Source: Spirosoma fluviale (lineage in GTDB: Bacteria > Bacteroidota > Bacteroidia > Cytophagales > Spirosomataceae). Taken from it: DNA of 64,000 bases. The stretch is from contig NZ_OCNH01000004.1 in the NCBI RefSeq assembly GCF_900230225.1, positions 186,001 through 250,000 of the forward strand, read 5' to 3'. Numbering within the stretch: position 1 is the stretch's first letter; each line of letters starts with the position of its first letter. The position numbers and the translations under genes were made by a program. Positions 1 through 64,000 of this stretch are shown one piece after another. The notes under the pieces are model-generated. The model was not told where the DNA came from and ran no database searches. It saw only the letters and a program-made list of their open reading frames with translations.

Positions 1-832
1 CGTGAAATGTTACACTAGTATCTGCAAACCCTTCTCTATACCAGCCAGCTACCTGTTTCTTCTGATTTAAAAAGACATCAATATTTTCCAGTTGGGCAAG
101 CCCTATAGCCGCGCATATATTTGTCATTCGATAATTGTAGCCGACAACATCATGCCAGTACTGACGATGCTTTGCTAATCCTTGGCCTTTAAAGTGAACA
201 CAACGATCATATAACGTTTCGTCGTTCATTACAACCATCCCACCTTCACCCGTTGTAATGGTTTTGTTACCATAGAAACTAAATGTAGCAATATCTCCAA
301 AACTGCCAGTGTGCTGCCCCTTGTATAAACTTCCGAATGACTCGGCACAGTCTTCTACGACGAATAGATCATGCTCTCTTGCAATTGGCATAATAGCATC
401 CATATCGCATGGATGTCCGTATAAATGAACGCATAAAACAGCTTTTGTTCTTTTAGTGATTTTACGTTCTAAATCAGCAGGATCCATTTGCCAGCTATCA
501 GCCTGCGAATCAATAAATATTGGTGTAGCTCCTGTATAGGTAATAGCATTAACCGAAGCGATATAGGTTAGTGTTGGCACAATAACTTCGTCGCCTTCAC
601 CAATACCCAAGGCTAATAAGGCTAGATGTATAGCTACTGTTCCGTTGCAAACTGCTGCGGCATGATTCACGCCCAAATACTTGGCAACACCTTCCTCAAA
701 CAGATCAATGTATTTGCCTTTTGAGGATATCCAGGATGAATCAAGACAGTCTATTACATATTTTTTTTCATTACCAATTAATGACGGCTGGTAGACTGGC
801 AATTGCTTTAAAACTTGAACAGAGTTTTCCAT
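1..832 (-). CDS. GDP-perosamine synthase-like DegT/DnrJ/EryC1/StrS aminotransferase, 3' end outside window
   Basis: PLP-dependent sugar aminotransferase, cut by the left edge, so only the first 277 residues are visible. I translated it from the ATG at 832, since no stop lies inside the window. Visible landmarks are a nucleotide-sugar aminotransferase fold with the cofactor-binding aspartate in VVEDCAES (about D161) and the Schiff-base lysine in YGNKTITTGEGG (about K190). That last string is what I associate with GDP-perosamine synthases (RfbE/PerA). The neighbouring GDP-mannose 4,6-dehydratase would make GDP-4-keto-6-deoxymannose, the substrate this enzyme would aminate with glutamate. It is the last visible gene of the minus-strand polysaccharide operon, 37 bp after the flippase. 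Another 4-keto sugar aminotransferase is possible, but the context favours perosamine. Confidence 0.85.
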   Translation of the reverse strand, partial: MENSVQVLKQLPVYQPSLIGNEKKYVIDCLDSSWISSKGKYIDLFEEGVAKYLGVNHAAAVCNGTVAIHLALLALGIGEGDEVIVPTLTYIASVNAITYTGATPIFIDSQADSWQMDPADLERKITKRTKAVLCVHLYGHPCDMDAIMPIAREHDLFVVEDCAESFGSLYKGQHTGSFGDIATFSFYGNKTITTGEGGMVVMNDETLYDRCVHFKGQGLAKHRQYWHDVVGYNYRMTNICAAIGLAQLENIDVFLNQKKQVAGWYREGFADTSVTFH

Positions 833-869
833 AGTTATTGATAATTGATTATACCGCTTAGCTCATCGT

Positions 870-2246
870 TTACTTATCCCAAATTCCATTGGCATTACCC
901 GTAGATAACTTCCACGCCTGTATTCCTCCAATAACTGAGCCTATTAACAAAGAAAAACTGGTCGCTATTATCACACCAGAGCTCCCTAATCCAAGCGTTT
1001 TACCAAAAAAGATGGATAAAGGTATATTCACTAACGCAGCGATGACTGAAAGGTAAAGCTGAAGCTTAACCTTTCCAAGACCGTTTATTATTGTGACAGT
1101 CACACTATTCCAGCAACTGATTATCACAAAAATTCCCATACATGCACTTAATGTAAAGGATATGTCTACCCTGTCACCTATCCAGATTGAATAAATTGGC
1201 TTTGATAATGCTATCATTAGTATAACAACAATAACCAAGCCTACCCATAACTTCTGTAAATATTTGTATGTCTGCTTCATCCAATTCCAATCACTTTTGG
1301 CGTAAGCTTCCGTAAAAGCAGACCAGTAAGGTGTAAGGACAATAGCAAATACAGTGTTAATTGAGTTGAAGTAGCGAAAGGCTACATTGTACGTTGTTAC
1401 TTCAGCAGGCCCAAATAGTTGCGTAATGATCAGATTATCTGTATAAAACAATACGATAACCGCCATTTGGATAAAGAAAAATTTATAGCCAAGCGATAGT
1501 AAACTTTTTGCGTACTGAAAATCGGCTAGTTTAAGAGATGGCCGGTACATTTTCAATTTGCCTTCGTAGAGAATAAACCCGCTAGTCAGTAAAATAATTA
1601 CCGGGCTAAGTACAGTTACTGCACCTAAGTACAATAAGTTTCCGTGACTGAATTTTGTAAGTAGATATGTGCCTACTAGAATTACAATGTTTGAAAGCAG
1701 ATTAATAAAACCTGCTAAACCTGACTCCTGAATGGCAAAGAGAACATACGATAAAATATCTAGCAGCATTTTAACCGCCATAGCCACAGCAGTCATTAAA
1801 ATTACCAGTTGGAGATGATCGTTATTAATACTTGTGTTCAGCAGTTTTTGCCAAGGTACATAATTGAACAAGGCTATAAACAGCAAGCTGAAACCAACCT
1901 GTAGCAATCCAAAAATAGCATAAGCTGTACTTACATATACACGAGCAAGTGCCATATCCTGTTTGGTTACAGCTTCAGATAATTTGTTACGCAACCCATT
2001 CCCTACTCCAATGTCGAAAAGGGCTATCATTGTAACAATTGAACTAATTGTTAACCAAGTGCCATATGTTTCTTTTGATAAATAGTCAATCGTCAACGGT
2101 ACCAGCACCAACGAAATAACGATACCTCCCCCTTTAACAGCTAATCCAAATAATGTATTCAGATGAGCTTTACGTGTACGTGGGTGCGTGGCCCTTATAC
2201 GCTCACGGAAGGCTACTATTGATGCGTTTTTCAAAATAACATTCAC
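870..2246 (-). CDS. Wzx-like oligosaccharide flippase (MATE/MOP superfamily)
   Basis: Integral inner-membrane protein of 458 residues, the usual length for a polysaccharide flippase, with 12-14 hydrophobic segments across its length. The first begins near residue 30 after a basic N-terminal tail rich in Arg and His. It would move undecaprenyl-linked repeat units to the periplasmic face. The sequence shows the general Polysacc_synt look (KGGGIVISLVLVPLTIDYL near the start, then paired hydrophobic helices) and no catalytic motif. The start is GTG at 2246, because the nearby ATG is out of frame. It lies 21 bp downstream of the GDP-mannose dehydratase gene and 37 bp upstream of the aminotransferase gene, so it belongs to the same operon. 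Substrate specificity cannot be read from sequence. Confidence 0.85.
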   Translation of the reverse strand: MNVILKNASIVAFRERIRATHPRTRKAHLNTLFGLAVKGGGIVISLVLVPLTIDYLSKETYGTWLTISSIVTMIALFDIGVGNGLRNKLSEAVTKQDMALARVYVSTAYAIFGLLQVGFSLLFIALFNYVPWQKLLNTSINNDHLQLVILMTAVAMAVKMLLDILSYVLFAIQESGLAGFINLLSNIVILVGTYLLTKFSHGNLLYLGAVTVLSPVIILLTSGFILYEGKLKMYRPSLKLADFQYAKSLLSLGYKFFFIQMAVIVLFYTDNLIITQLFGPAEVTTYNVAFRYFNSINTVFAIVLTPYWSAFTEAYAKSDWNWMKQTYKYLQKLWVGLVIVVILMIALSKPIYSIWIGDRVDISFTLSACMGIFVIISCWNSVTVTIINGLGKVKLQLYLSVIAALVNIPLSIFFGKTLGLGSSGVIIATSFSLLIGSVIGGIQAWKLSTGNANGIWDK

Positions 2247-2267
2247 TTATATTGATCTCCCAGTTGT

Positions 2268-3218
2268 TCAATTTGCGTCGTTTATCATGAAGCGCCCTAC
2301 CTCTTCCATCTTATAACGGGCAATCCAACCCAATTTATCTTCAGCCTTTCTAGGATTAGCATGACCTTCACTAATATCAGTCGGCCGAAACAGTGATAAA
2401 TCAATCTGTACATGATCCTGCCAGTTTAATCCGACTGTTTCAAAGACTATATTGATAAAATCTCTTAATTTATTTGTTTGCCCAGTAGCAATTACATAAT
2501 CGTCAGCGTTCGCTTGTTGAAGCATCAACCACATAGCTTCTACATAATCGGGTGCCCAACCCCAGTCACGCGCAATATCTATATTACCTAGTGTTAAGAT
2601 TTCTCTACTACCATTTGCTATTCTGCAAGCCGCAGCCACTATTTTTTGTGTCACAAACCTCTCTGGACGTAGAGGGGATTCGTGGTTAAAGAGAATACCT
2701 GTACTGGCGTGTAATTGATACGCTTCCCGGTAGTTAGCAACCTGCCAGAATGCGGCCGCCTTTGCTACACCATAAGGACTACGAGGCCGAAAAGGGGTCA
2801 TCTCGTCGGCAGCTAAACTACCTGTATCGCCAAAACACTCACTCGAACCAGCATTATAAAACCTTATTGGTAGGTCGCTAAATCGAATTGCTTCGAGAAG
2901 GTTTAAGGTACCAATACTTATACTTTCGAGCGTCTCTACTGGCTGCTCAAAAGATAAACCTACTGAACTTTGCCCGGCCAGATTATAAATTTCGTCTGGT
3001 TTAACTTTCAGTATAGTTTGTAGTACACTTCGAAAATCATTGATACTAAGCGAAACAAAGTTAATTTTCTGACGAATCCCAAGACGACTCAAATTGCCAA
3101 ACGAAGCCATCTGGGCGTCTCGCGATCCTCCAAAAACTTTGTAACCTTTCTCTAGTAGAAGCTTTGCCAGATACGCACCGTCCTGACCCGACACACCGCA
3201 TATTAAGGCTGTTTTCAC
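2268..3218 (-). CDS. gmd: GDP-mannose 4,6-dehydratase
   Basis: Short-chain dehydrogenase/reductase-type NDP-sugar dehydratase of 316 residues. It would convert GDP-D-mannose to GDP-4-keto-6-deoxy-D-mannose using bound NADP. The Rossmann glycine motif GVSGQDGAYLA opens the protein (residues 8-18). The catalytic tyrosine and lysine sit in SPYGVAKAAAF near residue 150. FNHESPLRPERFVTQKI and a GNIDIARDWGWAPDYVEAMW segment are typical of GDP-mannose dehydratases. It is somewhat shorter than the 340-370 residues of the E. coli type. The start is GTG at 3218. Only 4 bp separate it from the upstream chain-length gene, which suggests translational coupling. The product would feed the aminotransferase two genes downstream. 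Confidence 0.93.
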   Translation of the reverse strand: MKTALICGVSGQDGAYLAKLLLEKGYKVFGGSRDAQMASFGNLSRLGIRQKINFVSLSINDFRSVLQTILKVKPDEIYNLAGQSSVGLSFEQPVETLESISIGTLNLLEAIRFSDLPIRFYNAGSSECFGDTGSLAADEMTPFRPRSPYGVAKAAAFWQVANYREAYQLHASTGILFNHESPLRPERFVTQKIVAAACRIANGSREILTLGNIDIARDWGWAPDYVEAMWLMLQQANADDYVIATGQTNKLRDFINIVFETVGLNWQDHVQIDLSLFRPTDISEGHANPRKAEDKLGWIARYKMEEVGRFMINDAN

Positions 3219-3222
3219 AAGA

Positions 3223-4299
3223 TTAGTTTTTCGAGTTACGAAATCTGTTTATTCCATATACAAAAATTCCTAGTAAGAATCCTATTATGGCAAAGCCCAG
3301 AATAATAACAGTGCGTTTGGGACCGCTTTTTTTTAAAGGTATTCTTGCTGGCTCCAAGACCTTAAAAACAGGGGATTCTTCCGCAACTTTAATTTTTGCC
3401 TGCTCCAGTTGTTTCGAAAGGTCTGTATATACACTCTGTGTTAGCAAAAACTCCGCTTGAATACGCTGTTCCTCGATCTTAGCCGTCTCCAAAAATATAT
3501 TTCGGTTCCGATCTCTATAACTGGATAATGCATACTCTGCTCGTTGGTAACGGCTTTTTGCCTCATTAACCTGATTAGTTAAGAATTGAACTTGGTTTCT
3601 CGCCTTTTCTGTCCGATAACTAACAATATAATTTTTCAGATATTCCAATGATAAACGAGCAACCGTGGCTGCTACAACCGGATCAGGTAGTGTAGCCGAT
3701 ACAGTGATGATAGCGGTTTTTTTATCAAAAGTAGCGGATACGGCTTCGTGTATATATTGAGTTAGCTCCTCTTGTTTTTTTGTAATCTGTAATGTGTTGC
3801 TCCGATTGTTTGGGTCAAGTATTATGTTCTTCTCATCACCCTCTTCAGAAGATCTACCAAGCCAGGACTGCTTTTCTTGCTCTTCAAAGAAAGTCTGTAA
3901 TGATGTTTCTTTCTTCAAAAGCTGCGAATAAACAGGCTGTCTTAAAAGGTGTAAAGCAAATGGAACGCTCTGTAACACGTTGGGGTATACATCTGGTCGG
4001 ATAGCATCTACACTTCCCCCCATGGAACCACTACCAATATCAATTCCAGCTAAACCTGCTAATGAACTTAACCCCCCCAGCCCTCCAGTTTTTGACTGAA
4101 TTTCGGGCATAACTGTCACGGCAGCACTGTATTGGTTTGATTTTGAGAAAGCATATAATACGCCTATTATTAGCAGTATACCCCCTCCAATAAAAGCGCT
4201 CTTACGGCTACTCTTCAAAAACTGCACGATATCGCTTAGCCGAATTTCAATTTCGTCGCCCTCAGTATTTTCTTCTCTTTTAGCCTCCGTAACTGACAT
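3223..4299 (-). CDS. Wzz/chain-length determinant family protein
   Basis: Inner-membrane polysaccharide co-polymerase-like protein with an N-terminal and a C-terminal membrane helix and a large periplasmic loop between them. The first helix (about residues 33-55) follows an acidic cytoplasmic tail. The loop contains a Gly/Ser/Leu-rich stretch and a long region likely to be coiled coil (about residues 220-310). A proline-rich EPARIPLKKSGPKR segment precedes the last helix, as in Wzz proteins. No Walker motifs or tyrosine-kinase domain follow, so this is the stand-alone form. I chose the ATG at 4299; an in-frame TTG at 4314 is less likely. It sits between the SLBB export gene (20 bp) and the GDP-mannose dehydratase gene (4 bp). 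Confidence 0.85.
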   Translation of the reverse strand: MSVTEAKREENTEGDEIEIRLSDIVQFLKSSRKSAFIGGGILLIIGVLYAFSKSNQYSAAVTVMPEIQSKTGGLGGLSSLAGLAGIDIGSGSMGGSVDAIRPDVYPNVLQSVPFALHLLRQPVYSQLLKKETSLQTFFEEQEKQSWLGRSSEEGDEKNIILDPNNRSNTLQITKKQEELTQYIHEAVSATFDKKTAIITVSATLPDPVVAATVARLSLEYLKNYIVSYRTEKARNQVQFLTNQVNEAKSRYQRAEYALSSYRDRNRNIFLETAKIEEQRIQAEFLLTQSVYTDLSKQLEQAKIKVAEESPVFKVLEPARIPLKKSGPKRTVIILGFAIIGFLLGIFVYGINRFRNSKN

Positions 4300-4319
4300 A
4301 ATCAACACAAACAATTTAG

Positions 4320-6722
4320 TTAACGAAGCAGAACATTGATAAGCGCAATGGATACTGTTGCCAGTAAGGAAAAGATGCCAATTCGTTCTCCTGCCGTTAA
4401 TCGATTCGAATCAATTGGCTTGAATGGAACATTGATAGTTGAACCTGGGTCAACGCGGGGTCGGGATACAAAAAACAAAAAATTATGTGAGCGATCCTTA
4501 CGCCCGTTTGGATAAACGATGTAGGCTTTTCTTTGCCGGGCATTTTCCGTAAAACCACCCGCTTCACTTATATAGTCATCAAACTTGAAGTCTTCTTTAA
4601 AGCTTACTGAGGAGGGATTCAACACCGCTCCCTGCATGGTGATAATCTCTGACCGGCGGGGTATAAATAGCGTATCCCTGTCCTGAAGCAACAAGTTCTC
4701 TTCAACATTCGGATTACTGATTAAATCCCTCAGGTCATTCCCAATCAGCTGCCCATTCCGGCGAAACTGCGCTCCGGCCATGTAGGCCTCGGGTTTCAAT
4801 CCACCGGCCCGCTTGATCACATCCCCAATGCGCTCTTGTCGGTTAGCTATAGCGTAGTTGCCAGGTTGCATCACTTCCCCGTAGACCATAACCTGCCGTT
4901 GCGATTCATAGTTAGGTGAGGTTCGAACATACACTATATCGAATGGTTGCAACTGAAACTCCGGTGAGTTACCGGGATTAGCTTCCATGGGCGTAATTTG
5001 GAGGTTACGATCAATAGAAAAGCGATAAATCTCCATCATCGTTTTCCGTACCCCCGCCGAGTCCTGGCGGATGCGCCGGGCCACTTCAATTAAATTGGGT
5101 TTGGCCCCTTCCTGAAAGCCGCCCGCGTGGGCGATCAGGTCGGCAACGCTCATGTTAGCGATGAAGTCGATGGTATCAGGTACGTTCACGGCCCCTTCAA
5201 TGGTCACGTAGTACTGTTCCCGAAGCTCACGGATGGATAAGACCGTCAGGCTGTCCTGACTTCGTAGCGGTATATCATTGATTTCGCCACGCATGAGTTT
5301 TCCTAAATCGAAAGACAGGTTCTCACGGTCCATGTCAGCCCGCTCGCGAACAATGGTGGCGCGGTTGGTGAAAGCATCTTTGCGAAGACCGTCGGCCCGG
5401 GTAATTAGCTGGCGAACGGTCTCCAGGCCCGGTTCGAGGGAGTAGTCGCCGGGGCGCATGACGGCACCTGCCACCTGTACCCGGTTTTCATAGCGTTCCA
5501 GAATCTTTCCGACGTTGTACTTATCACCGGCTTTCGGGACGAAGGTAGCGATCTGCTCTTCCGTTATCGTCACTATCCGGCGTTCGCGGGCGGTATTTCG
5601 CCGGAGCGTAATGGAAGCCCGATAAGCGTCATCGCCAAAGCCCCCAGCAAAGGCCAGCAGTGTTTTTAGCGTTTCGCCGGGTAGTATTTCGAAAATAGCG
5701 GGTCGGCGCACCTGTCCGGTAAGTTCAACGTGTGCTTCGTAATCGGCTACGCGAATTACATCCTGATCCTGTAGCCGGATGTTGTCACGCTGATCCGCCC
5801 GTAAAATGAAATCGTATAAGTCAAGTGTCCGCACAACGCGGTTGCCCCGAACAACGTTGATCTTCCGGAATGACCCGGTTTCGGGGTTTGGCCCACCGGC
5901 CAGGTAAAGCGCATTCATGACGGAGCCCAGCGACGAGATGGTGTAGGTTCCCGGCCGAACGACCTCCCCGACCAGAATAACCCGAATGCTGCGGATGTTC
6001 GTTAAGGTAACGTTGGCGCTGGTGCCACTCCCCGGCCGACCCAGCCCCTGGTAGCCCCCCTGGCGTAAGCGGGCAATAATGCGCTGCTCGGCCTGTTCAA
6101 TGGTTAAGCCACTCACAAAGATGGGCGCCAGATCGGGCACTTTCACTGTGCCATCGGGGCTTACTTTCAACTGAAAATCGCCGGTTGAGGCTCCCGAAAT
6201 ATCCACCCGTATTTCGTCATCAGGCCCTACAATGTAGTTACGGGGCGTCGCGATCCGCAGGTTAGGCTCAAATGACATTTTGGCATTTTCGAATAAAGAG
6301 GCCCCAAATACCCGAAGTCTTTTGGTGGTGTCTCTACGAATGCTATCTACCTCCAGCGTATCCGATCGCATGGAGAGATCGGACGGAAGCCCCCTGCTGC
6401 CCTTGAAGCTCTCTTTGGGGAGTTGGTTTTGCGGCAGAGAAGTTAACGTACGAATTTGCGCCATGCGCTTCCGCATTTTAGCAATGTCATCGAGCGTATA
6501 CCCCTGCGACATAGCCGCCTGTTCGATCTGAACTTCGCTCAAGCCACTCGCCTGTGCCTTTCTATAAAAGTTCTGGACATCTTCGTCACTCAACTGGTCA
6601 ACCCGCGAACGGGGGCGTTGCGCTACGGCATGGAAAGATCCTGCCAGTAGAAAAACCAGTAAAAGAGCGTGAAGCGAGCGTGAATGATGAAGAAAATGTG
6701 ACAATTTGTCTTTAATAAACAT
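4320..6722 (-). CDS. SLBB-domain polysaccharide export outer-membrane protein (Wza-like)
   Basis: Exported protein of about 800 residues, twice the size of classical Wza because the soluble SLBB (beta-grasp) module is repeated several times. The N-terminus has a signal peptide ending near AVAQ, with no lipobox cysteine. The Poly_export domain is seen as YIVGPDDEIRVDISG (about residues 165-185) followed by KVSPDGTVKVPDLAPIFVSGLTIEQAE. Repeated GxVxRPGxY/F blocks mark the SLBB copies (VVRPGTYTI, VRRPAIFEI, VMRPGDYSL, VMQPGNYAI). A hydrophobic helix closes the protein. It probably forms the outer-membrane and periplasmic conduit for the polysaccharide built by this operon. The ATG at 6722 is preferred over an in-frame TTG at 6743. 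First gene of the minus-strand operon. Confidence 0.9.
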   Translation of the reverse strand: MFIKDKLSHFLHHSRSLHALLLVFLLAGSFHAVAQRPRSRVDQLSDEDVQNFYRKAQASGLSEVQIEQAAMSQGYTLDDIAKMRKRMAQIRTLTSLPQNQLPKESFKGSRGLPSDLSMRSDTLEVDSIRRDTTKRLRVFGASLFENAKMSFEPNLRIATPRNYIVGPDDEIRVDISGASTGDFQLKVSPDGTVKVPDLAPIFVSGLTIEQAEQRIIARLRQGGYQGLGRPGSGTSANVTLTNIRSIRVILVGEVVRPGTYTISSLGSVMNALYLAGGPNPETGSFRKINVVRGNRVVRTLDLYDFILRADQRDNIRLQDQDVIRVADYEAHVELTGQVRRPAIFEILPGETLKTLLAFAGGFGDDAYRASITLRRNTARERRIVTITEEQIATFVPKAGDKYNVGKILERYENRVQVAGAVMRPGDYSLEPGLETVRQLITRADGLRKDAFTNRATIVRERADMDRENLSFDLGKLMRGEINDIPLRSQDSLTVLSIRELREQYYVTIEGAVNVPDTIDFIANMSVADLIAHAGGFQEGAKPNLIEVARRIRQDSAGVRKTMMEIYRFSIDRNLQITPMEANPGNSPEFQLQPFDIVYVRTSPNYESQRQVMVYGEVMQPGNYAIANRQERIGDVIKRAGGLKPEAYMAGAQFRRNGQLIGNDLRDLISNPNVEENLLLQDRDTLFIPRRSEIITMQGAVLNPSSVSFKEDFKFDDYISEAGGFTENARQRKAYIVYPNGRKDRSHNFLFFVSRPRVDPGSTINVPFKPIDSNRLTAGERIGIFSLLATVSIALINVLLR

Positions 6723-6754
6723 AACCCTTGGCTGTTGGGCCAAAATTTGAACTG

Positions 6755-6781
6755 CAAAAGTAATGGATTCCTTTTAAACAA
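6755..6781 (-). promoter_or_regulatory. Candidate Bacteroidota-type promoter for the polysaccharide operon
   Basis: Read on the minus strand there is TACTTTTG (6755-6762), a match to the TANNTTTG -7 box of Bacteroidota. A TTG lies 16 bp upstream (6779-6781), slightly short of the usual 17-23 bp. It lies about 33 bp before the ATG at 6722. Assigned by pattern only. Confidence 0.4.
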
Positions 6782-6824
6782 CGTTCCATATAATCATTGA
6801 GTACCTATCCAACGGGCTCTTCGA

Positions 6825-6854
6825 TTGTAGTCCCGCTCTAATGCACTAAATTTG
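6825..6854 (+). promoter_or_regulatory. Candidate Bacteroidota-type promoter for secA
   Basis: TTG at 6825-6827, a 19 bp spacer and TAAATTTG at 6847-6854 fit the TTG-N17-23-TANNTTTG primary promoter consensus of Bacteroidota. It would leave a leader of about 115 bases before the secA ATG. The leader contains a small inverted repeat around attagtcattgataactaat. Confidence 0.45.
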
Positions 6855-6977
6855 TAGCTAAAAGTCGGTTGGTCAGTCAATACGGACTGCTTTTGCTGCC
6901 ATTAGTCATTGATAACTAATGATTAACACCTATTGACCGCTACAATAGACCGATAACGACTATTTAATAAAGATAAC

Positions 6978-9900
6978 ATGATTAACCTGATAGCTAAATT
7001 TTTCGGGACCAAATCGCAACGGGATATCAAAGAATTGCTTCCCTACGTTGAAAAGGTCAATGCCGAATTTGCTCAGTTAAAAGACCTTTCAAACGACGAA
7101 CTGCGTCGGGTAACCGCTGACCTTAAAGCTCAAATTGCTGCCGAACTGGCCGACATCGACAACCAGATCAGTGAAATTAACGAGCATGTCAGTCATCCTG
7201 ATGTAGATGTTAACGAGAAAGAGCGGCTTTTTAATCGAATTGACAAACTCGAGGCCGATCGTAACACCGAACTGGAGCGCGTTCTGCTCGATATTCTCCC
7301 CCGTGCGTTTGCCGTTGTTAAAGAAACAGCCCGCCGATTTACGGAGAATGAGCAGTTGACCGTTACGGCCACTGATTTCGACCGCGAGATTGCTACCCGC
7401 AAACGTAACGTTCAGATTGACGGCGATCTGGCCCACTGGTCCAATACCTGGGATGCTGCCGGAACGCCCATCAAATGGGACATGGTGCATTACAATGTCC
7501 AGATCATTGGTGGTGTTGTGCTTCACCAGGGTAAAATCGCCGAGATGGCAACGGGCGAAGGTAAAACCCTCGTAGCTACCTTCCCGGCTTTCCTCAACGG
7601 CCTGGCCGGTCGGGGTGTACACATCGTTACGGTCAACGATTACCTGGCCAAGCGTGACTCCGAATGGATGGCTCCGCTCTTTGAGTTTCACAGCATGCGG
7701 GTCGATTGCATCGATAAGCACCAGCCTAACTCGGAGCAGCGGAAGATGGCTTATCTGGCCGATATCACCTACGGCACCAACAACGAATTTGGTTTCGACT
7801 ACCTGCGCGATAATATGGCCCGCGAACCGAGCGAACTCGTTCAGCGGAAGCACCATTACGCCATGGTCGATGAGGTCGACTCCGTACTGATCGACGATGC
7901 CCGGACACCGCTCATTATCAGCGGTCCCGTTCCGCGTGGCGACGAACAGGATTATATTGAGCTGAAGCCCCGCGTATCGCGGCTGGTTGAGGCACAGCGC
8001 AAACTGGTTTACGATTACCTGAACGACGCCAAACGGAAAATTGCCGCTGGCGACGAAAAAGAAGGGGGCCTGTCTTTATTCCGAGCCTACCGTGGTTTGC
8101 CTAAACACAAGCCGCTGATTAAGTTTTTGAGCGAAACCGGCAACAAAGCTCTGCTTCAGAAAACGGAGTCGATCTATCTGGCCGAAAACCAGAAACTGAT
8201 GCCCGAAGCCGACGCCCCGCTGTATTTCACCATCGACGAGCGGCACAACGGCATCGACCTGACCGAAAAAGGTATTGATTACATCACCGGCTCGGGCGAA
8301 GATCCGAACTTCTTCATCCTGCCCGACCTGTCCATCGACCTGAATAATATCGATAAAGACAGCGACTTCTCGGAACAGGAGAAAATTCTGCACAAAGAAG
8401 CTGTTGTTCGGGACTACGCGGTGAAAACCCAGCGGATCAACACGGTCAATCAATTGCTGAAAGCCTACTGCTTATTCGAAAAAGACACCGAGTACGTCAT
8501 TATGGACGGGAAGGTGAAGATTGTTGATGAGCAGACAGGTCGAATCATGGAAGGTCGCCGGTGGTCGGATGGGCTGCACCAGGCGGTTGAAGCAAAAGAG
8601 AATGTAAAAGTTGAAGACGCCACCCAGACCTACGCTACGGTTACGCTCCAGAATTACTTCCGGATGTACCACAAGCGGGCGGGTATGACCGGTACGGCCG
8701 AAACAGAAGCCTCCGAATTCTGGCAGATCTACAAAATGGACGTGGTCGTTATTCCAACGAACCGGGCCATTAGCCGGGCCGATGAAGAGGACAAGGTATA
8801 CCGGTCGGTGCGCGAGAAATATAATGCCGTTGTTGACGAGATCACCAGCCTCGTTGAGAAAGGACGGCCGGTACTGGTTGGTACGACCTCGGTCGAAAAC
8901 TCCGAGTTACTGAGCCGTTTGCTGACCCTCCGCAAGATTCAGCACCAGGTATTGAACGCCAAATACCACCAGCGCGAAGCCGAAATTGTGGCGACCGCCG
9001 GTTTGCCCGGAACCGTTACCATTGCCACCAACATGGCCGGTCGGGGAACAGATATTAAACTAACCCCCGAGTCGCGGTCAGCGGGCGGTCTGGCCATTAT
9101 TGGTACGGAGCGTCACGAATCCCGCCGGGTAGACCGCCAGTTACGGGGTCGGGCCGGTCGTCAGGGCGATCCCGGTACGTCGCAGTTCTTCGTTTCCCTG
9201 GAAGACAGCCTGATGCGTTTGTTCGGTTCGGAGCGGATTGCCAAAGTAATGGACCGCATGGGACTGGAAGAAGGCGAAGTGATTCAGCACTCGATGATCA
9301 CCAAGTCCATCGAGCGGGCGCAGAAGAAAGTAGAAGAGAACAACTTCGGTATTCGGAAGCGGTTGCTTGAGTACGACGACGTGATGAACTACCAGCGCGA
9401 GGCCATTTACAAACGCCGTCGCAATGCGCTGTTCGGCGATCGTCTGCCATTGGACATTGCCAATACCATGTACGACGTGGTTGAAGAAACGGTGAACAAC
9501 GCCGAAGGCAACTACGAAGAGATCAAACTTCAGTTGCTGACAACCCTTGGCCTTTCGCCCGCCCTAACGGCAGACGAGTTCAACCGCCTGAAGAAGCCGG
9601 AACAGACGCGCCGATTGTACGACGAAGCCGAAGCAAACTACCAGGCCAAGAACCAGGCCATTGCCGAGAAAGCGTTGCCAGTGCTGACGCAGGTTCTGAA
9701 CGAGCAGGGGCATCAGATCAAAAACATCGTTGTGCCCTTCTCCGACGGTATGCACGAACTGACGGTAGTGACCGACCTGCGCAAAGCGGTTGAATCGGGT
9801 GCGCGCGATATCGTTACGGAGATGGAAAAAGCCGTAACGCTGTCGGTGATCGACCAGGAGTGGAAAGAACACCTCCGCGAAATGGACGACCTTAAGCAGT

Positions 9901-10370
9901 CGGTTCAGAATGCGGTATTTGAGCAGAAAGATCCCTTGCTGGTCTACAAGTTCGAATCTGTCGAGTTGTTCAAACGCTTCCTGAACAAGGTTAATTTCGA
10001 CACCATCAACTTCCTGACCAAAGCCGACATTCCGGCGCAGGATGCGGAAGAAGTTCAGCAGGAAATTCGTCAGGCTCCGGCGCAGCAACGTCCACAGCCG
10101 CAGCCACAGCTCCATACAAACATGGAAGACTTTGACGACGACCACCTCGCTACTGGCCCTGAAGAATACGCCCGGCGTATGGCTGAAAATAACGCCATGG
10201 GTGCGGGGGCTCCTCCCATGCCGCCCCGTCAGGCTCCAGTACGGGTCGCTAAACTGGACCGCAACGCCCGCGTTAATGTCCAGTATGTCGACGGCTCCGT
10301 GAAACGTGATGTGAAGTTCAAAACGGTTGAAAACGACGTCGTGAGCGGCAAAGCGATGCTCATTGATTAA
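6978..10370 (+). CDS. secA: Preprotein translocase ATPase SecA
   Basis: Motor ATPase of the general secretory pathway, acting at the SecYEG channel. The Walker A motif MATGEGKT lies near residues 189-196, and the DEAD-type Walker [15 protein letters not shown] near 295-308. The helicase-like NBD2 is seen in [10 protein letters not shown] and [14 protein letters not shown]. At 1130 residues it is much longer than E. coli SecA (901). About 85 extra residues precede Walker A, including an acidic coiled stretch at 50-100 and a block around 120-170. Another enlarged block follows at about 340-430. The tail has a Pro/Gln-rich linker (about 1030-1045) and ends in a short basic/hydrophobic segment with no CxCx8CH zinc motif, as is common in Bacteroidota. 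Antisense reading frames here are shadows. Confidence 0.98.
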
Positions 10371-10390
10371 CAGACGATAACGCTTGCTGA

Positions 10391-10426
10391 AACGCCCTTC
10401 GGATACTACATTCGAAGGGCGTTTTT
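10391..10426 (+). terminator. Rho-independent terminator of secA
   Basis: Perfect 11 bp stem (aacgcccttcg / cgaagggcgtt) with an 11 base loop followed by a T-run, 20 bp after the secA stop codon. Confidence 0.9.
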
Positions 10427-10477
10427 GTATGTATTCAGACAGCACTTTTTAGCTGAATAAGCCGTTAATAAAGCAGG

Positions 10478-11560
10478 ATGAATAAAGCTTTTTTCGCGCT
10501 GTTTTTTGTCGGGTCTTTCGCGCTTTTTTCAGCCCAGGACCCCATTCGGCTCCGCCCCGAGTCGCTGCCGTTTACCCCAAAGGAATTCTATATTGCTGCG
10601 GTTACCGACCAACGTTCGGACCGGGGGCCGGTTGCGCATCTGGCCCTGGTGCTTAACCAGGCTCCCCAGCCCGTTGATCTGGATAAAGGCGTAGCCAGTA
10701 GCTTTATGCAGTTCATCAACCAGGGGCTTAAGCAGAATAAATCGCTACGACCCATTGCCATGCGTATTCGCCAGTGCCGGGTCAGCGAAACGGCTTCGGG
10801 CAACCGCGTATCGGGCAAATTCACCTTTGCCGTTACCTTCGAACTACTGGGGAAAGATGATGACGGCAACGCTACCAGCACCCGCCTGACCGATTACCAG
10901 GGTAGTGCCACCTATACCCGGCCGTTGAGCGATCCGTCGGTCATTGAGCCTACCATTCGGCAGGCCGTGGTATCGTCTTTGCGTAGCCTGAACGAATACA
11001 TGAAACGGGAAAGCGGCAATAACGAAAAACTAGCCCACAGCCTTAAGGTGATCTTCACCGACGATACCCGGATAACCGACGACGACACTGTTCATTACAA
11101 CCCGGGCCGTAAGCTTACCTGGGCCGATTTTAAGGCTCCTCCGCGTCAGGGAAGCCATTATGCCGCCGAGGTGTTCACAAGCTTCGCCTACGAGGGCAAA
11201 AGCAGTGTGAAAGATGGCGTTATTACCCTCAACCTGTCGGCTAAGGCGTACATGCTGAAACAATCCTCCTGGGGCCGCGCCGACGCCCGCAACGCGTACG
11301 CGCTCAACCACGAACAGCGCCACTTCGACATTGTGAAAATCATTGTGGAGCGCTTCAAGCGGAAAATCCAGCCCGAAAACCTGACCCTGGAAGATTACAA
11401 CAGCATTGCGCAGTACCAGTTTCTGGAATCCTTTCGGGAGATGAGCCGGATGCAAACGCAGTACGATGACGAAACAAATCATAGTCTCAATCAGGCGGCT
11501 CAGGAACGGTGGAATGAAAAGATCGACGCAGAACTGCGTACGTTTGGCGTAATTAAGTAG
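10478..11560 (+). CDS. Secreted DUF922-like putative zinc protease
   Basis: Exported protein of 360 residues with an N-terminal signal peptide (cleavage near FSAQD). The second half, from about residue 205, resembles the DUF922 family of predicted secreted zinc proteases. It carries HYNPGRKLTWADFKAPP and, near residue 278, NHEQRHFDI, an HExxH zinc-binding motif. The first half (about 25-190) has no motif I recognise. The HExxH is followed by a long amphipathic helix-rich tail. The third zinc ligand is not obvious. The gene begins 50 bp after the secA terminator and is followed 11 bp later by a glycosyltransferase gene, which may be co-transcribed. Activity is inferred from the motif only. Confidence 0.7.
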   Translation: MNKAFFALFFVGSFALFSAQDPIRLRPESLPFTPKEFYIAAVTDQRSDRGPVAHLALVLNQAPQPVDLDKGVASSFMQFINQGLKQNKSLRPIAMRIRQCRVSETASGNRVSGKFTFAVTFELLGKDDDGNATSTRLTDYQGSATYTRPLSDPSVIEPTIRQAVVSSLRSLNEYMKRESGNNEKLAHSLKVIFTDDTRITDDDTVHYNPGRKLTWADFKAPPRQGSHYAAEVFTSFAYEGKSSVKDGVITLNLSAKAYMLKQSSWGRADARNAYALNHEQRHFDIVKIIVERFKRKIQPENLTLEDYNSIAQYQFLESFREMSRMQTQYDDETNHSLNQAAQERWNEKIDAELRTFGVIK

Positions 11561-11571
11561 CAAACGCCTGC

Positions 11572-12696
11572 ATGAAACGAATCCGCGTCTTACACATCAG
11601 CACCGCGCACCAGCCACAGGACCCGCGCGTGGTGTTCAAACAATGTCAGACACTGGCTTCGGTTTATGAGGTCTTCTGCGCCCTTCCCCATGCTGATCCG
11701 GCCGTTGCACCAGGTATTCACTTTATTCGTCTACCCTATTTTCGGCGGGTGATCTGGCGGGCACTCATCACTTGTCCCTTCATTTTGCTGCGCTGCGTTT
11801 GGCTGCGCCCCCGGCTTGTGCATGTCTACGTGCCGGAATTTTTGCCCTTCGCGTATGTGTTCCGGCTGTTGGGAGCCAACGTCATTTATGAAGTACAGGA
11901 GAACCTGCACAAGAAAATGCCGCTAAAGACCGTCAACAACGGGGCGCTGCTCCAGAAAGCATTCCGGCTGTTTGATCGGCTGGCCCGGCGGGATTTTTTC
12001 CTCATTTTTACGGAACACGGCTATCTGAGTACTTACACGCAGCTGGTGAAGCCGCATGTCGTTATTTACAATTACCCGCTTCTCTCATTTGTAGAGCCGT
12101 TTTACACACCCTACAACCCAAGCACAGAAAACCCCGCCTTCTTCTACGTTGGCTGGCTCAGCTTTGAACGGGCCATTGATACATTGGTTGACAGCTTCGC
12201 CAAGTTAGGAATAACCTATCCCCGGTTCATTGTGCATCTGTTTGGTCGGCGTACCTTTACGGATAAAAATCTGGAGAACCTGACTGGCTATGCCCTGGTA
12301 CGGGATCACCTTCGCTTCTACGGCTATACAGACCAGCGCCTTGCGTTTCCGTATGCCCGTGGCGCAACGGCCGGACTGGCTCTGCTAAAACCCGTTGGTG
12401 ATTATCCGGAATCTTATACCACAAAATTGTTTGACTATATGGCCCTTGGCCTACCCGTTGTTACGTCCGACTTTCCACTTTACCGCGATATTATTGACCG
12501 GCATCGTTGCGGTTTTTGCGTCTCTCCCTACAATCCGGTACAGGTAGCCGATTCACTTGCCTATTTGATTGAGCATCCGACCGAAGCCCGTTATATGGGT
12601 CGGCGCGGACGGCAGGCTGTTGAGCAGTTTTACAACTGGTCGACGGAAGCGGATAAATTACTCCACTTTTACTCCCTTGTTCTTGCTTCGGCATAA
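11572..12696 (+). CDS. Glycosyltransferase, GT-B fold (GT4-like)
   Basis: A 374-residue cytosolic or membrane-associated glycosyltransferase. The N-terminal Rossmann half begins KRIRVLHISTAHQPQDPRV, a pattern seen in bacterial family 4 enzymes. The C-terminal half has YPESYTTKLFDYMALGLPVVTSDFPLYRDII (about residues 280-312), the donor-nucleotide-binding region with the usual E/D-K-x-x-D-Y-M-A-x-G-x-P-V-V arrangement. The very end has EQFYNWSTEADKLLHFY. A hydrophobic basic stretch around residues 55-75 could associate with the membrane. It sits 11 bp after the DUF922-like gene and about 140 bp before the FabH-like gene, away from the polysaccharide operon. Donor and acceptor cannot be told. 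Confidence 0.82.
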   Translation: MKRIRVLHISTAHQPQDPRVVFKQCQTLASVYEVFCALPHADPAVAPGIHFIRLPYFRRVIWRALITCPFILLRCVWLRPRLVHVYVPEFLPFAYVFRLLGANVIYEVQENLHKKMPLKTVNNGALLQKAFRLFDRLARRDFFLIFTEHGYLSTYTQLVKPHVVIYNYPLLSFVEPFYTPYNPSTENPAFFYVGWLSFERAIDTLVDSFAKLGITYPRFIVHLFGRRTFTDKNLENLTGYALVRDHLRFYGYTDQRLAFPYARGATAGLALLKPVGDYPESYTTKLFDYMALGLPVVTSDFPLYRDIIDRHRCGFCVSPYNPVQVADSLAYLIEHPTEARYMGRRGRQAVEQFYNWSTEADKLLHFYSLVLASA

Positions 12697-12838
12697 TGGC
12701 GGAAAACACCACACAAAACAAGATATTTTCAATACATTATGGTATTGTTCTAATGCGCAATACCACGTTTTCCCGGAAGGATTTAACTTTAAGTACTAAT
12801 TTGGGTTATACACGAATTAGCCCTATTTCTTTGGCCTG

Positions 12839-13777
12839 ATGTACATACATGCAGTAAGCCATTATCTGCCTTCGCAGGTAGTTGGCAATGAACATTTTAC
12901 CAAGCTCAACGGCCTGTCCAGCGAGTGGATTATCGAACGGACGGGTATTGCAGAGCGACGCAAAGCCGCACCTGGCGAGAATACGAATACCATGACCATT
13001 GAGGTTGTTCAGCGACTCAGCGAAAAAGTTGACCTGACCAACGTCGACTTAATTGTTGGGGGCACGTACACGCCTTACGACACCATCGTTTCCCTGGCCC
13101 ACGAAGCCCAGCACCATCTGGGCATTGCGGATATTCCGGTTATCTCGATCTCGACAGCCTGTTCGTCTTTGCTGAACGCCATTGAAGTGGTCGAGGGCTA
13201 TTTCGCCCTAAACAAAGCGACACGTGCGCTGGTCATTGTATCGGAACACAACACGCTTTACTACAACGAAACAGATACGATCTCAGGGCACTTATGGGGT
13301 GATGGAGCAGCAGCGCTGCTCATTACGAAGGAACGCCAGAGTGACGGGGATTTTGCGATAAAAGCCCTGCTTACGGGCGGAGCGGCTCATACGCCCAAAG
13401 CCACGACGGGGGTGATGATGAAACCGGCCGATGGGGGCGTGACTATGCCACATGGCCGGGATGTATTCATCAATGCCTGCCTATACATGCCCAAAGCCAG
13501 TTTACAGGTTATTGAACAGTGTGGCCTGACCCTTGGCGACATCGATTATATTCTGCCCCACCAGGCGAATCTGCGTATCTCCCGAAACGTCATGAAAACG
13601 CTGGGGCTGCCGGAAGAAAAACTTATCTCCAACATACAACGCTACGGCAATACGGGTTGCGCCGGTTGCGCCATCGCCCTGTCCGAACAGTGGGATACGT
13701 TCCAGAAAGGCCAGCGCATTGTCATTACCGTTTTTGGCGGGGGCTACTCCTTCGGCGCGATGCTGGTAGAGGTTTAA
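12839..13777 (+). CDS. FabH-like 3-oxoacyl-ACP synthase III family protein
   Basis: Thiolase-fold condensing enzyme of 312 residues. The catalytic triad of the KAS III family is complete: cysteine in ISTACSSLL (about C108), histidine in ILPHQANLRI (about H241) and asparagine in YGNTGCAGC (about N271). WIIERTGIAERR near residue 30 is the usual N-terminal family signature. The GNTGCAGC string differs from the GNTSAAS of housekeeping FabH, and genes for fatty acid synthesis are not adjacent. This may therefore be a specialised KAS III for a secondary lipid or aryl polyene-type pathway rather than the main fabH. That distinction is inference. Convergent with the peptidase gene downstream. Confidence 0.85.
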   Translation: MYIHAVSHYLPSQVVGNEHFTKLNGLSSEWIIERTGIAERRKAAPGENTNTMTIEVVQRLSEKVDLTNVDLIVGGTYTPYDTIVSLAHEAQHHLGIADIPVISISTACSSLLNAIEVVEGYFALNKATRALVIVSEHNTLYYNETDTISGHLWGDGAAALLITKERQSDGDFAIKALLTGGAAHTPKATTGVMMKPADGGVTMPHGRDVFINACLYMPKASLQVIEQCGLTLGDIDYILPHQANLRISRNVMKTLGLPEEKLISNIQRYGNTGCAGCAIALSEQWDTFQKGQRIVITVFGGGYSFGAMLVEV

Positions 13778-13819
13778 AACGATACGTGGCGAACCGTACG
13801 GTTCGCCACGTATCGTTTT
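13776..13819. terminator. Bidirectional terminator with a 20 bp perfect stem
   Basis: Perfect inverted repeat aaaacgatacgtggcgaacc at 13776-13795, a four-base GTAC loop, and its complement at 13800-13819. The A/T ends give U-runs in both directions. It overlaps the FabH-like stop codon and ends 2 bp from the peptidase stop, so it serves both convergent genes. Confidence 0.85.
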
Positions 13820-13821
13820 AA

Positions 13822-15792
13822 CTATTGCGCTTCTGCGCGCCAGATGTTGTTTTTGCTATTGATGTCCGGCAGTTTCTGGTCGGGATCAACAACGACCGTC
13901 TTTAAGGGCGAGGTCGAATTATACTTGAACGTCCAGGTACCGCCCCGCTGCCATACTTCGATAGGCAGGTTTACGCGGCCTTTTTTGCCGTTCGATTCGG
14001 TCACTTCGATGGTTACCGGCATCGCCAGTTTATCGAGGTTTTCGATGGAAATGAGCGAGCCTTTATCGGCAGCACCATCCACGTATTTCACTTCTTTTAC
14101 GCTCTGGTCCAGTTTCCACGTTTCGTAGAAATACCCGCGCCAGAACCAGCCCAGGTCTTCACCGGCACCATCTTCCATTGTACGGAAGAAATCATAGGGG
14201 GTTGGGTGTTTGAAGGCCCAGCGACTCACGTAGTTTTTGAAGGCATAATCGAATCGGTCGGCTCCTAGAATTACATCGCGAAGGAGCTTCAGGCCCATGC
14301 CCGGCTTGTAATACGCCAGAATACCCAGCGCCCTCGATTGCTGAACATCCGGAATGGTCATGATGGGTTCGGCCGGGTAGAACAGCGCAGGGGCAATATC
14401 GTGCATGGTGCCCCGCTCGCGGTCGTATTCCCCTTTGTTGAAATTAGCGGTGGAAAGGGTGTTGATAAAGGTGTTGAACCCTTCGTCCATCCATGGGAAC
14501 TTTCGCTCGTTGTTACCCACGATCATCGGGAACCAGTTGTGGCCAAACTCGTGATCGGTTACGCCCCAGAGCGCATCTTTCTTGTCTTTGTGGTCACAGA
14601 AAATAATGCCGGGGTATTCCATTCCTCCAACGATACCCGCTACGTTGGTAGCTACCGGGTAGCTGAACTCATACAGGTAGTTTGAGTAGAACTCAACGCA
14701 GCCTTTTACGTATTCGGTTGAGCGATTCCAGGAGTCGTTCGTGGCGCTTTCGGCGGGGTAGACCGACTGTGCCAGGGCGGGTTTACCGCTCGGCAGGTTC
14801 ATTTTAGCCGCATCCCAAACAAACGCTTTGGACGAAGCCCAGGCCACATCGCGCGTGTTGAGGCAGCGGAATTTCCAAGTCAAGGTGCCGGTCCGCTTAG
14901 GTCGGGTATCCGGATTGTTCACTTCGTCCTTTCCCCGAATAATAACCGTCTTATCGCTTTTACGCGCCTGATCGAGCCGTTTCAGTTGCTCGGCGGTGAG
15001 TACGTCATTCGGGTTGAGCAACTCGCCCGAACCCACTACGATATGGTTCCAGGGAGCCGTAACGGTGTACTCATAATCGCCGTAATCGAGGTAAAACTCA
15101 CCGGCCCCCAGATAGGGCAGCACATTCCAGCCTTCAATATCATCATAGACGCACATGCGGGGATACCATTGGGCAACTTCGTAAATGATTCCGTCTTTAC
15201 GCTTGAGTTGACCCATGCGGTCGGAGCCATATTCAGGAATTTTAAACGAATAGGCCACTTTCACTTTCACCACATCGCCATTTGCCTTTACGGGTTCGGT
15301 TAGCCGCACCTGCATCCGGGTGTCGGTAATGGTGTAGGGTATGGTCGTGAATTTACCTTTGCCTTCCTCAACCGTCACGCTTGTGATGGTGAGTCCACCC
15401 GAAAAGCCGAGGTTGCCAAAGCGCCCGCCCGAAATGGGGGTCGTTTTAGAAGCCCGCGACGTATCGCTAAACGCGTTCTGATCCAGTTGCAACCACAGGT
15501 AAGGCAGCGTTTCGGGAGAATTGTTCTTGTAGGTAATCGTCACTTCGCCGGTGATCGTATTCTGCTGATCATCGAGCGTGACGTTGATCTGATAATCTGA
15601 GCGATTTTGCCAGTAACGCGGTCCCGGTGCTCCACTCCCGGTGCGGTAATCATTGCCGGGCTGCATGTTGAAGAGCGGGTGAAAGAGCGCCAGCGGATCA
15701 TATTTCGAACCCGGCGTTGACGAAGGTGCAGTTTGGGCAAAGGATGCCAGGCTCAATACCCATAGTCCTGCCCAGAGAGCGATTTTTTTCAT
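13822..15792 (-). CDS. Secreted M1-family metallopeptidase
   Basis: Gluzincin-type zinc aminopeptidase-like enzyme of about 656 residues. The signal peptide [20 protein letters not shown] supports the ATG at 15792 over an upstream in-frame TTG. The zinc site is complete: [10 protein letters not shown] near residue 413 supplies HExxH, and WMDEGFNTF supplies the downstream glutamate about 19 residues later. The exopeptidase motif is seen as VGGMEYPG (GxMEN-like, with the Asn replaced by Tyr-Pro as in many bacterial M1 relatives). The N-terminal third is the beta-sandwich typical of M1 enzymes. It would act in the periplasm or outside the cell on peptides. Transcribed toward the shared terminator with the FabH-like gene. 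Confidence 0.9.
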
Positions 15793-15846
15793 GAAAAATA
15801 GAGATACGAACGTAGTACTAAACAAATAACGACATAAAGCCCTTAG

Positions 15847-16458
15847 CTAGTAAAGCGAGAGCCGTAAATCGAGGCCGTGATGAATGGCTAAAAAGATAAA
15901 CAGGCCAATCCAGAGAATATCAACGAAATGCCAGTACAGAGAAATCAGCTTGATTTTCAGCGAGTTTGGCGGATTTACGCTGTAAACGAATGAGTCGATG
16001 TAGAGCCGTCTGCGCAGAGCTTCGGCCAGGAGAATAGCCAGAAATATGAGCCCGACTAAAATATGAAGTAAATGAACGCCGGATATGATGTAGATAAAGC
16101 CTCCCGCCGGATTTCCCGCCAGGCCTACCCCTGTCCGCACCATCTGGCGCCAACCCCAGGCTTGTAAGATTATAAATAAAACGCCTAAGCCAAATGTAGT
16201 GGCAATGTTGGTTCGATAACTGCTGAACCGTTCATGTTTGAAGGCTTGAATGGCGTTTTTCAGTGTCAGGCTGCTCAATAAGATAACGACCGTACTCACT
16301 AAAAATACGTTCGGCAGCTTTATATTGGCCCAGCCCGGTGCTGTACTGCGAACTACATAGGCAACGAGCAGCATCGTGAATAGTATGATACTACTGGCAA
16401 TACCCATCCAAACCATAAAGCGGAACGGCTCCCGCCGTTTCGTTATCAAATTGCTCAT
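15847..16458 (-). CDS. Haem-copper oxidase subunit III family protein
   Basis: Inner-membrane protein of 203 residues with five predicted membrane helices, matching the short bacterial cytochrome c oxidase subunit III/CyoC form. Landmarks are the GVHLLHILVGL helix (the His pair in helix III-IV is a family mark) and the C-terminal LYWHFVDILWIGLFIFLAI helix, the strongest signature of subunit III. No oxidase subunit I or II genes lie in the window, so this is an isolated copy. It is flanked by ispE and the M1 peptidase on the same strand with gaps of about 50 bp each. Start is ATG at 16458. Confidence 0.88.
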   Translation of the reverse strand: MSNLITKRREPFRFMVWMGIASSIILFTMLLVAYVVRSTAPGWANIKLPNVFLVSTVVILLSSLTLKNAIQAFKHERFSSYRTNIATTFGLGVLFIILQAWGWRQMVRTGVGLAGNPAGGFIYIISGVHLLHILVGLIFLAILLAEALRRRLYIDSFVYSVNPPNSLKIKLISLYWHFVDILWIGLFIFLAIHHGLDLRLSLY

Positions 16459-16509
16459 TTACTCAGGGTACAAGGGTCGGTTTACGGTTTAGTTGACAGC
16501 AACTCCGTG

Positions 16510-17322
16510 TTACAACTTTCCTTTCCAAACGCGGTAATCCAAAAATTGGTTTGGCATATCGACGGGTGCATTAAAAATGCCATAGACGGTTGACCCAGAG
16601 CCACTCATGCTGGCATAAACAGCCCCGGATTCGTAGAGTTGAGCTTTCAACTGAGGTAGTATAGGATAGTGGGGAAACAGGCTATCTTCGAAGTCATTGT
16701 GTATTGTATGCCGCCAGTTGGCAACCGGTTCCAGCAACTGTTCGTAGAGGTTGGCTTCGGGCTGGCGGGGCTTGATTCCGGCGTAGGCTTCGGCGGTAGA
16801 AATGGCCAGATTAGGGTATACCAGCACAATGAAGTAGCCGCTTAGATCAACAGCAATATCCGAAAACACATCCCCTTTCTGAGTGCAGTACAAAGGCCGG
16901 TTCTGAATAAAAAATGCACAGTCGCTACCCAGCAGCCGGGCATAATCTTCCAGTTGCGGATTTGTTAGCCCGAGCGAAAATTGCGTGTTCAACAACTTCA
17001 GGGCAAAAGCCGCATCGGCCGATCCCCCGCCTAATCCGGCCCCAATGGGTACTAGTTTATGCAGGTGCATCTGAACCGGGGGCAGGTCAAAATCAGCTTT
17101 TAGCAGGTTATACGCACGGATACAGAGATTTTGCTCCGGGCTACCCGGAATGGGCAGTCCACTGCTGGTAAAGCCAACCTCCCCGTCGGGCACGGGAATA
17201 ACTTCCAGAATATCCCCCCAGCCTACGGGATAAAAGCACGATTGTAAGTTATGAAACCCGTCAGGCCGCTTTTCGGTAATACGGAGGCCCAGGTTGATTT
17301 TACTGGTTGGAAACGTAAGCAC
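16510..17322 (-). CDS. ispE: 4-diphosphocytidyl-2-C-methyl-D-erythritol kinase
   Basis: GHMP-superfamily kinase of the MEP isoprenoid pathway. It phosphorylates CDP-methylerythritol at the 2-hydroxyl with ATP. At 270 residues it is normal length. Motif 1 is the N-terminal SKINLGLRITEKRPDGFHNL, and the phosphate-binding loop is PIGAGLGGGSADAAFALK (about residues 90-107). Motif 3 is YASMSGSGSTVYGIF near 238-252. The start is GTG at 17322, followed directly by the family-typical LTFPTSKIN. Its neighbours (oxidase subunit III, OmpA-family gene) are not MEP genes, so it is probably a separate small transcription unit. Confidence 0.95.
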   Translation of the reverse strand: MLTFPTSKINLGLRITEKRPDGFHNLQSCFYPVGWGDILEVIPVPDGEVGFTSSGLPIPGSPEQNLCIRAYNLLKADFDLPPVQMHLHKLVPIGAGLGGGSADAAFALKLLNTQFSLGLTNPQLEDYARLLGSDCAFFIQNRPLYCTQKGDVFSDIAVDLSGYFIVLVYPNLAISTAEAYAGIKPRQPEANLYEQLLEPVANWRHTIHNDFEDSLFPHYPILPQLKAQLYESGAVYASMSGSGSTVYGIFNAPVDMPNQFLDYRVWKGKL

Positions 17323-17379
17323 TAACGGAGTGATGAATTAAAGGTGATGCATAGCTGAGACAAAAATATCATTCATCAA

Positions 17380-19821
17380 TCACTTTATCTCAACAACTCT
17401 GAATTCTGTCCGGCGGTTACGCTGGTGTTCGGCCTCCGTACAGATAACGTCGTCGGTGCAGTTGTTCACTAACTGCGACTCTCCCATCCCCAGTGTTGCC
17501 ATTCGCTTGCGGCTGATGCCTTTGGAAGCCAGGTAAGCTGCTACGGCTTTGGCTCGTTGTAACGATAGTACTTTGTTTCGGTCGGCATCGCCCCGGCTGT
17601 CGGTATGCGAGCGAATCTCTATAATAAGCGAGGGGTATTTACGCATGGTGGCCACTACTTTGTCCAGTTCACGGGCGGCATCCTCCCGAAGACTGGAGTG
17701 GTCCATATCGTAGTAGATATTGTCGATCGTGACAACATCGCCAACGCTCAGCATGCGTAAATCGGCCGAAACCTCCTTCGGTTTCGTCTTTTTGGGCAGG
17801 CGCTTGATTCGGTTGGTGTTCGTACCAAAGGCGGGCTTCGATGCTACCAGCGTATAGTCGCACCCCTCAATTACATCGAACATATACTTGCCATCCGGCC
17901 CGGTAACGTACTCGCGCTGGCTGCGGTCGCATTCGTTTCGAATCCTGACGGTAACGCCCTCTATAGGTTTACGGTCTCGGGCACCCATAATCACGCCATG
18001 AATACGTGAGTGGGTCAAAGGAGTAGCGGTTAGAACGAGGTTGTTACCGGATACCGCAATGGTATCGACAGCAACCGTTGGTTTTATCAAACCGATTTCC
18101 AGTCGGCTGGGCTGGTCATCGGTGAGGGAGCGCGTGGTAAAGCCCACCGTACTGGTAATATAGCCATCGCGGCTCGCCTGAAACGTGAATGAATTACTCC
18201 CTTCCAGACAGATGCGCAGAAACCCATTGGCGTCGCTCATCAATGTACGATCGGGCTTGCCTTCGCCCTTGGCTTTTATGAGGACATTAACGCTGTCCAG
18301 CGGCTGCTCCGTATTCGTATCATACACCCGAATGGTTAGGTCACGGCATCCGAATAGGGAGCTTTCCCGAACAAATCGGTAGATATCGTCATTGCCATCG
18401 CGCCGGTTACTGCTGAAATACCCGCCCCCGCGGTTACCATCCGTGATCAGACCGAAATCATCCTGAGCGGAGTTAATGGGGGCATTAAGATGCTCAACGT
18501 ACCTAACAGATTGGCCGTTGGTCAGACCGGCCACAAAAATATCCAGTCCGCCCAGCCCTTTACGGCCATCGGATGCAAAATAGAGATTTCCGGCTTCGTC
18601 GATAAACGGAAACAGTTCATTCCCCTTCGTATTGATCGTAGCACCCATATTGACGGGACGGCCCCACTGCCCGTTTGTGTATCGGCTGACGTACAGATCT
18701 GTACCGCCAAGACCACCCGGCATATCGGAAGCGAAGTACAGCCACTGTTCATCCTGACTCAGTGTCGGATGCCCCACGGAATATTCATCACTGTTAAACG
18801 GCAACTCTTCGATGGCTGACCAGGCACCGTTTTGCTGAACAGCCGTATAGAGTTTCAGTTTTGTAACCCCTTCGGCACTCTTGCTGGTCCGGCCATTGTT
18901 ATGGTTGTTGCGGGTAAATATGATGCGTAAACCATCCCTTGAGAACGTAGCCGGACCTTCGTGGTATTTGGTATTGATGGTTCGGCTGAAGCGTCGTACC
19001 GGGTCGTCTTTGGGGCCGTCGTAGCCCAAGCCCTCCGAAATGGAAATTCCATCCTTGAAATTCGGCACCGTTCGCGAGTCGTTGGCCGTTGGCCGGGAGT
19101 AGCTATCCTCACCAACCGTCTGACGGCTTTTCGGGCGGTTATCCGTTACTTTAGTGCTGCTGCCATCGGCATTGATGAGACTGGCAACTTTCAGGTTGTT
19201 GCGGTTAGGTACATAAAACAGGTCGAGATAACCGGAGCCGCCACCACCCATCGTTTCAATGGTTGCTCCGCCTTTTTGACCGGCAACATACACGAGGCCG
19301 TCCCGGTAAAAGGCCGGACTAAACTCCTCCCCTTTCGAATTTAAGTCCAGATACTCCAGCCGATACCGGATTGCTTCTTTCCGAGGACCCGTTACCGGAG
19401 CCATTGCCGGCGACCGTGCCGGTTGTTTGTCTTTCAGTTGTAAATAGCGTTCATACTGTTTCTGAGATTCCTGAAACTTCCCATTACCAGCCAGGGTCTT
19501 GGCGTATTCCAGCACCTGCTGTGCATCTTCATTCGGACTTGACGCTATGGCCTCAAGGTAATAGCGCTCTGCTTTCTGACTGTCGCCCACCTGCTGATAG
19601 GCAAAAGCCAAATGGCCCTGGATGGCCGATTTTTGGGCGGCACTCAGTTGTTTGTCATGATCGGTTAACAGTTCAGCATAAGCTTCTATCGCACGTCCAT
19701 AGGCTTTATAATTCAACAAACGATCAGCTTGTTGAATCAATGAGTCATACTGTGCCCAAGCGGTTAAACAGCTTAGCCACAGTAGCGCTCCCCATATCAA
19801 TAGTTTCCAATTCGTACCCAT
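17380..19821 (-). CDS. PorE-like OmpA-family protein with TPR and PD40 repeats
   Basis: Exported 813-residue protein with four visible parts: a signal peptide ending near AWAQ; TPR-like helices at about 25-135; PD40/WD40-like beta-propeller repeats at about 155-470 (GPATFSRDGLRIIFTRNNHN, HPTLSQDEQWLYFASDMPGGLGGTDLYV, FPFIDEAGNLYFASDG-type blocks); and two carboxypeptidase-regulatory/CNA-B-like beta domains at about 490-680. The C-terminal OmpA peptidoglycan-binding domain (about 695-810) has HTDSRGDADRN and the closing RNRRTEFRV. This architecture is that of PorE/PG1058-type components linked to type IX secretion and peptidoglycan anchoring. It lies downstream of a gene whose product carries a T9SS type B sorting domain. 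Confidence 0.85.
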   Translation of the reverse strand: MGTNWKLLIWGALLWLSCLTAWAQYDSLIQQADRLLNYKAYGRAIEAYAELLTDHDKQLSAAQKSAIQGHLAFAYQQVGDSQKAERYYLEAIASSPNEDAQQVLEYAKTLAGNGKFQESQKQYERYLQLKDKQPARSPAMAPVTGPRKEAIRYRLEYLDLNSKGEEFSPAFYRDGLVYVAGQKGGATIETMGGGGSGYLDLFYVPNRNNLKVASLINADGSSTKVTDNRPKSRQTVGEDSYSRPTANDSRTVPNFKDGISISEGLGYDGPKDDPVRRFSRTINTKYHEGPATFSRDGLRIIFTRNNHNNGRTSKSAEGVTKLKLYTAVQQNGAWSAIEELPFNSDEYSVGHPTLSQDEQWLYFASDMPGGLGGTDLYVSRYTNGQWGRPVNMGATINTKGNELFPFIDEAGNLYFASDGRKGLGGLDIFVAGLTNGQSVRYVEHLNAPINSAQDDFGLITDGNRGGGYFSSNRRDGNDDIYRFVRESSLFGCRDLTIRVYDTNTEQPLDSVNVLIKAKGEGKPDRTLMSDANGFLRICLEGSNSFTFQASRDGYITSTVGFTTRSLTDDQPSRLEIGLIKPTVAVDTIAVSGNNLVLTATPLTHSRIHGVIMGARDRKPIEGVTVRIRNECDRSQREYVTGPDGKYMFDVIEGCDYTLVASKPAFGTNTNRIKRLPKKTKPKEVSADLRMLSVGDVVTIDNIYYDMDHSSLREDAARELDKVVATMRKYPSLIIEIRSHTDSRGDADRNKVLSLQRAKAVAAYLASKGISRKRMATLGMGESQLVNNCTDDVICTEAEHQRNRRTEFRVVEIK

Positions 19822-19901
19822 TTGCGACGCAGCGTCATGCCTTACGGCCTTTAACCTCCTATTTATGAGTCAATGAACTGACCCTTTCTTTGTTGCTGGA
19901 C

Positions 19902-21632
19902 TTACCGCGCCAACGTTAAAAAACGAACATATTCGCGCCCATCGCTCAGGCGAATTTGATAATAATACGTTCCGTCGGGCAGCTCATTTTTTGTAGCCGC
20001 TACACCAATACCCTGATTGGCCGTACCATCCCAGTCATTCTGATAGTTCGTATTCTGATAAACAAGATGCCCCCAGCGATTAAAAACCTCCAGTTGAATC
20101 GTTATTGACGCTGGCAATAGCGTAATGACGAAGCGATCATTGATTCCGTCACCGTTGGGTGAAAAACCTTCAGGAATGAATAAACTTCGCTCCTGTTCAG
20201 ACTCCAGCGAGTGGAGAGTAAACTGTGTCGGTTCTTTACCAGTCAGTGAGGTTGGTTCCTTTGACTTTTTAGTCAAGCCGATTAACTCAAGGGGAGGAGC
20301 CATGACCGTTTGCTGTACCGACGCTCCTCTACAGGGCCCATCACCATCGGGATCAGGGGCAGAAAGGGTAAACTGCGCCTTGCCACGCTGCAGGTCGGTT
20401 TCCGATAACAGGTAGCGAGCGATCAAACCGGTATTCGTAAATAACCCGCCCCCATCACTTTGCCAGTTAATCACCTGCGTTGAACCGCCGGGTAAGGCCG
20501 TCATCCGTACAACTCCTTTCGTCCAGTCGAGCGAATCGACCCGAAGGGCCAGTGTGGGCGGATTGCTCAAACAGGCCGGAATTGCATTGGGGCAATTACT
20601 TATGTTAACCGTTACGGCCACGGGAGTCGTGTAACAGCCATCGGCAGTACGACCAAAAATAAAATAGGTTCCGGAACCCACTGCCCCAGGAGATTGTACC
20701 GTCGGCGAGGTAAGCGCTGGTCCTGTTCGAAAGTGATACGATGTGTATTCGACTAACGTTGTTTCCGTCAGGGCCTTTGATAAATCAACTGTTTGAAACG
20801 GGCAGCCATTACTAAGACTGGTTTTCAATGTTAGTTGGGTACCCATTGTCCGTACCCGTATAGACACCGGCTCGGAACTATCACTCCGGCATGAACCCAG
20901 CTCACAAACCGCCCGGTAGCTGCCCGTTTGTTCGGGTGTGACCGTCCTGAGCGCTCCCTTTCCGCCGTCTGTCCAGCGAACAGTACCTACGCAGCCGGAT
21001 GCCGAGAGTTGAACGACCTGCCCCCTACATATCTCACGATTACTGGCCGAAAGCACGGGTACAGTGGGAGTAGCCACCTGTACGGAAACAGGCCGTGATG
21101 GGTTACTTAAGCAATTATTCTGCTCACAAGTTGCCTGAAAGGTGGCCGTTTCGACTAGCTTACCTATCCAGACAGGTCCGGTGGTCTGGTCGGCCCAGCG
21201 AACGGTACCCGCGCAATTAGTTGCTGTCAATGTTACTGACGAACCGGGGCAAACCACGTTAGCGGAGCTTGCTACAGGAGGTGCATCAGGGGTATTGACC
21301 GTAACCTTCCACACATCGGCGAAGCAACTGATGCAACCCGGCCTGGCTCGGCAAATAGCCGTATAGTTTGTTGTTTGTTGAGGCTTTACCTGAATGCTGA
21401 ATCCCGCTTCTCCATTCGACCACACAACGGTACCTGCACAGCCGGTAGCTGTTAGAATAACAGGCTCATTGCGACAGATAAACTTTGCCGAGCCCGTAAT
21501 TACGGGTGGTTCCGGATGTTGGCAGGTATCGGCTACCGGCTGCGAAATAGCCAGAACGTGATGTGTAACCAATAACAACGCTATCACCCATCTGAAGTAA
21601 CCGTTAAATTTATTTAGTACTTGTTTATTCAT
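19902..21632 (-). CDS. Ig-like repeat protein with gliding-motility-associated C-terminal (T9SS type B) domain
   Basis: Secreted cell-surface protein of 576 residues. After a signal peptide (about 1-32) come at least three repeats of 75-80 residues with pattern CPGxxVxLTAxxCxGTVxWxxG, each with paired cysteines, at about 45-260. They resemble Ig-like/SprB-type repeats. The C-terminus (about 490-576) has IPEGFSPNGDGINDRFVI, then LEVFNRWGHLVYQ, NDWDGTAN and LPDGTYYYQIRL. This is the classical gliding-motility-associated C-terminal domain that directs export by the type IX system and attachment to the surface. It is transcribed just upstream of the PorE-like gene, with an 80 bp gap. Its binding target is unknown. 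Confidence 0.88.
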   Translation of the reverse strand: MNKQVLNKFNGYFRWVIALLLVTHHVLAISQPVADTCQHPEPPVITGSAKFICRNEPVILTATGCAGTVVWSNGEAGFSIQVKPQQTTNYTAICRARPGCISCFADVWKVTVNTPDAPPVASSANVVCPGSSVTLTATNCAGTVRWADQTTGPVWIGKLVETATFQATCEQNNCLSNPSRPVSVQVATPTVPVLSASNREICRGQVVQLSASGCVGTVRWTDGGKGALRTVTPEQTGSYRAVCELGSCRSDSSEPVSIRVRTMGTQLTLKTSLSNGCPFQTVDLSKALTETTLVEYTSYHFRTGPALTSPTVQSPGAVGSGTYFIFGRTADGCYTTPVAVTVNISNCPNAIPACLSNPPTLALRVDSLDWTKGVVRMTALPGGSTQVINWQSDGGGLFTNTGLIARYLLSETDLQRGKAQFTLSAPDPDGDGPCRGASVQQTVMAPPLELIGLTKKSKEPTSLTGKEPTQFTLHSLESEQERSLFIPEGFSPNGDGINDRFVITLLPASITIQLEVFNRWGHLVYQNTNYQNDWDGTANQGIGVAATKNELPDGTYYYQIRLSDGREYVRFLTLAR

Positions 21633-21904
21633 CCGGCATATCGATTACGCCATATAAAGACGAATATCATGCCAACCTGCTTTTTACGTACCCAGCTTCG
21701 ACACAGGCTACTTTTTCGTATAATTTACTGACTTTGGCACACTATTTATCTGCTTAGTATCTCATCGACAAGGGGGCCGACAAAAACAGGGCAATTCATC
21801 ATAAACCATGCCAATAATTAACCTTTTTCTAGCCATCGACTGTTTTTCAACGGATCAAAAATGCGTTCCTGCCTGTGCTGACCTCTATCGATCAGGACCA
21901 TCAG

Positions 21905-23344
21905 TTACTTATCTTCTTCAACCCTGTTCATATTCGCATCGAGAGTATATAGTTGATTGATGCTTTCCGGCAGTTCGTTACGGTTATGTGTAACGAACAG
22001 GATCGTTTTATCGCTGAAATTGTCAATTAGCTGACGAGCCAGATCGACATGGCGGCTATCGATGGCCTGAAAAGGTTCATCGAGCAGCAGAACAGCCGGG
22101 TTTTTCAGGAAAGCCCTGATTAACAGCACAACCCGCTGCTCTCCCGCCGATAACGTACCAAACGAGCGATTATCGACACCAGGCATGCTAAAGTAGTCAA
22201 GCAAATTAGCCAGATCATTTTCTGTTTCGGGCGATACGCGGTTGGGTGGGGTCAGCGTATCCGTCAGGCCCGACAACGCTACCTGCCGAACCGTCAGATG
22301 CGGAGGAAAATAGAGATGCAGTTCCGGCGATACGAACCCGATCCGGCGTTTTACATCCCAGATGCTCTCACCCGATTTACCCCGCCTGTAGCCAAAAACG
22401 CTTACATAGTTTGAATACGCCTGTGGATGATCGCCGTACAGTAAGCTCAGTAAAACGCTTTTTCCCGCTCCGTTTGGGCCAAACAAGGCCCAGCGTTCAC
22501 CCGCCTTCACCACCCAATCGAGACGGTCCAGAATAACCGTATCGCCATAGCGAACAGATACCGCCTGTAAACGGAAGGCTTCTGAAAAATCCGTTGGCTG
22601 TGCTTTTGTTTGCAGTATAGGGGGAGCCGACATTACAGCTTTGGCGTACAGTTCTGGTTTATAGTCCTCTTTTGGCCCCGACCAGCTAAGCTTTCCTTTA
22701 TTCAGTACGGCCACATGGGTACTAAAAGCAGGCAGATCGGCGGAATCATTGACCAGCACAAGGGTTAATCCGTGATTGGCTAGCTCGCCCAGCCAGTTAG
22801 TCAGGTCTTTTCGAAAGGTACTATCCAGGCCAACGAAGGGATTATCCAGCAGCAAAACGGCCGGGTGTTTCAGCAGGGCTTTACCAATTCGGGCCTTGCG
22901 GGTCTGCCCATTGGATAGTTTGATAAACGAGCGATCGAGCAGCGGGGTAAGGCCGAGCCGATCAAGCAGCGCGCTGTTTTCCGGCGAGTCTGTCGCCTGT
23001 AAAAAATCACGCAGCGACGGAATAGCGGTATATCCGTCATCGGCCCTGTCGCTCATGGTGGCCTGGTACCGCTGCTGGTAAAAATAACTACTGTACGAAA
23101 AGCGGCTGGACTCCTCTTTGAAAGACACAAACTCGACGGGTACACGGCGTTCCAGACTACCCGGTGGCGCATGAAACTGGCCCGCCAATGCCTGCAGGAA
23201 TGTACTTTTGCCGCTACCCATTGGTCCGATGATGCTCCAGTATTCTCCCGGCTTGAGGTCGAAATTCAGATTATGGAGAATGAGCTGACCACCGCGCCGG
23301 ACGGTTAACTCAGTTACGGAAAGTAAGGAAGGCTGCTCAGACAT
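21905..23344 (-). CDS. Twin-ATPase ABC protein (ModF-like)
   Basis: Soluble protein with two ABC ATPase domains in tandem and no membrane part. Domain 1 (about residues 5-225) has Walker A GPMGSGKST, signature LSNGQTRKARIGKAL and Walker B VLLLDNPFVGLD. Domain 2 (about 250-478) has Walker A GPNGAGKSV, signature LSAGEQRVVLLIRAF and Walker B VLLLDEPFQAID. This layout matches ModF/PhrA-type proteins, which sit near molybdate transport in some bacteria, but no permease or binding protein is nearby here. The ATG at 23344 is chosen because the longer frame to 23383 runs through a perfect terminator-like hairpin. Its role remains open. Confidence 0.85.
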   Translation of the reverse strand: MSEQPSLLSVTELTVRRGGQLILHNLNFDLKPGEYWSIIGPMGSGKSTFLQALAGQFHAPPGSLERRVPVEFVSFKEESSRFSYSSYFYQQRYQATMSDRADDGYTAIPSLRDFLQATDSPENSALLDRLGLTPLLDRSFIKLSNGQTRKARIGKALLKHPAVLLLDNPFVGLDSTFRKDLTNWLGELANHGLTLVLVNDSADLPAFSTHVAVLNKGKLSWSGPKEDYKPELYAKAVMSAPPILQTKAQPTDFSEAFRLQAVSVRYGDTVILDRLDWVVKAGERWALFGPNGAGKSVLLSLLYGDHPQAYSNYVSVFGYRRGKSGESIWDVKRRIGFVSPELHLYFPPHLTVRQVALSGLTDTLTPPNRVSPETENDLANLLDYFSMPGVDNRSFGTLSAGEQRVVLLIRAFLKNPAVLLLDEPFQAIDSRHVDLARQLIDNFSDKTILFVTHNRNELPESINQLYTLDANMNRVEEDK

Positions 23345-23382
23345 AAAAAATGGGATCATACCTTTACAAAGGTATGATCCCA
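23345..23382 (-). terminator. Hairpin with U-run directly before the ABC protein start
   Basis: Stem tgggatcataccttt (23351-23365) and its exact complement (23368-23382) with a two-base centre. On the minus strand it is followed by six T (23350-23345), and the next base begins the ATG at 23344. It should terminate transcripts of the upstream Thr/Gly-repeat gene. Confidence 0.8.
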
Positions 23383-23406
23383 TCTACGTTTTAACCATCT
23401 ACACGC

Positions 23407-24021
23407 TTACTTTTCAGGGGGCGTCGTAGTTGTTGTTGGCGGGGTTGTAGGCGTCGTCGTAGTCGAGCTACCGCTACGTGTCCGGCGACTGCCATTACCC
23501 GTTGATCCGTTATTCATCCGGTCACTGGTGCCGGTCGATGAATTCGTGCCGGTTGTTGAACCCGAGTTCATTGTGCCCGTTCCCGTACCATATGTTCCTG
23601 TGGTACCTGTCGTTCCAGTCGTACCCGTTCCCATTGTTCCGGTACCGGTGGTGCCTGTGCCCGTCGTTCCTGTACCCGTTGGTGGTACGTTAGTTCCCGT
23701 ATTTACACCCGTTCCATTCGAATAAGTACCGGTCGATGTACCCTGATTCGAATTGGTTGGGGGTTGCGTCTGGTAAGTGCCCGAATTGGTACCTGTGTTG
23801 GTTCCGTTATTATATGTACCTGTTCCAGTCGTACCCGTTCCCATTGTTCCGGTACCGGTAGTGCCGGTGCCCATCGTTCCGGTTGTACCCGTGCCCGTTG
23901 TTCCGGTGCCCGTGGTTCCTGTAGTGCCCGTACCTGTCGAACCTGAGTTCGTTGTTTGTGCAGTTGCATTCAGGGCTAAGCCAGCTACCAGCATCCAACC
24001 CATTATCATTATTTTTTTCAT
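23407..24021 (-). CDS. Secreted Thr/Gly-repeat low-complexity protein
   Basis: About 204 residues. A clear signal peptide (MKKIMIMGWMLVAGLALNATAQ) is followed almost entirely by Thr-Gly repeats such as TGTGTTGTGTMG, with Asn/Ser-rich interruptions. A C-terminal basic segment (SRRTRSGSS) leads to a Thr/Pro tail. No cysteines or known domain are present. The repeats arise from near-identical DNA units (ggtaccggtgtacc-like), so length changes by slippage are likely. The complementary strand is also open and reads as Val-Pro repeats, but this is a by-product of the periodic DNA. The ATG at 24021 starts the signal peptide. Possible roles are an extracellular matrix or spacer protein; no function can be assigned. 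Confidence 0.7.
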   Translation of the reverse strand: MKKIMIMGWMLVAGLALNATAQTTNSGSTGTGTTGTTGTGTTGTGTTGTMGTGTTGTGTMGTGTTGTGTYNNGTNTGTNSGTYQTQPPTNSNQGTSTGTYSNGTGVNTGTNVPPTGTGTTGTGTTGTGTMGTGTTGTTGTTGTYGTGTGTMNSGSTTGTNSSTGTSDRMNNGSTGNGSRRTRSGSSTTTTPTTPPTTTTTPPEK

Positions 24022-24234
24022 CGCTGAGTTAAGTTTAAACAAGATCTAACTGTTTAATCTATAGCATAACTAGTCTAATGGAAAGAGTGTTTATATTTTC
24101 CTGTATTTTTTTTACCGGATTTTAATTTCTCATTCATTTTATGACCGGCAGGTTATTCAGAATTTAGCTAAACTCTGCATGACCTGCTGGTGCGTGAGCA
24201 GAGTCACCGTTAAGGAATGGCTCCCCCCTATATC

Positions 24235-24278
24235 AAAAAAAAGCGGGTAACCGCCCTTTAAGGCCAGTTAACCGCTTT
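24235..24278 (-). terminator. Terminator of the GMC dehydrogenase gene
   Basis: Inverted repeat aaagcgggtaac / gttaaccgcttt (one mismatch), about 15 base loop, followed on the minus strand by eight or more T, 19 bp after the stop. Confidence 0.8.
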
Positions 24279-24296
24279 TACTTTATTTACAATGAC

Positions 24297-26021
24297 TTAT
24301 AGCGTACCCTTTTTCATTTCCTTAACAGCGAAGTCGGCTGCGCGGGCCGTCAGTGCCATGTAAGTTAGCGATGGGTTTACGCACGATGCCGACGTCATAC
24401 AGGCGCCATCCGTATTGAACACGTTCTTAACGGCGTGCAATTGGTTATGTGCGTTCAGCACCGATGTTTTAGGGTCGCGACCCATGCGGGCCGTACCCAT
24501 TTCGTGAATACCGATACCGGGGTGTTTCGACTCGTCGTTATAAGGCGTTACGTTTTTCAGACCGGCGGCTTCGAGCATTTCGGCCGCATCGTTCATCATG
24601 TCGATACGCATTTTCTTTTCGTTCTCGCCATAAGCTGCGTCGAACACAATCAAGGGCAGACCCCACTTGTCTTTCTGATCGGGAGAGAGTGTCATCCGGT
24701 TGTTGGGGTTGGCAATCATCTCACCAAATCCGCCGAGGCTCATGGTCCAGGGGCCGGGGGTTGTCAGGCTTTCTTTGAAGTCGGCACCAAATCCATCCAC
24801 GCCATTACCCCGGTTCCAGCCACCACGACCAGCACCACCCTGATAGCCAAACCCGCGAACGTAATCGCGCTTGTCGCCACCCCAGTTCCGATAACGTGGC
24901 ACATAAACACCGTTAGCACGCCGACCGTAGTAATATTGATCTTCCATGCCGTCAAATGTTCCGGCAGCACCCACCGCCAGGTGGTGATCCATAATGTTGC
25001 GGCCAAGCTGATCGGATTCGTTGCCCATTCCGTTCGGGAAACGGTGCGACTTCGAGTTCATCAGAATAGACGTACTGGCAAACGCCGATGCGTTCAGGAA
25101 GATGACCCGGGCGTAATACTCCCGAACTTCTTTGGTATTCTGGTCGATTACCCGAACGCCGGTTGCTTTGCCTTTCTTCTCATCGTACAGTACTTCCGAT
25201 ACAATGGAATCGGGGCGCAGTGTTAGTTTGCCGGTTTTCATGGCCGCTGGCAGCGTGGCCGATTGCGTACTGAAATAAGCGCCGTATGGGCAGCCGCGCA
25301 TACACTGGTTCCGGAACTGGCAGGCTGCCCGTCCGAGGTCGTAATGCTGCTGTTTGGGAGCTGTCAGGTGAGCCGCGCGACCCATCGTAACCTTCCGGGC
25401 CGGGAATGCCTTTTCAATCCGTTTTTTTGCTTCCTTCTCCAGGCAGTTCATCTGCATAGGTGGCAGAAAGTTACCATCGGGCAGAACGTCAAGACCATCT
25501 TTATTCCCCGAGATACCTGCGAAGGTTTCTACGTATGTATACCAGGGTGCCACGTCTTCATACCGGATAGGCCAGTCGACACCGATGCCTTCCTTGGCAT
25601 TGGCCATGAAGTCTTCCTTGTTCCAGCGATAGCTCTGCCGCCCCCACATCAGCGACCGTCCGCCCACGTGATACCCGCGAATCCAGTCTACTTTACCATT
25701 CTCCTTCTCCAGATATGGGTTTTCCTTATCGTTCTCGAAGAAATGACGCCACTCTTCATTGGCCGTGTAGCCGGTACGCATGTTGGCCCAATACTCTTCT
25801 GCGGCCATGGTAGTGATGCGGCCCCGGTGCGGGAAATCCCATGGGTTGTTGGTAGCCGTTGGGTAGCCTTCGATGTGCTTCACATCGCGCCCACGCTCCA
25901 GCATCAACACTTTCAGTCCTTTTTGGGTAAGTTCCTTGGCGGCCCATCCACCCGAAATACCCGACCCAACGACAATAGCGTCGTAGGTCATATCTTTTTT
26001 TGCGTCTATATTAAGATTCAT
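24297..26021 (-). CDS. GMC-family FAD dehydrogenase, large subunit
   Basis: Glucose-methanol-choline family flavoprotein of 574 residues, of the gluconate/fructose/sorbitol dehydrogenase large-subunit type. The FAD-binding VVGSGISGGWAAKEL lies at residues 17-31. WGRQSYRW near 125, the cysteine-rich ACQFRNQCMRGCPYGA (about 228-243), and the C-terminal HEMGTARMG and NPSLTYMALTARAADF complete the family pattern. The Cys pattern resembles the iron-sulphur site proposed for such dehydrogenases. It has no signal peptide. The gene upstream encodes the small subunit with a twin-arginine signal, so export as a complex is likely. The substrate is probably a sugar or sugar acid; electron transfer to the quinone pool is inferred. 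No cytochrome subunit gene is next to it. Confidence 0.88.
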   Translation of the reverse strand: MNLNIDAKKDMTYDAIVVGSGISGGWAAKELTQKGLKVLMLERGRDVKHIEGYPTATNNPWDFPHRGRITTMAAEEYWANMRTGYTANEEWRHFFENDKENPYLEKENGKVDWIRGYHVGGRSLMWGRQSYRWNKEDFMANAKEGIGVDWPIRYEDVAPWYTYVETFAGISGNKDGLDVLPDGNFLPPMQMNCLEKEAKKRIEKAFPARKVTMGRAAHLTAPKQQHYDLGRAACQFRNQCMRGCPYGAYFSTQSATLPAAMKTGKLTLRPDSIVSEVLYDEKKGKATGVRVIDQNTKEVREYYARVIFLNASAFASTSILMNSKSHRFPNGMGNESDQLGRNIMDHHLAVGAAGTFDGMEDQYYYGRRANGVYVPRYRNWGGDKRDYVRGFGYQGGAGRGGWNRGNGVDGFGADFKESLTTPGPWTMSLGGFGEMIANPNNRMTLSPDQKDKWGLPLIVFDAAYGENEKKMRIDMMNDAAEMLEAAGLKNVTPYNDESKHPGIGIHEMGTARMGRDPKTSVLNAHNQLHAVKNVFNTDGACMTSASCVNPSLTYMALTARAADFAVKEMKKGTL

Positions 26022-26196
26022 GTGTTTTTTTAAGGAGTTAGTAGTGAGGAGCGAGGAGTTAGGAGGGCTGACGCGTCATAAAACTCGATCCTGCATACTG
26101 GTGTTTTTTTAAGGAGTTAGGAGCGAGGAGTTAGGAGGGCTGACCGCACCGGCACGTGTTACTTTCGCGTCAGCAACTCCTCACTCCTCGCTCCTA
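26021..26196. repeat. Purine-rich direct and inverted repeat cluster
   Basis: Two direct copies of a unit of about 45 bp lie at 26021-26074 and 26101-26144. Each is T-run, aaggagttag, then gagcgaggagttaggagggctgac. A partial inverted copy follows at 26170-26195 (aactcctcactcctcgctcct). The inverted copy can pair with either direct copy. It fills the gap between the two dehydrogenase subunit genes and may form alternative hairpins in the mRNA. Confidence 0.75.
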
Positions 26197-26212
26197 TCTA
26201 CTACATACTAAA

Positions 26213-26851
26213 TTAGATCGCCCACGCTTTCTGCCCGGGTTTGAGTGTAATGCAACCATCGTAACGACCGGGAACGGCCACGTATTCGAGCGCTTGGGTA
26301 GCCCCGATTTCCGATGTAAAGTAGCCGGTTAAGGTCAGGTCTTTTAGCATGGTGAAGAACGGTGTATACCGTTTCTTCGCATCCGGCATTTGCAGATCGG
26401 CCTGGGAGTTTTCGACTTTGGCAGTGGCCTTGCCCGAATTCATCTGCGCCAGTTGATCTTTAGCTTCCGTTTGTAGTTTTGTTACAATCGCGATTCGTTG
26501 GGTTGGGTCGAGCTGAGCAAACGCCTTACCATATGCATCCTGACTTAATTTGTTAGTCCGGGCCAGCCCTTCCAGGAAGCGCTGCTGATCGTCTGCCTTG
26601 TAGCAGTCTTTCAGGATAATATCGATTACTTCATTCACCTTGGCCGCTTTGGCACCCGGTGTTTTCGTCGTTGGAATTATAGTATCAGCGAGTTCAGCAA
26701 CGGTCGCATCCTGGTCGGCCGTAAAGAAAAGCGGTTTGCCTGTCAGGGCGCGTCGGGCAGCCGAAGCTTCGAGCGTATCGGCCATAGCGGGCAGCGACAT
26801 TGTTGCGCCAGCCAGCGCGGCCACCCGCATAAGGGCGTCTCTTCTGTTCAT
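26213..26851 (-). CDS. Gluconate 2-dehydrogenase subunit 3 family protein
   Basis: Small subunit (212 residues) partnering GMC-type membrane dehydrogenases. The N-terminus MNRRDALMRVAALAGATMSLPAMA is a Tat-type signal with the twin arginines at positions 3-4. FTADQDATVAELADTIIPTTKTPGAKAAKVNEVIDII (in two parts, about 42-80) is the family opening. FFTMLKDLTLTGYFTSEIGA near the end is another typical block. It precedes the GMC gene on the same strand with a 190 bp repeat-containing gap. The partner lacks a signal of its own, so this subunit probably carries it through the Tat system. Confidence 0.88.
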   Translation of the reverse strand: MNRRDALMRVAALAGATMSLPAMADTLEASAARRALTGKPLFFTADQDATVAELADTIIPTTKTPGAKAAKVNEVIDIILKDCYKADDQQRFLEGLARTNKLSQDAYGKAFAQLDPTQRIAIVTKLQTEAKDQLAQMNSGKATAKVENSQADLQMPDAKKRYTPFFTMLKDLTLTGYFTSEIGATQALEYVAVPGRYDGCITLKPGQKAWAI

Positions 26852-27080
26852 GTGCGTAGAGCGAATTAAACTTTCAAATAGAACGATATAAGGAAGTACA
26901 AATGTATAACAATCAAGGAATCGTTTGTGAAATTTGGGGACCCTCTTTTGCCGATCGCCGTAATTTAGAATGTTGCAATACAGCTCTGAACAATACGCGG
27001 CCTGAACCGTAGGGTACAGACCGCATGTCAGGATAAGTGCCTACCCTTTTCGATGTATTTTAGTTTTTCGACCAGTTAAC

Positions 27081-27677
27081 CTATTTCGGCTTGGGCACAT
27101 ACTGATTGGCCCGTTCGTTTCGCTCGGCCCGTGTTACAATTTCCCGAATACGTTTGGCACGCGTTGCAGCCGTTTTCGCATTGAGCAGCCACTCCAGAAT
27201 ACCCCGCTTCACGGATTTTGGAAACGCGTCGAAACACCCCTTCGCGGTTGGGTTTTTATCAAATTCTTCTGTCAAATCAGGCGGACAAATCAGGTTTTCG
27301 ACTTCATCCAACGCCGTCCAGGTACCGGTTTGTTTGGCCAGATTCACCATTGCCCTACCGGCTTCGGTCATTTTTCCGGCCTGTATCAATTTAGCGACTT
27401 TGGCTTTGTTAACTCCGCTCCAATTGCTCTTCGGATTTCGCCGGGCAAAAAACTGAAAGTAATGATCGGCATCTCCTTTTCGGGCTGAGCTGTCAATCCA
27501 GCCAAAGCACAAAGCTTCATCGACCGCTTCGTCGTAGGTGACGCTGGGCCTGCCACTCGCCTTTTTGTAGATGGCCAGCCAGACGCTCGTTTCGGTCGCG
27601 TAATTCTCCGCAAGCCACTGCCGCCAGGCCTCCGGACTTTCGGCGTAAACGGATGTAAGAAGTGATGGTGAAGCCAT
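27081..27677 (-). CDS. YdeI/OmpD-associated family protein
   Basis: Cytosolic protein of about 198 residues. I recognise YdeI-family features: SPEAWRQWLAENYATETSVWLAIYKK near the N-terminus, DEALCFGWIDS (about 60-70), FARRNPKSNWSGVNKAKVAKL, and a C-terminal half beginning FPKSVKRGILEWLLNAKTAATRAKRI that corresponds to the bacteriocin-protection (OmdA-type) domain. Relatives have been linked to stress and antimicrobial peptide resistance, but the biochemical role is unknown. I chose the ATG at 27677 because the family similarity begins there; the longer frame would overlap the divergent gene at 27727. The 49 bp between the divergent starts must hold both promoters. Confidence 0.82.
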   Translation of the reverse strand: MASPSLLTSVYAESPEAWRQWLAENYATETSVWLAIYKKASGRPSVTYDEAVDEALCFGWIDSSARKGDADHYFQFFARRNPKSNWSGVNKAKVAKLIQAGKMTEAGRAMVNLAKQTGTWTALDEVENLICPPDLTEEFDKNPTAKGCFDAFPKSVKRGILEWLLNAKTAATRAKRIREIVTRAERNERANQYVPKPK

Positions 27678-27726
27678 AGGTATAATTCCGTAACGGAATC
27701 TTTTTAGAGCGGGTAATTTACTAACT

Positions 27727-30700
27727 ATGCGCTGCTCGTTCATCATCGGCTGGATAACTATCGTTCTATTGATGGGATCGTCCCGGCTGGCTCAGGGACA
27801 AACGACAGCCGTACTGACCGGCTCCGTAACGGATGCCGCGACGGGAAAGCCGATGCCGTTTGCCAACGTCTACGTGAATGGATCAACGCGGGGGGCAGTC
27901 ACCGACGAAAAGGGCTTTTACGCATTGGCCGGTGTACCACTGGGTACAGTCGAGATAGCCGCTTCGTTTGTTGGTTACCAGCCTGCTACCCAAACCGTCC
28001 GATTTGACAATACAGCGCCCCAGAAGGCGAATTTCCGACTGAAACCAAGCGAACAAACCCTGGATGCGGTAACCGTTCGGGGCAATCCGAAGAGCTGGGA
28101 GCGGCACCTGCGTCAGTTTAAAAAGCAGCTCTTCGGCGAACCGTTTGGCGGCCAGTGTCTGCTGGTCAACGGCGAAGTCCTCAATTTTAAAGAAGATAAA
28201 GATCATCTATACGCCACGGCTAATGAGCCGTTAATTATTGAGAACCAGGCACTCGGTTATCGGCTGATCTATGCGTTGCAGCATTTCGATGCGACGGCCT
28301 CAGGAGAGATTTATTCGGCGGGTACGGCCCGTTTCGAAGAACTAAATCCGGAGAACGAACGGCAGACCAATCGGTTTCGGCGCAACCGGCTGATGGCTTA
28401 CAAAGGCTCAATCCGGCATTTAATGGCTAGTTTAGCTGATAATACGTTTAAAGAGGCCGGTTTTATGGTCTATCAGGAAGATGCGACCAAAATGATCTCC
28501 CTGGAGCAGCGGTCAGTTACCCTCGCGGCTGCGGTTAACGACTACAAGCGTCTGATTCCAATTAAAGTATCTACTTTAATTCAACCCGGTCGGTTAGCGA
28601 CCGAGCGCCGATTGGTGTCGCCCATGAAACTGATCGTATTCTACACGAATGCAGTTTCGGGTTTCTCGCCCTATCCCGATGCCCGTTATGCTTACACGGA
28701 AATGAAACTACCTGCTGGTCAGCTGCAAATGACCGTCGATGGCGTTATCACAATGCCGGAAGGCATGGAAGCGAAAGGCTCGATGGGCAATGACCGGCTA
28801 TCGACCATGTTGCCCGCCGACTGGAAACCCGAAGGAACTGAGAAGGAGCCACTGACAAACGGTCCGCTGGCTACCCAGGGAAAACTCGCACCACCCGACG
28901 CCCGAATGGAACGTATCACAACGAGCTTCAAGGAGCGATTCAAGTTTCTGGCTCCCACCTTATTTGTCCACATCGACAAACCGGTTTACGCTACGGGCGA
29001 TCGACTCTGGATGAGTACATACGTACTTGACGCGGCCAGTTACCAGCGAACCAGTGGCGAAACGGCCCTGCATGTCGACCTACTTTCGTCAACCGGCAAA
29101 CTCGTGCAGCACCAGTGGGTACGTATCGTTGACGGACGGGGCGAAGGCAATTTTCGCCTGTCGGATACGCTCGTGACGGGAACCTATCGGCTGCGCGCCT
29201 ATACCGATGAAGATGATGCCCAGCGAGGCCCGGCTTTCGAGCGGTCGGTGACGATCTATAATCTGTTTCGAAACGAAATATCACTACGTACTGATTCTTT
29301 ACCTCAGCAACTAGACGTCCAGATTTTGCCGGAAGGGGGTCGCTGGCTGGTGGGATTACCCGCGCGTCTGGGCGTGAAAGTTGTCCAGCCCAATGGTCAT
29401 GGCTTGTTCATCGCGGGACGTATTGTCGACGACCTAGGCACTGAAGTCGCTCGTTTCCAGACCAATCCGCAAGGGATGACCAGCGTATCAATGGAGCCAA
29501 AGCCGCAGCGGACATATTACACCGACCTCATCTATAAGAACCAGCCGCAACACATTGCTTTGCCCAAACGCGAAACGGAAGGGCTGGTAATCTCGGCCGA
29601 TGCAACCAGCGATACGACCCGTCTGGCCTTGACCATTACTAGCGCTAACCGGGCCGTTAGCGACTCCGTGTATATCCTGATTCAGCAGCACGGCCGGGTG
29701 GTCGATCAGCGGAAAATTATCCTGCAAAATGGAGTGGCGAAGCTAAGTCTGCCCATGATGAGCTGGTTGCCGGGGCTGGCGCAAATTACCCTTTATAATG
29801 CCATCGCCAAACCGCAAGCCGAGCGATTGGTGTTTGTACCCGAATTCGTGGCCCCGGTACGTGTGCAGATGGGAGTTAACAAAACCCGGTATCAGCCCCG
29901 CGAGCAGGTTAGCCTGAGTATCAATCTGAGCGATAACGGATCTCCGGCACTGGCCGCTTTATCGGCGTCGATTACCGATGCCGACCAGGTGCCGAATGAC
30001 ACCGCCGATGCTCTCTTGCCTGCGCACCTGTTGCTAACGGGAGAACTTCGGGGGCGTATCGAAAGTCCTAATCAATACGTCGTGAATCACACGGCCGAAA
30101 CCCGTCGAGCGCTGGACGACCTGCTATTAACCCAAGGCTGGAGAAGGATAAGTGGCACGCCCGAAACGGAGCGGCTCGGTGGTGTATCGCTCAGGGGCCG
30201 AATTGTAAATGCGAAACGTCAACCTATACCCGGCGCGCAGTTGATCGTGGCACCAACAGGGGGGCAATCGGCCATAAAATCGGCGGGTACCGACGAACAG
30301 GGCCGTTTTCGACTGGCGGGGCTGGCCATTGCCGATACAGTACGGCTACTGACGCAAATTACTGATCGACAGTTAAAGAACATTTCTGCCAAAGAAGCCT
30401 TTCTGATTCAGGAAGGGCAGGGTAAGCTATGGGAATCGGGTAAACTACCACCGGTTGCGACAAACGGGTCGACGTTGCGGGCTCAGTTGGAAGCGGCTCG
30501 CACTCGACAGGAGGCCAACGCCGACTTTTACCGTGACAAAACGGCGAAAGTGCTGAACGAAGTGACGGTTCGAGCGCAAAAATTCGATAAACGGCCCGAG
30601 GATATTCAACAGCGCAGTTTGCACAATGAGGCAGATGCGGTTCTGGTGATCGACGAGAAATCGCCTGTTTACCAAAACCTATACGAAATGATTCAGGGAC

Positions 30701-31278
30701 GATTGACGGGCGTGACGGTTACCCGGGAAGGGGCCGCTGTTGCGCGTAGCTACAAGGTGTTTATACGGGGCGTGAACAGTTTCAAAAGTGGTATGCAGCC
30801 CTTGTATTTGTTGGATGGCATGCCCATAGAAGACCCTGACGGGACCGCTTTGCTGTTGTTCAGTGCAAGTGATATTGAACGGATCGAATTGCTGAAAAGT
30901 GCCATTACGACGGGTACATACGGAGCTCGGGGAGGAAACGGAGTCATTGCTTTTTACTCTAAAAGCCACCGGTCTATGCAGGGAAGCACGAAACCCAGGG
31001 AGGGAATGACCCCGATTCAGTTTATTGGCTATCCGTCGGTGCAGCGCGAGTTCTACGTCCCGCGCTACGATGCGGAGGCAAACCCCGGCGCCATTTCCGG
31101 CCCCATCGATCGCCGGGATGTTTTGTACTGGAAACCAACGATGCAAACTGACAGTCAGGGGCGCAGTCAGTTACGGTTTCCACTGTCGGACGTCGTGCGA
31201 ACGGTGCGCGTAGTGATACAAGGCGTTACAGCCGACGGTCGTCCGGTGCTGGGCGTACAGCTCATCCGGGTTCAATAA
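27727..31278 (+). CDS. Macroglobulin-like protein with CarboxypepD-reg and TonB plug domains, no barrel
   Basis: A 1183-residue exported protein. A signal peptide ends near LAQGQ. A carboxypeptidase-regulatory beta domain follows (about 27-115). Next is a conserved region beginning SWERHLRQFKKQLFGEPFGGQC, common in Bacteroidota surface proteins. An MG2-like domain (about 408-500) has LFVHIDKPVYATGDRLW and further beta domains. At about 965-1085 a TonB-receptor plug is seen: MIQGRLTGVTVTREG, FIRGVNSF, PLYLLDGMPIED and IERIELLKSA. A short tail follows with no room for a 22-strand barrel. The family is usually listed as carboxypeptidase-like regulatory or TonB plug domain protein. It is likely periplasmic or outer-membrane-associated. 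Divergent from the YdeI-like gene. Confidence 0.82.
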   Translation: MRCSFIIGWITIVLLMGSSRLAQGQTTAVLTGSVTDAATGKPMPFANVYVNGSTRGAVTDEKGFYALAGVPLGTVEIAASFVGYQPATQTVRFDNTAPQKANFRLKPSEQTLDAVTVRGNPKSWERHLRQFKKQLFGEPFGGQCLLVNGEVLNFKEDKDHLYATANEPLIIENQALGYRLIYALQHFDATASGEIYSAGTARFEELNPENERQTNRFRRNRLMAYKGSIRHLMASLADNTFKEAGFMVYQEDATKMISLEQRSVTLAAAVNDYKRLIPIKVSTLIQPGRLATERRLVSPMKLIVFYTNAVSGFSPYPDARYAYTEMKLPAGQLQMTVDGVITMPEGMEAKGSMGNDRLSTMLPADWKPEGTEKEPLTNGPLATQGKLAPPDARMERITTSFKERFKFLAPTLFVHIDKPVYATGDRLWMSTYVLDAASYQRTSGETALHVDLLSSTGKLVQHQWVRIVDGRGEGNFRLSDTLVTGTYRLRAYTDEDDAQRGPAFERSVTIYNLFRNEISLRTDSLPQQLDVQILPEGGRWLVGLPARLGVKVVQPNGHGLFIAGRIVDDLGTEVARFQTNPQGMTSVSMEPKPQRTYYTDLIYKNQPQHIALPKRETEGLVISADATSDTTRLALTITSANRAVSDSVYILIQQHGRVVDQRKIILQNGVAKLSLPMMSWLPGLAQITLYNAIAKPQAERLVFVPEFVAPVRVQMGVNKTRYQPREQVSLSINLSDNGSPALAALSASITDADQVPNDTADALLPAHLLLTGELRGRIESPNQYVVNHTAETRRALDDLLLTQGWRRISGTPETERLGGVSLRGRIVNAKRQPIPGAQLIVAPTGGQSAIKSAGTDEQGRFRLAGLAIADTVRLLTQITDRQLKNISAKEAFLIQEGQGKLWESGKLPPVATNGSTLRAQLEAARTRQEANADFYRDKTAKVLNEVTVRAQKFDKRPEDIQQRSLHNEADAVLVIDEKSPVYQNLYEMIQGRLTGVTVTREGAAVARSYKVFIRGVNSFKSGMQPLYLLDGMPIEDPDGTALLLFSASDIERIELLKSAITTGTYGARGGNGVIAFYSKSHRSMQGSTKPREGMTPIQFIGYPSVQREFYVPRYDAEANPGAISGPIDRRDVLYWKPTMQTDSQGRSQLRFPLSDVVRTVRVVIQGVTADGRPVLGVQLIRVQ

Positions 31279-31765
31279 GGAATGATTTATTTCCCCGGAT
31301 GAGCGAAGGACTAGAGAATTCGAATAGCTGATCGACCTTGTACGATCCCCGTGAACGTTTGTCGCATTTATCATCCCCAATCCATTTTATAAAAAGAGAG
31401 CGATAACTCGGAGAGATTAGCGGCAACCCTGAATAAATCGAATCGAAAAATAGCAGAATGGAATGGGTTCGCTTTTCAGGCTTATTCCCACTCGGACAGG
31501 CTACAACTGCTGGAGCTATGGAATCAAGCAAAAAAACGTTAACCAATCACTTGGCTTACCCGCACAATCATTCGATTTTCGGACGGTACACTACTGCACC
31601 CAGCTCTAAAAACGGGCATTTAATTGGACAGCTTGTCTTAGTAACTGTCAACTACTATTCGTAGCCTACGATCCATCAACCGGCCTTTGTACACGCTAAG
31701 CTAGTGCGTCAGTAGTCGTACTAAACCCTAACCCCTACTACTCCAGGTGAGAGCGAATTCATTAA
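31279..31765. other. 487 bp gene-free stretch containing repeat copy A
   Basis: No convincing gene. A hairpin (31261-31270 with 31294-31303, perfect 10 bp but no T-run) overlaps the preceding stop codon. Repeat copy A lies at 31602-31673. Short reading frames here have no start signals or recognisable protein content. Confidence 0.5.
31602..31673 (-). repeat. Dispersed palindromic repeat, copy A
   Basis: About 72 bp, roughly 75 percent identical by eye to copy B at 33540. In minus orientation it carries GTAGGCTACGAATAGTAGTTGACAG and an inverted CTGTCCAATTAAATGCCCG. It belongs to a family with about eight copies in this window. Confidence 0.65.
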
Positions 31766-32194
31766 CTAGCTAAAACGACTATTAGGATGTAAACATTTAT
31801 CCCAATAGTCCAGGATCGAGCGCAACTGCTCCTGTAAACCCGAAAAAGTGCGTTCTTTTTTGAAATACCCCTGAATGGTCATCTTATACGCCATATTGAC
31901 CAGGCCCAGATCGGCTGCCGTGGTTAAAAAAACGAAGGGGATACATTTCGGTTTCAGGTACTCATTTAAATCAATCAACTTGCGAAGCTCCAGGCCGTTC
32001 ATCGCTGGCATGTTGACATCGCATAGAATCACTAAGGGCGCTTCCACAGACGCCATTAAATACTCAATGGCCGCAACACCATTGGTAAAAAAGACGACCG
32101 GATTCACAATGGCTAAACTGGTAAGGGCTTCTTGAATAAAGAGTTGATCATCTTCGTCATCTTCAATCACCAAAATGGGTGCTTTGCTGGTCAT
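31766..32194 (-). CDS. Single-domain response regulator
   Basis: CheY-like receiver with no output domain, 142 residues from the ATG at 32194. The frame remains open to a GTG at 32287, but receiver homology begins at SKAPILVIEDDEDD. The acidic pocket is EDDEDD at 11-16. The phosphoacceptor is D59 in LCDVNMPAMNGLEL, the switch threonine is in FLTTAADL, and the lysine region is GYFKKERTF. The long NMAYKMTIQGYFKK segment places it with Bacteroidota receivers paired with hybrid or CheB/CheR-type kinases. No kinase gene is nearby. Divergent from a close paralogue at 32954 that has lost the aspartate. Confidence 0.85.
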   Translation of the reverse strand: MTSKAPILVIEDDEDDQLFIQEALTSLAIVNPVVFFTNGVAAIEYLMASVEAPLVILCDVNMPAMNGLELRKLIDLNEYLKPKCIPFVFLTTAADLGLVNMAYKMTIQGYFKKERTFSGLQEQLRSILDYWDKCLHPNSRFS

Positions 32195-32953
32195 AGGATA
32201 TAGGTCAAAGTCAACGTACGCTCCTGGCCCGCTGGTCGCGATGGCCATCTGTGAATTCTGGGTGGGTAGGGTCTGCAAATATACCACAATACAGGTAGGC
32301 TGAGTACTTACTTCCTGATTGCCTGCTCACCAGTCAACCCGGTTAAAGAGGGGGTGCCCTTTAAGCCAACTGACCTACGCCAGACAGGCCCATTTTAGCA
32401 AAGCGCCACTCCCAATAATGATTGGATAAAGCAGAACAATACCCTCTGATAAATATGGCTTACTCAATTCGATTGATTTGCGGGCAGCCTATGGGCTTAC
32501 GTTTTTAGCAAACTAACTGGGTGAATGCCCTACACACCCGGCAAGGAACCTGCCTGGATTGAGACTGACTCCAAATCAGGTTCTTTATTGGCGTTGACGA
32601 TAAAAGGTAGTTCTCCGGTTAAAGGAGGTAGCCTGTGAGACGCTATGACAAATGGCTCGTAAACTTGGGACAAGGTGGGCGTTTACGACCACAAAAGTGG
32701 GCAAAAAAGTCATCGATGTTTACCTATATAAGGGAATACAGGCCTGATTAATCCTCTTATTGCCAACTAGTTAATTCTAATGTCTTTAGTTGGCATGATT
32801 TGAGTTCAACAAAGAACGGACGGGTCGTTATCTTCAGTTGTTTGCTGTTCTGAATGCAGCTATATCCTAGATCGATATCGCTTCACTCAACGTTAAAAGA
32901 GAAAATTTCGCAAAGCTCGGTATGGAACCGGGCTTTTATTTTACCCTTACTGT
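32195..32953. other. 759 bp gene-free stretch between divergent regulators
   Basis: No open frame of interest. It contains an inverted repeat tgccaacta / tagttggca (32761-32769 and 32787-32795) and, just before the plus-strand regulator, a terminator-like hairpin at 32912-32944. Promoters for both regulators are expected here but no clear TANNTTTG box was assigned. Confidence 0.5.
32912..32944 (+). terminator. Terminator-like hairpin 10 bp upstream of a regulator start
   Basis: aaagctcgg / ccgggcttt (one G-T wobble) with a seven-base loop, followed by tattttaccc. It ends about 10 bp before the ATG at 32954 and has no plus-strand gene upstream within 1.6 kb, so it may act in the leader of the regulator mRNA. 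Confidence 0.55.
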
Positions 32954-33394
32954 ATGTCTCAAGTAGCCATGAACGAGCATCCCATCATCTTTATTGACGC
33001 TGATGAGGATGATCATGAGATGTTTAAACAGGCCTTGTCGGAGTTAGCCCTGCCGTATCCTGTACTCGTTTTTTCCAATGGCCAAACCGCCCTGAACTAC
33101 CTGAAGGCGACGAAGGAAATTCCCTTTTTGATTATTTCCGAAATCAGTATGCCGGCGATGAGTGGCCTGGAGCTACGCCAAGAAATTGATCAGGACCCGG
33201 GCCTGCGCAAAAAGTGTATTCCGTTCGTATTCATGACCCATCCCGTCGAAGTACAACTGGTTGAAGAAGCCTATGAGTTAACCATTCAGGGATTATTCGA
33301 AAAGAAGGCTACCTACGCTGCCTGGAAAGCTCAGTTAGGGGCCATTATCGCCTACTGGACGGAGTGCCATCATCCTAAACGGTTTACCTGGTAA
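32954..33394 (+). CDS. Atypical receiver-domain protein with Glu at the phosphoacceptor site
   Basis: A 146-residue paralogue of the divergent regulator at 31766. The acidic pocket is intact (DADEDD, 15-20), and the downstream signature SMPAMSGLELRQEI aligns exactly with NMPAMNGLELRKLI of the paralogue. The residue matching the phosphorylated aspartate is glutamate (E63 in IISEISMPAMSG). The switch position reads FMTHP, and the conserved lysine region has become GLFEKKATY, where Glu falls on the expected lysine. It is therefore probably not phosphorylated in the normal way. It could be locked in an active-like state or act as a partner or decoy for the neighbouring regulator. The ATG at 32954 is used; a second ATG lies five codons in. 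Confidence 0.82.
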   Translation: MSQVAMNEHPIIFIDADEDDHEMFKQALSELALPYPVLVFSNGQTALNYLKATKEIPFLIISEISMPAMSGLELRQEIDQDPGLRKKCIPFVFMTHPVEVQLVEEAYELTIQGLFEKKATYAAWKAQLGAIIAYWTECHHPKRFTW

Positions 33395-33862
33395 TGAGTA
33401 TTTACGAGTGGTCAATATGTTTTGACGGGTCTGGTTCAACCAAAACGGTCGTAGGCAAGCCGTGGCGTGGGCTACGACCGTTTCACAAACCGCCAGCAAA
33501 AGGCTGCTAGGCGAGACGAAGGAGCACTCATGGATAGGCTGCTCAAATCGGGCGTTTAGTTGGAAGGCTTTTCTTACTAACTCTCAACGACTATCCGTAG
33601 CATACGGCCTGGTTTTTACGGATAGCGTTGGACAACCCGTAAAACGTAGGGGGCCATAAAGCCCTTGGCTAAATGAACCTTTGTCCTAACGTCGGGCGAC
33701 CGTCAGCGTTTTGGAAAGCGTTCGCCAATCGGTCGGGTTGATTTCCCGACAAGCTACCCTGGCCGACAGCTCGAATCAATATAAAGTGGGCTGGTTTGAG
33801 CGCGAAACAAGTTAATTTTAGCTGGCTGGTCGTTGTTTCTTACCAGCCGACTTCCTTCCCAC
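33395..33862. other. 468 bp gene-free stretch containing repeat copy B
   Basis: No gene recognised. It holds the double, head-to-head copy of the dispersed repeat at 33540-33651. The rest is unremarkable. Confidence 0.5.
33540..33651. repeat. Dispersed palindromic repeat, copy B (inverted pair)
   Basis: A minus-oriented copy (33540-33608) is joined to a shorter plus-oriented copy (about 33613-33651). Together they make a palindrome with arms ctatccgta (33592-33600) and tacggatag (33617-33625), flanked outside by caacg and cgttgg. The left part matches copy A over about 70 bp. Confidence 0.65.
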
Positions 33863-34285
33863 TCATGCCACCCGGGTTGATTTTTGATTCATTTCCAGCC
33901 AATATCGGCAAATTAGCCTGAGCTGATCTCGTAACAAACCCAGGTCCAGGGGTTTGCTCAAAAACGAATTGGCGCACGCTTCATAACAACGGTTAATTTC
34001 CTGACCCGTGGCGTCAGCGCTCATCATCACCACCGGAATTTTCTTATAGGCTGGATGCTTTTTGAGTTCGAGTAGTAGCTGATGCCCATCTAAATCCGGC
34101 ATGTGCCGATCCAGTATAATTAAATCCGGTAGTTGCTCGAGTCGGTCAAGTGTTCGCCACAGGGCGTGGCCATCAGCCAACAAGGATACCGAGTAACTCG
34201 GGAAATCTAGTTTGAAGATTTTTTCAAGAATCAATCGATACTCGCTATTATCGTCAACGATGCAGATCTGTGGGGTTGTAGTCAT
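33863..34285 (-). CDS. Single-domain response regulator
   Basis: A 140-residue CheY-like receiver with all key residues: acidic pair in IVDDNSEYR (D11, D12), phosphoacceptor D59 in IILDRHMPDLDGHQ, serine in MMSADATG, and lysine K111 in SFLSKPLD. No output domain follows. It is not a close paralogue of the two regulators at 31.8 and 33.0 kb; the sequence is nearer the general receiver consensus. It lies downstream of the metal P-type ATPase gene on the same strand with a gap of about 210 bp, and no sensor kinase is visible. Signal and partner unknown. Confidence 0.85.
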   Translation of the reverse strand: MTTTPQICIVDDNSEYRLILEKIFKLDFPSYSVSLLADGHALWRTLDRLEQLPDLIILDRHMPDLDGHQLLLELKKHPAYKKIPVVMMSADATGQEINRCYEACANSFLSKPLDLGLLRDQLRLICRYWLEMNQKSTRVA

Positions 34286-34498
34286 TCCTGATTAGCTTCT
34301 TTCGGGTAAAACCGGATAAAGCTTGAGCAGTTTACTTGTGGAGTGATTTGGTTTTAAAAGTGATTTATTGGCCCGTATACGTCCATAAATCACGGCTGAA
34401 GCGCTGTTTGCTCCTGTGTTGAGGTAACCTTTGTAGCTGACGGTTCCGCGACGGCGTCGCAGTGTCTCACTACCCGTGCCCATGTCGTACAATCAGGC

Positions 34499-36499
34499 TT
34501 ATTTGAATGTCAGATTCTGCACCCGCACGGCGTTTAAAATAGCGAGCATGGCCACGCCGACATCCGCAAAAACCGCTTCCCACATGGTGGCCAGCCCACC
34601 CGCGCCAAGAATCAACACAATTGCTTTCACCACCATCGACAGGGTGATGTTCTGCCACACGATCCGGCGGGTAGCCCGGCCAATCTCGACCGCCGTGGCA
34701 ATTTTGGAAGGTTCGTCGTTCTGGATAATCACGTCGGCGGTTTCGATGGTAGCATCCGAACCAAGCCCGCCCATCGCTATACCGACATCGGCCAGCGCGA
34801 CTACCGGCGCGTCATTCACACCATCGCCAACGAAAGCTAACTTTGCTTTAGGATCGGTGCCCTGCTCTCCTTTTAGCCGCTCGACTTCCCGAACCTTGTC
34901 TTCGGGTAATAAATCGCCGTGCCACTCATCCACCCCCACTTGTTTGGCCACAATTTCGACCACAGCGGCTTTATCACCTGATAGCATCACCGTTCGGATA
35001 CCATCCGCTTTCAAGCGTTTTACGGCATCGGCGGCATCAGCTTTTACTTCGTCGGCGATGGTGAAATAGCCCGCAAATGTTCCGTCGATGGCGGTCATGA
35101 CGATCGTAAACGGAATTTGTGTCAGGGCTTCATCAAACGATATATTGAATTTACGCAGCAGTTTGGCATTTCCCGCCAGCATTTCTTTCCCGTCGACGGT
35201 CCCATTCAGCCCATGTCCGGGAATTTCCTCCACGTTATCGACGGTCACTGTTTCGTACCCTTTGCCGGCATATTCAAGGATGGCGGTGGCGACCGGATGA
35301 GTTGATTTGCTTTCCAGCGCGGCTGTTAACCGGGCGAATTCGGTGGCGTCGATCCCAACGGGTTTGACTTCCTGCACCTTAAAAACGCCTTTGGTCAAGG
35401 TACCGGTTTTGTCCATGACGACGGTTTTGACCTGGGTCATCAAATCCAGAAACACGGAACCTTTGAAGAGAATACCCTGCTTTGACCCGGCACCAATGCC
35501 GCCGAAGTACCCCAACGGTATGGAAATAACCAGCGCACACGGGCAGCCGATGACTAAAAATACCAGCCCCCGGTAGAGCCAGTCACGGAATTGGTAGTCG
35601 GACACAACGAAATACGGGACAATGGTGATCAGTAAAGCCAGCCCACAAATGGCCGGGGTATAGACTTTGGCAAACCGGGCAATGAATTCCTGCGTCTGCG
35701 CCTTGCGGCCTGTTGCCTGTTGAACAAGTTTCAGGATACGCGATAGCTTGGAATCCTGATAAGGCGTGGTGACGTCCATCTCCACCAGCGACTGCCGGTT
35801 TATCATACCCGCCAGCACGGCTTCCCCTTTCTCAATGGTGCGGGGTACGCTTTCGCCGGTCAGCGCGGCTGTGTCGAACGTGCCTGAGACGGAGCGCATG
35901 GTGCCATCCAACCCTACTTTTTCGCCTGCTTTAATCTGGATCACGTCGCCAACAGCCACCGTGGCGGCTTTGACGGTTTGTGCCTGCCCGTTTCGAAGCA
36001 CCGTCACTTCATCGGGGCGAACATCCAGCAGGGCTTTGATGGAGCGACGCGCCCGTAAGACGGCGGCATCCTGAAACAGTTCGCCGATGGTATAGAACAG
36101 CATCACAGCCACGCCTTCGGGATACTCCCGGATACCAAAGGCACCAAGCGTAGCCACGCCCATCAGGAAAAATTCGGTAAAGACATCGCGGTTCACAATG
36201 CCACTCCAGGCGCGTTTGAGCACCGGCCAGCCAACCGGCAGGTAGGCGACAATATACCAGATAAGCCGGACAGGATCTTTGAACCAGCTTTCGGCGTAGC
36301 TGTCAAGCCCGATACCACCCAGCAACAGCACCAGGCTGATAGCGGCCGGTGCATACGTGCGCCAAGCCTGGTCAGGGCCTTCTTTCGCAGCCGCTGCTGC
36401 TGGCGTGGTGCCTTCTTCGATCAGATCAATATCGTCACCATGATCGTGATCATCGTGGCCGCCCTGGATTGGGTTATGGTCGTGTGCCATGTGTTGCAT
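34499..36499 (-). CDS. Heavy-metal P1B-type ATPase, Zn/Cd/Pb type
   Basis: Metal-exporting ATPase of 666 residues in the inner membrane. The N-terminus has no CxxC metal-binding domain. It has a His/Asp-rich tail instead (MAHDHNPIQGGHDDHDHGDD), fitting zinc-group metals. Landmarks are the ion-binding CPCALVIS near 319, phosphorylation motif DKTGTLTKG near 361, HPVATAI (the P1B histidine-proline) near 400, and GDGVNDAPVVALADVGIAMG. The CPCALVIS-PLGYFGG string is closer to ZntA/CadA than to copper CopA (CPCALGLATP). Its ATG overlaps the stop codon of the broken membrane gene upstream (TAATG), so it was translationally coupled to it. Last gene of the metal-efflux operon. Confidence 0.93.
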   Translation of the reverse strand: MQHMAHDHNPIQGGHDDHDHGDDIDLIEEGTTPAAAAAKEGPDQAWRTYAPAAISLVLLLGGIGLDSYAESWFKDPVRLIWYIVAYLPVGWPVLKRAWSGIVNRDVFTEFFLMGVATLGAFGIREYPEGVAVMLFYTIGELFQDAAVLRARRSIKALLDVRPDEVTVLRNGQAQTVKAATVAVGDVIQIKAGEKVGLDGTMRSVSGTFDTAALTGESVPRTIEKGEAVLAGMINRQSLVEMDVTTPYQDSKLSRILKLVQQATGRKAQTQEFIARFAKVYTPAICGLALLITIVPYFVVSDYQFRDWLYRGLVFLVIGCPCALVISIPLGYFGGIGAGSKQGILFKGSVFLDLMTQVKTVVMDKTGTLTKGVFKVQEVKPVGIDATEFARLTAALESKSTHPVATAILEYAGKGYETVTVDNVEEIPGHGLNGTVDGKEMLAGNAKLLRKFNISFDEALTQIPFTIVMTAIDGTFAGYFTIADEVKADAADAVKRLKADGIRTVMLSGDKAAVVEIVAKQVGVDEWHGDLLPEDKVREVERLKGEQGTDPKAKLAFVGDGVNDAPVVALADVGIAMGGLGSDATIETADVIIQNDEPSKIATAVEIGRATRRIVWQNITLSMVVKAIVLILGAGGLATMWEAVFADVGVAMLAILNAVRVQNLTFK

Positions 36500-36974
36500 T
36501 AGAGTTCAATGAAAAAGTTAAATACGGCCAGCCCGACCAGCGTCAGACCGGTAATCAGGTTTTCGCGATGCTCGAACCAGTGCGGGTTTATTCGTTTCAG
36601 GCCTCGTCTTCCGAGCGTCACCATCAGCAACATGCCTGACAAAGTAATCACATTATAGATGATGGCTACCAGTACCACCGCCGGAATGCCGTACCACCCC
36701 CGCCCATTCGCGCCCGCGCTGAGGAAATAGGCTTCTATTTCCAGACAGGGGGAAAGAAACATCGCTCCGCCAATTGCCATCCCGCCAAGCTCACCAGTAT
36801 ACCCAATAGTGTGGTGCTGATCGTGTGGGCCAGACCGGCAATGGCCGTTACCGTCAAGGGTTGTCGCAGGCTCCATCGTTCGGTCTGGCCAATGGTCACA
36901 AAGGGAAGCCAGTGGCTGGGAATCAATGCGTGTAGCAAGCTCAGGGTCAAACTACCTAAGAGTATACTATTCAT
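36499..36974 (-). pseudogene. Broken inner-membrane protein gene in the metal-efflux operon (internal deletion and frameshift)
   Basis: Two membrane-protein fragments in different frames. The first (ATG at 36974 to a stop at 36735) reads MNSILLGSLTLSLLHALIPSHW and then AGLAHTISTTLLGILVSLAGWQLAE, before losing sense. The second (sense from about 36765 to the stop at 36499) reads AMFLSPCLEIEAYFL, AIIYNVITLSGMLLMVTLGRRGLK and ENLITGLTLVGLAVFNFF. I recall intact Bacteroidota relatives in metal-resistance operons that have both parts in one frame with about 80 residues, including a His-rich loop, between them. A deletion that left the frames out of register fits. The gene lies between the RND adaptor and the ATPase. 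Confidence 0.72.
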
Positions 36975-36985
36975 AGCTGTAGGCG

Positions 36986-38263
36986 TTAATGGGCGTGTTC
37001 TTCTTCGCCACCGGCTGCTTTGAGCTGCGATAAGAGCGCATAAGCACCCTTAACAACCACTCTCGCTTTAGTCAGATTGAGGCTGGCCGGTAGCGTTACC
37101 TGTGAATAGCCTCCCTCCGTTACGCCCCGGCGCACAGGAATCTGTTTGAACCGCGCCGATGGACCGGCCTTGTCGGGTTTTTCAGCCGGATGTTCGTTCT
37201 CTTTTGCTTCATGCTCCTGGTGTTCAGCTGCCTTTTCATCCGTTTCCACGAAGATATAGTCTTTATCTTCCGCCGACACGATGGCTGCTTCGGGCAGGGC
37301 CGTAACCCGACTATCGCCCAAATCTAAACTGGCTCTGAGCGACGTATTAGGCGACAAACGGGCATCGGGGCGGTCGAGTTTGGCCACCACCCGCACCGAG
37401 CGGTCCGCGTCGATAGCCCGATTGATGTATAAAATCCGACCGGCCCGTTCCTTCCCGCCTTCATTGTTGAGCAAAATACTCACCCGCTGCCCTTCCCGCA
37501 GTTGGGGCAGGTCTTTTTCAAAAACCGTCAGTTCGGCGTACAGGCCCTGGCTGCTGGTGAGCCGGGCAATCACGTCGGCAGACTGAACATACTGCCCGGC
37601 CGTGGCCGGTACGTCCGTAACAACGCCAGCTACCGGGGCCGTAATGACATAAGTCGCACTGAACCTGCCCGCTAAAGCCGACTGGGGCGACAAACCCACT
37701 AATCGTATCCGCTGGGCCAGTCCCGTTACGCGGGCGCGGGTGGCGTTGAGGTCGGCGGTCGTTTGTTGCAACACCTTCAGGGCACTCACGTTCTCCCGGC
37801 TCAGTTCCTGTTGCCGGGTAAATTCGGCTTCCAAATAGGTCAGCCGACTGTGCGTTTCGGCGTATTCCTGTTGCACCCCGATCAGGTCAGGATTTTCGAC
37901 GCGGGCCAGTAGTTGCCCTTTTCGTACCGGCTGGCCGGGCAACAGCGGAATTGACCGCACGAAGCCGCCCTGCAACGCGGTAATGTTTACCTGGCTCTGG
38001 GCCGGGACGGCCAACCGCCCGTTTAGGTTCAGCAATTGGCCCAAGTTGCGGTATTCCACCTGACCCAGTTGAACAGATGCAATACGAAGCTGATCGTCAG
38101 TCAGTTCAACGATGTCGGTCGGTACTTCTTCGTCTTTATGGTGCTCGGGTTGTGCGGCTGCCGTTTTCTGTTCGCTCGTATCCGCATCCTTATCGGTGCA
38201 GGCGTTGAGGCTTAATAGGCAGATCAACAGGGCAATGCGGTATAATTTGATGGGTGTCGACAT
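36986..38263 (-). CDS. Periplasmic adaptor of heavy-metal RND efflux (CzcB/CusB-like lipoprotein)
   Basis: Membrane fusion protein of about 425 residues that would link the RND pump to the outer-membrane channel. The signal MSTPIKLYRIALLICLLSLNAC ends in a lipobox, making Cys22 the lipidated residue; this fixes the ATG at 38263. Barrel-sandwich segments are seen as VNITALQGGFVRSIPLLPGQPVRKGQLLARVENPDL and YVITAPVAGVVTDVPATAGQYV, with a helical hairpin between (about 135-195). The C-terminal third has an inserted His/Glu-rich linker (EHQEHEAKENEHPAEK, about 350-370) and ends EEEHAH, which could bind metal. It starts 13 bp after the RND gene, so the two are co-transcribed. Confidence 0.92.
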   Translation of the reverse strand: MSTPIKLYRIALLICLLSLNACTDKDADTSEQKTAAAQPEHHKDEEVPTDIVELTDDQLRIASVQLGQVEYRNLGQLLNLNGRLAVPAQSQVNITALQGGFVRSIPLLPGQPVRKGQLLARVENPDLIGVQQEYAETHSRLTYLEAEFTRQQELSRENVSALKVLQQTTADLNATRARVTGLAQRIRLVGLSPQSALAGRFSATYVITAPVAGVVTDVPATAGQYVQSADVIARLTSSQGLYAELTVFEKDLPQLREGQRVSILLNNEGGKERAGRILYINRAIDADRSVRVVAKLDRPDARLSPNTSLRASLDLGDSRVTALPEAAIVSAEDKDYIFVETDEKAAEHQEHEAKENEHPAEKPDKAGPSARFKQIPVRRGVTEGGYSQVTLPASLNLTKARVVVKGAYALLSQLKAAGGEEEHAH

Positions 38264-38276
38264 GGTTGGGGTACGA

Positions 38277-41200
38277 TTAAGGCAGTCCAATGAGTTGCTC
38301 CAACGCAACCACGGCTTGGTTGTATTGATTGATGGTGTCCAGATAGCCCGTGCGGGTTTGAATGGCCCGCGTCAGTGCCTGGGCATATTCCAGATAATTG
38401 GCTTCGCCAGCCCGGAACGCCTTCTCCGCTCCCTCGGCCAGCCGACGGGCAACGGGCAGGCCCGTTTGTTCGTAATAGGTCAAACTGGCCTGCTGTTTTC
38501 GTACGTCTCCAACCGCTGCTGACAGCTCGCCTTGCAGATTGCGCTGATTGACACTAAGCGAGGCTTCGGACAACTGCTGCCCCAACCGGGCCGACTCGAT
38601 GCGGGCGCGCTGCGCTTTTTGAAACAAGGGAATGGAAACGCCCACCTGAACACCCTGAAAACGAGTACTTCCGCCAAAGAACTGATCCTGGGGGACGCCA
38701 CCCGGACCATCGACTGTTTGTACACCAATAAGCGATTGATTAAAATAGCCGATGGAATAGTCGGGGCGTAGCCGGGCCTGCTCCACGGCGATCTGCCCCT
38801 GGGCGATGGCGGTTTGTTGGCGCAAGAGAGCCAGCGTCGGGTTTTGTACCAGGGCCGAATCGGACAATATCGGGAGCGATCGGCGGAGCAGCGGACCATC
38901 GGGCAAGGTCAACTGGTCCGTTGTGTTCAACAGGGTTTGCAGACCACTCAGGGCAATTTGCCAGTCGGCCTCCGTCAGGGCTATCTGGTTACGAACTTCC
39001 CCAATCAGGTTATCAGCGGTAGCGACTTCAAGGCCCGTACCTTCGCCGGTGCGTAAGCGAACGTCCGTTGCCCGCCGGAACCCCACCAGCAGGCTATCCT
39101 GAGACTGAAGGAGTTTGAGCCGCTCAGTCAGGTACGCCAGTTCCAGGTACGTCCCTTTCACCCGCGTCCGCAGCTCGGCCTGGGTTACCTGCCCCTGCAA
39201 CTCGCTTCCCCGGATGCCCGCATCGGCCAGCCGTTCCAGACCCCGAATCAGTTTGCCATTCGGAATGGGTTGAGAAATGGTAAAATTATTGTCCCACCGT
39301 CGGGAGTTATACTGACCGCCTACCCATGTAACATCCGTGCGGCCAATGTCGCGGGCGGTGCGCCGAGCCGTCTGTTGAAGGGCAATGTTCAGGCTACTGA
39401 CCCGGCTCAACCCGTTGTTGGTCACCGCCTGATTCAGGGCGGCCTCAAGCGACAGGGGCGCGTTTGCTGATGGTTGTGCCTGCGCGATGGAGCCCACCCC
39501 AAACGCTATCCCGGCGATGAGCCACCAGTTGGCTAACTTGGGGGCTGCTTCGGGGGTGACACTGGATTTCTTCGCGCCCAGCAGGGTTTGCTCCCACCAG
39601 TACAGGCAGGGCAACACCAGCAGCGTCAGGAGCGTGGCCGATAGCAGCCCGCCGATCACCACGGTAGCCAAAGGCCGTTGTACTTCGGCTCCGGCCGTCG
39701 TCGCCAGGGCCATCGGCAAAAAGCCGAGCGATGCTACCAGGGCCGTCATCATCACGGGGCGCAACCGGGTGGCGGTTCCTTGCAGAATGATCGTCCGCAG
39801 ATCGGTCTGTCCTTCGGCTTTGAGGTGGTTGAACTCGCCGATCAGCACGATGCCGTTGAGCACGGCGACGCCAAACAGCGCGATAAAGCCCACGCCCGCC
39901 GAGATACTGAACGGCATCCCCCGCAGGGCCAAAGCGAGCACGCCCCCGATGGCCGAAAGCGGAATCGCCGAAAAGATTAACAAACTCTGCCGTACGGAGC
40001 CAAACGTAAAGAAGAGGAGCAGAAAAATCAGCATCAGGGCCACCGGCACCGCAATCGTGAGCCGGTCTTTAGCTTCCTGTAAGTTCTGAAACTGGCCACC
40101 GTAAGTAAGATAATAACCGGCTGGCAGCTTCACCTGGCTCTCTAATTTCTGCTGCAACTCGCGCACGACGCTTTCCACGTCGCGGTCACGCACATTAAAG
40201 GCCACCGTAATGCGCCGTTGGGCATTTTCCCGCTGAATCTGGTTGGTACTGTTCTGAAAGGATATAGTGGCGATCTGGCTTAACGGTACCGCCTGCCTTT
40301 CGTGGCCCGACCCTTCGTGGCCCGGCCCATCAGTGGTCACCAGCAAATTCTGCACGTCTTCGAGCCGTTGGCGGCTTTGCTGCTGCAACCGCACTACCAG
40401 ATCGTAACGTCGTTCGCCTTCATACACTACGCCCGCCGAAGTCCCGGCAAACGCAGTCTGCAAACACCGGTTGGCTTCCTCAATACTCAAGCCAAAGCGG
40501 GCCAGCGCGTCACGGTCGAACTTGACGACAATCTGAGACAGCCCCGATACCTGCTCCACGTAGAGATCCTCCGCGCCCGGCACCGTGGTGGCGACCCGGC
40601 CAATCCGGGCGGCATAATCAGCCAGAACGCCCAAGTCTTCACCGTACAACTTCACCGCTACGTCCTGTTTGACCCCCGTCATCAATTCGCTGAAGCGCAT
40701 TTGAATGGGCTGAAGAAAGCCAAAGCTCACGCCCGGAATCTGCTGCAGCTTAGCCTGCATTTTTTCAGCCAGTTCCTCCCGATTGTCAGCGGATGTCCAT
40801 TCGGGTCGGTCTTTGAGGATGATCATCAGGTCGATGGCTTCCACCGGCATGGGGTCGGTCGGTATCTCGCCCGCGCCCACTTTACCGATTACTTCGATCA
40901 CTTCGGGGAAGTTTTCTTTAAGCAGCTTGCCGGCCTGAAGGGATGCATCTATGGTCTGACCCAGGGATGAGCCCGTCATCAGCCGGGTTTCCACGGCGAA
41001 ATCGCCCTCGTCTAACTGGGGGATGAACTCACCACCCAGCCGACTAAACACAAACAGTGACCCGGCAAACAACGCGACCGACAGCCCAACAACCAAACCT
41101 TTATGCCCAAGCGTGCATCGAATGGCCGGGTCATAAAGTCGGTGGAAGAATACCATGATGCGGTCAGCAATCGTGCGGGTGCCTTCACGCACCGGCTTTT

Positions 41201-42731
41201 TGCTCAACAGCAGAGCCGACACCATGGGCACGTAGGTGAGCGACAGCACAAAAGCACCGGCGATGGCAAAAGCGACCGTCTGCGCCATCGGGCGGAACAT
41301 CTTGCCTTCAATACCGACTAAAGCCAGAATGGGCAGATAGACAATGAGAATAATGATTTCGCCGAAAGCGGCCGACGAACGTATCCGGCTGGCCGACTCG
41401 AAGACTTCCGCATCCATCTCGTCCTGCGTGAGGTGGTGCCGAAATTTTTTCAGGGTGATGTGGTGCAGGGTGGCCTCCACGATAATGACGGCTCCGTCCA
41501 CGATCAGTCCGAAGTCGATGGCACCCAGGCTCATCAGGTTGCCCGACACACCGAAGAGGTTCATCAGAATGACGGCAAAAAGCATCGACAGCGGGATCAC
41601 CGAAGCAACCACCAAACCCGCCCGCCAGTTGCCCAGCATCAAGACCAACACAAATACCACGATCAAGGCCCCTTCGATCAGGTTGCGCTCAACCGTACCG
41701 ATAGCGCGGTTGACGAGTTTGGTACGGTCCAGGAAGGCGTGAATGTCAACGCCTTCGGGCAGCGACTTTTTAATCTGCTCGATGCGCTGCTTGACATTGC
41801 CGATCACCTGCGACGAGTTGGCCCCCTTTAGCATCATGACAATGGCTCCGACGACTTCGCCTTCATCGTTCCGGGACCCTCCAGTCCGGGTCATGGCTCC
41901 GTAGCGGATGGCCGAGCCAAGACCAACCTGGGCCACGTCGCGCACTAATACCGGTACCCCTTCATCGGTTCGACGCACGACGATTTTACCGATGTCTTGG
42001 AGCGTACTAATCAAGCCTTCGGAACGGATAAAATAGGCATTGGGCCGACGGTCGATGTAGGCCCCGCCTGCGTTCTGGTTGTTGCGTTCGAGGGCCGAGA
42101 ACAGCTCGTTTATGGTCACACCTGCCGCTTTGAGCCGCTGCGGATCGACGGCTACTTCGTATTGTTTGAGATAACCCCCAAAGCTACTCACATCGGCAAC
42201 GCCCTTCGTACCCAGCAGTTGTCGCCTGACAATCCAGTCCTGAATGGAGCGCAATTCCATGGCCGGGTATCGCTTCTCGAAACCGGGTTTGGCCCGAATC
42301 ACGTACTGATAAATTTCGCCAAGCCCCGTCGTAACGGGGGCCAGTTCGGGGTCACCGGCATTGGCGGGTATTTGCGAGCGGGCTTGCTGCAACCGCTCGA
42401 AAACCTGCTGGCGAGCGAGGTTCCCGTCCACCGCATCAGTGAAGACGACCGTAACCACCGACAGGCCAAAGCGGGAAATGGAACGTACCTCGACTAGGTC
42501 CGGCAGGGTGGCCATGGTTTGTTCGATGGGAAAGCTGATCAGCCGTTCGACATCAACGGCCGATAAGGCCGGGCTTTGGGTGATGACCTGTACCTGATTG
42601 TTGGTGATGTCGGGCAGGGCATCAATGGGCAAGCGGGTCAGCGAGTAGCCGCCCCATAATACCAAAGCGAACGTGAATAACCCGACAATGAGTTTGTTCC
42701 GAATGGAAAATCGGATAATGGAATCCAGCAT
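38277..42731 (-). CDS. CzcA-type heavy-metal RND pump fused to a TolC/CzcC-like outer-membrane channel
   Basis: A single protein of 1484 residues. Residues 1 to about 1045 form a complete HME-RND proton/metal antiporter. The helix-4 signature DFGLIVDGAVIIVEA (about 400-414) is the divalent-cation (Zn/Co/Cd/Ni) type rather than the copper type. From about 1085 to 1484 comes an outer-membrane factor: SLEAALNQAVTNN, paired helical repeats and the closing YLEYAQALTRAIQTRTGYLDTINQYNQAVVALEQL (in parts). The two are joined by a membrane helix and a signal-like segment (LIAGIAFGVGSIAQAQP). This CzcA-CzcC fusion occurs in other Bacteroidota; whether it is cleaved is unknown. It is followed by the adaptor gene. 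Confidence 0.93.
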   Translation of the reverse strand: MLDSIIRFSIRNKLIVGLFTFALVLWGGYSLTRLPIDALPDITNNQVQVITQSPALSAVDVERLISFPIEQTMATLPDLVEVRSISRFGLSVVTVVFTDAVDGNLARQQVFERLQQARSQIPANAGDPELAPVTTGLGEIYQYVIRAKPGFEKRYPAMELRSIQDWIVRRQLLGTKGVADVSSFGGYLKQYEVAVDPQRLKAAGVTINELFSALERNNQNAGGAYIDRRPNAYFIRSEGLISTLQDIGKIVVRRTDEGVPVLVRDVAQVGLGSAIRYGAMTRTGGSRNDEGEVVGAIVMMLKGANSSQVIGNVKQRIEQIKKSLPEGVDIHAFLDRTKLVNRAIGTVERNLIEGALIVVFVLVLMLGNWRAGLVVASVIPLSMLFAVILMNLFGVSGNLMSLGAIDFGLIVDGAVIIVEATLHHITLKKFRHHLTQDEMDAEVFESASRIRSSAAFGEIIILIVYLPILALVGIEGKMFRPMAQTVAFAIAGAFVLSLTYVPMVSALLLSKKPVREGTRTIADRIMVFFHRLYDPAIRCTLGHKGLVVGLSVALFAGSLFVFSRLGGEFIPQLDEGDFAVETRLMTGSSLGQTIDASLQAGKLLKENFPEVIEVIGKVGAGEIPTDPMPVEAIDLMIILKDRPEWTSADNREELAEKMQAKLQQIPGVSFGFLQPIQMRFSELMTGVKQDVAVKLYGEDLGVLADYAARIGRVATTVPGAEDLYVEQVSGLSQIVVKFDRDALARFGLSIEEANRCLQTAFAGTSAGVVYEGERRYDLVVRLQQQSRQRLEDVQNLLVTTDGPGHEGSGHERQAVPLSQIATISFQNSTNQIQRENAQRRITVAFNVRDRDVESVVRELQQKLESQVKLPAGYYLTYGGQFQNLQEAKDRLTIAVPVALMLIFLLLFFTFGSVRQSLLIFSAIPLSAIGGVLALALRGMPFSISAGVGFIALFGVAVLNGIVLIGEFNHLKAEGQTDLRTIILQGTATRLRPVMMTALVASLGFLPMALATTAGAEVQRPLATVVIGGLLSATLLTLLVLPCLYWWEQTLLGAKKSSVTPEAAPKLANWWLIAGIAFGVGSIAQAQPSANAPLSLEAALNQAVTNNGLSRVSSLNIALQQTARRTARDIGRTDVTWVGGQYNSRRWDNNFTISQPIPNGKLIRGLERLADAGIRGSELQGQVTQAELRTRVKGTYLELAYLTERLKLLQSQDSLLVGFRRATDVRLRTGEGTGLEVATADNLIGEVRNQIALTEADWQIALSGLQTLLNTTDQLTLPDGPLLRRSLPILSDSALVQNPTLALLRQQTAIAQGQIAVEQARLRPDYSIGYFNQSLIGVQTVDGPGGVPQDQFFGGSTRFQGVQVGVSIPLFQKAQRARIESARLGQQLSEASLSVNQRNLQGELSAAVGDVRKQQASLTYYEQTGLPVARRLAEGAEKAFRAGEANYLEYAQALTRAIQTRTGYLDTINQYNQAVVALEQLIGLP

Positions 42732-42839
42732 GAATTAGTCTGAACAAATGGACAATAGAAAGATGCCGGGCGCATACAAACTGCATAACTACGCCGGTTA
42801 GGGCATAGCAAAGCCGTCCGGTGCGACCGGTAAGGGTGT

Positions 42840-43184
42840 TCAGACCCGAAGTTGAGGGGGTTGCCAGATGGCCGTTATCGGATCGAGGGGGTGCGCCGAA
42901 GCGTAGCTAAACCCGGCTACGGCAATCGGTACGATTTCGACCAGGGAAGTCAGCGTGTGGCTGGGCTGGGGAATAACCGTAATCGTAGCGGCACAACAGG
43001 TGCAGGTACAAAAGGGGGTACAGGCATCGTGCTCGTGGTGATGCGAACCCGTTGATTCGGCTGTACTCACTGACGGGATCATAGCCACTCCTGCCTGCCC
43101 GATTGCCGGTAGGGGTTCGTCTGCACAGGGCCACAGAGAAAGGGTCAGCAGATAAAAGGCCAGTATGGTTGTCAGCCACTTCAC
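42840..43184 (-). CDS. Small secreted Cys/His-rich protein of metal-efflux operons
   Basis: A 114-residue protein with a signal-like N-terminus (KWLTTILAFYLLTLSLWPCAD). A central metal-ligand cluster follows: SHHHEHDACTPFCTCTCCAA (about residues 47-66), with three adjacent histidines plus a fourth, and five cysteines. The rest is hydrophobic and Pro-rich. Small proteins of this form precede CusA/CzcA genes in Bacteroidota (I think the DUF6660 group, but cannot confirm). A periplasmic metal sensor or chaperone role would be inference. The start is GTG at 43184. It lies about 110 bp upstream of the RND fusion gene on the same strand. Confidence 0.7.
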   Translation of the reverse strand: MKWLTTILAFYLLTLSLWPCADEPLPAIGQAGVAMIPSVSTAESTGSHHHEHDACTPFCTCTCCAATITVIPQPSHTLTSLVEIVPIAVAGFSYASAHPLDPITAIWQPPQLRV

Positions 43185-43309
43185 GGTTACAAAGGTACGT
43201 CAAGCGTTTGTGCAACAGGTAGTCAAAAAGTAAGCTAGGCTAAATTTGAGTGATTATGAAATCAACTGCATTTTCTAACTGCAAGATACCCCCTCAATTG
43301 AGCGGTGCC

Positions 43310-43380
43310 TATATGACTGAGTTTGACAAATATTAAAAAGTAATTGTCTCGCAAAAACGCTCCCGCGTGAGACGAAGGAA
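43310..43380 (+). repeat. Dispersed palindromic repeat, copy at 43.3 kb
   Basis: tatgactgagtttgacaaatattaaaaagtaattgtctcgcaaaa, continuing to gagacgaagg. The inner gacaa / ttgtc pair forms a short hairpin. Aligns with the copy at 44445 through gacaaa..ttaaaa..taa.tgtctcg.aaaa.gctc. Confidence 0.6.
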
Positions 43381-43637
43381 CTTGCCTGTATCTTCTCTTC
43401 AATTTGGGCCTTATTTGAAACACTATTTCTTTGGATTGTCTACAAAAGCATCAACTCACTGAACTCGCTTTTCTGTCTTACATCGTATGCCTTTAGGTTT
43501 GTGCTATGATATTATTCCTTGGAATTACAGGTGAGTAAAAGTTGGAAGTACGTATATTCAGTCAAGTTATGCCCTCACCATCAACATCTGGGTGTTGGGT
43601 GCAGGTGAATATACTACTCCACTTTATGGCCGCTGAC

Positions 43638-43669
43638 AAAAAACAGGGCTACTCGGTCAAGTAGCCCTG
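43638..43669 (-). terminator. Terminator of the two small unknown genes
   Basis: cagggctac / gtagccctg stem with an eight-base loop, followed on the minus strand by six T. It lies about 40 bp past the stop of the gene at 43712. Confidence 0.85.
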
Positions 43670-43711
43670 AAACGTTATAGCAAGCAAGTCATTTAAAAGG
43701 CAGCTATGATA

Positions 43712-44029
43712 CTAAGCCTTTTTGAGGTATTTAGCGACTTCGCTATGAAATTCTTCCAAGCTGTTGGCAATTTGGTCAGACTGCATATGAGTTTCATAAG
43801 CTGCGGTCGAACGTTCACCTACATCTGTTGAATTGATAAGACCACCCTGTTGCTCTTCATCAAGAGTGTAATATCGTTCGAATTCGTCAGGGACTTCTAC
43901 CTCTTGTAGTTTACCACCTTCGGGCGCCATAGGACCTGCTTGAAACTCCCCAGCATAAAAGTCCTTTATTTGTCCTTTGATTGTTCCAATGACCTGACCG
44001 TTGCTATCAGCAATAATTGTAATTTTCAT
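43712..44029 (-). CDS. Unknown small acidic protein, second gene of a coupled pair
   Basis: 105 residues, soluble, no signal peptide or cysteine. The N-terminus MKITIIADSNGQVIGTIKGQ looks like a beta-hairpin, followed by VEVPDEFERYYTLDEEQQ and an acidic C-terminal helix (NSLEEFHSEVAKYLKKA). I do not recognise the family. Its ATG overlaps the stop of the upstream gene by four bases (ATGA), so the two are translationally coupled and probably functionally linked. It has its own strong terminator. Dispersed repeats lie on both sides of the pair. Confidence 0.65.
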   Translation of the reverse strand: MKITIIADSNGQVIGTIKGQIKDFYAGEFQAGPMAPEGGKLQEVEVPDEFERYYTLDEEQQGGLINSTDVGERSTAAYETHMQSDQIANSLEEFHSEVAKYLKKA

Positions 44030-44277
44030 ACAGCGCCCCCTCCCTGCAGGTTATATAACACTGGAACAGGACCAATATTTCTGATACTCACGAAATAAGT
44101 AGTGGAACCATTATTTTCCTTTTTTTTGCCTTGATCGAAAGCAATCAACGGACCACCTGGGGTTTTAATGTCAGCGGCTGCATGCTGAAATCCAAAGTCA
44201 GCTCCTCTGGTGTACCACCAGTTGTGTGTTGCACCAGGTGCTAATGTAACTGGTGTGAGAAAGTTGTTAAAAGCCAT
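44026..44277 (-). CDS. Unknown small protein, first gene of a coupled pair
   Basis: About 83 residues from the ATG at 44277 (an in-frame extension to 44358 has no protein-like character). The sequence FLTPVTLAPGATHNWWYTRGADFGFQHAAADIK suggests an all-beta fold with aromatic residues. A later FVSIRNIGPVPVLYNLQGGG resembles a small beta-sandwich edge strand and a Gly-rich end. No signal peptide. Family not recognised. Its stop overlaps the start of the next gene. The pair, terminator and flanking repeats make a compact cassette of about 1.1 kb that looks acquired. Confidence 0.62.
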   Translation of the reverse strand: MAFNNFLTPVTLAPGATHNWWYTRGADFGFQHAAADIKTPGGPLIAFDQGKKKENNGSTTYFVSIRNIGPVPVLYNLQGGGAV

Positions 44278-44617
44278 GGATGTAAGGATTAAGTTGTGAG
44301 TAAAACAGTTAGTTATACATGGCTGGACTGCAAATTCTAACCATATACCACTGAACAATACCTATAGATAAAGTATGTTTTTACGTGTTAGTCGTAATAA
44401 GTGATGTAAACGGAAACAGTATAATATTTTTAGTTAATCCATTTACGTATGCGACAGATGGCGTTGGACAAAAGTTAAAAACTAACTGTCTCGTAAAATG
44501 CTCTAACCTGAAACTCAAATACGTCTCAATTTGGAGCATTAATGTAGAACAATTGTATAGGACTCAGTGATTACGGACAATAATACCCAGCAGTCAGTAA
44601 AAGCTGCTGGCAATAGG
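44278..44617. other. 340 bp gene-free stretch with repeat copy
   Basis: AT-rich. Holds the repeat copy at 44445-44505 and presumably the promoter of the coupled small genes. Nothing else recognised. Confidence 0.5.
44445..44505 (+). repeat. Dispersed palindromic repeat, copy at 44.4 kb
   Basis: cgtatgcgacagatggcgttggacaaaagttaaaaactaactgtctcgtaaaatgctct. Same orientation as the copy at 43310, 1.13 kb away; together they bracket the two small unknown genes. Confidence 0.65.
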
Positions 44618-44809
44618 TTAACCCCTTGACTTGACTATCCTAATGATCCAGCGCAATCCTAGGAAAAGAGCTAAGAAGCCCGAGTAAGATGCAATTATAT
44701 TCGTCAGGCGGCTACCTAACGGGGTGCCATAACCTAACCCAATCATCACCAGCCCGATGAATGCAGTTATCGAGGCTAATAGAAGGCGGATATTAGTCGT
44801 AAGCTTCAT
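44618..44809 (-). CDS. Possible small two-helix membrane protein
   Basis: 63 residues from ATG at 44809: a basic start (MKLTTNIR), a hydrophobic helix (LLLASITAFIGLVMIGLGY), a short polar loop and a second helix (SGFLALFLGLRWIIRIV) ending KSRG. The pattern is protein-like and obeys the positive-inside rule, but there is no family match and no clear ribosome-binding site. It could be a chance frame. Confidence 0.4.
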   Translation of the reverse strand: MKLTTNIRLLLASITAFIGLVMIGLGYGTPLGSRLTNIIASYSGFLALFLGLRWIIRIVKSRG

Positions 44810-45199
44810 AAAGAGGAAGGACTCAACATATCTGTTGTATAATCCGATTAGTGGTATTGTGGCCCGCCAGTTGATTCCAATATTTATGGCAGCCTTGACT
44901 ACTCTGGCGTCCGAGTCACAGCTTTACAGACGCCCCAGTAATGGTCGCCTAAATAACCTGATACCTTAAATTCCCAGGATTTGGGGAATTTTGATAAGCC
45001 TTTTTTCTACCGACTCTCAAGCCTTCCAGCCTTCTGAGCAGGATACCCTATCACGGCAAATGCCGGATAATAAAAGGGTCGCCAGATGCTTCCAAACTAC
45101 CTTACCTTTAATGCAAGACACTTGCCAAGAGTCGTTTAGGTCGCTAACTAGTAACACTGCCAACTGAGCTTGTTCGGTTGGGTACCAAGCTCTACCACC
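44810..45199. other. 390 bp gene-free stretch upstream of a glycosyltransferase gene
   Basis: No gene or repeat recognised; expected to carry the glycosyltransferase promoter. A short plus-strand frame here is antisense to the small membrane protein and not credible. Confidence 0.45.
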
Positions 45200-46396
45200 A
45201 TGAACGTTTTAATCGCTTCCTATCTAGTCACTTCTTCACCCTCCGGTGTGGTGACCTACTACCAAAAACTAGCGGCTGATCTGGCCAGGGCCGGTTATAG
45301 GGTTCATATCGTCGACTCTTCCCATACGCCCACCATCTGGCGCAAAGTCCTGGGTCTCTTGAAACGCATCATGCGTCCTTTGGGCGGCAGTGCCCGGGCG
45401 GCCTATGACGAGTTTGCTTATTTTACGGGCGTCTACTTGTCGGTTCGCCACCTGCGCCATTCGACATTCGACCTGATCCACGCCCAGGATGCCCGCTCAG
45501 GCGTGGCTGCCTGGCTGGCCCTGGGCAAGCAAGTGCCCGTCATCCTGAGCTGTCATTTCAATGACGATCCCGTAACCGAATTAGCTCTTAGTTTTTCGTT
45601 AAAGCCCCGGGCAACGGCCCGACTCGCGAGCTGGTACCGCTATTTATTTTCCAGCATCCACCATTATGTGTTCAGTTCTGAGTATGCCTACTCCAAATCC
45701 AAACATCTCTTGCCGGTTCGCTTTAACAAACACATTCTTTACAATACGGTCGATTTACGGGCTACTACTGACCCATTGAGCCGATGTCCGTCTGATCAAT
45801 TTCGTATCAGCAATGTGGGCTACATCGATCAACGAAAAAACCAACAATTACTGCTTCGGGTTGGTCATCAGCTACGCCAGCGGGGGCATCTCAATTTTAC
45901 GATCTGGCTGATCGGGGAAGGCCCACAGCGGCTGGCCTATGAGCACTTGGCGTACTCGCTGGGTCTGGCGGAACAGGTCCGGTTTTATGGCCATCAGGCA
46001 GCCCCCTGGGCATTGGTGGCTCAGTCGGACCTGTATGTGCACACCGCCCTGAATGATAATTGTCCCTTCGCTATACTGGAGGCATTTGCGGTAGGCACGC
46101 CGGTGCTGGCCCTGGCCGTAGGTGGGATTCCGGAAATGGTACCCGTCGGCTCAGGCCTGCTGCCGGATGCGGATGTCAGCCGCTTGACGGATGAGGTGAT
46201 ACGTTGTTTCCAGCCGTCCTACCGTGCCGGGTTGGCAGTCACCCAGTCCACGTTTGCTCATCAGCGCTTCGACCACCAGACGAATCTGGAGAAGTTGCTT
46301 TTGTTCTACCGGCAAGCGGTTAAATCTCCTTTATTGGGGCCAATGGCTAAGGGGTCAACCAAACCCAATAGCCCCTACCCACTTAATGGGGAGTAA
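45200..46396 (+). CDS. Glycosyltransferase family 4-like protein
   Basis: A 398-residue GT-B enzyme. The N-terminal half begins MNVLIASYLVTSSPSGVVTYYQKLAADLARAGYRV, the usual acceptor-side start with the SGV loop. The C-terminal half has IGEGPQRLAYEHLAYSLGLAEQVRFYGHQ and then LYVHTALNDNCPFAILEAFAVGTPVLALAVGGIPEMV (about 285-320), with the catalytic glutamate pair of family 4 in the FAILEAFAVGTPV block. The ATG at 45200 is preferred; a TTG at 45170 extends the frame. A lone glycosyltransferase, lying between two repeat copies (44445 and 46520) and away from other glycan genes, so it may be part of an acquired cassette. Confidence 0.85.
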   Translation: MNVLIASYLVTSSPSGVVTYYQKLAADLARAGYRVHIVDSSHTPTIWRKVLGLLKRIMRPLGGSARAAYDEFAYFTGVYLSVRHLRHSTFDLIHAQDARSGVAAWLALGKQVPVILSCHFNDDPVTELALSFSLKPRATARLASWYRYLFSSIHHYVFSSEYAYSKSKHLLPVRFNKHILYNTVDLRATTDPLSRCPSDQFRISNVGYIDQRKNQQLLLRVGHQLRQRGHLNFTIWLIGEGPQRLAYEHLAYSLGLAEQVRFYGHQAAPWALVAQSDLYVHTALNDNCPFAILEAFAVGTPVLALAVGGIPEMVPVGSGLLPDADVSRLTDEVIRCFQPSYRAGLAVTQSTFAHQRFDHQTNLEKLLLFYRQAVKSPLLGPMAKGSTKPNSPYPLNGE

Positions 46397-46703
46397 ACGA
46401 CATGGCGGATCAGGTACACTGGAATCAACAGGATGCTCCGTGGCGTAGTGTTGGGGTTGCTTGTGTGATTCTGTTGGGAATGGGTTTAATTTATGACGAT
46501 TAACTCGGTCTTGTCATGGGGTCTGTTCTGATAGCATTGAACACTATCCGTAGCATCCGGTTGAACGAGATGTCCTTCTATACGTTTCCTTTATATCAGC
46601 AAAAGTGCTCCTGATTAAATGTTGTAATATTCTTTAAGATTCAATTGTCTGACCGTATTAATCTAGCCTGAAATCATATGTTTACCCCTGTGGTGTAAAC
46701 AGC
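46397..46703. other. 307 bp gene-free stretch with repeat copy
   Basis: Contains the repeat copy at 46520-46565 and a short stem tgtttac / gtaaaca near 46679-46701 just past the SGNH gene stop. No gene seen. Confidence 0.5.
46520..46565 (-). repeat. Dispersed palindromic repeat, partial copy at 46.5 kb
   Basis: Minus-strand reading gttcaaccggatgctacggatagtgttcaatgctatcagaac carries the conserved ATGCTACGGATAGT core followed by a diverged GTTGGACA-like block. Only the core half is well preserved. Confidence 0.5.
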
Positions 46704-48608
46704 CTAGTGTTTCAGAGCTTGAATTTGTTGTTTTAAACGAAGTGCATCTATATTATGACTATTAAGGCTCAGCGATTTTTCCACATATTTAGTGGCAGCG
46801 GTTGTATTGGCAAATTTGAGATAGCTGGCAGCCACTTGATTGCTTAACGTTATGTTAGTAGTATCCTTGGTAAACTGCTGCTTCACAACAATTAACTGCT
46901 GAACAAATGCCTGAAGTTCACCCAGACTAAACTGCGATTGGTTACTGGCAGCCGCAAATTGGAGATAAAGCAGAGCTTCTTCGGGGCGGTCCAGCTTAAG
47001 CAACGTAACAAATAGCTTTTGCGCGGTCTCGAACGTATTCTCCAGATGAAAAGCCTTTTTCAGATACGTAATGGCTAGGTCATTTTCATTCAGACTCAAA
47101 CAGAGTTTACCCGCCTGACTGTACAAAGCCGGTTCGTATGGATACTCCAGCGACAGCGCTTCCGTCACTTGTAAAGCTTTAGGCAGGTTCTTCTGCCCTA
47201 CGTAGCGACTGGCGAGTTGGTTCATGGCATCACGCCAGGCTATTTGTTTAACAACCAGCGCCCCAGCCAACTGTTCTTCCACAGTTTTGGGGCGCTTCTC
47301 CTCTGGTGGCATGGGGATATTGAACGGCCAGCCTTCTTTCAGAATCATCATCTCGTAAGCACCTTTGAGCGAATCTACAGACGTAATGGGCATCCGCTGC
47401 CTCAACGTAGTAAACGAAATTTCATTTTTACCATTAGCCGGAATCAACTGCCGCTGTTTCAGCGCTTCGTAAAACGCATCTGACAGCAAGGCGTACCCAA
47501 ACAGATTCGGATGAACATGTTCCAGTAAGGTTTCCTGACCTAAAATGCCATAGGGCGAGTGTTCGTCAAAAAACCGTTTCGTATCGACCAGCGTAACGCC
47601 TGGGTATTTAACAGCTACGTCCTGAATGATCTGGTTCATAGCTTCAGGTGCCCGAAACCGAAGCAGATCCAGTTCTTTCGCCTGTATGAATACTTTTTTT
47701 GCTTCGACGAAATTACCCTTCGCATAGGCCTGGCTGGCGAGCTTAAATTTTGCCTGGGCCGATGAAGCACCGTTGCTCGGAGCGCTGATAAAGGGTTTTA
47801 GGTCTTTTTCGTTACTGACCAGATTGCTGATAAAAACCGGAATTTGCTGCGTGCTCAGAAGCTGGCAGAGGTCGTTCAGATTGGTTTTGAATTGGTTGAT
47901 ACCTGCCTGATAGATTGGGGAACCGTACGGAATCTGCTGATCGGCGGCCATACGTTTCATCAGGTTTTCTCTCAGATCCACTTTCTGGCCAGAGAGCGCC
48001 TTGCGAATTCCGCTCACGGCATGATTGATGAGTTGTATCAGTCGAAACTCGCGGAGCCAGATCACCAGCCGCATCAGCGACGGATTATGGGCGATGGAAC
48101 TGGTAGAACCAACTCCTAAAGCACCGTAGTATTCGTTATGGCCAGTGTAAATCAACACAGCATCGGGGGCGTAATCGACCAATTCCTGAGCAAATCCGTA
48201 GACAGTATACGTATTAACGGCCGTCAGCGACAGGTTGATAATCTCGAATTCTTTATCGGGAAAGGTGTGCATCAATCGGTATTTCAACCACCGGTGAAAT
48301 GAACCGTTGTGCATGTACGGATAACCGATCGTGGTTGATTCGCCCAACACGAAAATTCGTAACGTGCCGTCTGCTTTGCGTTGCGGAAAGGGTTCAAAAT
48401 TACCAATCGTCGCGTTTTCTGTTTCAGTAAAATACCGCTCCGATGCATACTGATTCATAACCCAATAGCCCTTGCGTTCGGGATATTCCACAAATAGGCT
48501 TAGGTTATGGCCATATCCGAACAGTCTGAGCAACATCTCTACCAATGCCAGCATGAGTAAAGGCAAGATCATTGCAATTCCCTTAAACAGCCACAGCCGC
48601 TTTTTCAT
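46704..48608 (-). CDS. Membrane-anchored SGNH/GDSL hydrolase with C-terminal TPR repeats
   Basis: A 634-residue protein. An N-terminal helix (MKKRLWLFKGIAMILPLLMLALVEMLLRLFGYG) probably stays as a membrane anchor. The SGNH hydrolase domain (about 75-390) shows block I FVLGESTTIGYP (nucleophile serine near 89), block II glycine in INLSLTAVNTY, block III YTGHNEYYGA, and block V LEHVHPNLFGYALL (histidine near 366). From about 465 to 634 come TPR-like helices. Relatives act as O-acetyl esterases or acetyltransferases on glycans. It lies downstream of the ManD-like gene on the same strand, about 110 bp away across a hairpin, so it may or may not belong to the SusCD locus. Confidence 0.82.
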   Translation of the reverse strand: MKKRLWLFKGIAMILPLLMLALVEMLLRLFGYGHNLSLFVEYPERKGYWVMNQYASERYFTETENATIGNFEPFPQRKADGTLRIFVLGESTTIGYPYMHNGSFHRWLKYRLMHTFPDKEFEIINLSLTAVNTYTVYGFAQELVDYAPDAVLIYTGHNEYYGALGVGSTSSIAHNPSLMRLVIWLREFRLIQLINHAVSGIRKALSGQKVDLRENLMKRMAADQQIPYGSPIYQAGINQFKTNLNDLCQLLSTQQIPVFISNLVSNEKDLKPFISAPSNGASSAQAKFKLASQAYAKGNFVEAKKVFIQAKELDLLRFRAPEAMNQIIQDVAVKYPGVTLVDTKRFFDEHSPYGILGQETLLEHVHPNLFGYALLSDAFYEALKQRQLIPANGKNEISFTTLRQRMPITSVDSLKGAYEMMILKEGWPFNIPMPPEEKRPKTVEEQLAGALVVKQIAWRDAMNQLASRYVGQKNLPKALQVTEALSLEYPYEPALYSQAGKLCLSLNENDLAITYLKKAFHLENTFETAQKLFVTLLKLDRPEEALLYLQFAAASNQSQFSLGELQAFVQQLIVVKQQFTKDTTNITLSNQVAASYLKFANTTAATKYVEKSLSLNSHNIDALRLKQQIQALKH

Positions 48609-48647
48609 AAAAAAAATCTACCGTTTTTGCCGCCTTCAACAGAAAAT

Positions 48648-48701
48648 AGCGATAAGAGTGATTTCCAAAGCGTATCGCAGTTGAAAGTGGCTCTTATCGC
48701 T
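48648..48701 (-). terminator. Possible terminator of the ManD-like gene
   Basis: Perfect 11 bp inverted repeat agcgataagag (48648-48658) / ctcttatcgct (48691-48701) with a 32-base loop; on the minus strand it is followed by attttct. The long loop makes it a weaker case. Confidence 0.5.
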
Positions 48702-48718
48702 GAATTACTCGCTGGTGA

Positions 48719-50098
48719 TTACGGCCGAATGAGTGTGCCATCCATCTTGCGAACTTGCCAGTTGGACTTGGTACTGATGGGGTATTTGGCCGCTTCCTTC
48801 TCGTTGATGTCCACGCCTATGCCCGGTACCTCATTTACCGACATATAGCCCTTGTCCATCGTCGGACAGCCGCTGAAAACCTCCTTCATCTTGTCCGAAA
48901 ATGACACCGCTTCCTGAATCCCGAAGTTCCACACCGCCAGATCAATATGGGCATGAGCTGCGTGACCCACAGGTGATACGTCCCCCGGACCATGCCATGC
49001 CGTCCGCACGTTGAACCACTCGCCTAACCGGGCTACCTTCATGGCTGGTGTGATGCCTCCAATCTGAGAAACGTGGATTCGGATGAAGTCGAACCATTGA
49101 TTAACCATAGGCTCCTTGAACTCGTTGACGTTGTTGAACAGTTCGCCCATCGCAATCGGCACTGAGGTGACCTGACGAAGCTGGGCAAACCACTTCATGT
49201 TTTCGGGCGAGAAAGGGTCTTCGATGAAGAAGGGTCGGTAGTCTTCCAGCTTCTTAATCATGTTGATGGCCTCAATGGGCTGCACACGCTCGTGAATGTC
49301 GTGTAACAGCTCGACCTCCTCACCACATTGCTTGCGCACCACGTCGAACATTTTTGGTACCGACTTCAGATACAACTGCACATTCATGTAGTTGTCGGTC
49401 TCGCCCCCGAAGCCAGCCGTTTTGAAGTCAGGCTTATCGGAAGTAGCGCCAACGGCACCGTAACCACCTTGCTGAATACGGATGTGTTTGAACCCCTGCT
49501 CCATGAACTTCCTGACACTCTCAGCGGCAGCTTCCGGGGTGTTGCCACCGGCATGGGTGTAGCAGGGAATGGCGAAGCGCACTTTACCGCCCAGAAGTTG
49601 ATAAACGGGCATTTTAGCGCGTTTGCCTTTAATGTCCCATAGGGCCTGATCCAGTCCAGAGAGAGCGTTGTTGAGTACGGGTCCATTGCGCCAGTACGAG
49701 CTTACGTAAGCTCCCTGCCAGATGTCTTCGATGTTGTCGACATCCTTGCCGACGCAGAATTCGTTTAGATACGTATTGATGGCCACCACCACCACAGCCG
49801 CCCGCTGAGTGAAGGTAGCACAGCCGAGTCCGTACAGACCTGGCTCCGTGGTTTCGACTTTGACGACAATAAGATTGGAGCCTTGGGGAGCCGTAGCAAT
49901 AGCTTTGACGGATTTGATTTTAATCGGTGGCGCACCGACAGCATACTGTGGTTTACCTTGTTGTTCACGGGCTTCGGCTGTCGACGTACCACTAAATAGG
50001 CCCAGAAGACCGGCCGATGAGCCGAAACCAAGCGTCTTTAACGTATCACGGCGGCTTTGATTAGATTTACTGTCGTGTGATGCACGCGTTGTACTCAT
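48719..50098 (-). CDS. Enolase-superfamily sugar-acid dehydratase (ManD/RspA-like), Tat-exported
   Basis: A 459-residue mandelate racemase/muconate lactonizing family protein. The metal ligands follow the mannonate dehydratase (ManD) arrangement: D and H in LLHDIHERV (about 265), E in FFIEDPFSPE (about 290) and E in IAMGELFNN (about 315). TAWHGPGDVSPVGHAAHAHIDLA near 385 also fits ManD/RspA. Unlike cytosolic ManD it begins with a twin-arginine signal (QSRRDTLKTLGFGSSAGLLGLFSG), so it should work in the periplasm. The substrate is probably an aldonic acid such as one made by the PQQ dehydrogenase encoded just upstream. The ATG at 50098 starts the signal; a TTG at 50137 is also in frame. Confidence 0.87.
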   Translation of the reverse strand: MSTTRASHDSKSNQSRRDTLKTLGFGSSAGLLGLFSGTSTAEAREQQGKPQYAVGAPPIKIKSVKAIATAPQGSNLIVVKVETTEPGLYGLGCATFTQRAAVVVVAINTYLNEFCVGKDVDNIEDIWQGAYVSSYWRNGPVLNNALSGLDQALWDIKGKRAKMPVYQLLGGKVRFAIPCYTHAGGNTPEAAAESVRKFMEQGFKHIRIQQGGYGAVGATSDKPDFKTAGFGGETDNYMNVQLYLKSVPKMFDVVRKQCGEEVELLHDIHERVQPIEAINMIKKLEDYRPFFIEDPFSPENMKWFAQLRQVTSVPIAMGELFNNVNEFKEPMVNQWFDFIRIHVSQIGGITPAMKVARLGEWFNVRTAWHGPGDVSPVGHAAHAHIDLAVWNFGIQEAVSFSDKMKEVFSGCPTMDKGYMSVNEVPGIGVDINEKEAAKYPISTKSNWQVRKMDGTLIRP

Positions 50099-50195
50099 GG
50101 AAATATGGGTTGAAGGGTTAATAAGTTTATGTAACAAAGCGTCTCACGTATTGCCTGGTGTTAAGTTTTAGAACCTGATTCCACCGGGAATACGG

Positions 50196-52382
50196 TTAAG
50201 GCAGCGCAAACGCGATATAGGAGCCGCCCGGTTTATGGCCGTTTTTGACGCCACCAGCCGCAATCACTACGTATTGCTTCCCGCTCACCTGATACGTAAT
50301 GGGTGTAGCAAATCCTCCGGCAGGAAGCTGATACTCCCAAACGACCTTACCCGTTTTGCGGTCAAAAGCACGAATGCGTTCATCATACGTAGCGGCAATA
50401 AAGATCAGGCCACCTGCGGTAACAATTGGTCCACCATAGTTCTCAGTGCCCGTTATTGGTATTCCCTGCTTTGTTAGTTCGGGGAACTCTCCCAGCGGAA
50501 CTTTCCACAGATACTCCCCCGTGTTCAGGTCAATGGCATTGAGTGTTCCCCAGGGTGGTTTTACCGCCGGATATCCATCGGGATCGACGAAACGCGTCCA
50601 GCCGTTGTTAATGTAAGGCGGTATGTAAGGGTATTCGGATTTTGCTGCCACTGCCGTTGGGCGTCCGGCGCTATGCTGATCGTCGGTTTCGCTGGCTTTT
50701 GTCTCGGTATTGAGCAAAAACCGGACAAGCGTGCTACGGTCCTGCTCAGAAATATGCTCGAAAGACGGCATTCGTCCCCGCCCCGTTTTTAGAATCGCTT
50801 GTATATCCTGTCCCGATAACCGACTCCCGATATTGACCAGACTTGGGTAGGCATCACCACTGCCTTTCCGGTCGATTCCGTGGCAGGCTGCACAGTTGGT
50901 TTGATAAAGCGTTTTCCCTTTCGAGGCTATTTCAGCGTTGCGTGCTGCCAGATCTGCCATTTTCAAATCCCAGACCATTTCATTGGAATTCTGGTAGAGG
51001 ATTCCATCCGGATCAGCTGCGTTTCCACCCCACTCGGCTCCCCCGCCAATGCCAAAAAACAGGGTACCTTCCAGACTTGGGGGCATGAACTTACTGCCGG
51101 AGCGGGTTTTTAGGAATCGCTCCTTCACAAACGCATGCGCTTCGGGGGTTCGGTCAGTAATATCTGCTTCCGTGAACACCTGCCGTGCAAAAGGGACAGG
51201 CTTCATTGGAAATCGTTGCCTGGGCCAAGGATGTTCTCCTGGTAAGCCCGACGTTGGTACAGCCCGCTCCTCAACCGGAAAGAGCGATTCGCCTGTATCG
51301 CGGTCAAGCACATAAATCAGCCCGTCTTTCGTGGACTGAGCCACCGCATCAACCTTATGACCCTTGTGGGTCACAGTAATCAGATTGGGTTGACAGGGTA
51401 TATCACGATCCCACAAATCGTGATGAACCGTCTGGTAATACCACTTCAGTTTACCCGTTTCGGCGTTCAAGGCGAGAATACAATCCGAATACAAGTTCTG
51501 TCCCGCCCGGCTTCCTCCGTAAAAATCGACGGCGGGTGAACCAGTGCCCAAATAGACCATGTCCCGTTTTTCGTCCAGAACCATGCCGGCCCAATTGTTA
51601 GCGCCACCTATTTTCTTATAAGCGTCTTTCGGCCAGGTTTCGTAACCCGCTTCACCCGGTTGAGGAACGGTATGGAATGTCCAGCGAATTTTGCCGGTAC
51701 GTATATCAAACGCACGTACGTGTCCCGGGGCAGCGTCGCCATATTCAGATACGGTCGCTCCCAACACCAGCAAATCTTTATAAATAACGCCCGGACTGGT
51801 TGCCGACACCGAAAGCTTCGTAATATCAACGGTAGCATTATCGAGTAAGCCCTCCCGCAGATCCACTTCTCCGTTTTTACCGAACTGGGCGACAGGCTTA
51901 CCCGTCAGGGCATTGATGGCATAAAGCGTTGGGCCAGCCGAGTAGAGAATGCGTTTGTCTGCTCCATCTTCCCAGTACAGGACACCCCGATTCTGACTAT
52001 ACCGGGGTGTTTTATCTTTAAACGGGTCGAATGTCCAGAGTTGTTCACCCGTGTGAGCACGTAACGCAAACAGCTTCAGTTTGGGCGTATTGCCGTAAAG
52101 AACTCCATTGACAACAATCGGCTGACATTGAATCTCTGGCTGGCGGTCCGTTTTACCGTCAACGGCGGCCGCATCGTACATCCAGGAGACTTTAAGGTTT
52201 TTAACGTTTCCGGTATTGATCTGGCTAAGAGTTGAATAGCGATTTCCGGCTTTATTCCCACCATAACTAGCCCAGTCGGTATTGCCTGGCGTATCAATCG
52301 TTACGTCGTTTCGATTTGGATAAATAGCCATGAGCGTTAACCCTAGCCCAGCCATTGATCCGACTCTTAAAATGTTCTTCAT
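50196..52382 (-). CDS. PQQ-dependent dehydrogenase with cytochrome c domain
   Basis: Periplasmic quinoprotein of about 728 residues. After a signal-type N-terminus, the eight-bladed propeller starts at TDWASYGGNKAGNRYSTLSQIN, the standard opening of PQQ alcohol/glucose dehydrogenases. W-motif blades recur (GKLKWYYQTVHHDLWDRDIPCQPNL, TGKVVWEYQLPAGG). A cytochrome c domain with haem motif CAACHGIDRKG near residue 493 is inserted before the last blades, with the methionine ligand probably in GRGRMPSFEHI. Electrons would pass from PQQ to this haem. No PQQ biosynthesis genes lie in the window. The substrate is probably a sugar or sugar alcohol. The ATG at 52382 is used; the frame also opens from a GTG at 52406. 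Downstream of the truncated gene at 52407. Confidence 0.92.
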   Translation of the reverse strand: MKNILRVGSMAGLGLTLMAIYPNRNDVTIDTPGNTDWASYGGNKAGNRYSTLSQINTGNVKNLKVSWMYDAAAVDGKTDRQPEIQCQPIVVNGVLYGNTPKLKLFALRAHTGEQLWTFDPFKDKTPRYSQNRGVLYWEDGADKRILYSAGPTLYAINALTGKPVAQFGKNGEVDLREGLLDNATVDITKLSVSATSPGVIYKDLLVLGATVSEYGDAAPGHVRAFDIRTGKIRWTFHTVPQPGEAGYETWPKDAYKKIGGANNWAGMVLDEKRDMVYLGTGSPAVDFYGGSRAGQNLYSDCILALNAETGKLKWYYQTVHHDLWDRDIPCQPNLITVTHKGHKVDAVAQSTKDGLIYVLDRDTGESLFPVEERAVPTSGLPGEHPWPRQRFPMKPVPFARQVFTEADITDRTPEAHAFVKERFLKTRSGSKFMPPSLEGTLFFGIGGGAEWGGNAADPDGILYQNSNEMVWDLKMADLAARNAEIASKGKTLYQTNCAACHGIDRKGSGDAYPSLVNIGSRLSGQDIQAILKTGRGRMPSFEHISEQDRSTLVRFLLNTETKASETDDQHSAGRPTAVAAKSEYPYIPPYINNGWTRFVDPDGYPAVKPPWGTLNAIDLNTGEYLWKVPLGEFPELTKQGIPITGTENYGGPIVTAGGLIFIAATYDERIRAFDRKTGKVVWEYQLPAGGFATPITYQVSGKQYVVIAAGGVKNGHKPGGSYIAFALP

Positions 52383-52406
52383 AGATTTTGTTGAGAATTT
52401 CAGCAC

Positions 52407-52667
52407 TTACGTACCCGATAAATCGGCTATTTCGAAGCGGACTGTGGTAGGGTGTAATAAGGAAATACTATGCCCGCTAAACGTAAGACTTGCCATAACA
52501 CCCGACCAGTCGAACCGCACACCCTGATAATAGCCTTTGGCTGAATCCGGAAGATAGACTTTTGCGTGAATTACCCCATTCGAAATATCGGTTCGCGGAA
52601 ACGGGGGCAACAGAACGGCACTGATTATGCCAGCCAGCATAACCCCAACAATACTTGCCTGCTTCAT
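52407..52667 (-). pseudogene. Truncated remnant of a secreted protein gene
   Basis: 86 residues from ATG at 52667. A signal peptide (MKQASIVGVMLAGIISAVLLPP) is followed by ISNGVIHAKVYLPDSAKGYYQGVRFDWSGVMASLTFSGH, then a divergent end and a stop. I recall that this opening belongs to a Bacteroidota/Acidobacteriota family of about 330 residues, in which the SGVMASLTFSGH-like block is followed by a further 250 residues. Here the frame ends about 20 residues past it and the next gene starts within 25 bp, so most of the gene seems deleted. A functional short version cannot be excluded. It sits between susD and the PQQ dehydrogenase gene. Confidence 0.6.
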
Positions 52668-52692
52668 GAGTGTCGATTCTACTTGTTACGGG

Positions 52693-52740
52693 GGTGGTGC
52701 AGAGGTGTCAGGCTCTCAAACCTGACACCTCTGCACCACC
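52693..52740 (-). terminator. Perfect 20 bp hairpin after susD
   Basis: ggtggtgcagaggtgtcagg (52693-52712), eight-base loop ctctcaaa, and exact complement (52721-52740). There is no T-run on either side, so it may protect or attenuate the mRNA rather than terminate. It could lower expression of the genes after susC/susD. Confidence 0.6.
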
Positions 52741-52754
52741 GACACCATAGGTTA

Positions 52755-54485
52755 CTAATACCCCGGATTCTGCTTTATATTGACGTTCGACGTAATCTCA
52801 TTGATCGGAATAGGCTGTGCGTAGTCGGTAGGTTCCCATTGAATCGCACCACCGCGAACGCGCTGGTAATAAGCCGCTTCTTTATCGCCAATTTTCCATC
52901 GACAGACATCAAACCACCAGTGCCCCTCGCCGAACAACTCCGCCCATCGTTCGTATTTGAGCGGATCATTTTTTAAGACCGCATCCGGAGCGCTGGTCTG
53001 ATCGGCCATGGTTTTATAGTCAACGGCAGAAGGTGTATTAACCGGGTAGCCATACGCTCGTCGACGGACTTTATTGACGTATTCCAGTGCGGTTACATTA
53101 TCCCCGCTATGCGTCAGCGTTTCAGCGTAGAGCAGGTATACATCGGCTAGTCGTAGCCACAATATATTGCTACCATTTGCCATATTCACTTCGCCTTCTG
53201 CACCGCCCAGATAGAGGTATTTCCGGAAACTCCAGGCTTCCATATCAATCTCCGAAATGTCGAGGTAGTGCGAGATCGGCTTTTTAACCCCGCTCACGAT
53301 CATCGAATCGACGTAGGGTTGCAAGCAGGCTACCCACAAACGCGGATCAACCGTTTTGTTAGTTCGGGCGGCAACTGAACGCGTGATGTACGCTTTGTCG
53401 ACGTTCGCCACGTTCGCCGTCGTTGTTCCCGCCGGGTAATAGTGCCCTAGATTGAAGCCAAAACGAGCTATATTTTTGGCGTGCGGAAAGACGTTCGACC
53501 AAGCCGAAGCCGCCTGTGCACCGTTGGTACCAACATACGTTGGCGCAATCACCATGCCGATGCTCGATCCCATCGATAGATCGGACGTACCGCGGTAGGT
53601 CATGTCAACATTCATGTTGAGTTCAACCAGGGATTCGGAGTTAAACTCATTCTGCCCGTTGAACATGTCTTTATAGGTATTAAATGGAACCAGCGATTTA
53701 CCACTGTTCGTCACGACATCGCTCAGATATGTTTTTGCATTCGCCCAGTCCTGCGTATACACGTACACCTTACCTAAGAATGCCTTAACCCCCCACTCAC
53801 CCATTTTATACTTATCGGTTGCACCGGTCCAGCTTTTACCTTTCAGCAGGGTTTCGGCGGCTTTCAAATCACTGACGATAAAATCCCAGCTTTGTTTAAC
53901 CGTGGCGCGCGACACCTGCGTTTCGGGTAGACTGGTTGACGCTTTCGTGATCAGGGGCACGCCCATTTTATCGCCACCCTGTCCATCGATCAGGAAGCTT
54001 TCGCCCCATAACGTAGTGAGGTAGAAATAATACCAGGCCCGCAGATACAATGCCTGGCCTTTGATTAGACTGATTGCGGCTGCGTCCGAAGCCGCAGCTT
54101 TAGGACCATAGGTTTCAATCGTTGCCAGCAACGTATTCGCGCGCTGTACACCCCGCCACAAATCCTGCCAGGTTCCCCGCAAAAAGTCGTCATTAACCTG
54201 CGAATTGTTTTGCGCCAGTTGAATCCAGGTTGTGGTTCCCTGCCAGCTTAAGTCCGTTGTATGATCCCACAGGTACGTGTTTTTGGCCAGCATATTATGA
54301 CCGAAGATGCTGGGCGCATGCTGGGTTGCGTAAACTCCCGCCAGGAGTTGCTCCAGATCAGCTACTGAACTCGGATAACCGCTGGTTGAAATGGCACCGG
54401 GGTTATCGACATTGACAAAATCCTCTTTACAAGCGGCTATACTCAGGAGTAAGGCAAAGAGGGAGAGTTGAATGAATATCTTCAT
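52755..54485 (-). CDS. SusD/RagB-family nutrient-binding outer-membrane lipoprotein
   Basis: A 576-residue surface lipoprotein that caps the SusC channel and captures the nutrient. The signal MKIFIQLSLFALLLSIAAC ends in a lipobox (Cys19), fixing the ATG at 54485. An N-terminal segment NVDNPGAISTSGYPSSVADLEQLLAGVY is followed by TPR-type helices with ALYLRAWYYFYLTTLWG (about 145-165). The C-terminal region has WLRLADVYLLYAETLTHSGD, VNKVRRRAYG and LFGEGHWWFDVCRWK, all classical SusD marks. It is immediately downstream of the SusC gene (40 bp). Its ligand cannot be deduced; the downstream oxidising enzymes suggest a small carbohydrate. Confidence 0.95.
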   Translation of the reverse strand: MKIFIQLSLFALLLSIAACKEDFVNVDNPGAISTSGYPSSVADLEQLLAGVYATQHAPSIFGHNMLAKNTYLWDHTTDLSWQGTTTWIQLAQNNSQVNDDFLRGTWQDLWRGVQRANTLLATIETYGPKAAASDAAAISLIKGQALYLRAWYYFYLTTLWGESFLIDGQGGDKMGVPLITKASTSLPETQVSRATVKQSWDFIVSDLKAAETLLKGKSWTGATDKYKMGEWGVKAFLGKVYVYTQDWANAKTYLSDVVTNSGKSLVPFNTYKDMFNGQNEFNSESLVELNMNVDMTYRGTSDLSMGSSIGMVIAPTYVGTNGAQAASAWSNVFPHAKNIARFGFNLGHYYPAGTTTANVANVDKAYITRSVAARTNKTVDPRLWVACLQPYVDSMIVSGVKKPISHYLDISEIDMEAWSFRKYLYLGGAEGEVNMANGSNILWLRLADVYLLYAETLTHSGDNVTALEYVNKVRRRAYGYPVNTPSAVDYKTMADQTSAPDAVLKNDPLKYERWAELFGEGHWWFDVCRWKIGDKEAAYYQRVRGGAIQWEPTDYAQPIPINEITSNVNIKQNPGY

Positions 54486-54525
54486 GATTCGGTCTTTTTG
54501 AGTCACTTACCAGAGTGAGGGAATA

Positions 54526-57500
54526 TTAAAAATTTACGTCGATACCAGCGGAAAGAAGCGTGGTTCGGGGATACGAATAGATCGTATCGATGCCCCGCCC
54601 CGTAGTGGCTGCGTTCGAGCCACTACTACGTCCGAGTACTTCCGGATCGAGCCCTGAATACTTCGTGAACGTCAGTAGGTTTTGCCCCTGCACGTAAACT
54701 CGAAGGCCAGACATTTTCCACTGTCTCATAAGTGAAGCCGGAAGCGTGTATCCGATCTGAACATTACGTAATTTGAGGAATGAGCCGCTTTCAACAGCGT
54801 AATCCGAAATCCGCGTATAGTTGGCGTTGGGGTCTCGAACGTAGTTTCCGGAAGCATCTGTATAACCTATCCGAGGCAGATCCGTAAGGCCATTGCCATT
54901 AAAGAACGACGTATTGAAAATGTCCCGGGTTGTGTTGTAATCTCCAACGAAAGTCGATGTATAAAAGCGGTTTGCGTTGAAAACGTCGACGCCGGTAATC
55001 CCCTGAAACAACGCTGAGAAGTCCAGCCCTTTCCAGGCCATATTCAACGTAATGCCGTATGTCATTTTTGGCCAGGGGTTGCCAATAAAGGTTTTATCGG
55101 CTGAGGTAATCCGACCATCCCCGTTTATGTCCTGAAACCGAAGATCACCCGCTCCTGTAGCAGCCGCCTGATAATAAACCCCGGTGGTGGTGCCGGTCGC
55201 TGCGGCTGCTTCCTGCGCCCGTTTGTTTAGGGCAGCTACGTCGGCATCACTTTGGAAAATTCCATCCGTTTTGTAGCCATAAAACTGGCCCAGCGGTTGC
55301 CCGGCCTGCGTGCGTGATACAACGCTCTCCAGATAATCGCCAGCAGGACCGTCGTTGATCGGATTGTTATTGGTACCATCTAATTTCTTCACCAAATTGG
55401 CGTTAAAGGCGGCATTACCCGAGATTCCATAGGTGAATTCCCCCGCTTTACCCCGATAATCCACGGCGATCTCCAGGCCTTTGTTGCTCATTTGCCCAAT
55501 GTTCGTATATACATTTGAGCTGCCAAAACCACCGGACATTGGAACAGGAACCTGGTAAATCATGTCGTTCGTCTGACGGCTATACCAATCGACGGTGATG
55601 TTCAGTGCATTACGCAACAGACCAACATCCAGACCGATATCGGTTTGAAGCACAGATTCCCATTTAATATCCTGATTGGCTAGCTGAGCAGTCAGCGAAT
55701 ATCCTTTCTGACGGGAACCGTCGGGAAGGCCCATACTCGTAATGGCGTTTGTGCCACCATACGAGTTCTGGTAAGTGTACTGCGGAATGCTGCTGGTACT
55801 TCCCAGTTTACCGTAGCTAGCCCGGAGTTTGAGGTTCGATACGTAGCTGAGGTTATCCTGAATGAAGGCTTCTTCGTTCAGTTTCCAACCAATGGAGGCC
55901 GAAGGGAAAACGCCGAATTTATTAGCGGGGCCGAAGCGATCGGAGCCATCCCGACGAACCGTTGCTGTTATCAGATATTTGTTGGCGTAGGCGTAATTGA
56001 CCCGTCCAAATTGAGATAGCAACCGGACCTGTGGGAATTCGCCACCACCGGATACGTAACTGCTGGGGTTGGCGGTTAAGCCCAGGTTATACGTTACGTA
56101 GGGAAAACTCTGAGCCTCGCCGTGTAAGGAACTCAGGTCTGATTTATACGCTTCGTAACCTGCCAGTACTTTAAATTCGTTCAGGCCAATTGTGCGCCCA
56201 TACGTCAGAACAAAGTTGGCCGTGAAGTTCCGCTGGTTATTGATATCGCGGCTTAGAAACGCATTCCTGTTGGCGACGGTGCCGTAGTCATACGCTTCCG
56301 TGAATCTGTAATTCTTTACGTTATAAATCGACGCTCCGAATGTAGACCGGAGATTGAGGCCTTTTACAATTTCCCAATCGGCATATAGATTACCCTCCAG
56401 CGCATATTGTTCATTCAGGGTGTGGTTCTGGTATTCCTGACCGACAAGATTTGGTCCGGTAAAAAAGGTGCCGGTTTTGGCCCATCCACCGAGCGGATTT
56501 GTTGCATCGTAGATGGGAACGACGGGTGCCGACCGAAACGGATACGTACTGGTTACGACCGGATTATTACCGGTTTTCCAGGCATAGAGCGTTTCGCCTA
56601 CTTTCAGTTTGTTGTTGATTTTAAAATCAGCATTCGAGCGAATCCCATAGCGCTCAAACCAGTTATCGATCAACGTACCTCCTTCGCGCTGGTAGTTGGC
56701 CGATAAGTAATAATTGGTTTTAGCCGTAGCGCCGGATAACGACAAGGAATAACTCTGGTCCGATCCGTTCGTATACAGATCATTTACCCAGTCATTATCG
56801 GGTAACGTATTCGGATCACCCCATCCACTCGTGCTAACCCCAAAAGCTTTCTTAGCGGTAATATAGTCGGGCGTATTGAGGAGCTTATACAGGTTTCGGG
56901 GTTGACGAACACCGTAATAGGCGTTGAAATTGATTTTCATCTTATCCGTGCCACTCCCCCGTTTGGTCGTCACCAGTACGACGCCACCAGCCGCCTGGGC
57001 TCCGTATATAGAAGCCGCACTGGCATCTTTCAGAATTTCAATCGATTCGACATCCTGCAGATTGAAGTTGTTTCCGGCCGACATCCGTATACCATCCACA
57101 ATATATAGGGGCGACATCCCTCCAATGGAACCTACCCCCCGAATAACAATGTCGGAACTGGCGCCCGGCGATCCGTCGTTACGTGTCACCTGTACACCAG
57201 CGGCACGCCCCTGCAGGGCTTCGTTGATACTCCGAACAGGCAGATTTTTTACGTCTTCTGCTTTCACAGACGAGATCGATCCGGTCAGGTCCGACCGCTT
57301 CTGCGTACCATACCCGACAACCACTACTTCGCTGAGGTTTTTCGTATCGGTAACTAACCTAACGCTCACATTCGCCTGATTCCCTACCGTAACTTCCTGA
57401 CTTAGGTACCCGACAAAGCTGAACACCAGTACGTCGTCGCCCGTTAGTAAAGTCATTCGGAAGAGGCCATTGGCATCCGTAGTAGTTCCACGCTGCGTTC

Positions 57501-57984
57501 CTTTTACAACAACACTTACCCCTGGCAGACCAACTCCCGCTTCATCCGTAACAGCACCTGACAAAGCCCGGTCGTTGAAGGCATCAGGACGGTCTAAAAT
57601 ATCCATACTCGTTGGTACAGGCAACTCCTGATTCAGGATGATCTGTCGCCCTTTTACGTAATATGTGATCAAAAGTGGCTTCAGGAGTTTATCCAGCACT
57701 TCACTTAGGCGCAGGTTCGTTGCATCAAGCGATGTATGATTATTTAATTGCATAAGCGCCGACCGATAAGCAAACCGAACGTCAGCCTGACGCCCCAGTT
57801 GGTGCAATACGGCTTTCACAGTTAGGTTTTCCGCGTGAAGCGTAACGCGCTGATCCATAACTTGCTGTGCTTCAACCGAGCGAGCCGTAGCCAGCCCGGC
57901 GATCATGGCCGCCAGAAGTAACTGATAGACAGTAAATTTCATAAAGCTATGCAACAGGCTAAGCGATTGTCGAAGTTTTTTCAT
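54526..57984 (-). CDS. SusC/RagA-family TonB-linked outer-membrane protein with STN signalling domain
   Basis: TonB-dependent importer of about 1152 residues. Order of parts: signal peptide ending near SVEAQ; STN (secretin/TonB N-terminal) domain with QRVTLHAENLTVKAVLHQLGRQADVRFAYR (about 45-115); carboxypeptidase-regulatory domain with GVGLPGVSVVVKGTQRGTTTDANG (about 150-205); plug with RSINEALQGRAAGVQV and SPLYIVDGIRM (about 240-340); and a 22-strand barrel with the C-terminal GIDVNF. The STN domain marks it as a transducer that signals to FecR, encoded just upstream. I prefer the ATG at 57984 (MKKLRQS); another in-frame ATG lies at 58044. Confidence 0.95.
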   Translation of the reverse strand: MKKLRQSLSLLHSFMKFTVYQLLLAAMIAGLATARSVEAQQVMDQRVTLHAENLTVKAVLHQLGRQADVRFAYRSALMQLNNHTSLDATNLRLSEVLDKLLKPLLITYYVKGRQIILNQELPVPTSMDILDRPDAFNDRALSGAVTDEAGVGLPGVSVVVKGTQRGTTTDANGLFRMTLLTGDDVLVFSFVGYLSQEVTVGNQANVSVRLVTDTKNLSEVVVVGYGTQKRSDLTGSISSVKAEDVKNLPVRSINEALQGRAAGVQVTRNDGSPGASSDIVIRGVGSIGGMSPLYIVDGIRMSAGNNFNLQDVESIEILKDASAASIYGAQAAGGVVLVTTKRGSGTDKMKINFNAYYGVRQPRNLYKLLNTPDYITAKKAFGVSTSGWGDPNTLPDNDWVNDLYTNGSDQSYSLSLSGATAKTNYYLSANYQREGGTLIDNWFERYGIRSNADFKINNKLKVGETLYAWKTGNNPVVTSTYPFRSAPVVPIYDATNPLGGWAKTGTFFTGPNLVGQEYQNHTLNEQYALEGNLYADWEIVKGLNLRSTFGASIYNVKNYRFTEAYDYGTVANRNAFLSRDINNQRNFTANFVLTYGRTIGLNEFKVLAGYEAYKSDLSSLHGEAQSFPYVTYNLGLTANPSSYVSGGGEFPQVRLLSQFGRVNYAYANKYLITATVRRDGSDRFGPANKFGVFPSASIGWKLNEEAFIQDNLSYVSNLKLRASYGKLGSTSSIPQYTYQNSYGGTNAITSMGLPDGSRQKGYSLTAQLANQDIKWESVLQTDIGLDVGLLRNALNITVDWYSRQTNDMIYQVPVPMSGGFGSSNVYTNIGQMSNKGLEIAVDYRGKAGEFTYGISGNAAFNANLVKKLDGTNNNPINDGPAGDYLESVVSRTQAGQPLGQFYGYKTDGIFQSDADVAALNKRAQEAAAATGTTTGVYYQAAATGAGDLRFQDINGDGRITSADKTFIGNPWPKMTYGITLNMAWKGLDFSALFQGITGVDVFNANRFYTSTFVGDYNTTRDIFNTSFFNGNGLTDLPRIGYTDASGNYVRDPNANYTRISDYAVESGSFLKLRNVQIGYTLPASLMRQWKMSGLRVYVQGQNLLTFTKYSGLDPEVLGRSSGSNAATTGRGIDTIYSYPRTTLLSAGIDVNF

Positions 57985-58077
57985 ACTTTTGCTTGTTTTT
58001 TGTCTATTTAATTTTAGGAATGGGCAAAGAACCCCCTGCCTCATCCTGGATGAGGGTCTCGAAAAAGGGTGTTAATC

Positions 58078-58113
58078 AAGTCAGTGATGCCGGAATCATC
58101 ACTGACTTTTTTT
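58078..58113 (+). terminator. Hairpin with plus-strand T-run between susC and fecR-like genes
   Basis: aagtcagtgatg / catcactgactt perfect 12 bp stem with a seven-base loop, followed by T-run to 58113 on the plus strand. For minus-strand transcripts it is followed only by ttgatt, so it may act weakly between the fecR-like and susC genes. No plus-strand gene ends here. Confidence 0.55.
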
Positions 58114-58181
58114 GTGTCTGATCAATCTATTTCATCATAGGCGGTACGTAGCAGGTTATTGATACAGGATTCATTTAGTAC

Positions 58182-59300
58182 TTATTTACAACCTTTACTG
58201 TTGATGACAATTTGCCCATCATGCACCTCATACGATGCGCCAATGGTCTGGCAGACAACGTCAAGCCGCTCAAGCAAAGTCTCATTGGTGAACATGAGGT
58301 TTACCAGGCAGGCCGACAGGTCAGCTTCGTTGAAAAGAATTTTTATGCCGTAGGTTCGCTCAAAGGCTGTAAGTACTTTGGCAACGGGAGCGTCTTCAAA
58401 TACCTGTTCCTGAGTGCCGACAGAAGGCATTAGAGCAGCTGGCTTTTCAACCAGCGCTTTTGTTAAGCGATTAGCCTCCAGATTAAAGATCATCTGTTGA
58501 TTCGGCGTTAGTACGATGCCCTGAATCCGTCGTATGCCTAATTGCTGGGCTCTTTCGAACTCCTGTTGTTTGTAAACGGACACACGTCCGGTTCGTACAG
58601 CAACTGTCACGTCTTTTTCGCCGTCAAAAGCCCGTACCAGAAAACTGGTACCCAGCACTTTGGTAACGGTTTGGTTGGCGTAAATCAGAAAGGGGCTGGC
58701 TGGATTTTTCACTACGTCGAAGAACGCTTCTCCGTTCAGATAAACCGTCCGGTTGGCACCGGCAAACTGCCTGGGGTAGCTCAGTCGACTTTTTGGCTGG
58801 AGGATTACCACACTACCATCGCCGAGTATGAGATTGACAGCTTTGGCTCCATTGTTGATTTTTTCCTGGAGCTGTACTGGCGTAATTTTCGTTAGATTGG
58901 CATACGACGTAGCGGCTGCCTTATGACTGATATTGATGTAAAACCAGCCACTAATGCCAATTGTAAAAACGAGGACTGCGGCCGCAACCCAGCGCCAGAA
59001 CGGGGTACGTTGTAGCAGCGGCACAATCGGCGTAACTGATTCGGAGTCCCGACGTTCGGCAGCATTGTTCATCAATCGCTGTAGTTCGCTGGCCAGCCGG
59101 TCGTCCGTTGCATCATCCCGATAGTGATTATTAAGAACACGTATCATTTCCTGAGCCTGCCGAACCACATGGACCCGATCAGGATGCTGAACCAGCCATT
59201 GCTCCCAAAAGGCAGTTGCTTGCGCAGACGTGCCACTCGTCCATTGGCGAAATGACTCATCGAACAGAAAATCTTCAACCTGATACGCTCTATAGTCCAT
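58182..59300 (-). CDS. FecR-family anti-sigma factor
   Basis: A 372-residue inner-membrane regulator. A cytosolic N-terminal region (about 1-95) would bind the sigma factor. One membrane helix (FWRWVAAAVLVFTIGISGWFYINI, about 98-121) follows. The periplasmic FecR domain (about 145-240) shows VNLILGDGSVVILQPKSRLSYPRQF and RTVYLNGEAFFDVVKNP. The C-terminal DUF4974 domain (about 298-370) has FEDAPVAKVLTAFERTYGIKILFNEADLS. It would hold or activate the ECF sigma factor encoded upstream, depending on the signal from the STN domain of the SusC protein encoded downstream. Spacing to the sigma gene is 110 bp and to susC about 200 bp. Confidence 0.93.
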   Translation of the reverse strand: MDYRAYQVEDFLFDESFRQWTSGTSAQATAFWEQWLVQHPDRVHVVRQAQEMIRVLNNHYRDDATDDRLASELQRLMNNAAERRDSESVTPIVPLLQRTPFWRWVAAAVLVFTIGISGWFYINISHKAAATSYANLTKITPVQLQEKINNGAKAVNLILGDGSVVILQPKSRLSYPRQFAGANRTVYLNGEAFFDVVKNPASPFLIYANQTVTKVLGTSFLVRAFDGEKDVTVAVRTGRVSVYKQQEFERAQQLGIRRIQGIVLTPNQQMIFNLEANRLTKALVEKPAALMPSVGTQEQVFEDAPVAKVLTAFERTYGIKILFNEADLSACLVNLMFTNETLLERLDVVCQTIGASYEVHDGQIVINSKGCK

Positions 59301-59410
59301 GTCGGAACAGCTGGCAACCGTGTGCCTTTGCTTCTATAGTGTCGGTATCGACCGGACAATACTCAGAAAAAATGAAAAATATTTTCAGGAAGAGTGCAAT
59401 TTCTCTCAGA

Positions 59411-60010
59411 TCAAAATTTTGACAGGAAAACGACCAGCAGTGACATCAACAAATCGGGCGACCATTGGCTACGAAGCTCTTTAAACGTTCTGTATAGGAG
59501 ATTAGCCACGCTTTGCCGTTCCATCCCCATAATCTGCGCAATTTCGTGATTATCTAAATTTTGGTAGAAGCGCAGATAAAGTACTTCCTGCTGGCGCTTG
59601 GTAAGCGTAGCCATTAATTGATGCAGAAGGCGGGTTTGTTCTGTGTGCAGTTCTTCATCAATTATTTCATCTTCTATAGAGACAGAAAATGGCATATTGA
59701 CGGGTTCAGATTCCTCTAAATGAACCGACTGGTGATGCGGTCGGGTCTTGAATAGCTTATACCGAAGCGCTTTTAATAAGTACGTCTTGACAAAAATGGC
59801 ATTGCCAATCGTTTCCCGATGATCCCAGAGTTCCAGAAATAAATCCTGAATGGTGTCCCAAACCAATTCAGAGTCAGTCGTTAACCGAAGTCCATAGTTA
59901 TACAGGCTGGCGTAATGGCCACGGGCTAACTCGCCCAAAGCCTGTTCATCACCGGCTTTAAAGCGTTGCCAAAGCTCTTGATGAGCCAGTCGCCTATAAT
60001 CAGTTAACAT
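59411..60010 (-). CDS. ECF-type RNA polymerase sigma factor (FecI-like)
   Basis: A 199-residue sigma-70 factor with only regions 2 and 4. Region 2 (about 24-92) contains YASLYNYGLRLTTDSELVWDTIQDLFLELWDHRE. Region 4 (about 130-185) contains LPRRQ-like LTKRQQEVLYLRFYQNLDNHEIAQIMGMERQSVANLLYRTFKELR as a helix-turn-helix. It belongs to the Bacteroidota FecI-like group that controls SusCD loci. It is first in the sigma-FecR-SusC-SusD array, so it probably drives expression of the downstream locus when substrate binds SusC. ATG at 60010. Confidence 0.93.
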   Translation of the reverse strand: MLTDYRRLAHQELWQRFKAGDEQALGELARGHYASLYNYGLRLTTDSELVWDTIQDLFLELWDHRETIGNAIFVKTYLLKALRYKLFKTRPHHQSVHLEESEPVNMPFSVSIEDEIIDEELHTEQTRLLHQLMATLTKRQQEVLYLRFYQNLDNHEIAQIMGMERQSVANLLYRTFKELRSQWSPDLLMSLLVVFLSKF

Positions 60011-60463
60011 TAAACGTTTACTGGAAAAAAGTTCATATCCAATGCAAGCAAAAGACGTTGGCTCCCCAATTATATTGGTTTATTAAGAAGTTTGTTTAAG
60101 TATGTATTTAATCTATAGAGATTATTTAATTCACCTGCAAATCTTACCAATCAGTAAGTCTGTAGTTAATATAGATAATTGCTTATAACTAAATGAGGTA
60201 GAGAAGTGTGTACTGTATGCTACAGATAGCCGGTCCGCCGGTGCGGTTGGACAGATATTAAAACCCGCTGTCCCAAAAAAAGCTCTTTTGAATGAAATGT
60301 CATTGATTGCCTCTCAGTACTCCTACCTACGCGAAATAGTAACTCAGTGAGGTTTTATTCGAGAACCCGGGCAGTACGATTCGGCAATGCAACTAAAAAA
60401 ACAAAATCGAGAGGTGATCAAGAAAGGTCATGTTGAGCTATTGGTGTAATGGCCCGAAAATAA
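60011..60463. other. 453 bp gene-free stretch with repeat copy
   Basis: Upstream region of the sigma gene, AT-rich from 60011 to 60200, then the repeat copy at 60211-60290. No gene recognised. Confidence 0.5.
60211..60290 (+). repeat. Dispersed palindromic repeat, copy at 60.2 kb
   Basis: tactgtatgctacagatagcc, then a ccggtccgccgg insert, then ggttggacagatattaaaacccgctgtcccaaaaaaagctc. Inner ggacag / ctgtcc pair forms a hairpin. The core matches the other copies. Confidence 0.65.
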
Positions 60464-61090
60464 TCAGAACAGGTAGCCTGCAGTGAGTCCAAGACGAACC
60501 CCAAGGCCGCCACTGCTCATGGCTTCGGCTACCGACGGCGAGAAAGGTCGGTTGGAGCTGGGTAGCTGGACTTGCAGGCCAAGGAAGGCTTCCAGGGTCA
60601 GCCGACCGAGCCTGGCTTGCCCCCCTACCATGCCGCCCGGTGTCAGCACGTAGATTTGTCGCTTCTCTTTGAGTAGTTCGCCAGTCTGGTTCCGTACAAA
60701 CTGACCTTTATCATCAAAGGCATAGTTATCCATTGTCAGCCGGGCAAACCGACTGTATACTCCCCAAAAGGTGTTCAGTGGGGCGCGAGAGCGGTTACCG
60801 AAGTAGTGCCGCCGTTCGACGGTTATTCGCTCAAAGTGGTAGTTGCCCGGCGATGGTACAGGGGTACTGTTGTTGTCGTAGCGGTAGAACTCCCAGCCAT
60901 AGCCCAGCCCGCCAACCCACGAAACCCGCTCCGAAACGGCCCGCTCGTAAAACAGGGAAATGCTTCGAAAGACAAACAGCGGCCCGGATTTTACGATGTT
61001 TCGTCGGGTAAACACCGAATCCGAAACCGTCTGAGCCTGGCCGGCTCCCGGCAGAACGGCAAAGGAGAGAACAAGTAAGTAAAATTTCAT
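60464..61090 (-). CDS. Small outer-membrane beta-barrel-like protein
   Basis: About 208 residues with a signal peptide (MKFYLLVLSFAVLPGAGQAQ), which fixes the ATG at 61090. The mature part has alternating beta-strand patterns: ISLFYERAVSERVSWVGGLGYGWEFYRYDN, RITVERRHYFGNR, TFWGVYSRFARLTMDNY, VGGQARLGRLTLEAFLGLQVQL, and a C-terminal VRLGLTAGYLF ending in Phe, the usual barrel-assembly signal. This resembles the DUF3575-type small barrels of Bacteroidota, but the exact family is not certain. Function unknown. It lies downstream of the FAD oxidase on the same strand. Confidence 0.72.
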   Translation of the reverse strand: MKFYLLVLSFAVLPGAGQAQTVSDSVFTRRNIVKSGPLFVFRSISLFYERAVSERVSWVGGLGYGWEFYRYDNNSTPVPSPGNYHFERITVERRHYFGNRSRAPLNTFWGVYSRFARLTMDNYAFDDKGQFVRNQTGELLKEKRQIYVLTPGGMVGGQARLGRLTLEAFLGLQVQLPSSNRPFSPSVAEAMSSGGLGVRLGLTAGYLF

Positions 61091-61136
61091 GGAAAACGGG
61101 TTCATTGTCGACAAAGTCAGTTACGTGATCTGTTAA

Positions 61137-62654
61137 TCAGACCGACCTATCCTGGTCAAACACAGAAAGTCCGGCACCCAACACATTCTTGGGATCAAAC
61201 TGCCGCTTTAGCTGATTTAATTGGGGCCAAAAAGCACCAAAGTGGTCCATCCAATCACCAGAGGTCATGGGAATTGCGCTAATCGTATACGGAAAGCCAC
61301 CCATTGCCCGGTTCTGTTCGTACAAGTGTCGGTTTTCGGCCAGCACCGACTGAATAATCGACGCATCCGCCGGTAGCGTACGCAGAATATCAAAGAGGAA
61401 AAACTGACTTTCGGCCGGGGTACGCAGCAGGGGGCATGTCATCCATTTGCGGTCAAAGGGATAAAATAACAGTAACGAACCGGGTAGAAAATTCGCGGGA
61501 TCAAGCCGGGCAATCGTCTGGCTTACAAAGGCATCAATGCCTGAGTCAGGGATGAACAAATCCAGCCAGGGATGAGGCAACTGGCCCAGACCGGCGGCAT
61601 CAAGTTGGACTAACAGCTGCACAACCTGATCGGTAAACTCAAAATAAGAACGATCTTCCTGCTGAACTTCGTTTTCACTTGAGGCTAAAGGTGACACCGA
61701 TTTGGTGGGTAGTTGGTGAATCGTATCATAGAAGATGGTCGCTTCCAGAAAGTAAACAAACGGGGCTGGTGAGTCGATTGCTGATGGGCTGGCCGGGTTT
61801 GATGACGCTGCCGCATCCCCGGCGAGGGGCATACCGTTTCCCCGGATATAATCATAGGCCTGGTTGGTCGTCAGCTGGCGTAAGGCAGTCAGCATCGGCA
61901 CAACATCCTGAAAAAAGAAGCGGTATGTGCGTGCATACTGGCGAGCCGGAATCAGGGTTATCCTCGCCCGCACGATCAGGGCACATAGGCCCAATCCAGC
62001 CAAGACCCCGTAGAAAAGGTCGGCCTGGGTTTGGGCCGAACAGGTCAGGAGCTCGCCTTGCCCGGTAACGACCTGTAGCTCGATTACCTGGTCGACCTGA
62101 GCGCCGTAGCGGAAGCTGCGACCACTCACCCCCCCAACGGATAGGGTACCGCCTACGGTTAAGTTTGTGTAATCCGGTACTACCGGTGGGGTCAGGCCAA
62201 CGGCGGTAGTGGCCTGCAATAAATCACGCCAGAGCACGCCCGCATCGACCAACACCTGGTCTGCTTCTATTAAATGGATCAGACAAAGGCTACGCATGTC
62301 GATGATTAGGCCAGCCTCTGCCTGGGCCTGGCCAAAGGCCGTATGTCCATTGCCCCGGCCCGCGATCCGAATGTTGAACTGGTTGGCAAAACGCACCATG
62401 TTGATCACATCGTCCACAGAAGCAGGCCGTAGTATAGCCAGCGGTACGCGGTGAATCAGGTGGCCAAAGTCACTGGCAGCCTGCTTGATGTCTTCAGGCT
62501 TCGTCAGCAGCGTACCATCCAGTTGAGGAACCGGTACGCATGGATCAGTCGTATCCTGATCGGTTAGCCAGCAACGGCGACTGGGGTCAAACTGGTAAAC
62601 GAGCGGGTGACGAGTCGGTCTCTGAATAGCTTCTACTGAGTTGAGCTTTTGCAT
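61137..62654 (-). CDS. FAD-linked oxidoreductase, cytokinin dehydrogenase-like
   Basis: A 505-residue PCMH-type flavoenzyme. The FAD-binding domain (about 65-240) has RPASVDDVINMVRFANQFNIRIAGRGNGHTAFGQAQ, in which the GNGH histidine (about H103) is where cytokinin dehydrogenases carry covalent FAD. PDYTNLTVGGTLSVGGVSGRSFRYGAQVDQV follows, as in plant CKX enzymes. The substrate domain covers about 245-440, and the C-terminus LKRQFDPKNVLGAGLSVF is the family closing motif. No signal peptide. Substrate could be a cytokinin-like amine or another small molecule; the bacterial family is diverse. It is followed by the small barrel gene, 46 bp away. Confidence 0.85.
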   Translation of the reverse strand: MQKLNSVEAIQRPTRHPLVYQFDPSRRCWLTDQDTTDPCVPVPQLDGTLLTKPEDIKQAASDFGHLIHRVPLAILRPASVDDVINMVRFANQFNIRIAGRGNGHTAFGQAQAEAGLIIDMRSLCLIHLIEADQVLVDAGVLWRDLLQATTAVGLTPPVVPDYTNLTVGGTLSVGGVSGRSFRYGAQVDQVIELQVVTGQGELLTCSAQTQADLFYGVLAGLGLCALIVRARITLIPARQYARTYRFFFQDVVPMLTALRQLTTNQAYDYIRGNGMPLAGDAAASSNPASPSAIDSPAPFVYFLEATIFYDTIHQLPTKSVSPLASSENEVQQEDRSYFEFTDQVVQLLVQLDAAGLGQLPHPWLDLFIPDSGIDAFVSQTIARLDPANFLPGSLLLFYPFDRKWMTCPLLRTPAESQFFLFDILRTLPADASIIQSVLAENRHLYEQNRAMGGFPYTISAIPMTSGDWMDHFGAFWPQLNQLKRQFDPKNVLGAGLSVFDQDRSV

Positions 62655-62937
62655 GACGTTAGGGGTTGAGTAAGTAGCACTCGATAGGGTATTAGCTTAA
62701 ACAAACCCGGGCGATGTAAACCAGTGGGTAGCCTACCCACAGTCCCGGGCGTAAAGATCCCGACCTTACCCGCTAAAGTATTGGAAAAATCGGCTACTGC
62801 TTTACCGTTCCCTCAATCATCGAAGAAATCATGCCGTCTTTCGCTCCGCTGCGGATGGACTAAGAGTGCAGTACGGGTAAAGTAGGCGAACTCATTGATC
62901 AGCTGCGCCTGATCATAATCGTCTATTCGGTTCAAGA

Positions 62938-62985
62938 CGTAAGCGACTGATTAGATTGGGCAGATGTTAAACCCTAAACGCTGGT
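62938..62985 (+). repeat. Dispersed palindromic repeat, diverged copy at 62.9 kb
   Basis: cgtaagcgactgattagattgggcagatgttaaaccctaaacgctgg aligns with the copies at 44445 and 60211 (cgtatgcgacagatggcgttggacaa; ggttggacagatattaaaacccgctg). Confidence 0.45.
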
Positions 62986-63054
62986 ATTACGTTATGAGAC
63001 CGTTTACAGGTTGGTTCTGGCAACGGCGAGTAAAATTCCATGCGGAGAAAAACA

Positions 63055-63085
63055 AAAGCCAGACAACACGAAGTCACCTGGCTTT
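63055..63085. terminator. Terminator-like hairpin, U-runs on both strands
   Basis: aaagccag (63055-63062) / ctggcttt (63078-63085) with a 15-base loop; ctttt follows on the plus strand and tgttttt on the minus. No gene ends beside it. Confidence 0.45.
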
Positions 63086-63244
63086 CTTTTCATTCTGTGT
63101 GCATGCTTAGGGCTGCGTTTTAAGTGCATCTAAGACTACTTCGAATGAAATATAACTACATAACTAAACTTGGAAGGAATTGTTTAATCGTATGGGTTGA
63201 TTTTCGTCGTTTTAGAAAATATGGTTATTTATTTCGCAAATTAA

Positions 63245-63307
63245 GCTTTTGTTGACCGCCTAATAGAGCCGTCATATTATGTCAGGTCAACAAAAGCCTG
63301 ATTAGGC
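63245..63307. promoter_or_regulatory. Overlapping inverted repeats before the LTXXQ-type gene
   Basis: gcttttgttgacc (63245-63257) is exactly complementary to ggtcaacaaaagc (63285-63297). Directly inside the left arm, gcctaat (63258-63264) is complementary to attaggc (63301-63307), outside the right arm. The two pairings exclude each other, which suggests an operator or a switchable leader. Confidence 0.45.
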
Positions 63308-63336
63308 CACACAACTTTTCTCTTCCAACAAGTACT

Positions 63337-63789
63337 ATGAGACATAACCTGTTGATTATTTTCGTTCAATTCGTCCTTATTTGTACAGTAGTTGGCCGTG
63401 GAATAGCCCAGAGTCCTTCGACTGCATTGGCCCTATCTGACACGTCTCATCACTTAAGCAAAGACCAGCTAGCAGCGATGAAAAGAATCCAGACTGAAAG
63501 CGAAAAGAAAGCCGCTCCTGTCGCACTTCGACTGGCTCAGACCGTTAAGCAGATCTACGCCAACATGCTAGCTGATCAAGAGGATAAAACTCTACGGCAA
63601 CAACTGGCCATCCAGATGAACAAAGCAACTATTGAATTGCTCTCCATCAAAGGGCAATCTATGCGGGATATTGTTGGTGTACTGACGCCTGAACAAAAGC
63701 AACTCGTTAAGCAGGAAATGCAAAAGCCGAATGCTAAAGCTGATTTAGCCGAGCTAATTGGCAAAATGTTCAATGTGGCTAAGCCCTAA
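63337..63789 (+). CDS. Small periplasmic protein, Spy/CpxP-like features
   Basis: 150 residues. Signal peptide ends near GIAQSPS. The rest is almost entirely helical and charged: SKDQLAAMKRIQTESEKKAAPVALRLAQTVKQIYANML, then a long amphipathic helix, and VLTPEQKQLVKQEMQ near residue 118, which matches the LTxxQ motif of the Spy/CpxP periplasmic chaperone group in form. A second, weaker copy may be LSKDQLAAM near 40. This could be a stress-induced chaperone or adaptor, but the assignment rests on the motif only. An inverted-repeat pair lies 30-90 bp upstream. Confidence 0.62.
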   Translation: MRHNLLIIFVQFVLICTVVGRGIAQSPSTALALSDTSHHLSKDQLAAMKRIQTESEKKAAPVALRLAQTVKQIYANMLADQEDKTLRQQLAIQMNKATIELLSIKGQSMRDIVGVLTPEQKQLVKQEMQKPNAKADLAELIGKMFNVAKP

Positions 63790-63885
63790 TTAGTGTGTCA
63801 GATTACCAAATGCCTTAATGCACATAAAACGCTCTTTTCGCGGCACGCTTAGAATTACTGATCTAGTTAGTAACACATTTTATAA

Positions 63886-63919
63886 CTAGAAAGGCCACGC
63901 TTGAGCGCGGCCTTTCTAG
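63886..63919 (+). terminator. Probable terminator of the periplasmic protein gene
   Basis: ctagaaaggcc / ggcctttctag 11 bp stem extended by acgc/gcgc, about 95 bp past the stop; followed by tcccattttatttt. Confidence 0.55.
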
Positions 63920-64000
63920 TCCCATTTTATTTTCAACAACCTTGATAATCAAGGCTTACAAAGATACTTCTTCTACCTAATATGACCAGCCAAAACTCAG

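Follow-up and report, generated by a model that had tools for sequence, protein, structure and literature searches.

In the 64,000-nt stretch of the Spirosoma fluviale genome that we analyzed (the window), a SusCD uptake system stands next to genes for oxidation and dehydration. Our reading, held with moderate confidence and drawn from sequence as regards substrate and activities, is that uptake is joined to a periplasmic oxidation-dehydration cassette forming a branch similar to the De Ley–Doudoroff or Entner-Doudoroff pathways. By sequence, the locus combines this gene set with export-signal patterns and conserved catalytic residues, and it recurs in relatives. The genes named in the initial annotation all lie on the minus strand at the positions given in Table 1, and their identities are borne out by Pfam and NCBIfam matches.

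Table 1. Features of the SusCD locus at window positions 46704-60010.
Feature	Coordinates	Strand	Evidence
ECF sigma factor	59411..60010	-	Pfam Sigma70_r4_2; TIGR02937 70.5 bits (cut-off 42.9)
FecR anti-sigma factor	58182..59300	-	Pfam FecR and FecR_C
SusC TonB-dependent transporter with STN	54526..58044	-	CarbopepD_reg_2, plug, STN; TIGR04056 852 bits (cut-off 368)
SusD	52755..54506	-	Pfam SusD_RagB and SusD-like_3; lipoprotein-like N terminus, read by eye
Mutarotase-fold gene remnant	52467..52667	-	tblastn and blastn; fold from intact homolog
PQQ beta-propeller dehydrogenase with inserted c-type cytochrome domain	50196..52406	-	Pfam PQQ and Cytochrome_CBB3; Gcd-aligned residues; CxxCH; fold
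Tat-tagged ManD/RspA-like enolase-superfamily dehydratase	48719..50137	-	MR_MLE_N and MR_MLE_C; 41.6% to E. coli RspA; Tat pattern
SGNH/GDSL esterase-like protein with N-terminal hydrophobic stretch and TPR repeats	46704..48608	-	Pfam Lipase_GDSL_2 35.9 bits (cut-off 32.9)

Both members of the SusCD pair score above their profile cut-offs (TIGR04056 and SusD_RagB); the STN domain of SusC, at 26.4 bits, is slightly below the Pfam cut-off of 28.4. SusC, SusD, STN, ECF, and FecR are features in common with SusCD polysaccharide utilization loci under ECF/FecR control. The glycan-degrading enzymes that adjoin SusCD in such loci were absent: as had been claimed, none of the ten proteins scanned (45170-62654) has a glycoside hydrolase domain, and in this stretch oxidation, dehydration, and esterase-like genes take their place. 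The SGNH/GDSL-TPR gene falls inside the region delimited by the initial annotation, where it was left unnamed. Its Ser91, Asn158, and His366, which we take to be catalytic residues, are invariant in 15 aligned sequences.

The dehydratase is a member of the MR/MLE enolase superfamily, with MR_MLE_N (69.8 bits) and MR_MLE_C (152.3 bits) both above cut-off, and D280, E306, and E332, presumably the three acidic metal ligands, are invariant across 14 sequences. It keeps the two domains, the metal-ligand residues, and the His of the ManD/RspA-like subgroup, and its best Protein Data Bank (PDB) matches are 3t6c, 3tw9, and 4ihc. It departs from the subgroup in having a Tat leader and an active-site loop shorter than that of RspA and in scoring below the ManD equivalog cut-off (NF043051, 395.8 bits versus a curated 550). 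Because this cut-off was missed, filing the enzyme as ManD was rejected, and D-mannonate is not established as its substrate. The enzyme is also under the galactonate dehydratase cut-off, and both misses count against our reading. The open reading frame (ORF) starts at a TTG codon, but translation more likely begins at the ATG of residue 14.

The twin-arginine signal proposed for the dehydratase was assessed by a rule of our own (an RR pair among residues 1-75 with a hydrophobic stretch free of charged residues after it) in named loci, the best 80 of 540 confirmed, whose rates are therefore skewed to close relatives. The pattern was present in 81 of 81 ManD-like proteins, 28 of 28 DgoD-like proteins, and 30 of 30 proteins of a third homolog. 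Among control proteins of the same best 80 of 540 loci, it was detected in LacI (0/25), aldolases (0/7), DgoK (1/12), FecR (1/22), PQQ enzymes (1/41), mutarotase-fold proteins (2/27), and other ORFs (22/313). A simpler Tat test applied to the family set failed in 3 of 61 loci; the ORF calls for L052 and L059 used an upstream start, and in L083 the open frame starts at the catalytic domain. TatC is encoded in the window genome and in 6 of 6 genomes. By sequence pattern, then, the enzyme has the twin arginine and hydrophobic stretch of a Tat substrate in a cell with the Tat machinery. E. coli DgoD and RspA, in contrast, start at the catalytic domain without a leader, and we know of sugar-acid dehydration solely as cytosolic chemistry.

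The PQQ enzyme has a quinoprotein propeller (PF01011, 622.2 bits) whose catalytic residues D333 and K360 are present in all 43 sequences aligned. In each of them, D333, K360, W272, R140, and D675 align to E. coli Gcd D466, K493, W404, R266, and D730, respectively, and E221 aligns to Gcd D354; the heme motif CxxCH is invariant in 23 PQQ-enzyme sequences. While the catalytic residues align with those of Gcd, the window enzyme has no counterpart of the N-terminal membrane domain and carries a c-type cytochrome inserted in the propeller, and enzymes of its type have F, Y, L, or R in place of His262 and do not keep Asn355. The match to the membrane PQQ glucose dehydrogenase profile TIGR03074 begins at profile position 150 and reaches 472.6 bits versus a cut-off of 832.65. 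The enzyme is under all three quinoprotein cut-offs, a further point against our reading.

Compared to one relative, the locus shows 84-85% DNA identity over one stretch of 6.1 kb and another of 5.7 kb, and its arrangement was found again in other genera. Because of this alignment and recurrence, chance clustering of the genes is ruled out. The PQQ dehydrogenase with its c-type heme and the Tat-tagged dehydratase recur jointly near SusCD genes, as a cassette that Spirosomaceae retain beside several SusCD pairs. Gene labels in relatives' loci come from the top BLAST match in a small set of references. A PQQ gene was located up to about 10 kb away in 51 of the 61 family loci tabulated (a count that includes the window and its sister locus; L105, a short contig, was dropped). 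Among the named loci (best 80 of 540), which share species with the family set and are not independent of it, a PQQ gene was near the dehydratase gene in 52 of 80, or 48 of the 59 with full flanks (80 minus 21 incomplete ones on a hand-made list), and directly adjacent in 24. The remaining 28, of which 11 have full flanks, had no PQQ gene, which counts against our reading.

SusC orthologs, searched for by scoring the four best candidates per genome, numbered 15 in 150 genomes, and 11 of them were accompanied by the PQQ/dehydratase cassette. The other four loci kept ECF, FecR, SusD, and GDSL; no PQQ enzyme or dehydratase was found within the 19.9 kb read. Absence of the two genes beside orthologous SusCD genes, which the initial annotation had named as evidence against its proposal, was therefore found for 4 of 15 genomes and not for 11. 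The description of the locus as built around the oxidation/dehydration pair does not hold, since the cassette is missing in these four while the GDSL/TPR protein is the constant partner of window-type SusC (15 of 15 loci), and the imported compound need not be the cassette substrate. The same counts favor an alternative in which the true unit is ECF-FecR-SusCD-GDSL, an importer of acylated compounds, and the cassette is a loose add-on acting on periplasmic aldoses, chiefly for respiratory electrons; that the cassette accompanies three or more kinds of SusCD points the same way. We nevertheless regard this alternative as unlikely. Window-type loci holding both follow the order SusD-(mutarotase)-PQQ-dehydratase-(phosphoesterase)-GDSL, and retention of the cassette between SusD and GDSL suggests joint use; moreover, a pure electron dump would make the dehydratase needless.

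If uptake is indeed joined to the cassette, as we prefer to think, the ECF/FecR/STN-SusC system would detect and take up a small sugar that may be esterified, with hexoses of the galactose/glucose series as candidates, and the GDSL/TPR protein would remove the ester. The PQQ enzyme would oxidize C1 of the free aldose to the aldonolactone, with electrons leaving via its own heme and, in relatives, the mutarotase-fold protein supplying the right anomer. The Tat-exported dehydratase would convert the aldonate to a 2-keto-3-deoxy acid in the periplasm, and a kinase and an aldolase would complete the route inside the cell. The periplasmic path from aldose through aldonate to 2-keto-3-deoxy acid was part of the initial annotation and is supported by the recurrent PQQ/dehydratase pair and by the kinase and aldolase of the sister locus, but the central place given to the pair did not stand, and a sugar alcohol is less likely than an aldose. 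A role for the GDSL protein as lactonase for the PQQ product was set aside because it persists where the PQQ enzyme is missing; no lactonase was identified, which weighs against the proposed route. Should the route exist, SusCD would supply a pathway in which both electron harvest and keto-deoxy acid formation occur outside the cytoplasm, and sugar uptake in these Bacteroidota would be tied to PQQ released by neighbors. No account of this locus was recognized by title or abstract opening among the literature matches listed.

The sister locus, in the same genome, encodes a Tat-tagged D-galactonate dehydratase (DgoD, 446.2 bits versus a cut-off of 311), a mutarotase-fold protein, DgoK, a KDPG-type aldolase (with DGOK and Aldolase matches), and a galactonate-type MFS carrier whose best NCBIfam match, below cut-off, is the D-galactonate transporter. 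The De Ley–Doudoroff genes (galactonate dehydratase, kinase, and aldolase) are thus together in the sister locus and not in the window, and further metabolism of a 2-keto-3-deoxy acid would require such a kinase and aldolase. In the window genome, DGOK matches nowhere but in the sister locus; it was present in 15 of 19 genomes searched. The enolase-superfamily dehydratase, DgoK-type kinase, KDPG-type aldolase, and DgoT-like carrier are shared with the E. coli dgo operon (identity to the E. coli proteins of 46% for DgoD, 33% for DgoK, and 35% for the aldolase of the sister locus and 28% for the carrier of relative L052). Unlike dgo, the window and sister loci have dehydratases with Tat leaders, PQQ/cytochrome c oxidation, and entry through SusCD.

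A third locus type bears on the idea of an L-sugar substrate (L-fucose or L-galactose), or of another 6-deoxy sugar, with the dehydratase acting on L-fuconate-like acids. In L179 (Dyadobacter), the one case scanned, GH95, which we assume to be linked to L-fucose/L-galactose, precedes the PQQ enzyme and dehydratase; this would suggest either of these sugars and counts against our reading. However, identity between third-type dehydratases and the window kind is no more than about 72-79%, and the window genome itself has the sister locus, with its D-galactonate dehydratase above the curated cut-off, DGOK, and KDPG-type aldolase. We consider an L-sugar or 6-deoxy sugar substrate improbable.

A search for PqqC with a positive control found none in 52 genomes, and PqqE scored above cut-off in none of 15 genomes of the same family. 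Because PqqC was found in none of the 52, the cell probably does not synthesize PQQ and takes it from outside; the proposed route would thus probably run on scavenged cofactor. All six PqqU-like matches were weak. The two best (26-27%) have F at position 99 and are without R304 and R365 in a three-sequence alignment that is weak evidence either way, and identification of a PQQ importer was set aside. The lack of PqqC and of these two arginines leaves the supply of PQQ without an explanation and counts against our reading. According to PMC12124388, the PqqU signature includes R304 and R365, and F at position 99 is accepted. The same paper states that many PQQ users do not synthesize PQQ and that PQQ synthesis genes are absent from 206 Bacteroidota PqqU carriers. 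An alternative in which the PQQ-like protein would be an empty quinoprotein, and the locus would oxidize no sugar, is very improbable: the lack of PqqC (52/52) and PqqE (15/15), the lack of a clear PqqU among the two best candidates, and a match to TIGR04528 “acido-empty-quinoprotein” (258 bits, cut-off 650) would fit, but neither the heme motif nor the catalytic Asp, Lys, and Trp positions vary in the alignments, and PQQ users without synthesis have the precedent just cited.

A broader proposal, for and against which we see the case as evenly balanced, is that Spirosomaceae have a modular periplasmic route resembling the De Ley–Doudoroff/Entner-Doudoroff pathways. Up to three Tat-exported enolase-superfamily dehydratases, a mutarotase, and scavenged PQQ would turn different aldoses, each supplied by its own SusCD pair, into 2-keto-3-deoxy acids before inner-membrane crossing, and one dehydratase would be kept uniform via gene conversion. 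The dehydratase catalytic domains of the two loci are identical at 99% of DNA and 100% of protein positions in relative G004 and at 93% and 100% in relative G136, a within-genome homogenization that favors our reading. PQQ enzymes differ more: across the two locus types their identity is 61-66%, and between the two loci of one genome it is 62-64% (window genome, G136, and S. arboris; the second G004 enzyme was left out, and the second G136 enzyme was taken from L106, equated with G136 contig 39 because the contigs are equally long). The two dehydratases of the window genome are not homogenized (80% DNA, 91% protein), which counts against our reading.

The truncated mutarotase-fold gene was missed by the initial annotation. 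Only its first 67 codons are left, and these share 82% identity with the unbroken copy in L046, a close relative. The predicted structure of the homolog L109:6514-7482 (pLDDT 90.9) has the aldose-1-epimerase/galactose mutarotase fold, with TM-scores of 0.42-0.59 for the first 32 PDB matches, 30 of which are titled galactose mutarotase or aldose-1-epimerase. Since the YidC periplasmic domain matches the model too (E 2.6e-06), the fold alone is no proof of an enzyme. By sequence, the family had 0 matches in PDB and, for three members, none in Pfam at E up to 5. Two of the 11 window-type family loci have no such gene or a broken one, and 6 of the 13 window-type named loci (best 80 of 540) lack it; both counts speak against our reading. 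The substrate had been given as a sugar or sugar alcohol; because many relatives have the mutarotase-fold protein in the same gene row, an aldose is favored, and the less likely sugar alcohol was set aside. If correct, the proposed route would assign testable functions to this family without a Pfam match and to the SGNH/TPR protein. One MAG encodes the mutarotase-fold protein as an in-frame fusion with the PQQ enzyme.

The initial annotation had described an ECF/FecR/SusCD locus built around periplasmic oxidation and dehydration. All the genes it named are present on the minus strand, together with an SGNH/GDSL esterase-like protein with TPR repeats (GDSL), which lay inside the annotated region yet had been left unnamed. 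The sequence itself establishes which genes are present, their export-signal patterns, and their catalytic residues. The window was placed in contig 13 of a 7.8-Mb genome, and a scan of ten proteins from the stretch 45170 to 62654 turned up no glycoside hydrolase domain. The parts of the locus are already known; a SusCD locus with an exported sugar-acid dehydratase and a PQQ enzyme was not recognized in the literature searched, most subscription papers being outside its reach.

Features of the window (first four rows) and of homologous loci in other genomes
Feature	Position	Strand
FAD-binding oxidase with cytokinin-dehydrogenase-type domain, upstream of the ECF gene	61137-62654	minus
216-aa protein matching no family, also upstream of the ECF gene	60464-61114	minus
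ECF sigma factor, FecR, STN-bearing SusC, SusD, PQQ/cytochrome c dehydrogenase, ManD/RspA-like dehydratase with twin-arginine leader, SGNH/GDSL + TPR protein (in this order)	60010 down to 46704	minus
Mutarotase-fold gene reduced to its first 67 codons; adjoins a deletion relative to G136, a family genome	52467-52667
Tat-tagged purple-acid-phosphatase-like metallophosphoesterase between dehydratase and GDSL, in some window-type loci (L054 and relatives)	L054:10892-12142
Mutarotase-fold protein fused in frame to PQQ/cytochrome c dehydrogenase (Cytophagia MAG)	L122:11510-14632
GH95 and DUF7133/HEAT/cytochrome c protein directly before the PQQ-dehydratase pair (Dyadobacter, third locus type, one case scanned)	L179:2879-7757
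649-aa ORF without assigned family between SusD and GDSL, in the cassette's place	L200:9267-11216

Of 150 family genomes, 15 contain an ortholog of the SusC gene. Eleven of these loci have the PQQ and dehydratase genes alongside; the remaining four (L199 to L202) carry ECF, FecR, SusC, SusD, and GDSL without either. Absence of the pair beside orthologous SusCD genes, which the initial annotation had named as refuting its proposal, thus weakens the view that the locus is built around it. The cassette itself is real and is joined to at least three SusCD types. Since GDSL occurs in 15/15 of these loci, the transporter core is SusCD plus GDSL, with the pair as a cassette between SusD and GDSL. An alignment of 15 GDSL sequences shows Ser91, Asn158, and His366 kept in all.

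Close ManD-like genes are present in 52/150 family genomes (E up to 1e-150) and in 4/395 genomes of a phylum sample (E up to 1e-170), three of the four from the same family. A PQQ gene lies within ~10 kb in 51 of 61 family loci, window and sister locus counted; the ten misses include two loci that reach the edge of the stretch read (L076 and L079) and one on a short contig (L102). The best 80 of 540 confirmed loci come from Spirosoma, the source of the best-matching ones, Larkinella, Fibrisoma, Dyadobacter, Runella, and others; 52 have PQQ, accompanied in 43 by SusC and SusD, and the PQQ gene directly adjoins that of the dehydratase in 24. The family set contains 11 window-type loci, defined by the same SusC and SusD type, PQQ, dehydratase, and GDSL, and the best 80 of 540 contain 13 (overlapping sets; Spirosoma, Larkinella, and Dyadobacter). 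A third type in the same three genera combines different SusCD genes with GDSL, PQQ, and a dehydratase 72 to 76% identical. Three MAGs named Pedobacter, Sphingobacterium, and Bacteroidetes bacterium (L156, L157, and L161) contain six-ORF rows whose top BLAST matches are MR/MLE proteins.

The dehydratase is 41.6% identical to E. coli RspA and 31.8% to E. coli DgoD, and its D280, H282, E306, and E332 are kept in 14/14 sequences. It reached neither the ManD profile cut-off (395.8 versus 550 bits) nor that for galactonate dehydratase (235.4 versus 311 bits), so no substrate was assigned from profiles. Export was assessed by our own rule, which looks for a twin arginine with a hydrophobic stretch free of charged residues behind it. 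Among the best 80 of 540 loci, this pattern was present in 81/81 ManD-like proteins, 28/28 DgoD-like proteins, 30/30 of a third homolog, and 3/3 phosphoesterases; the controls gave 0/25 for LacI, 0/7 for aldolase, 1/12 for DgoK, 1/22 for FecR, 2/27 for mutarotase-fold proteins, 1/41 for the PQQ enzyme, and 22/313 for other ORFs of at least 250 aa. A simpler test failed for the dehydratases of 3/61 family loci: two ORFs had been called from an upstream start, and at L083 the open frame starts at the catalytic domain. TatC was found in 6/6 genomes tested, including the window's.

A second ManD-like gene, on contig 10 of the same genome, has a catalytic domain 91% identical to the window's. On one strand, this sister locus runs from a Tat-tagged MR/MLE protein through a first SusC-SusD pair and the ManD-like protein to a D-galactonate dehydratase, also Tat-tagged (446.2 bits, above the cut-off of 311). 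Behind it come, in order, a second SusC-SusD pair, a mutarotase-fold protein, a PQQ/cytochrome c enzyme, the 2-keto-3-deoxy-galactonokinase DGOK, and a KDPG-type aldolase. An MFS carrier follows, its top NCBIfam match, below cut-off, being D-galactonate transporter; in relatives, a LacI-type regulator accompanies the locus. DGOK was detected in 15/19 genomes searched, in the window's at the sister locus only.

Between paired loci, the DNA and protein identities of the dehydratase catalytic domains are 99 and 100% in G004, 93 and 100% in G136, 83 and 97% in S. arboris, and 80 and 91% in the window's genome. PQQ enzymes cluster by locus type (76 to 95% within the window type, 73 to 88% within the sister type, and 61 to 66% between). 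The simplest reading of these sequences is that gene conversion between loci keeps the dehydratases alike. Both loci would then perform the same reaction, with sugar choice residing in SusCD and the PQQ enzyme, and the shared dehydratase would tie the window locus to the sister-locus kinase-aldolase set.

When the window PQQ enzyme and 42 homologs were aligned to E. coli Gcd, D333, K360, W272, R140, and D675 matched Gcd D466, K493, W404, R266, and D730 in all 43 sequences. Glu occupies the position of D354 in 43/43, N355 is lost, and H262 is replaced by F, Y, L, or R. All 23 sequences of a further alignment share the CxxCH heme motif, and the predicted fold (pLDDT 77) resembles quinoprotein alcohol and methanol dehydrogenases. 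The window's genome (contigs 4, 13, and 17; L214 to L219) encodes two further homologs, at 50 to 53% over nearly full-length alignments, and two more distant ones.

None of the 52 ManD-bearing genomes yielded PqqC; in the positive control, S. meliloti pSymB, PqqC scored 428 bits and PqqE 610 bits. PqqE yielded weak sub-cut-off matches alone in 15/15 family genomes, and no convincing PqqU (PQQ importer) was found, the two best of six matches being checked. According to one study, many PQQ users make no PQQ, and its synthesis genes are missing from 206 Bacteroidota with PqqU (PMC12124388).

A member of the mutarotase-fold family (~320 residues) separates SusD from the PQQ gene in 9/11 window-type family loci and in 7/13 window-type loci among the best 80 of 540. 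Pfam searches of three members and a PDB sequence search of the family gave no match. The model (pLDDT 90.9) resembles aldose-1-epimerase and galactose mutarotase structures, the best E being 3.0e-10 and the TM-scores of the first 32 matches 0.42 to 0.59. Of these 32, 30 bear such titles, 3k25 and 1yga being titled otherwise, and YidC periplasmic domains come next, from E 2.6e-06. The presence of a protein with this fold next to a C1-oxidizing enzyme suggests that the substrate is a reducing sugar.

We infer every chemical step and the substrate of the following pathway. SusCD would import a sugar, from which GDSL might strip an ester. The PQQ enzyme would oxidize the aldose at C1, passing electrons to its own heme, and the Tat-exported enzyme would perform the dehydration. 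The resulting 2-keto-3-deoxy acid would be taken up and then phosphorylated and cleaved by sister-locus enzymes. The sister locus leads us to favor sugars of the D-galactose or D-glucose series; an L-sugar is possible, given the GH95-bearing third type.

In Daejeonella and Sphingobacteria-type MAGs (L141, L143, L147, and L155), a ManD-like gene is followed by a mutarotase-fold gene, PQQ and SusCD being absent in the stretch read; L147 also encodes a TIM-barrel xylose-isomerase-like protein.
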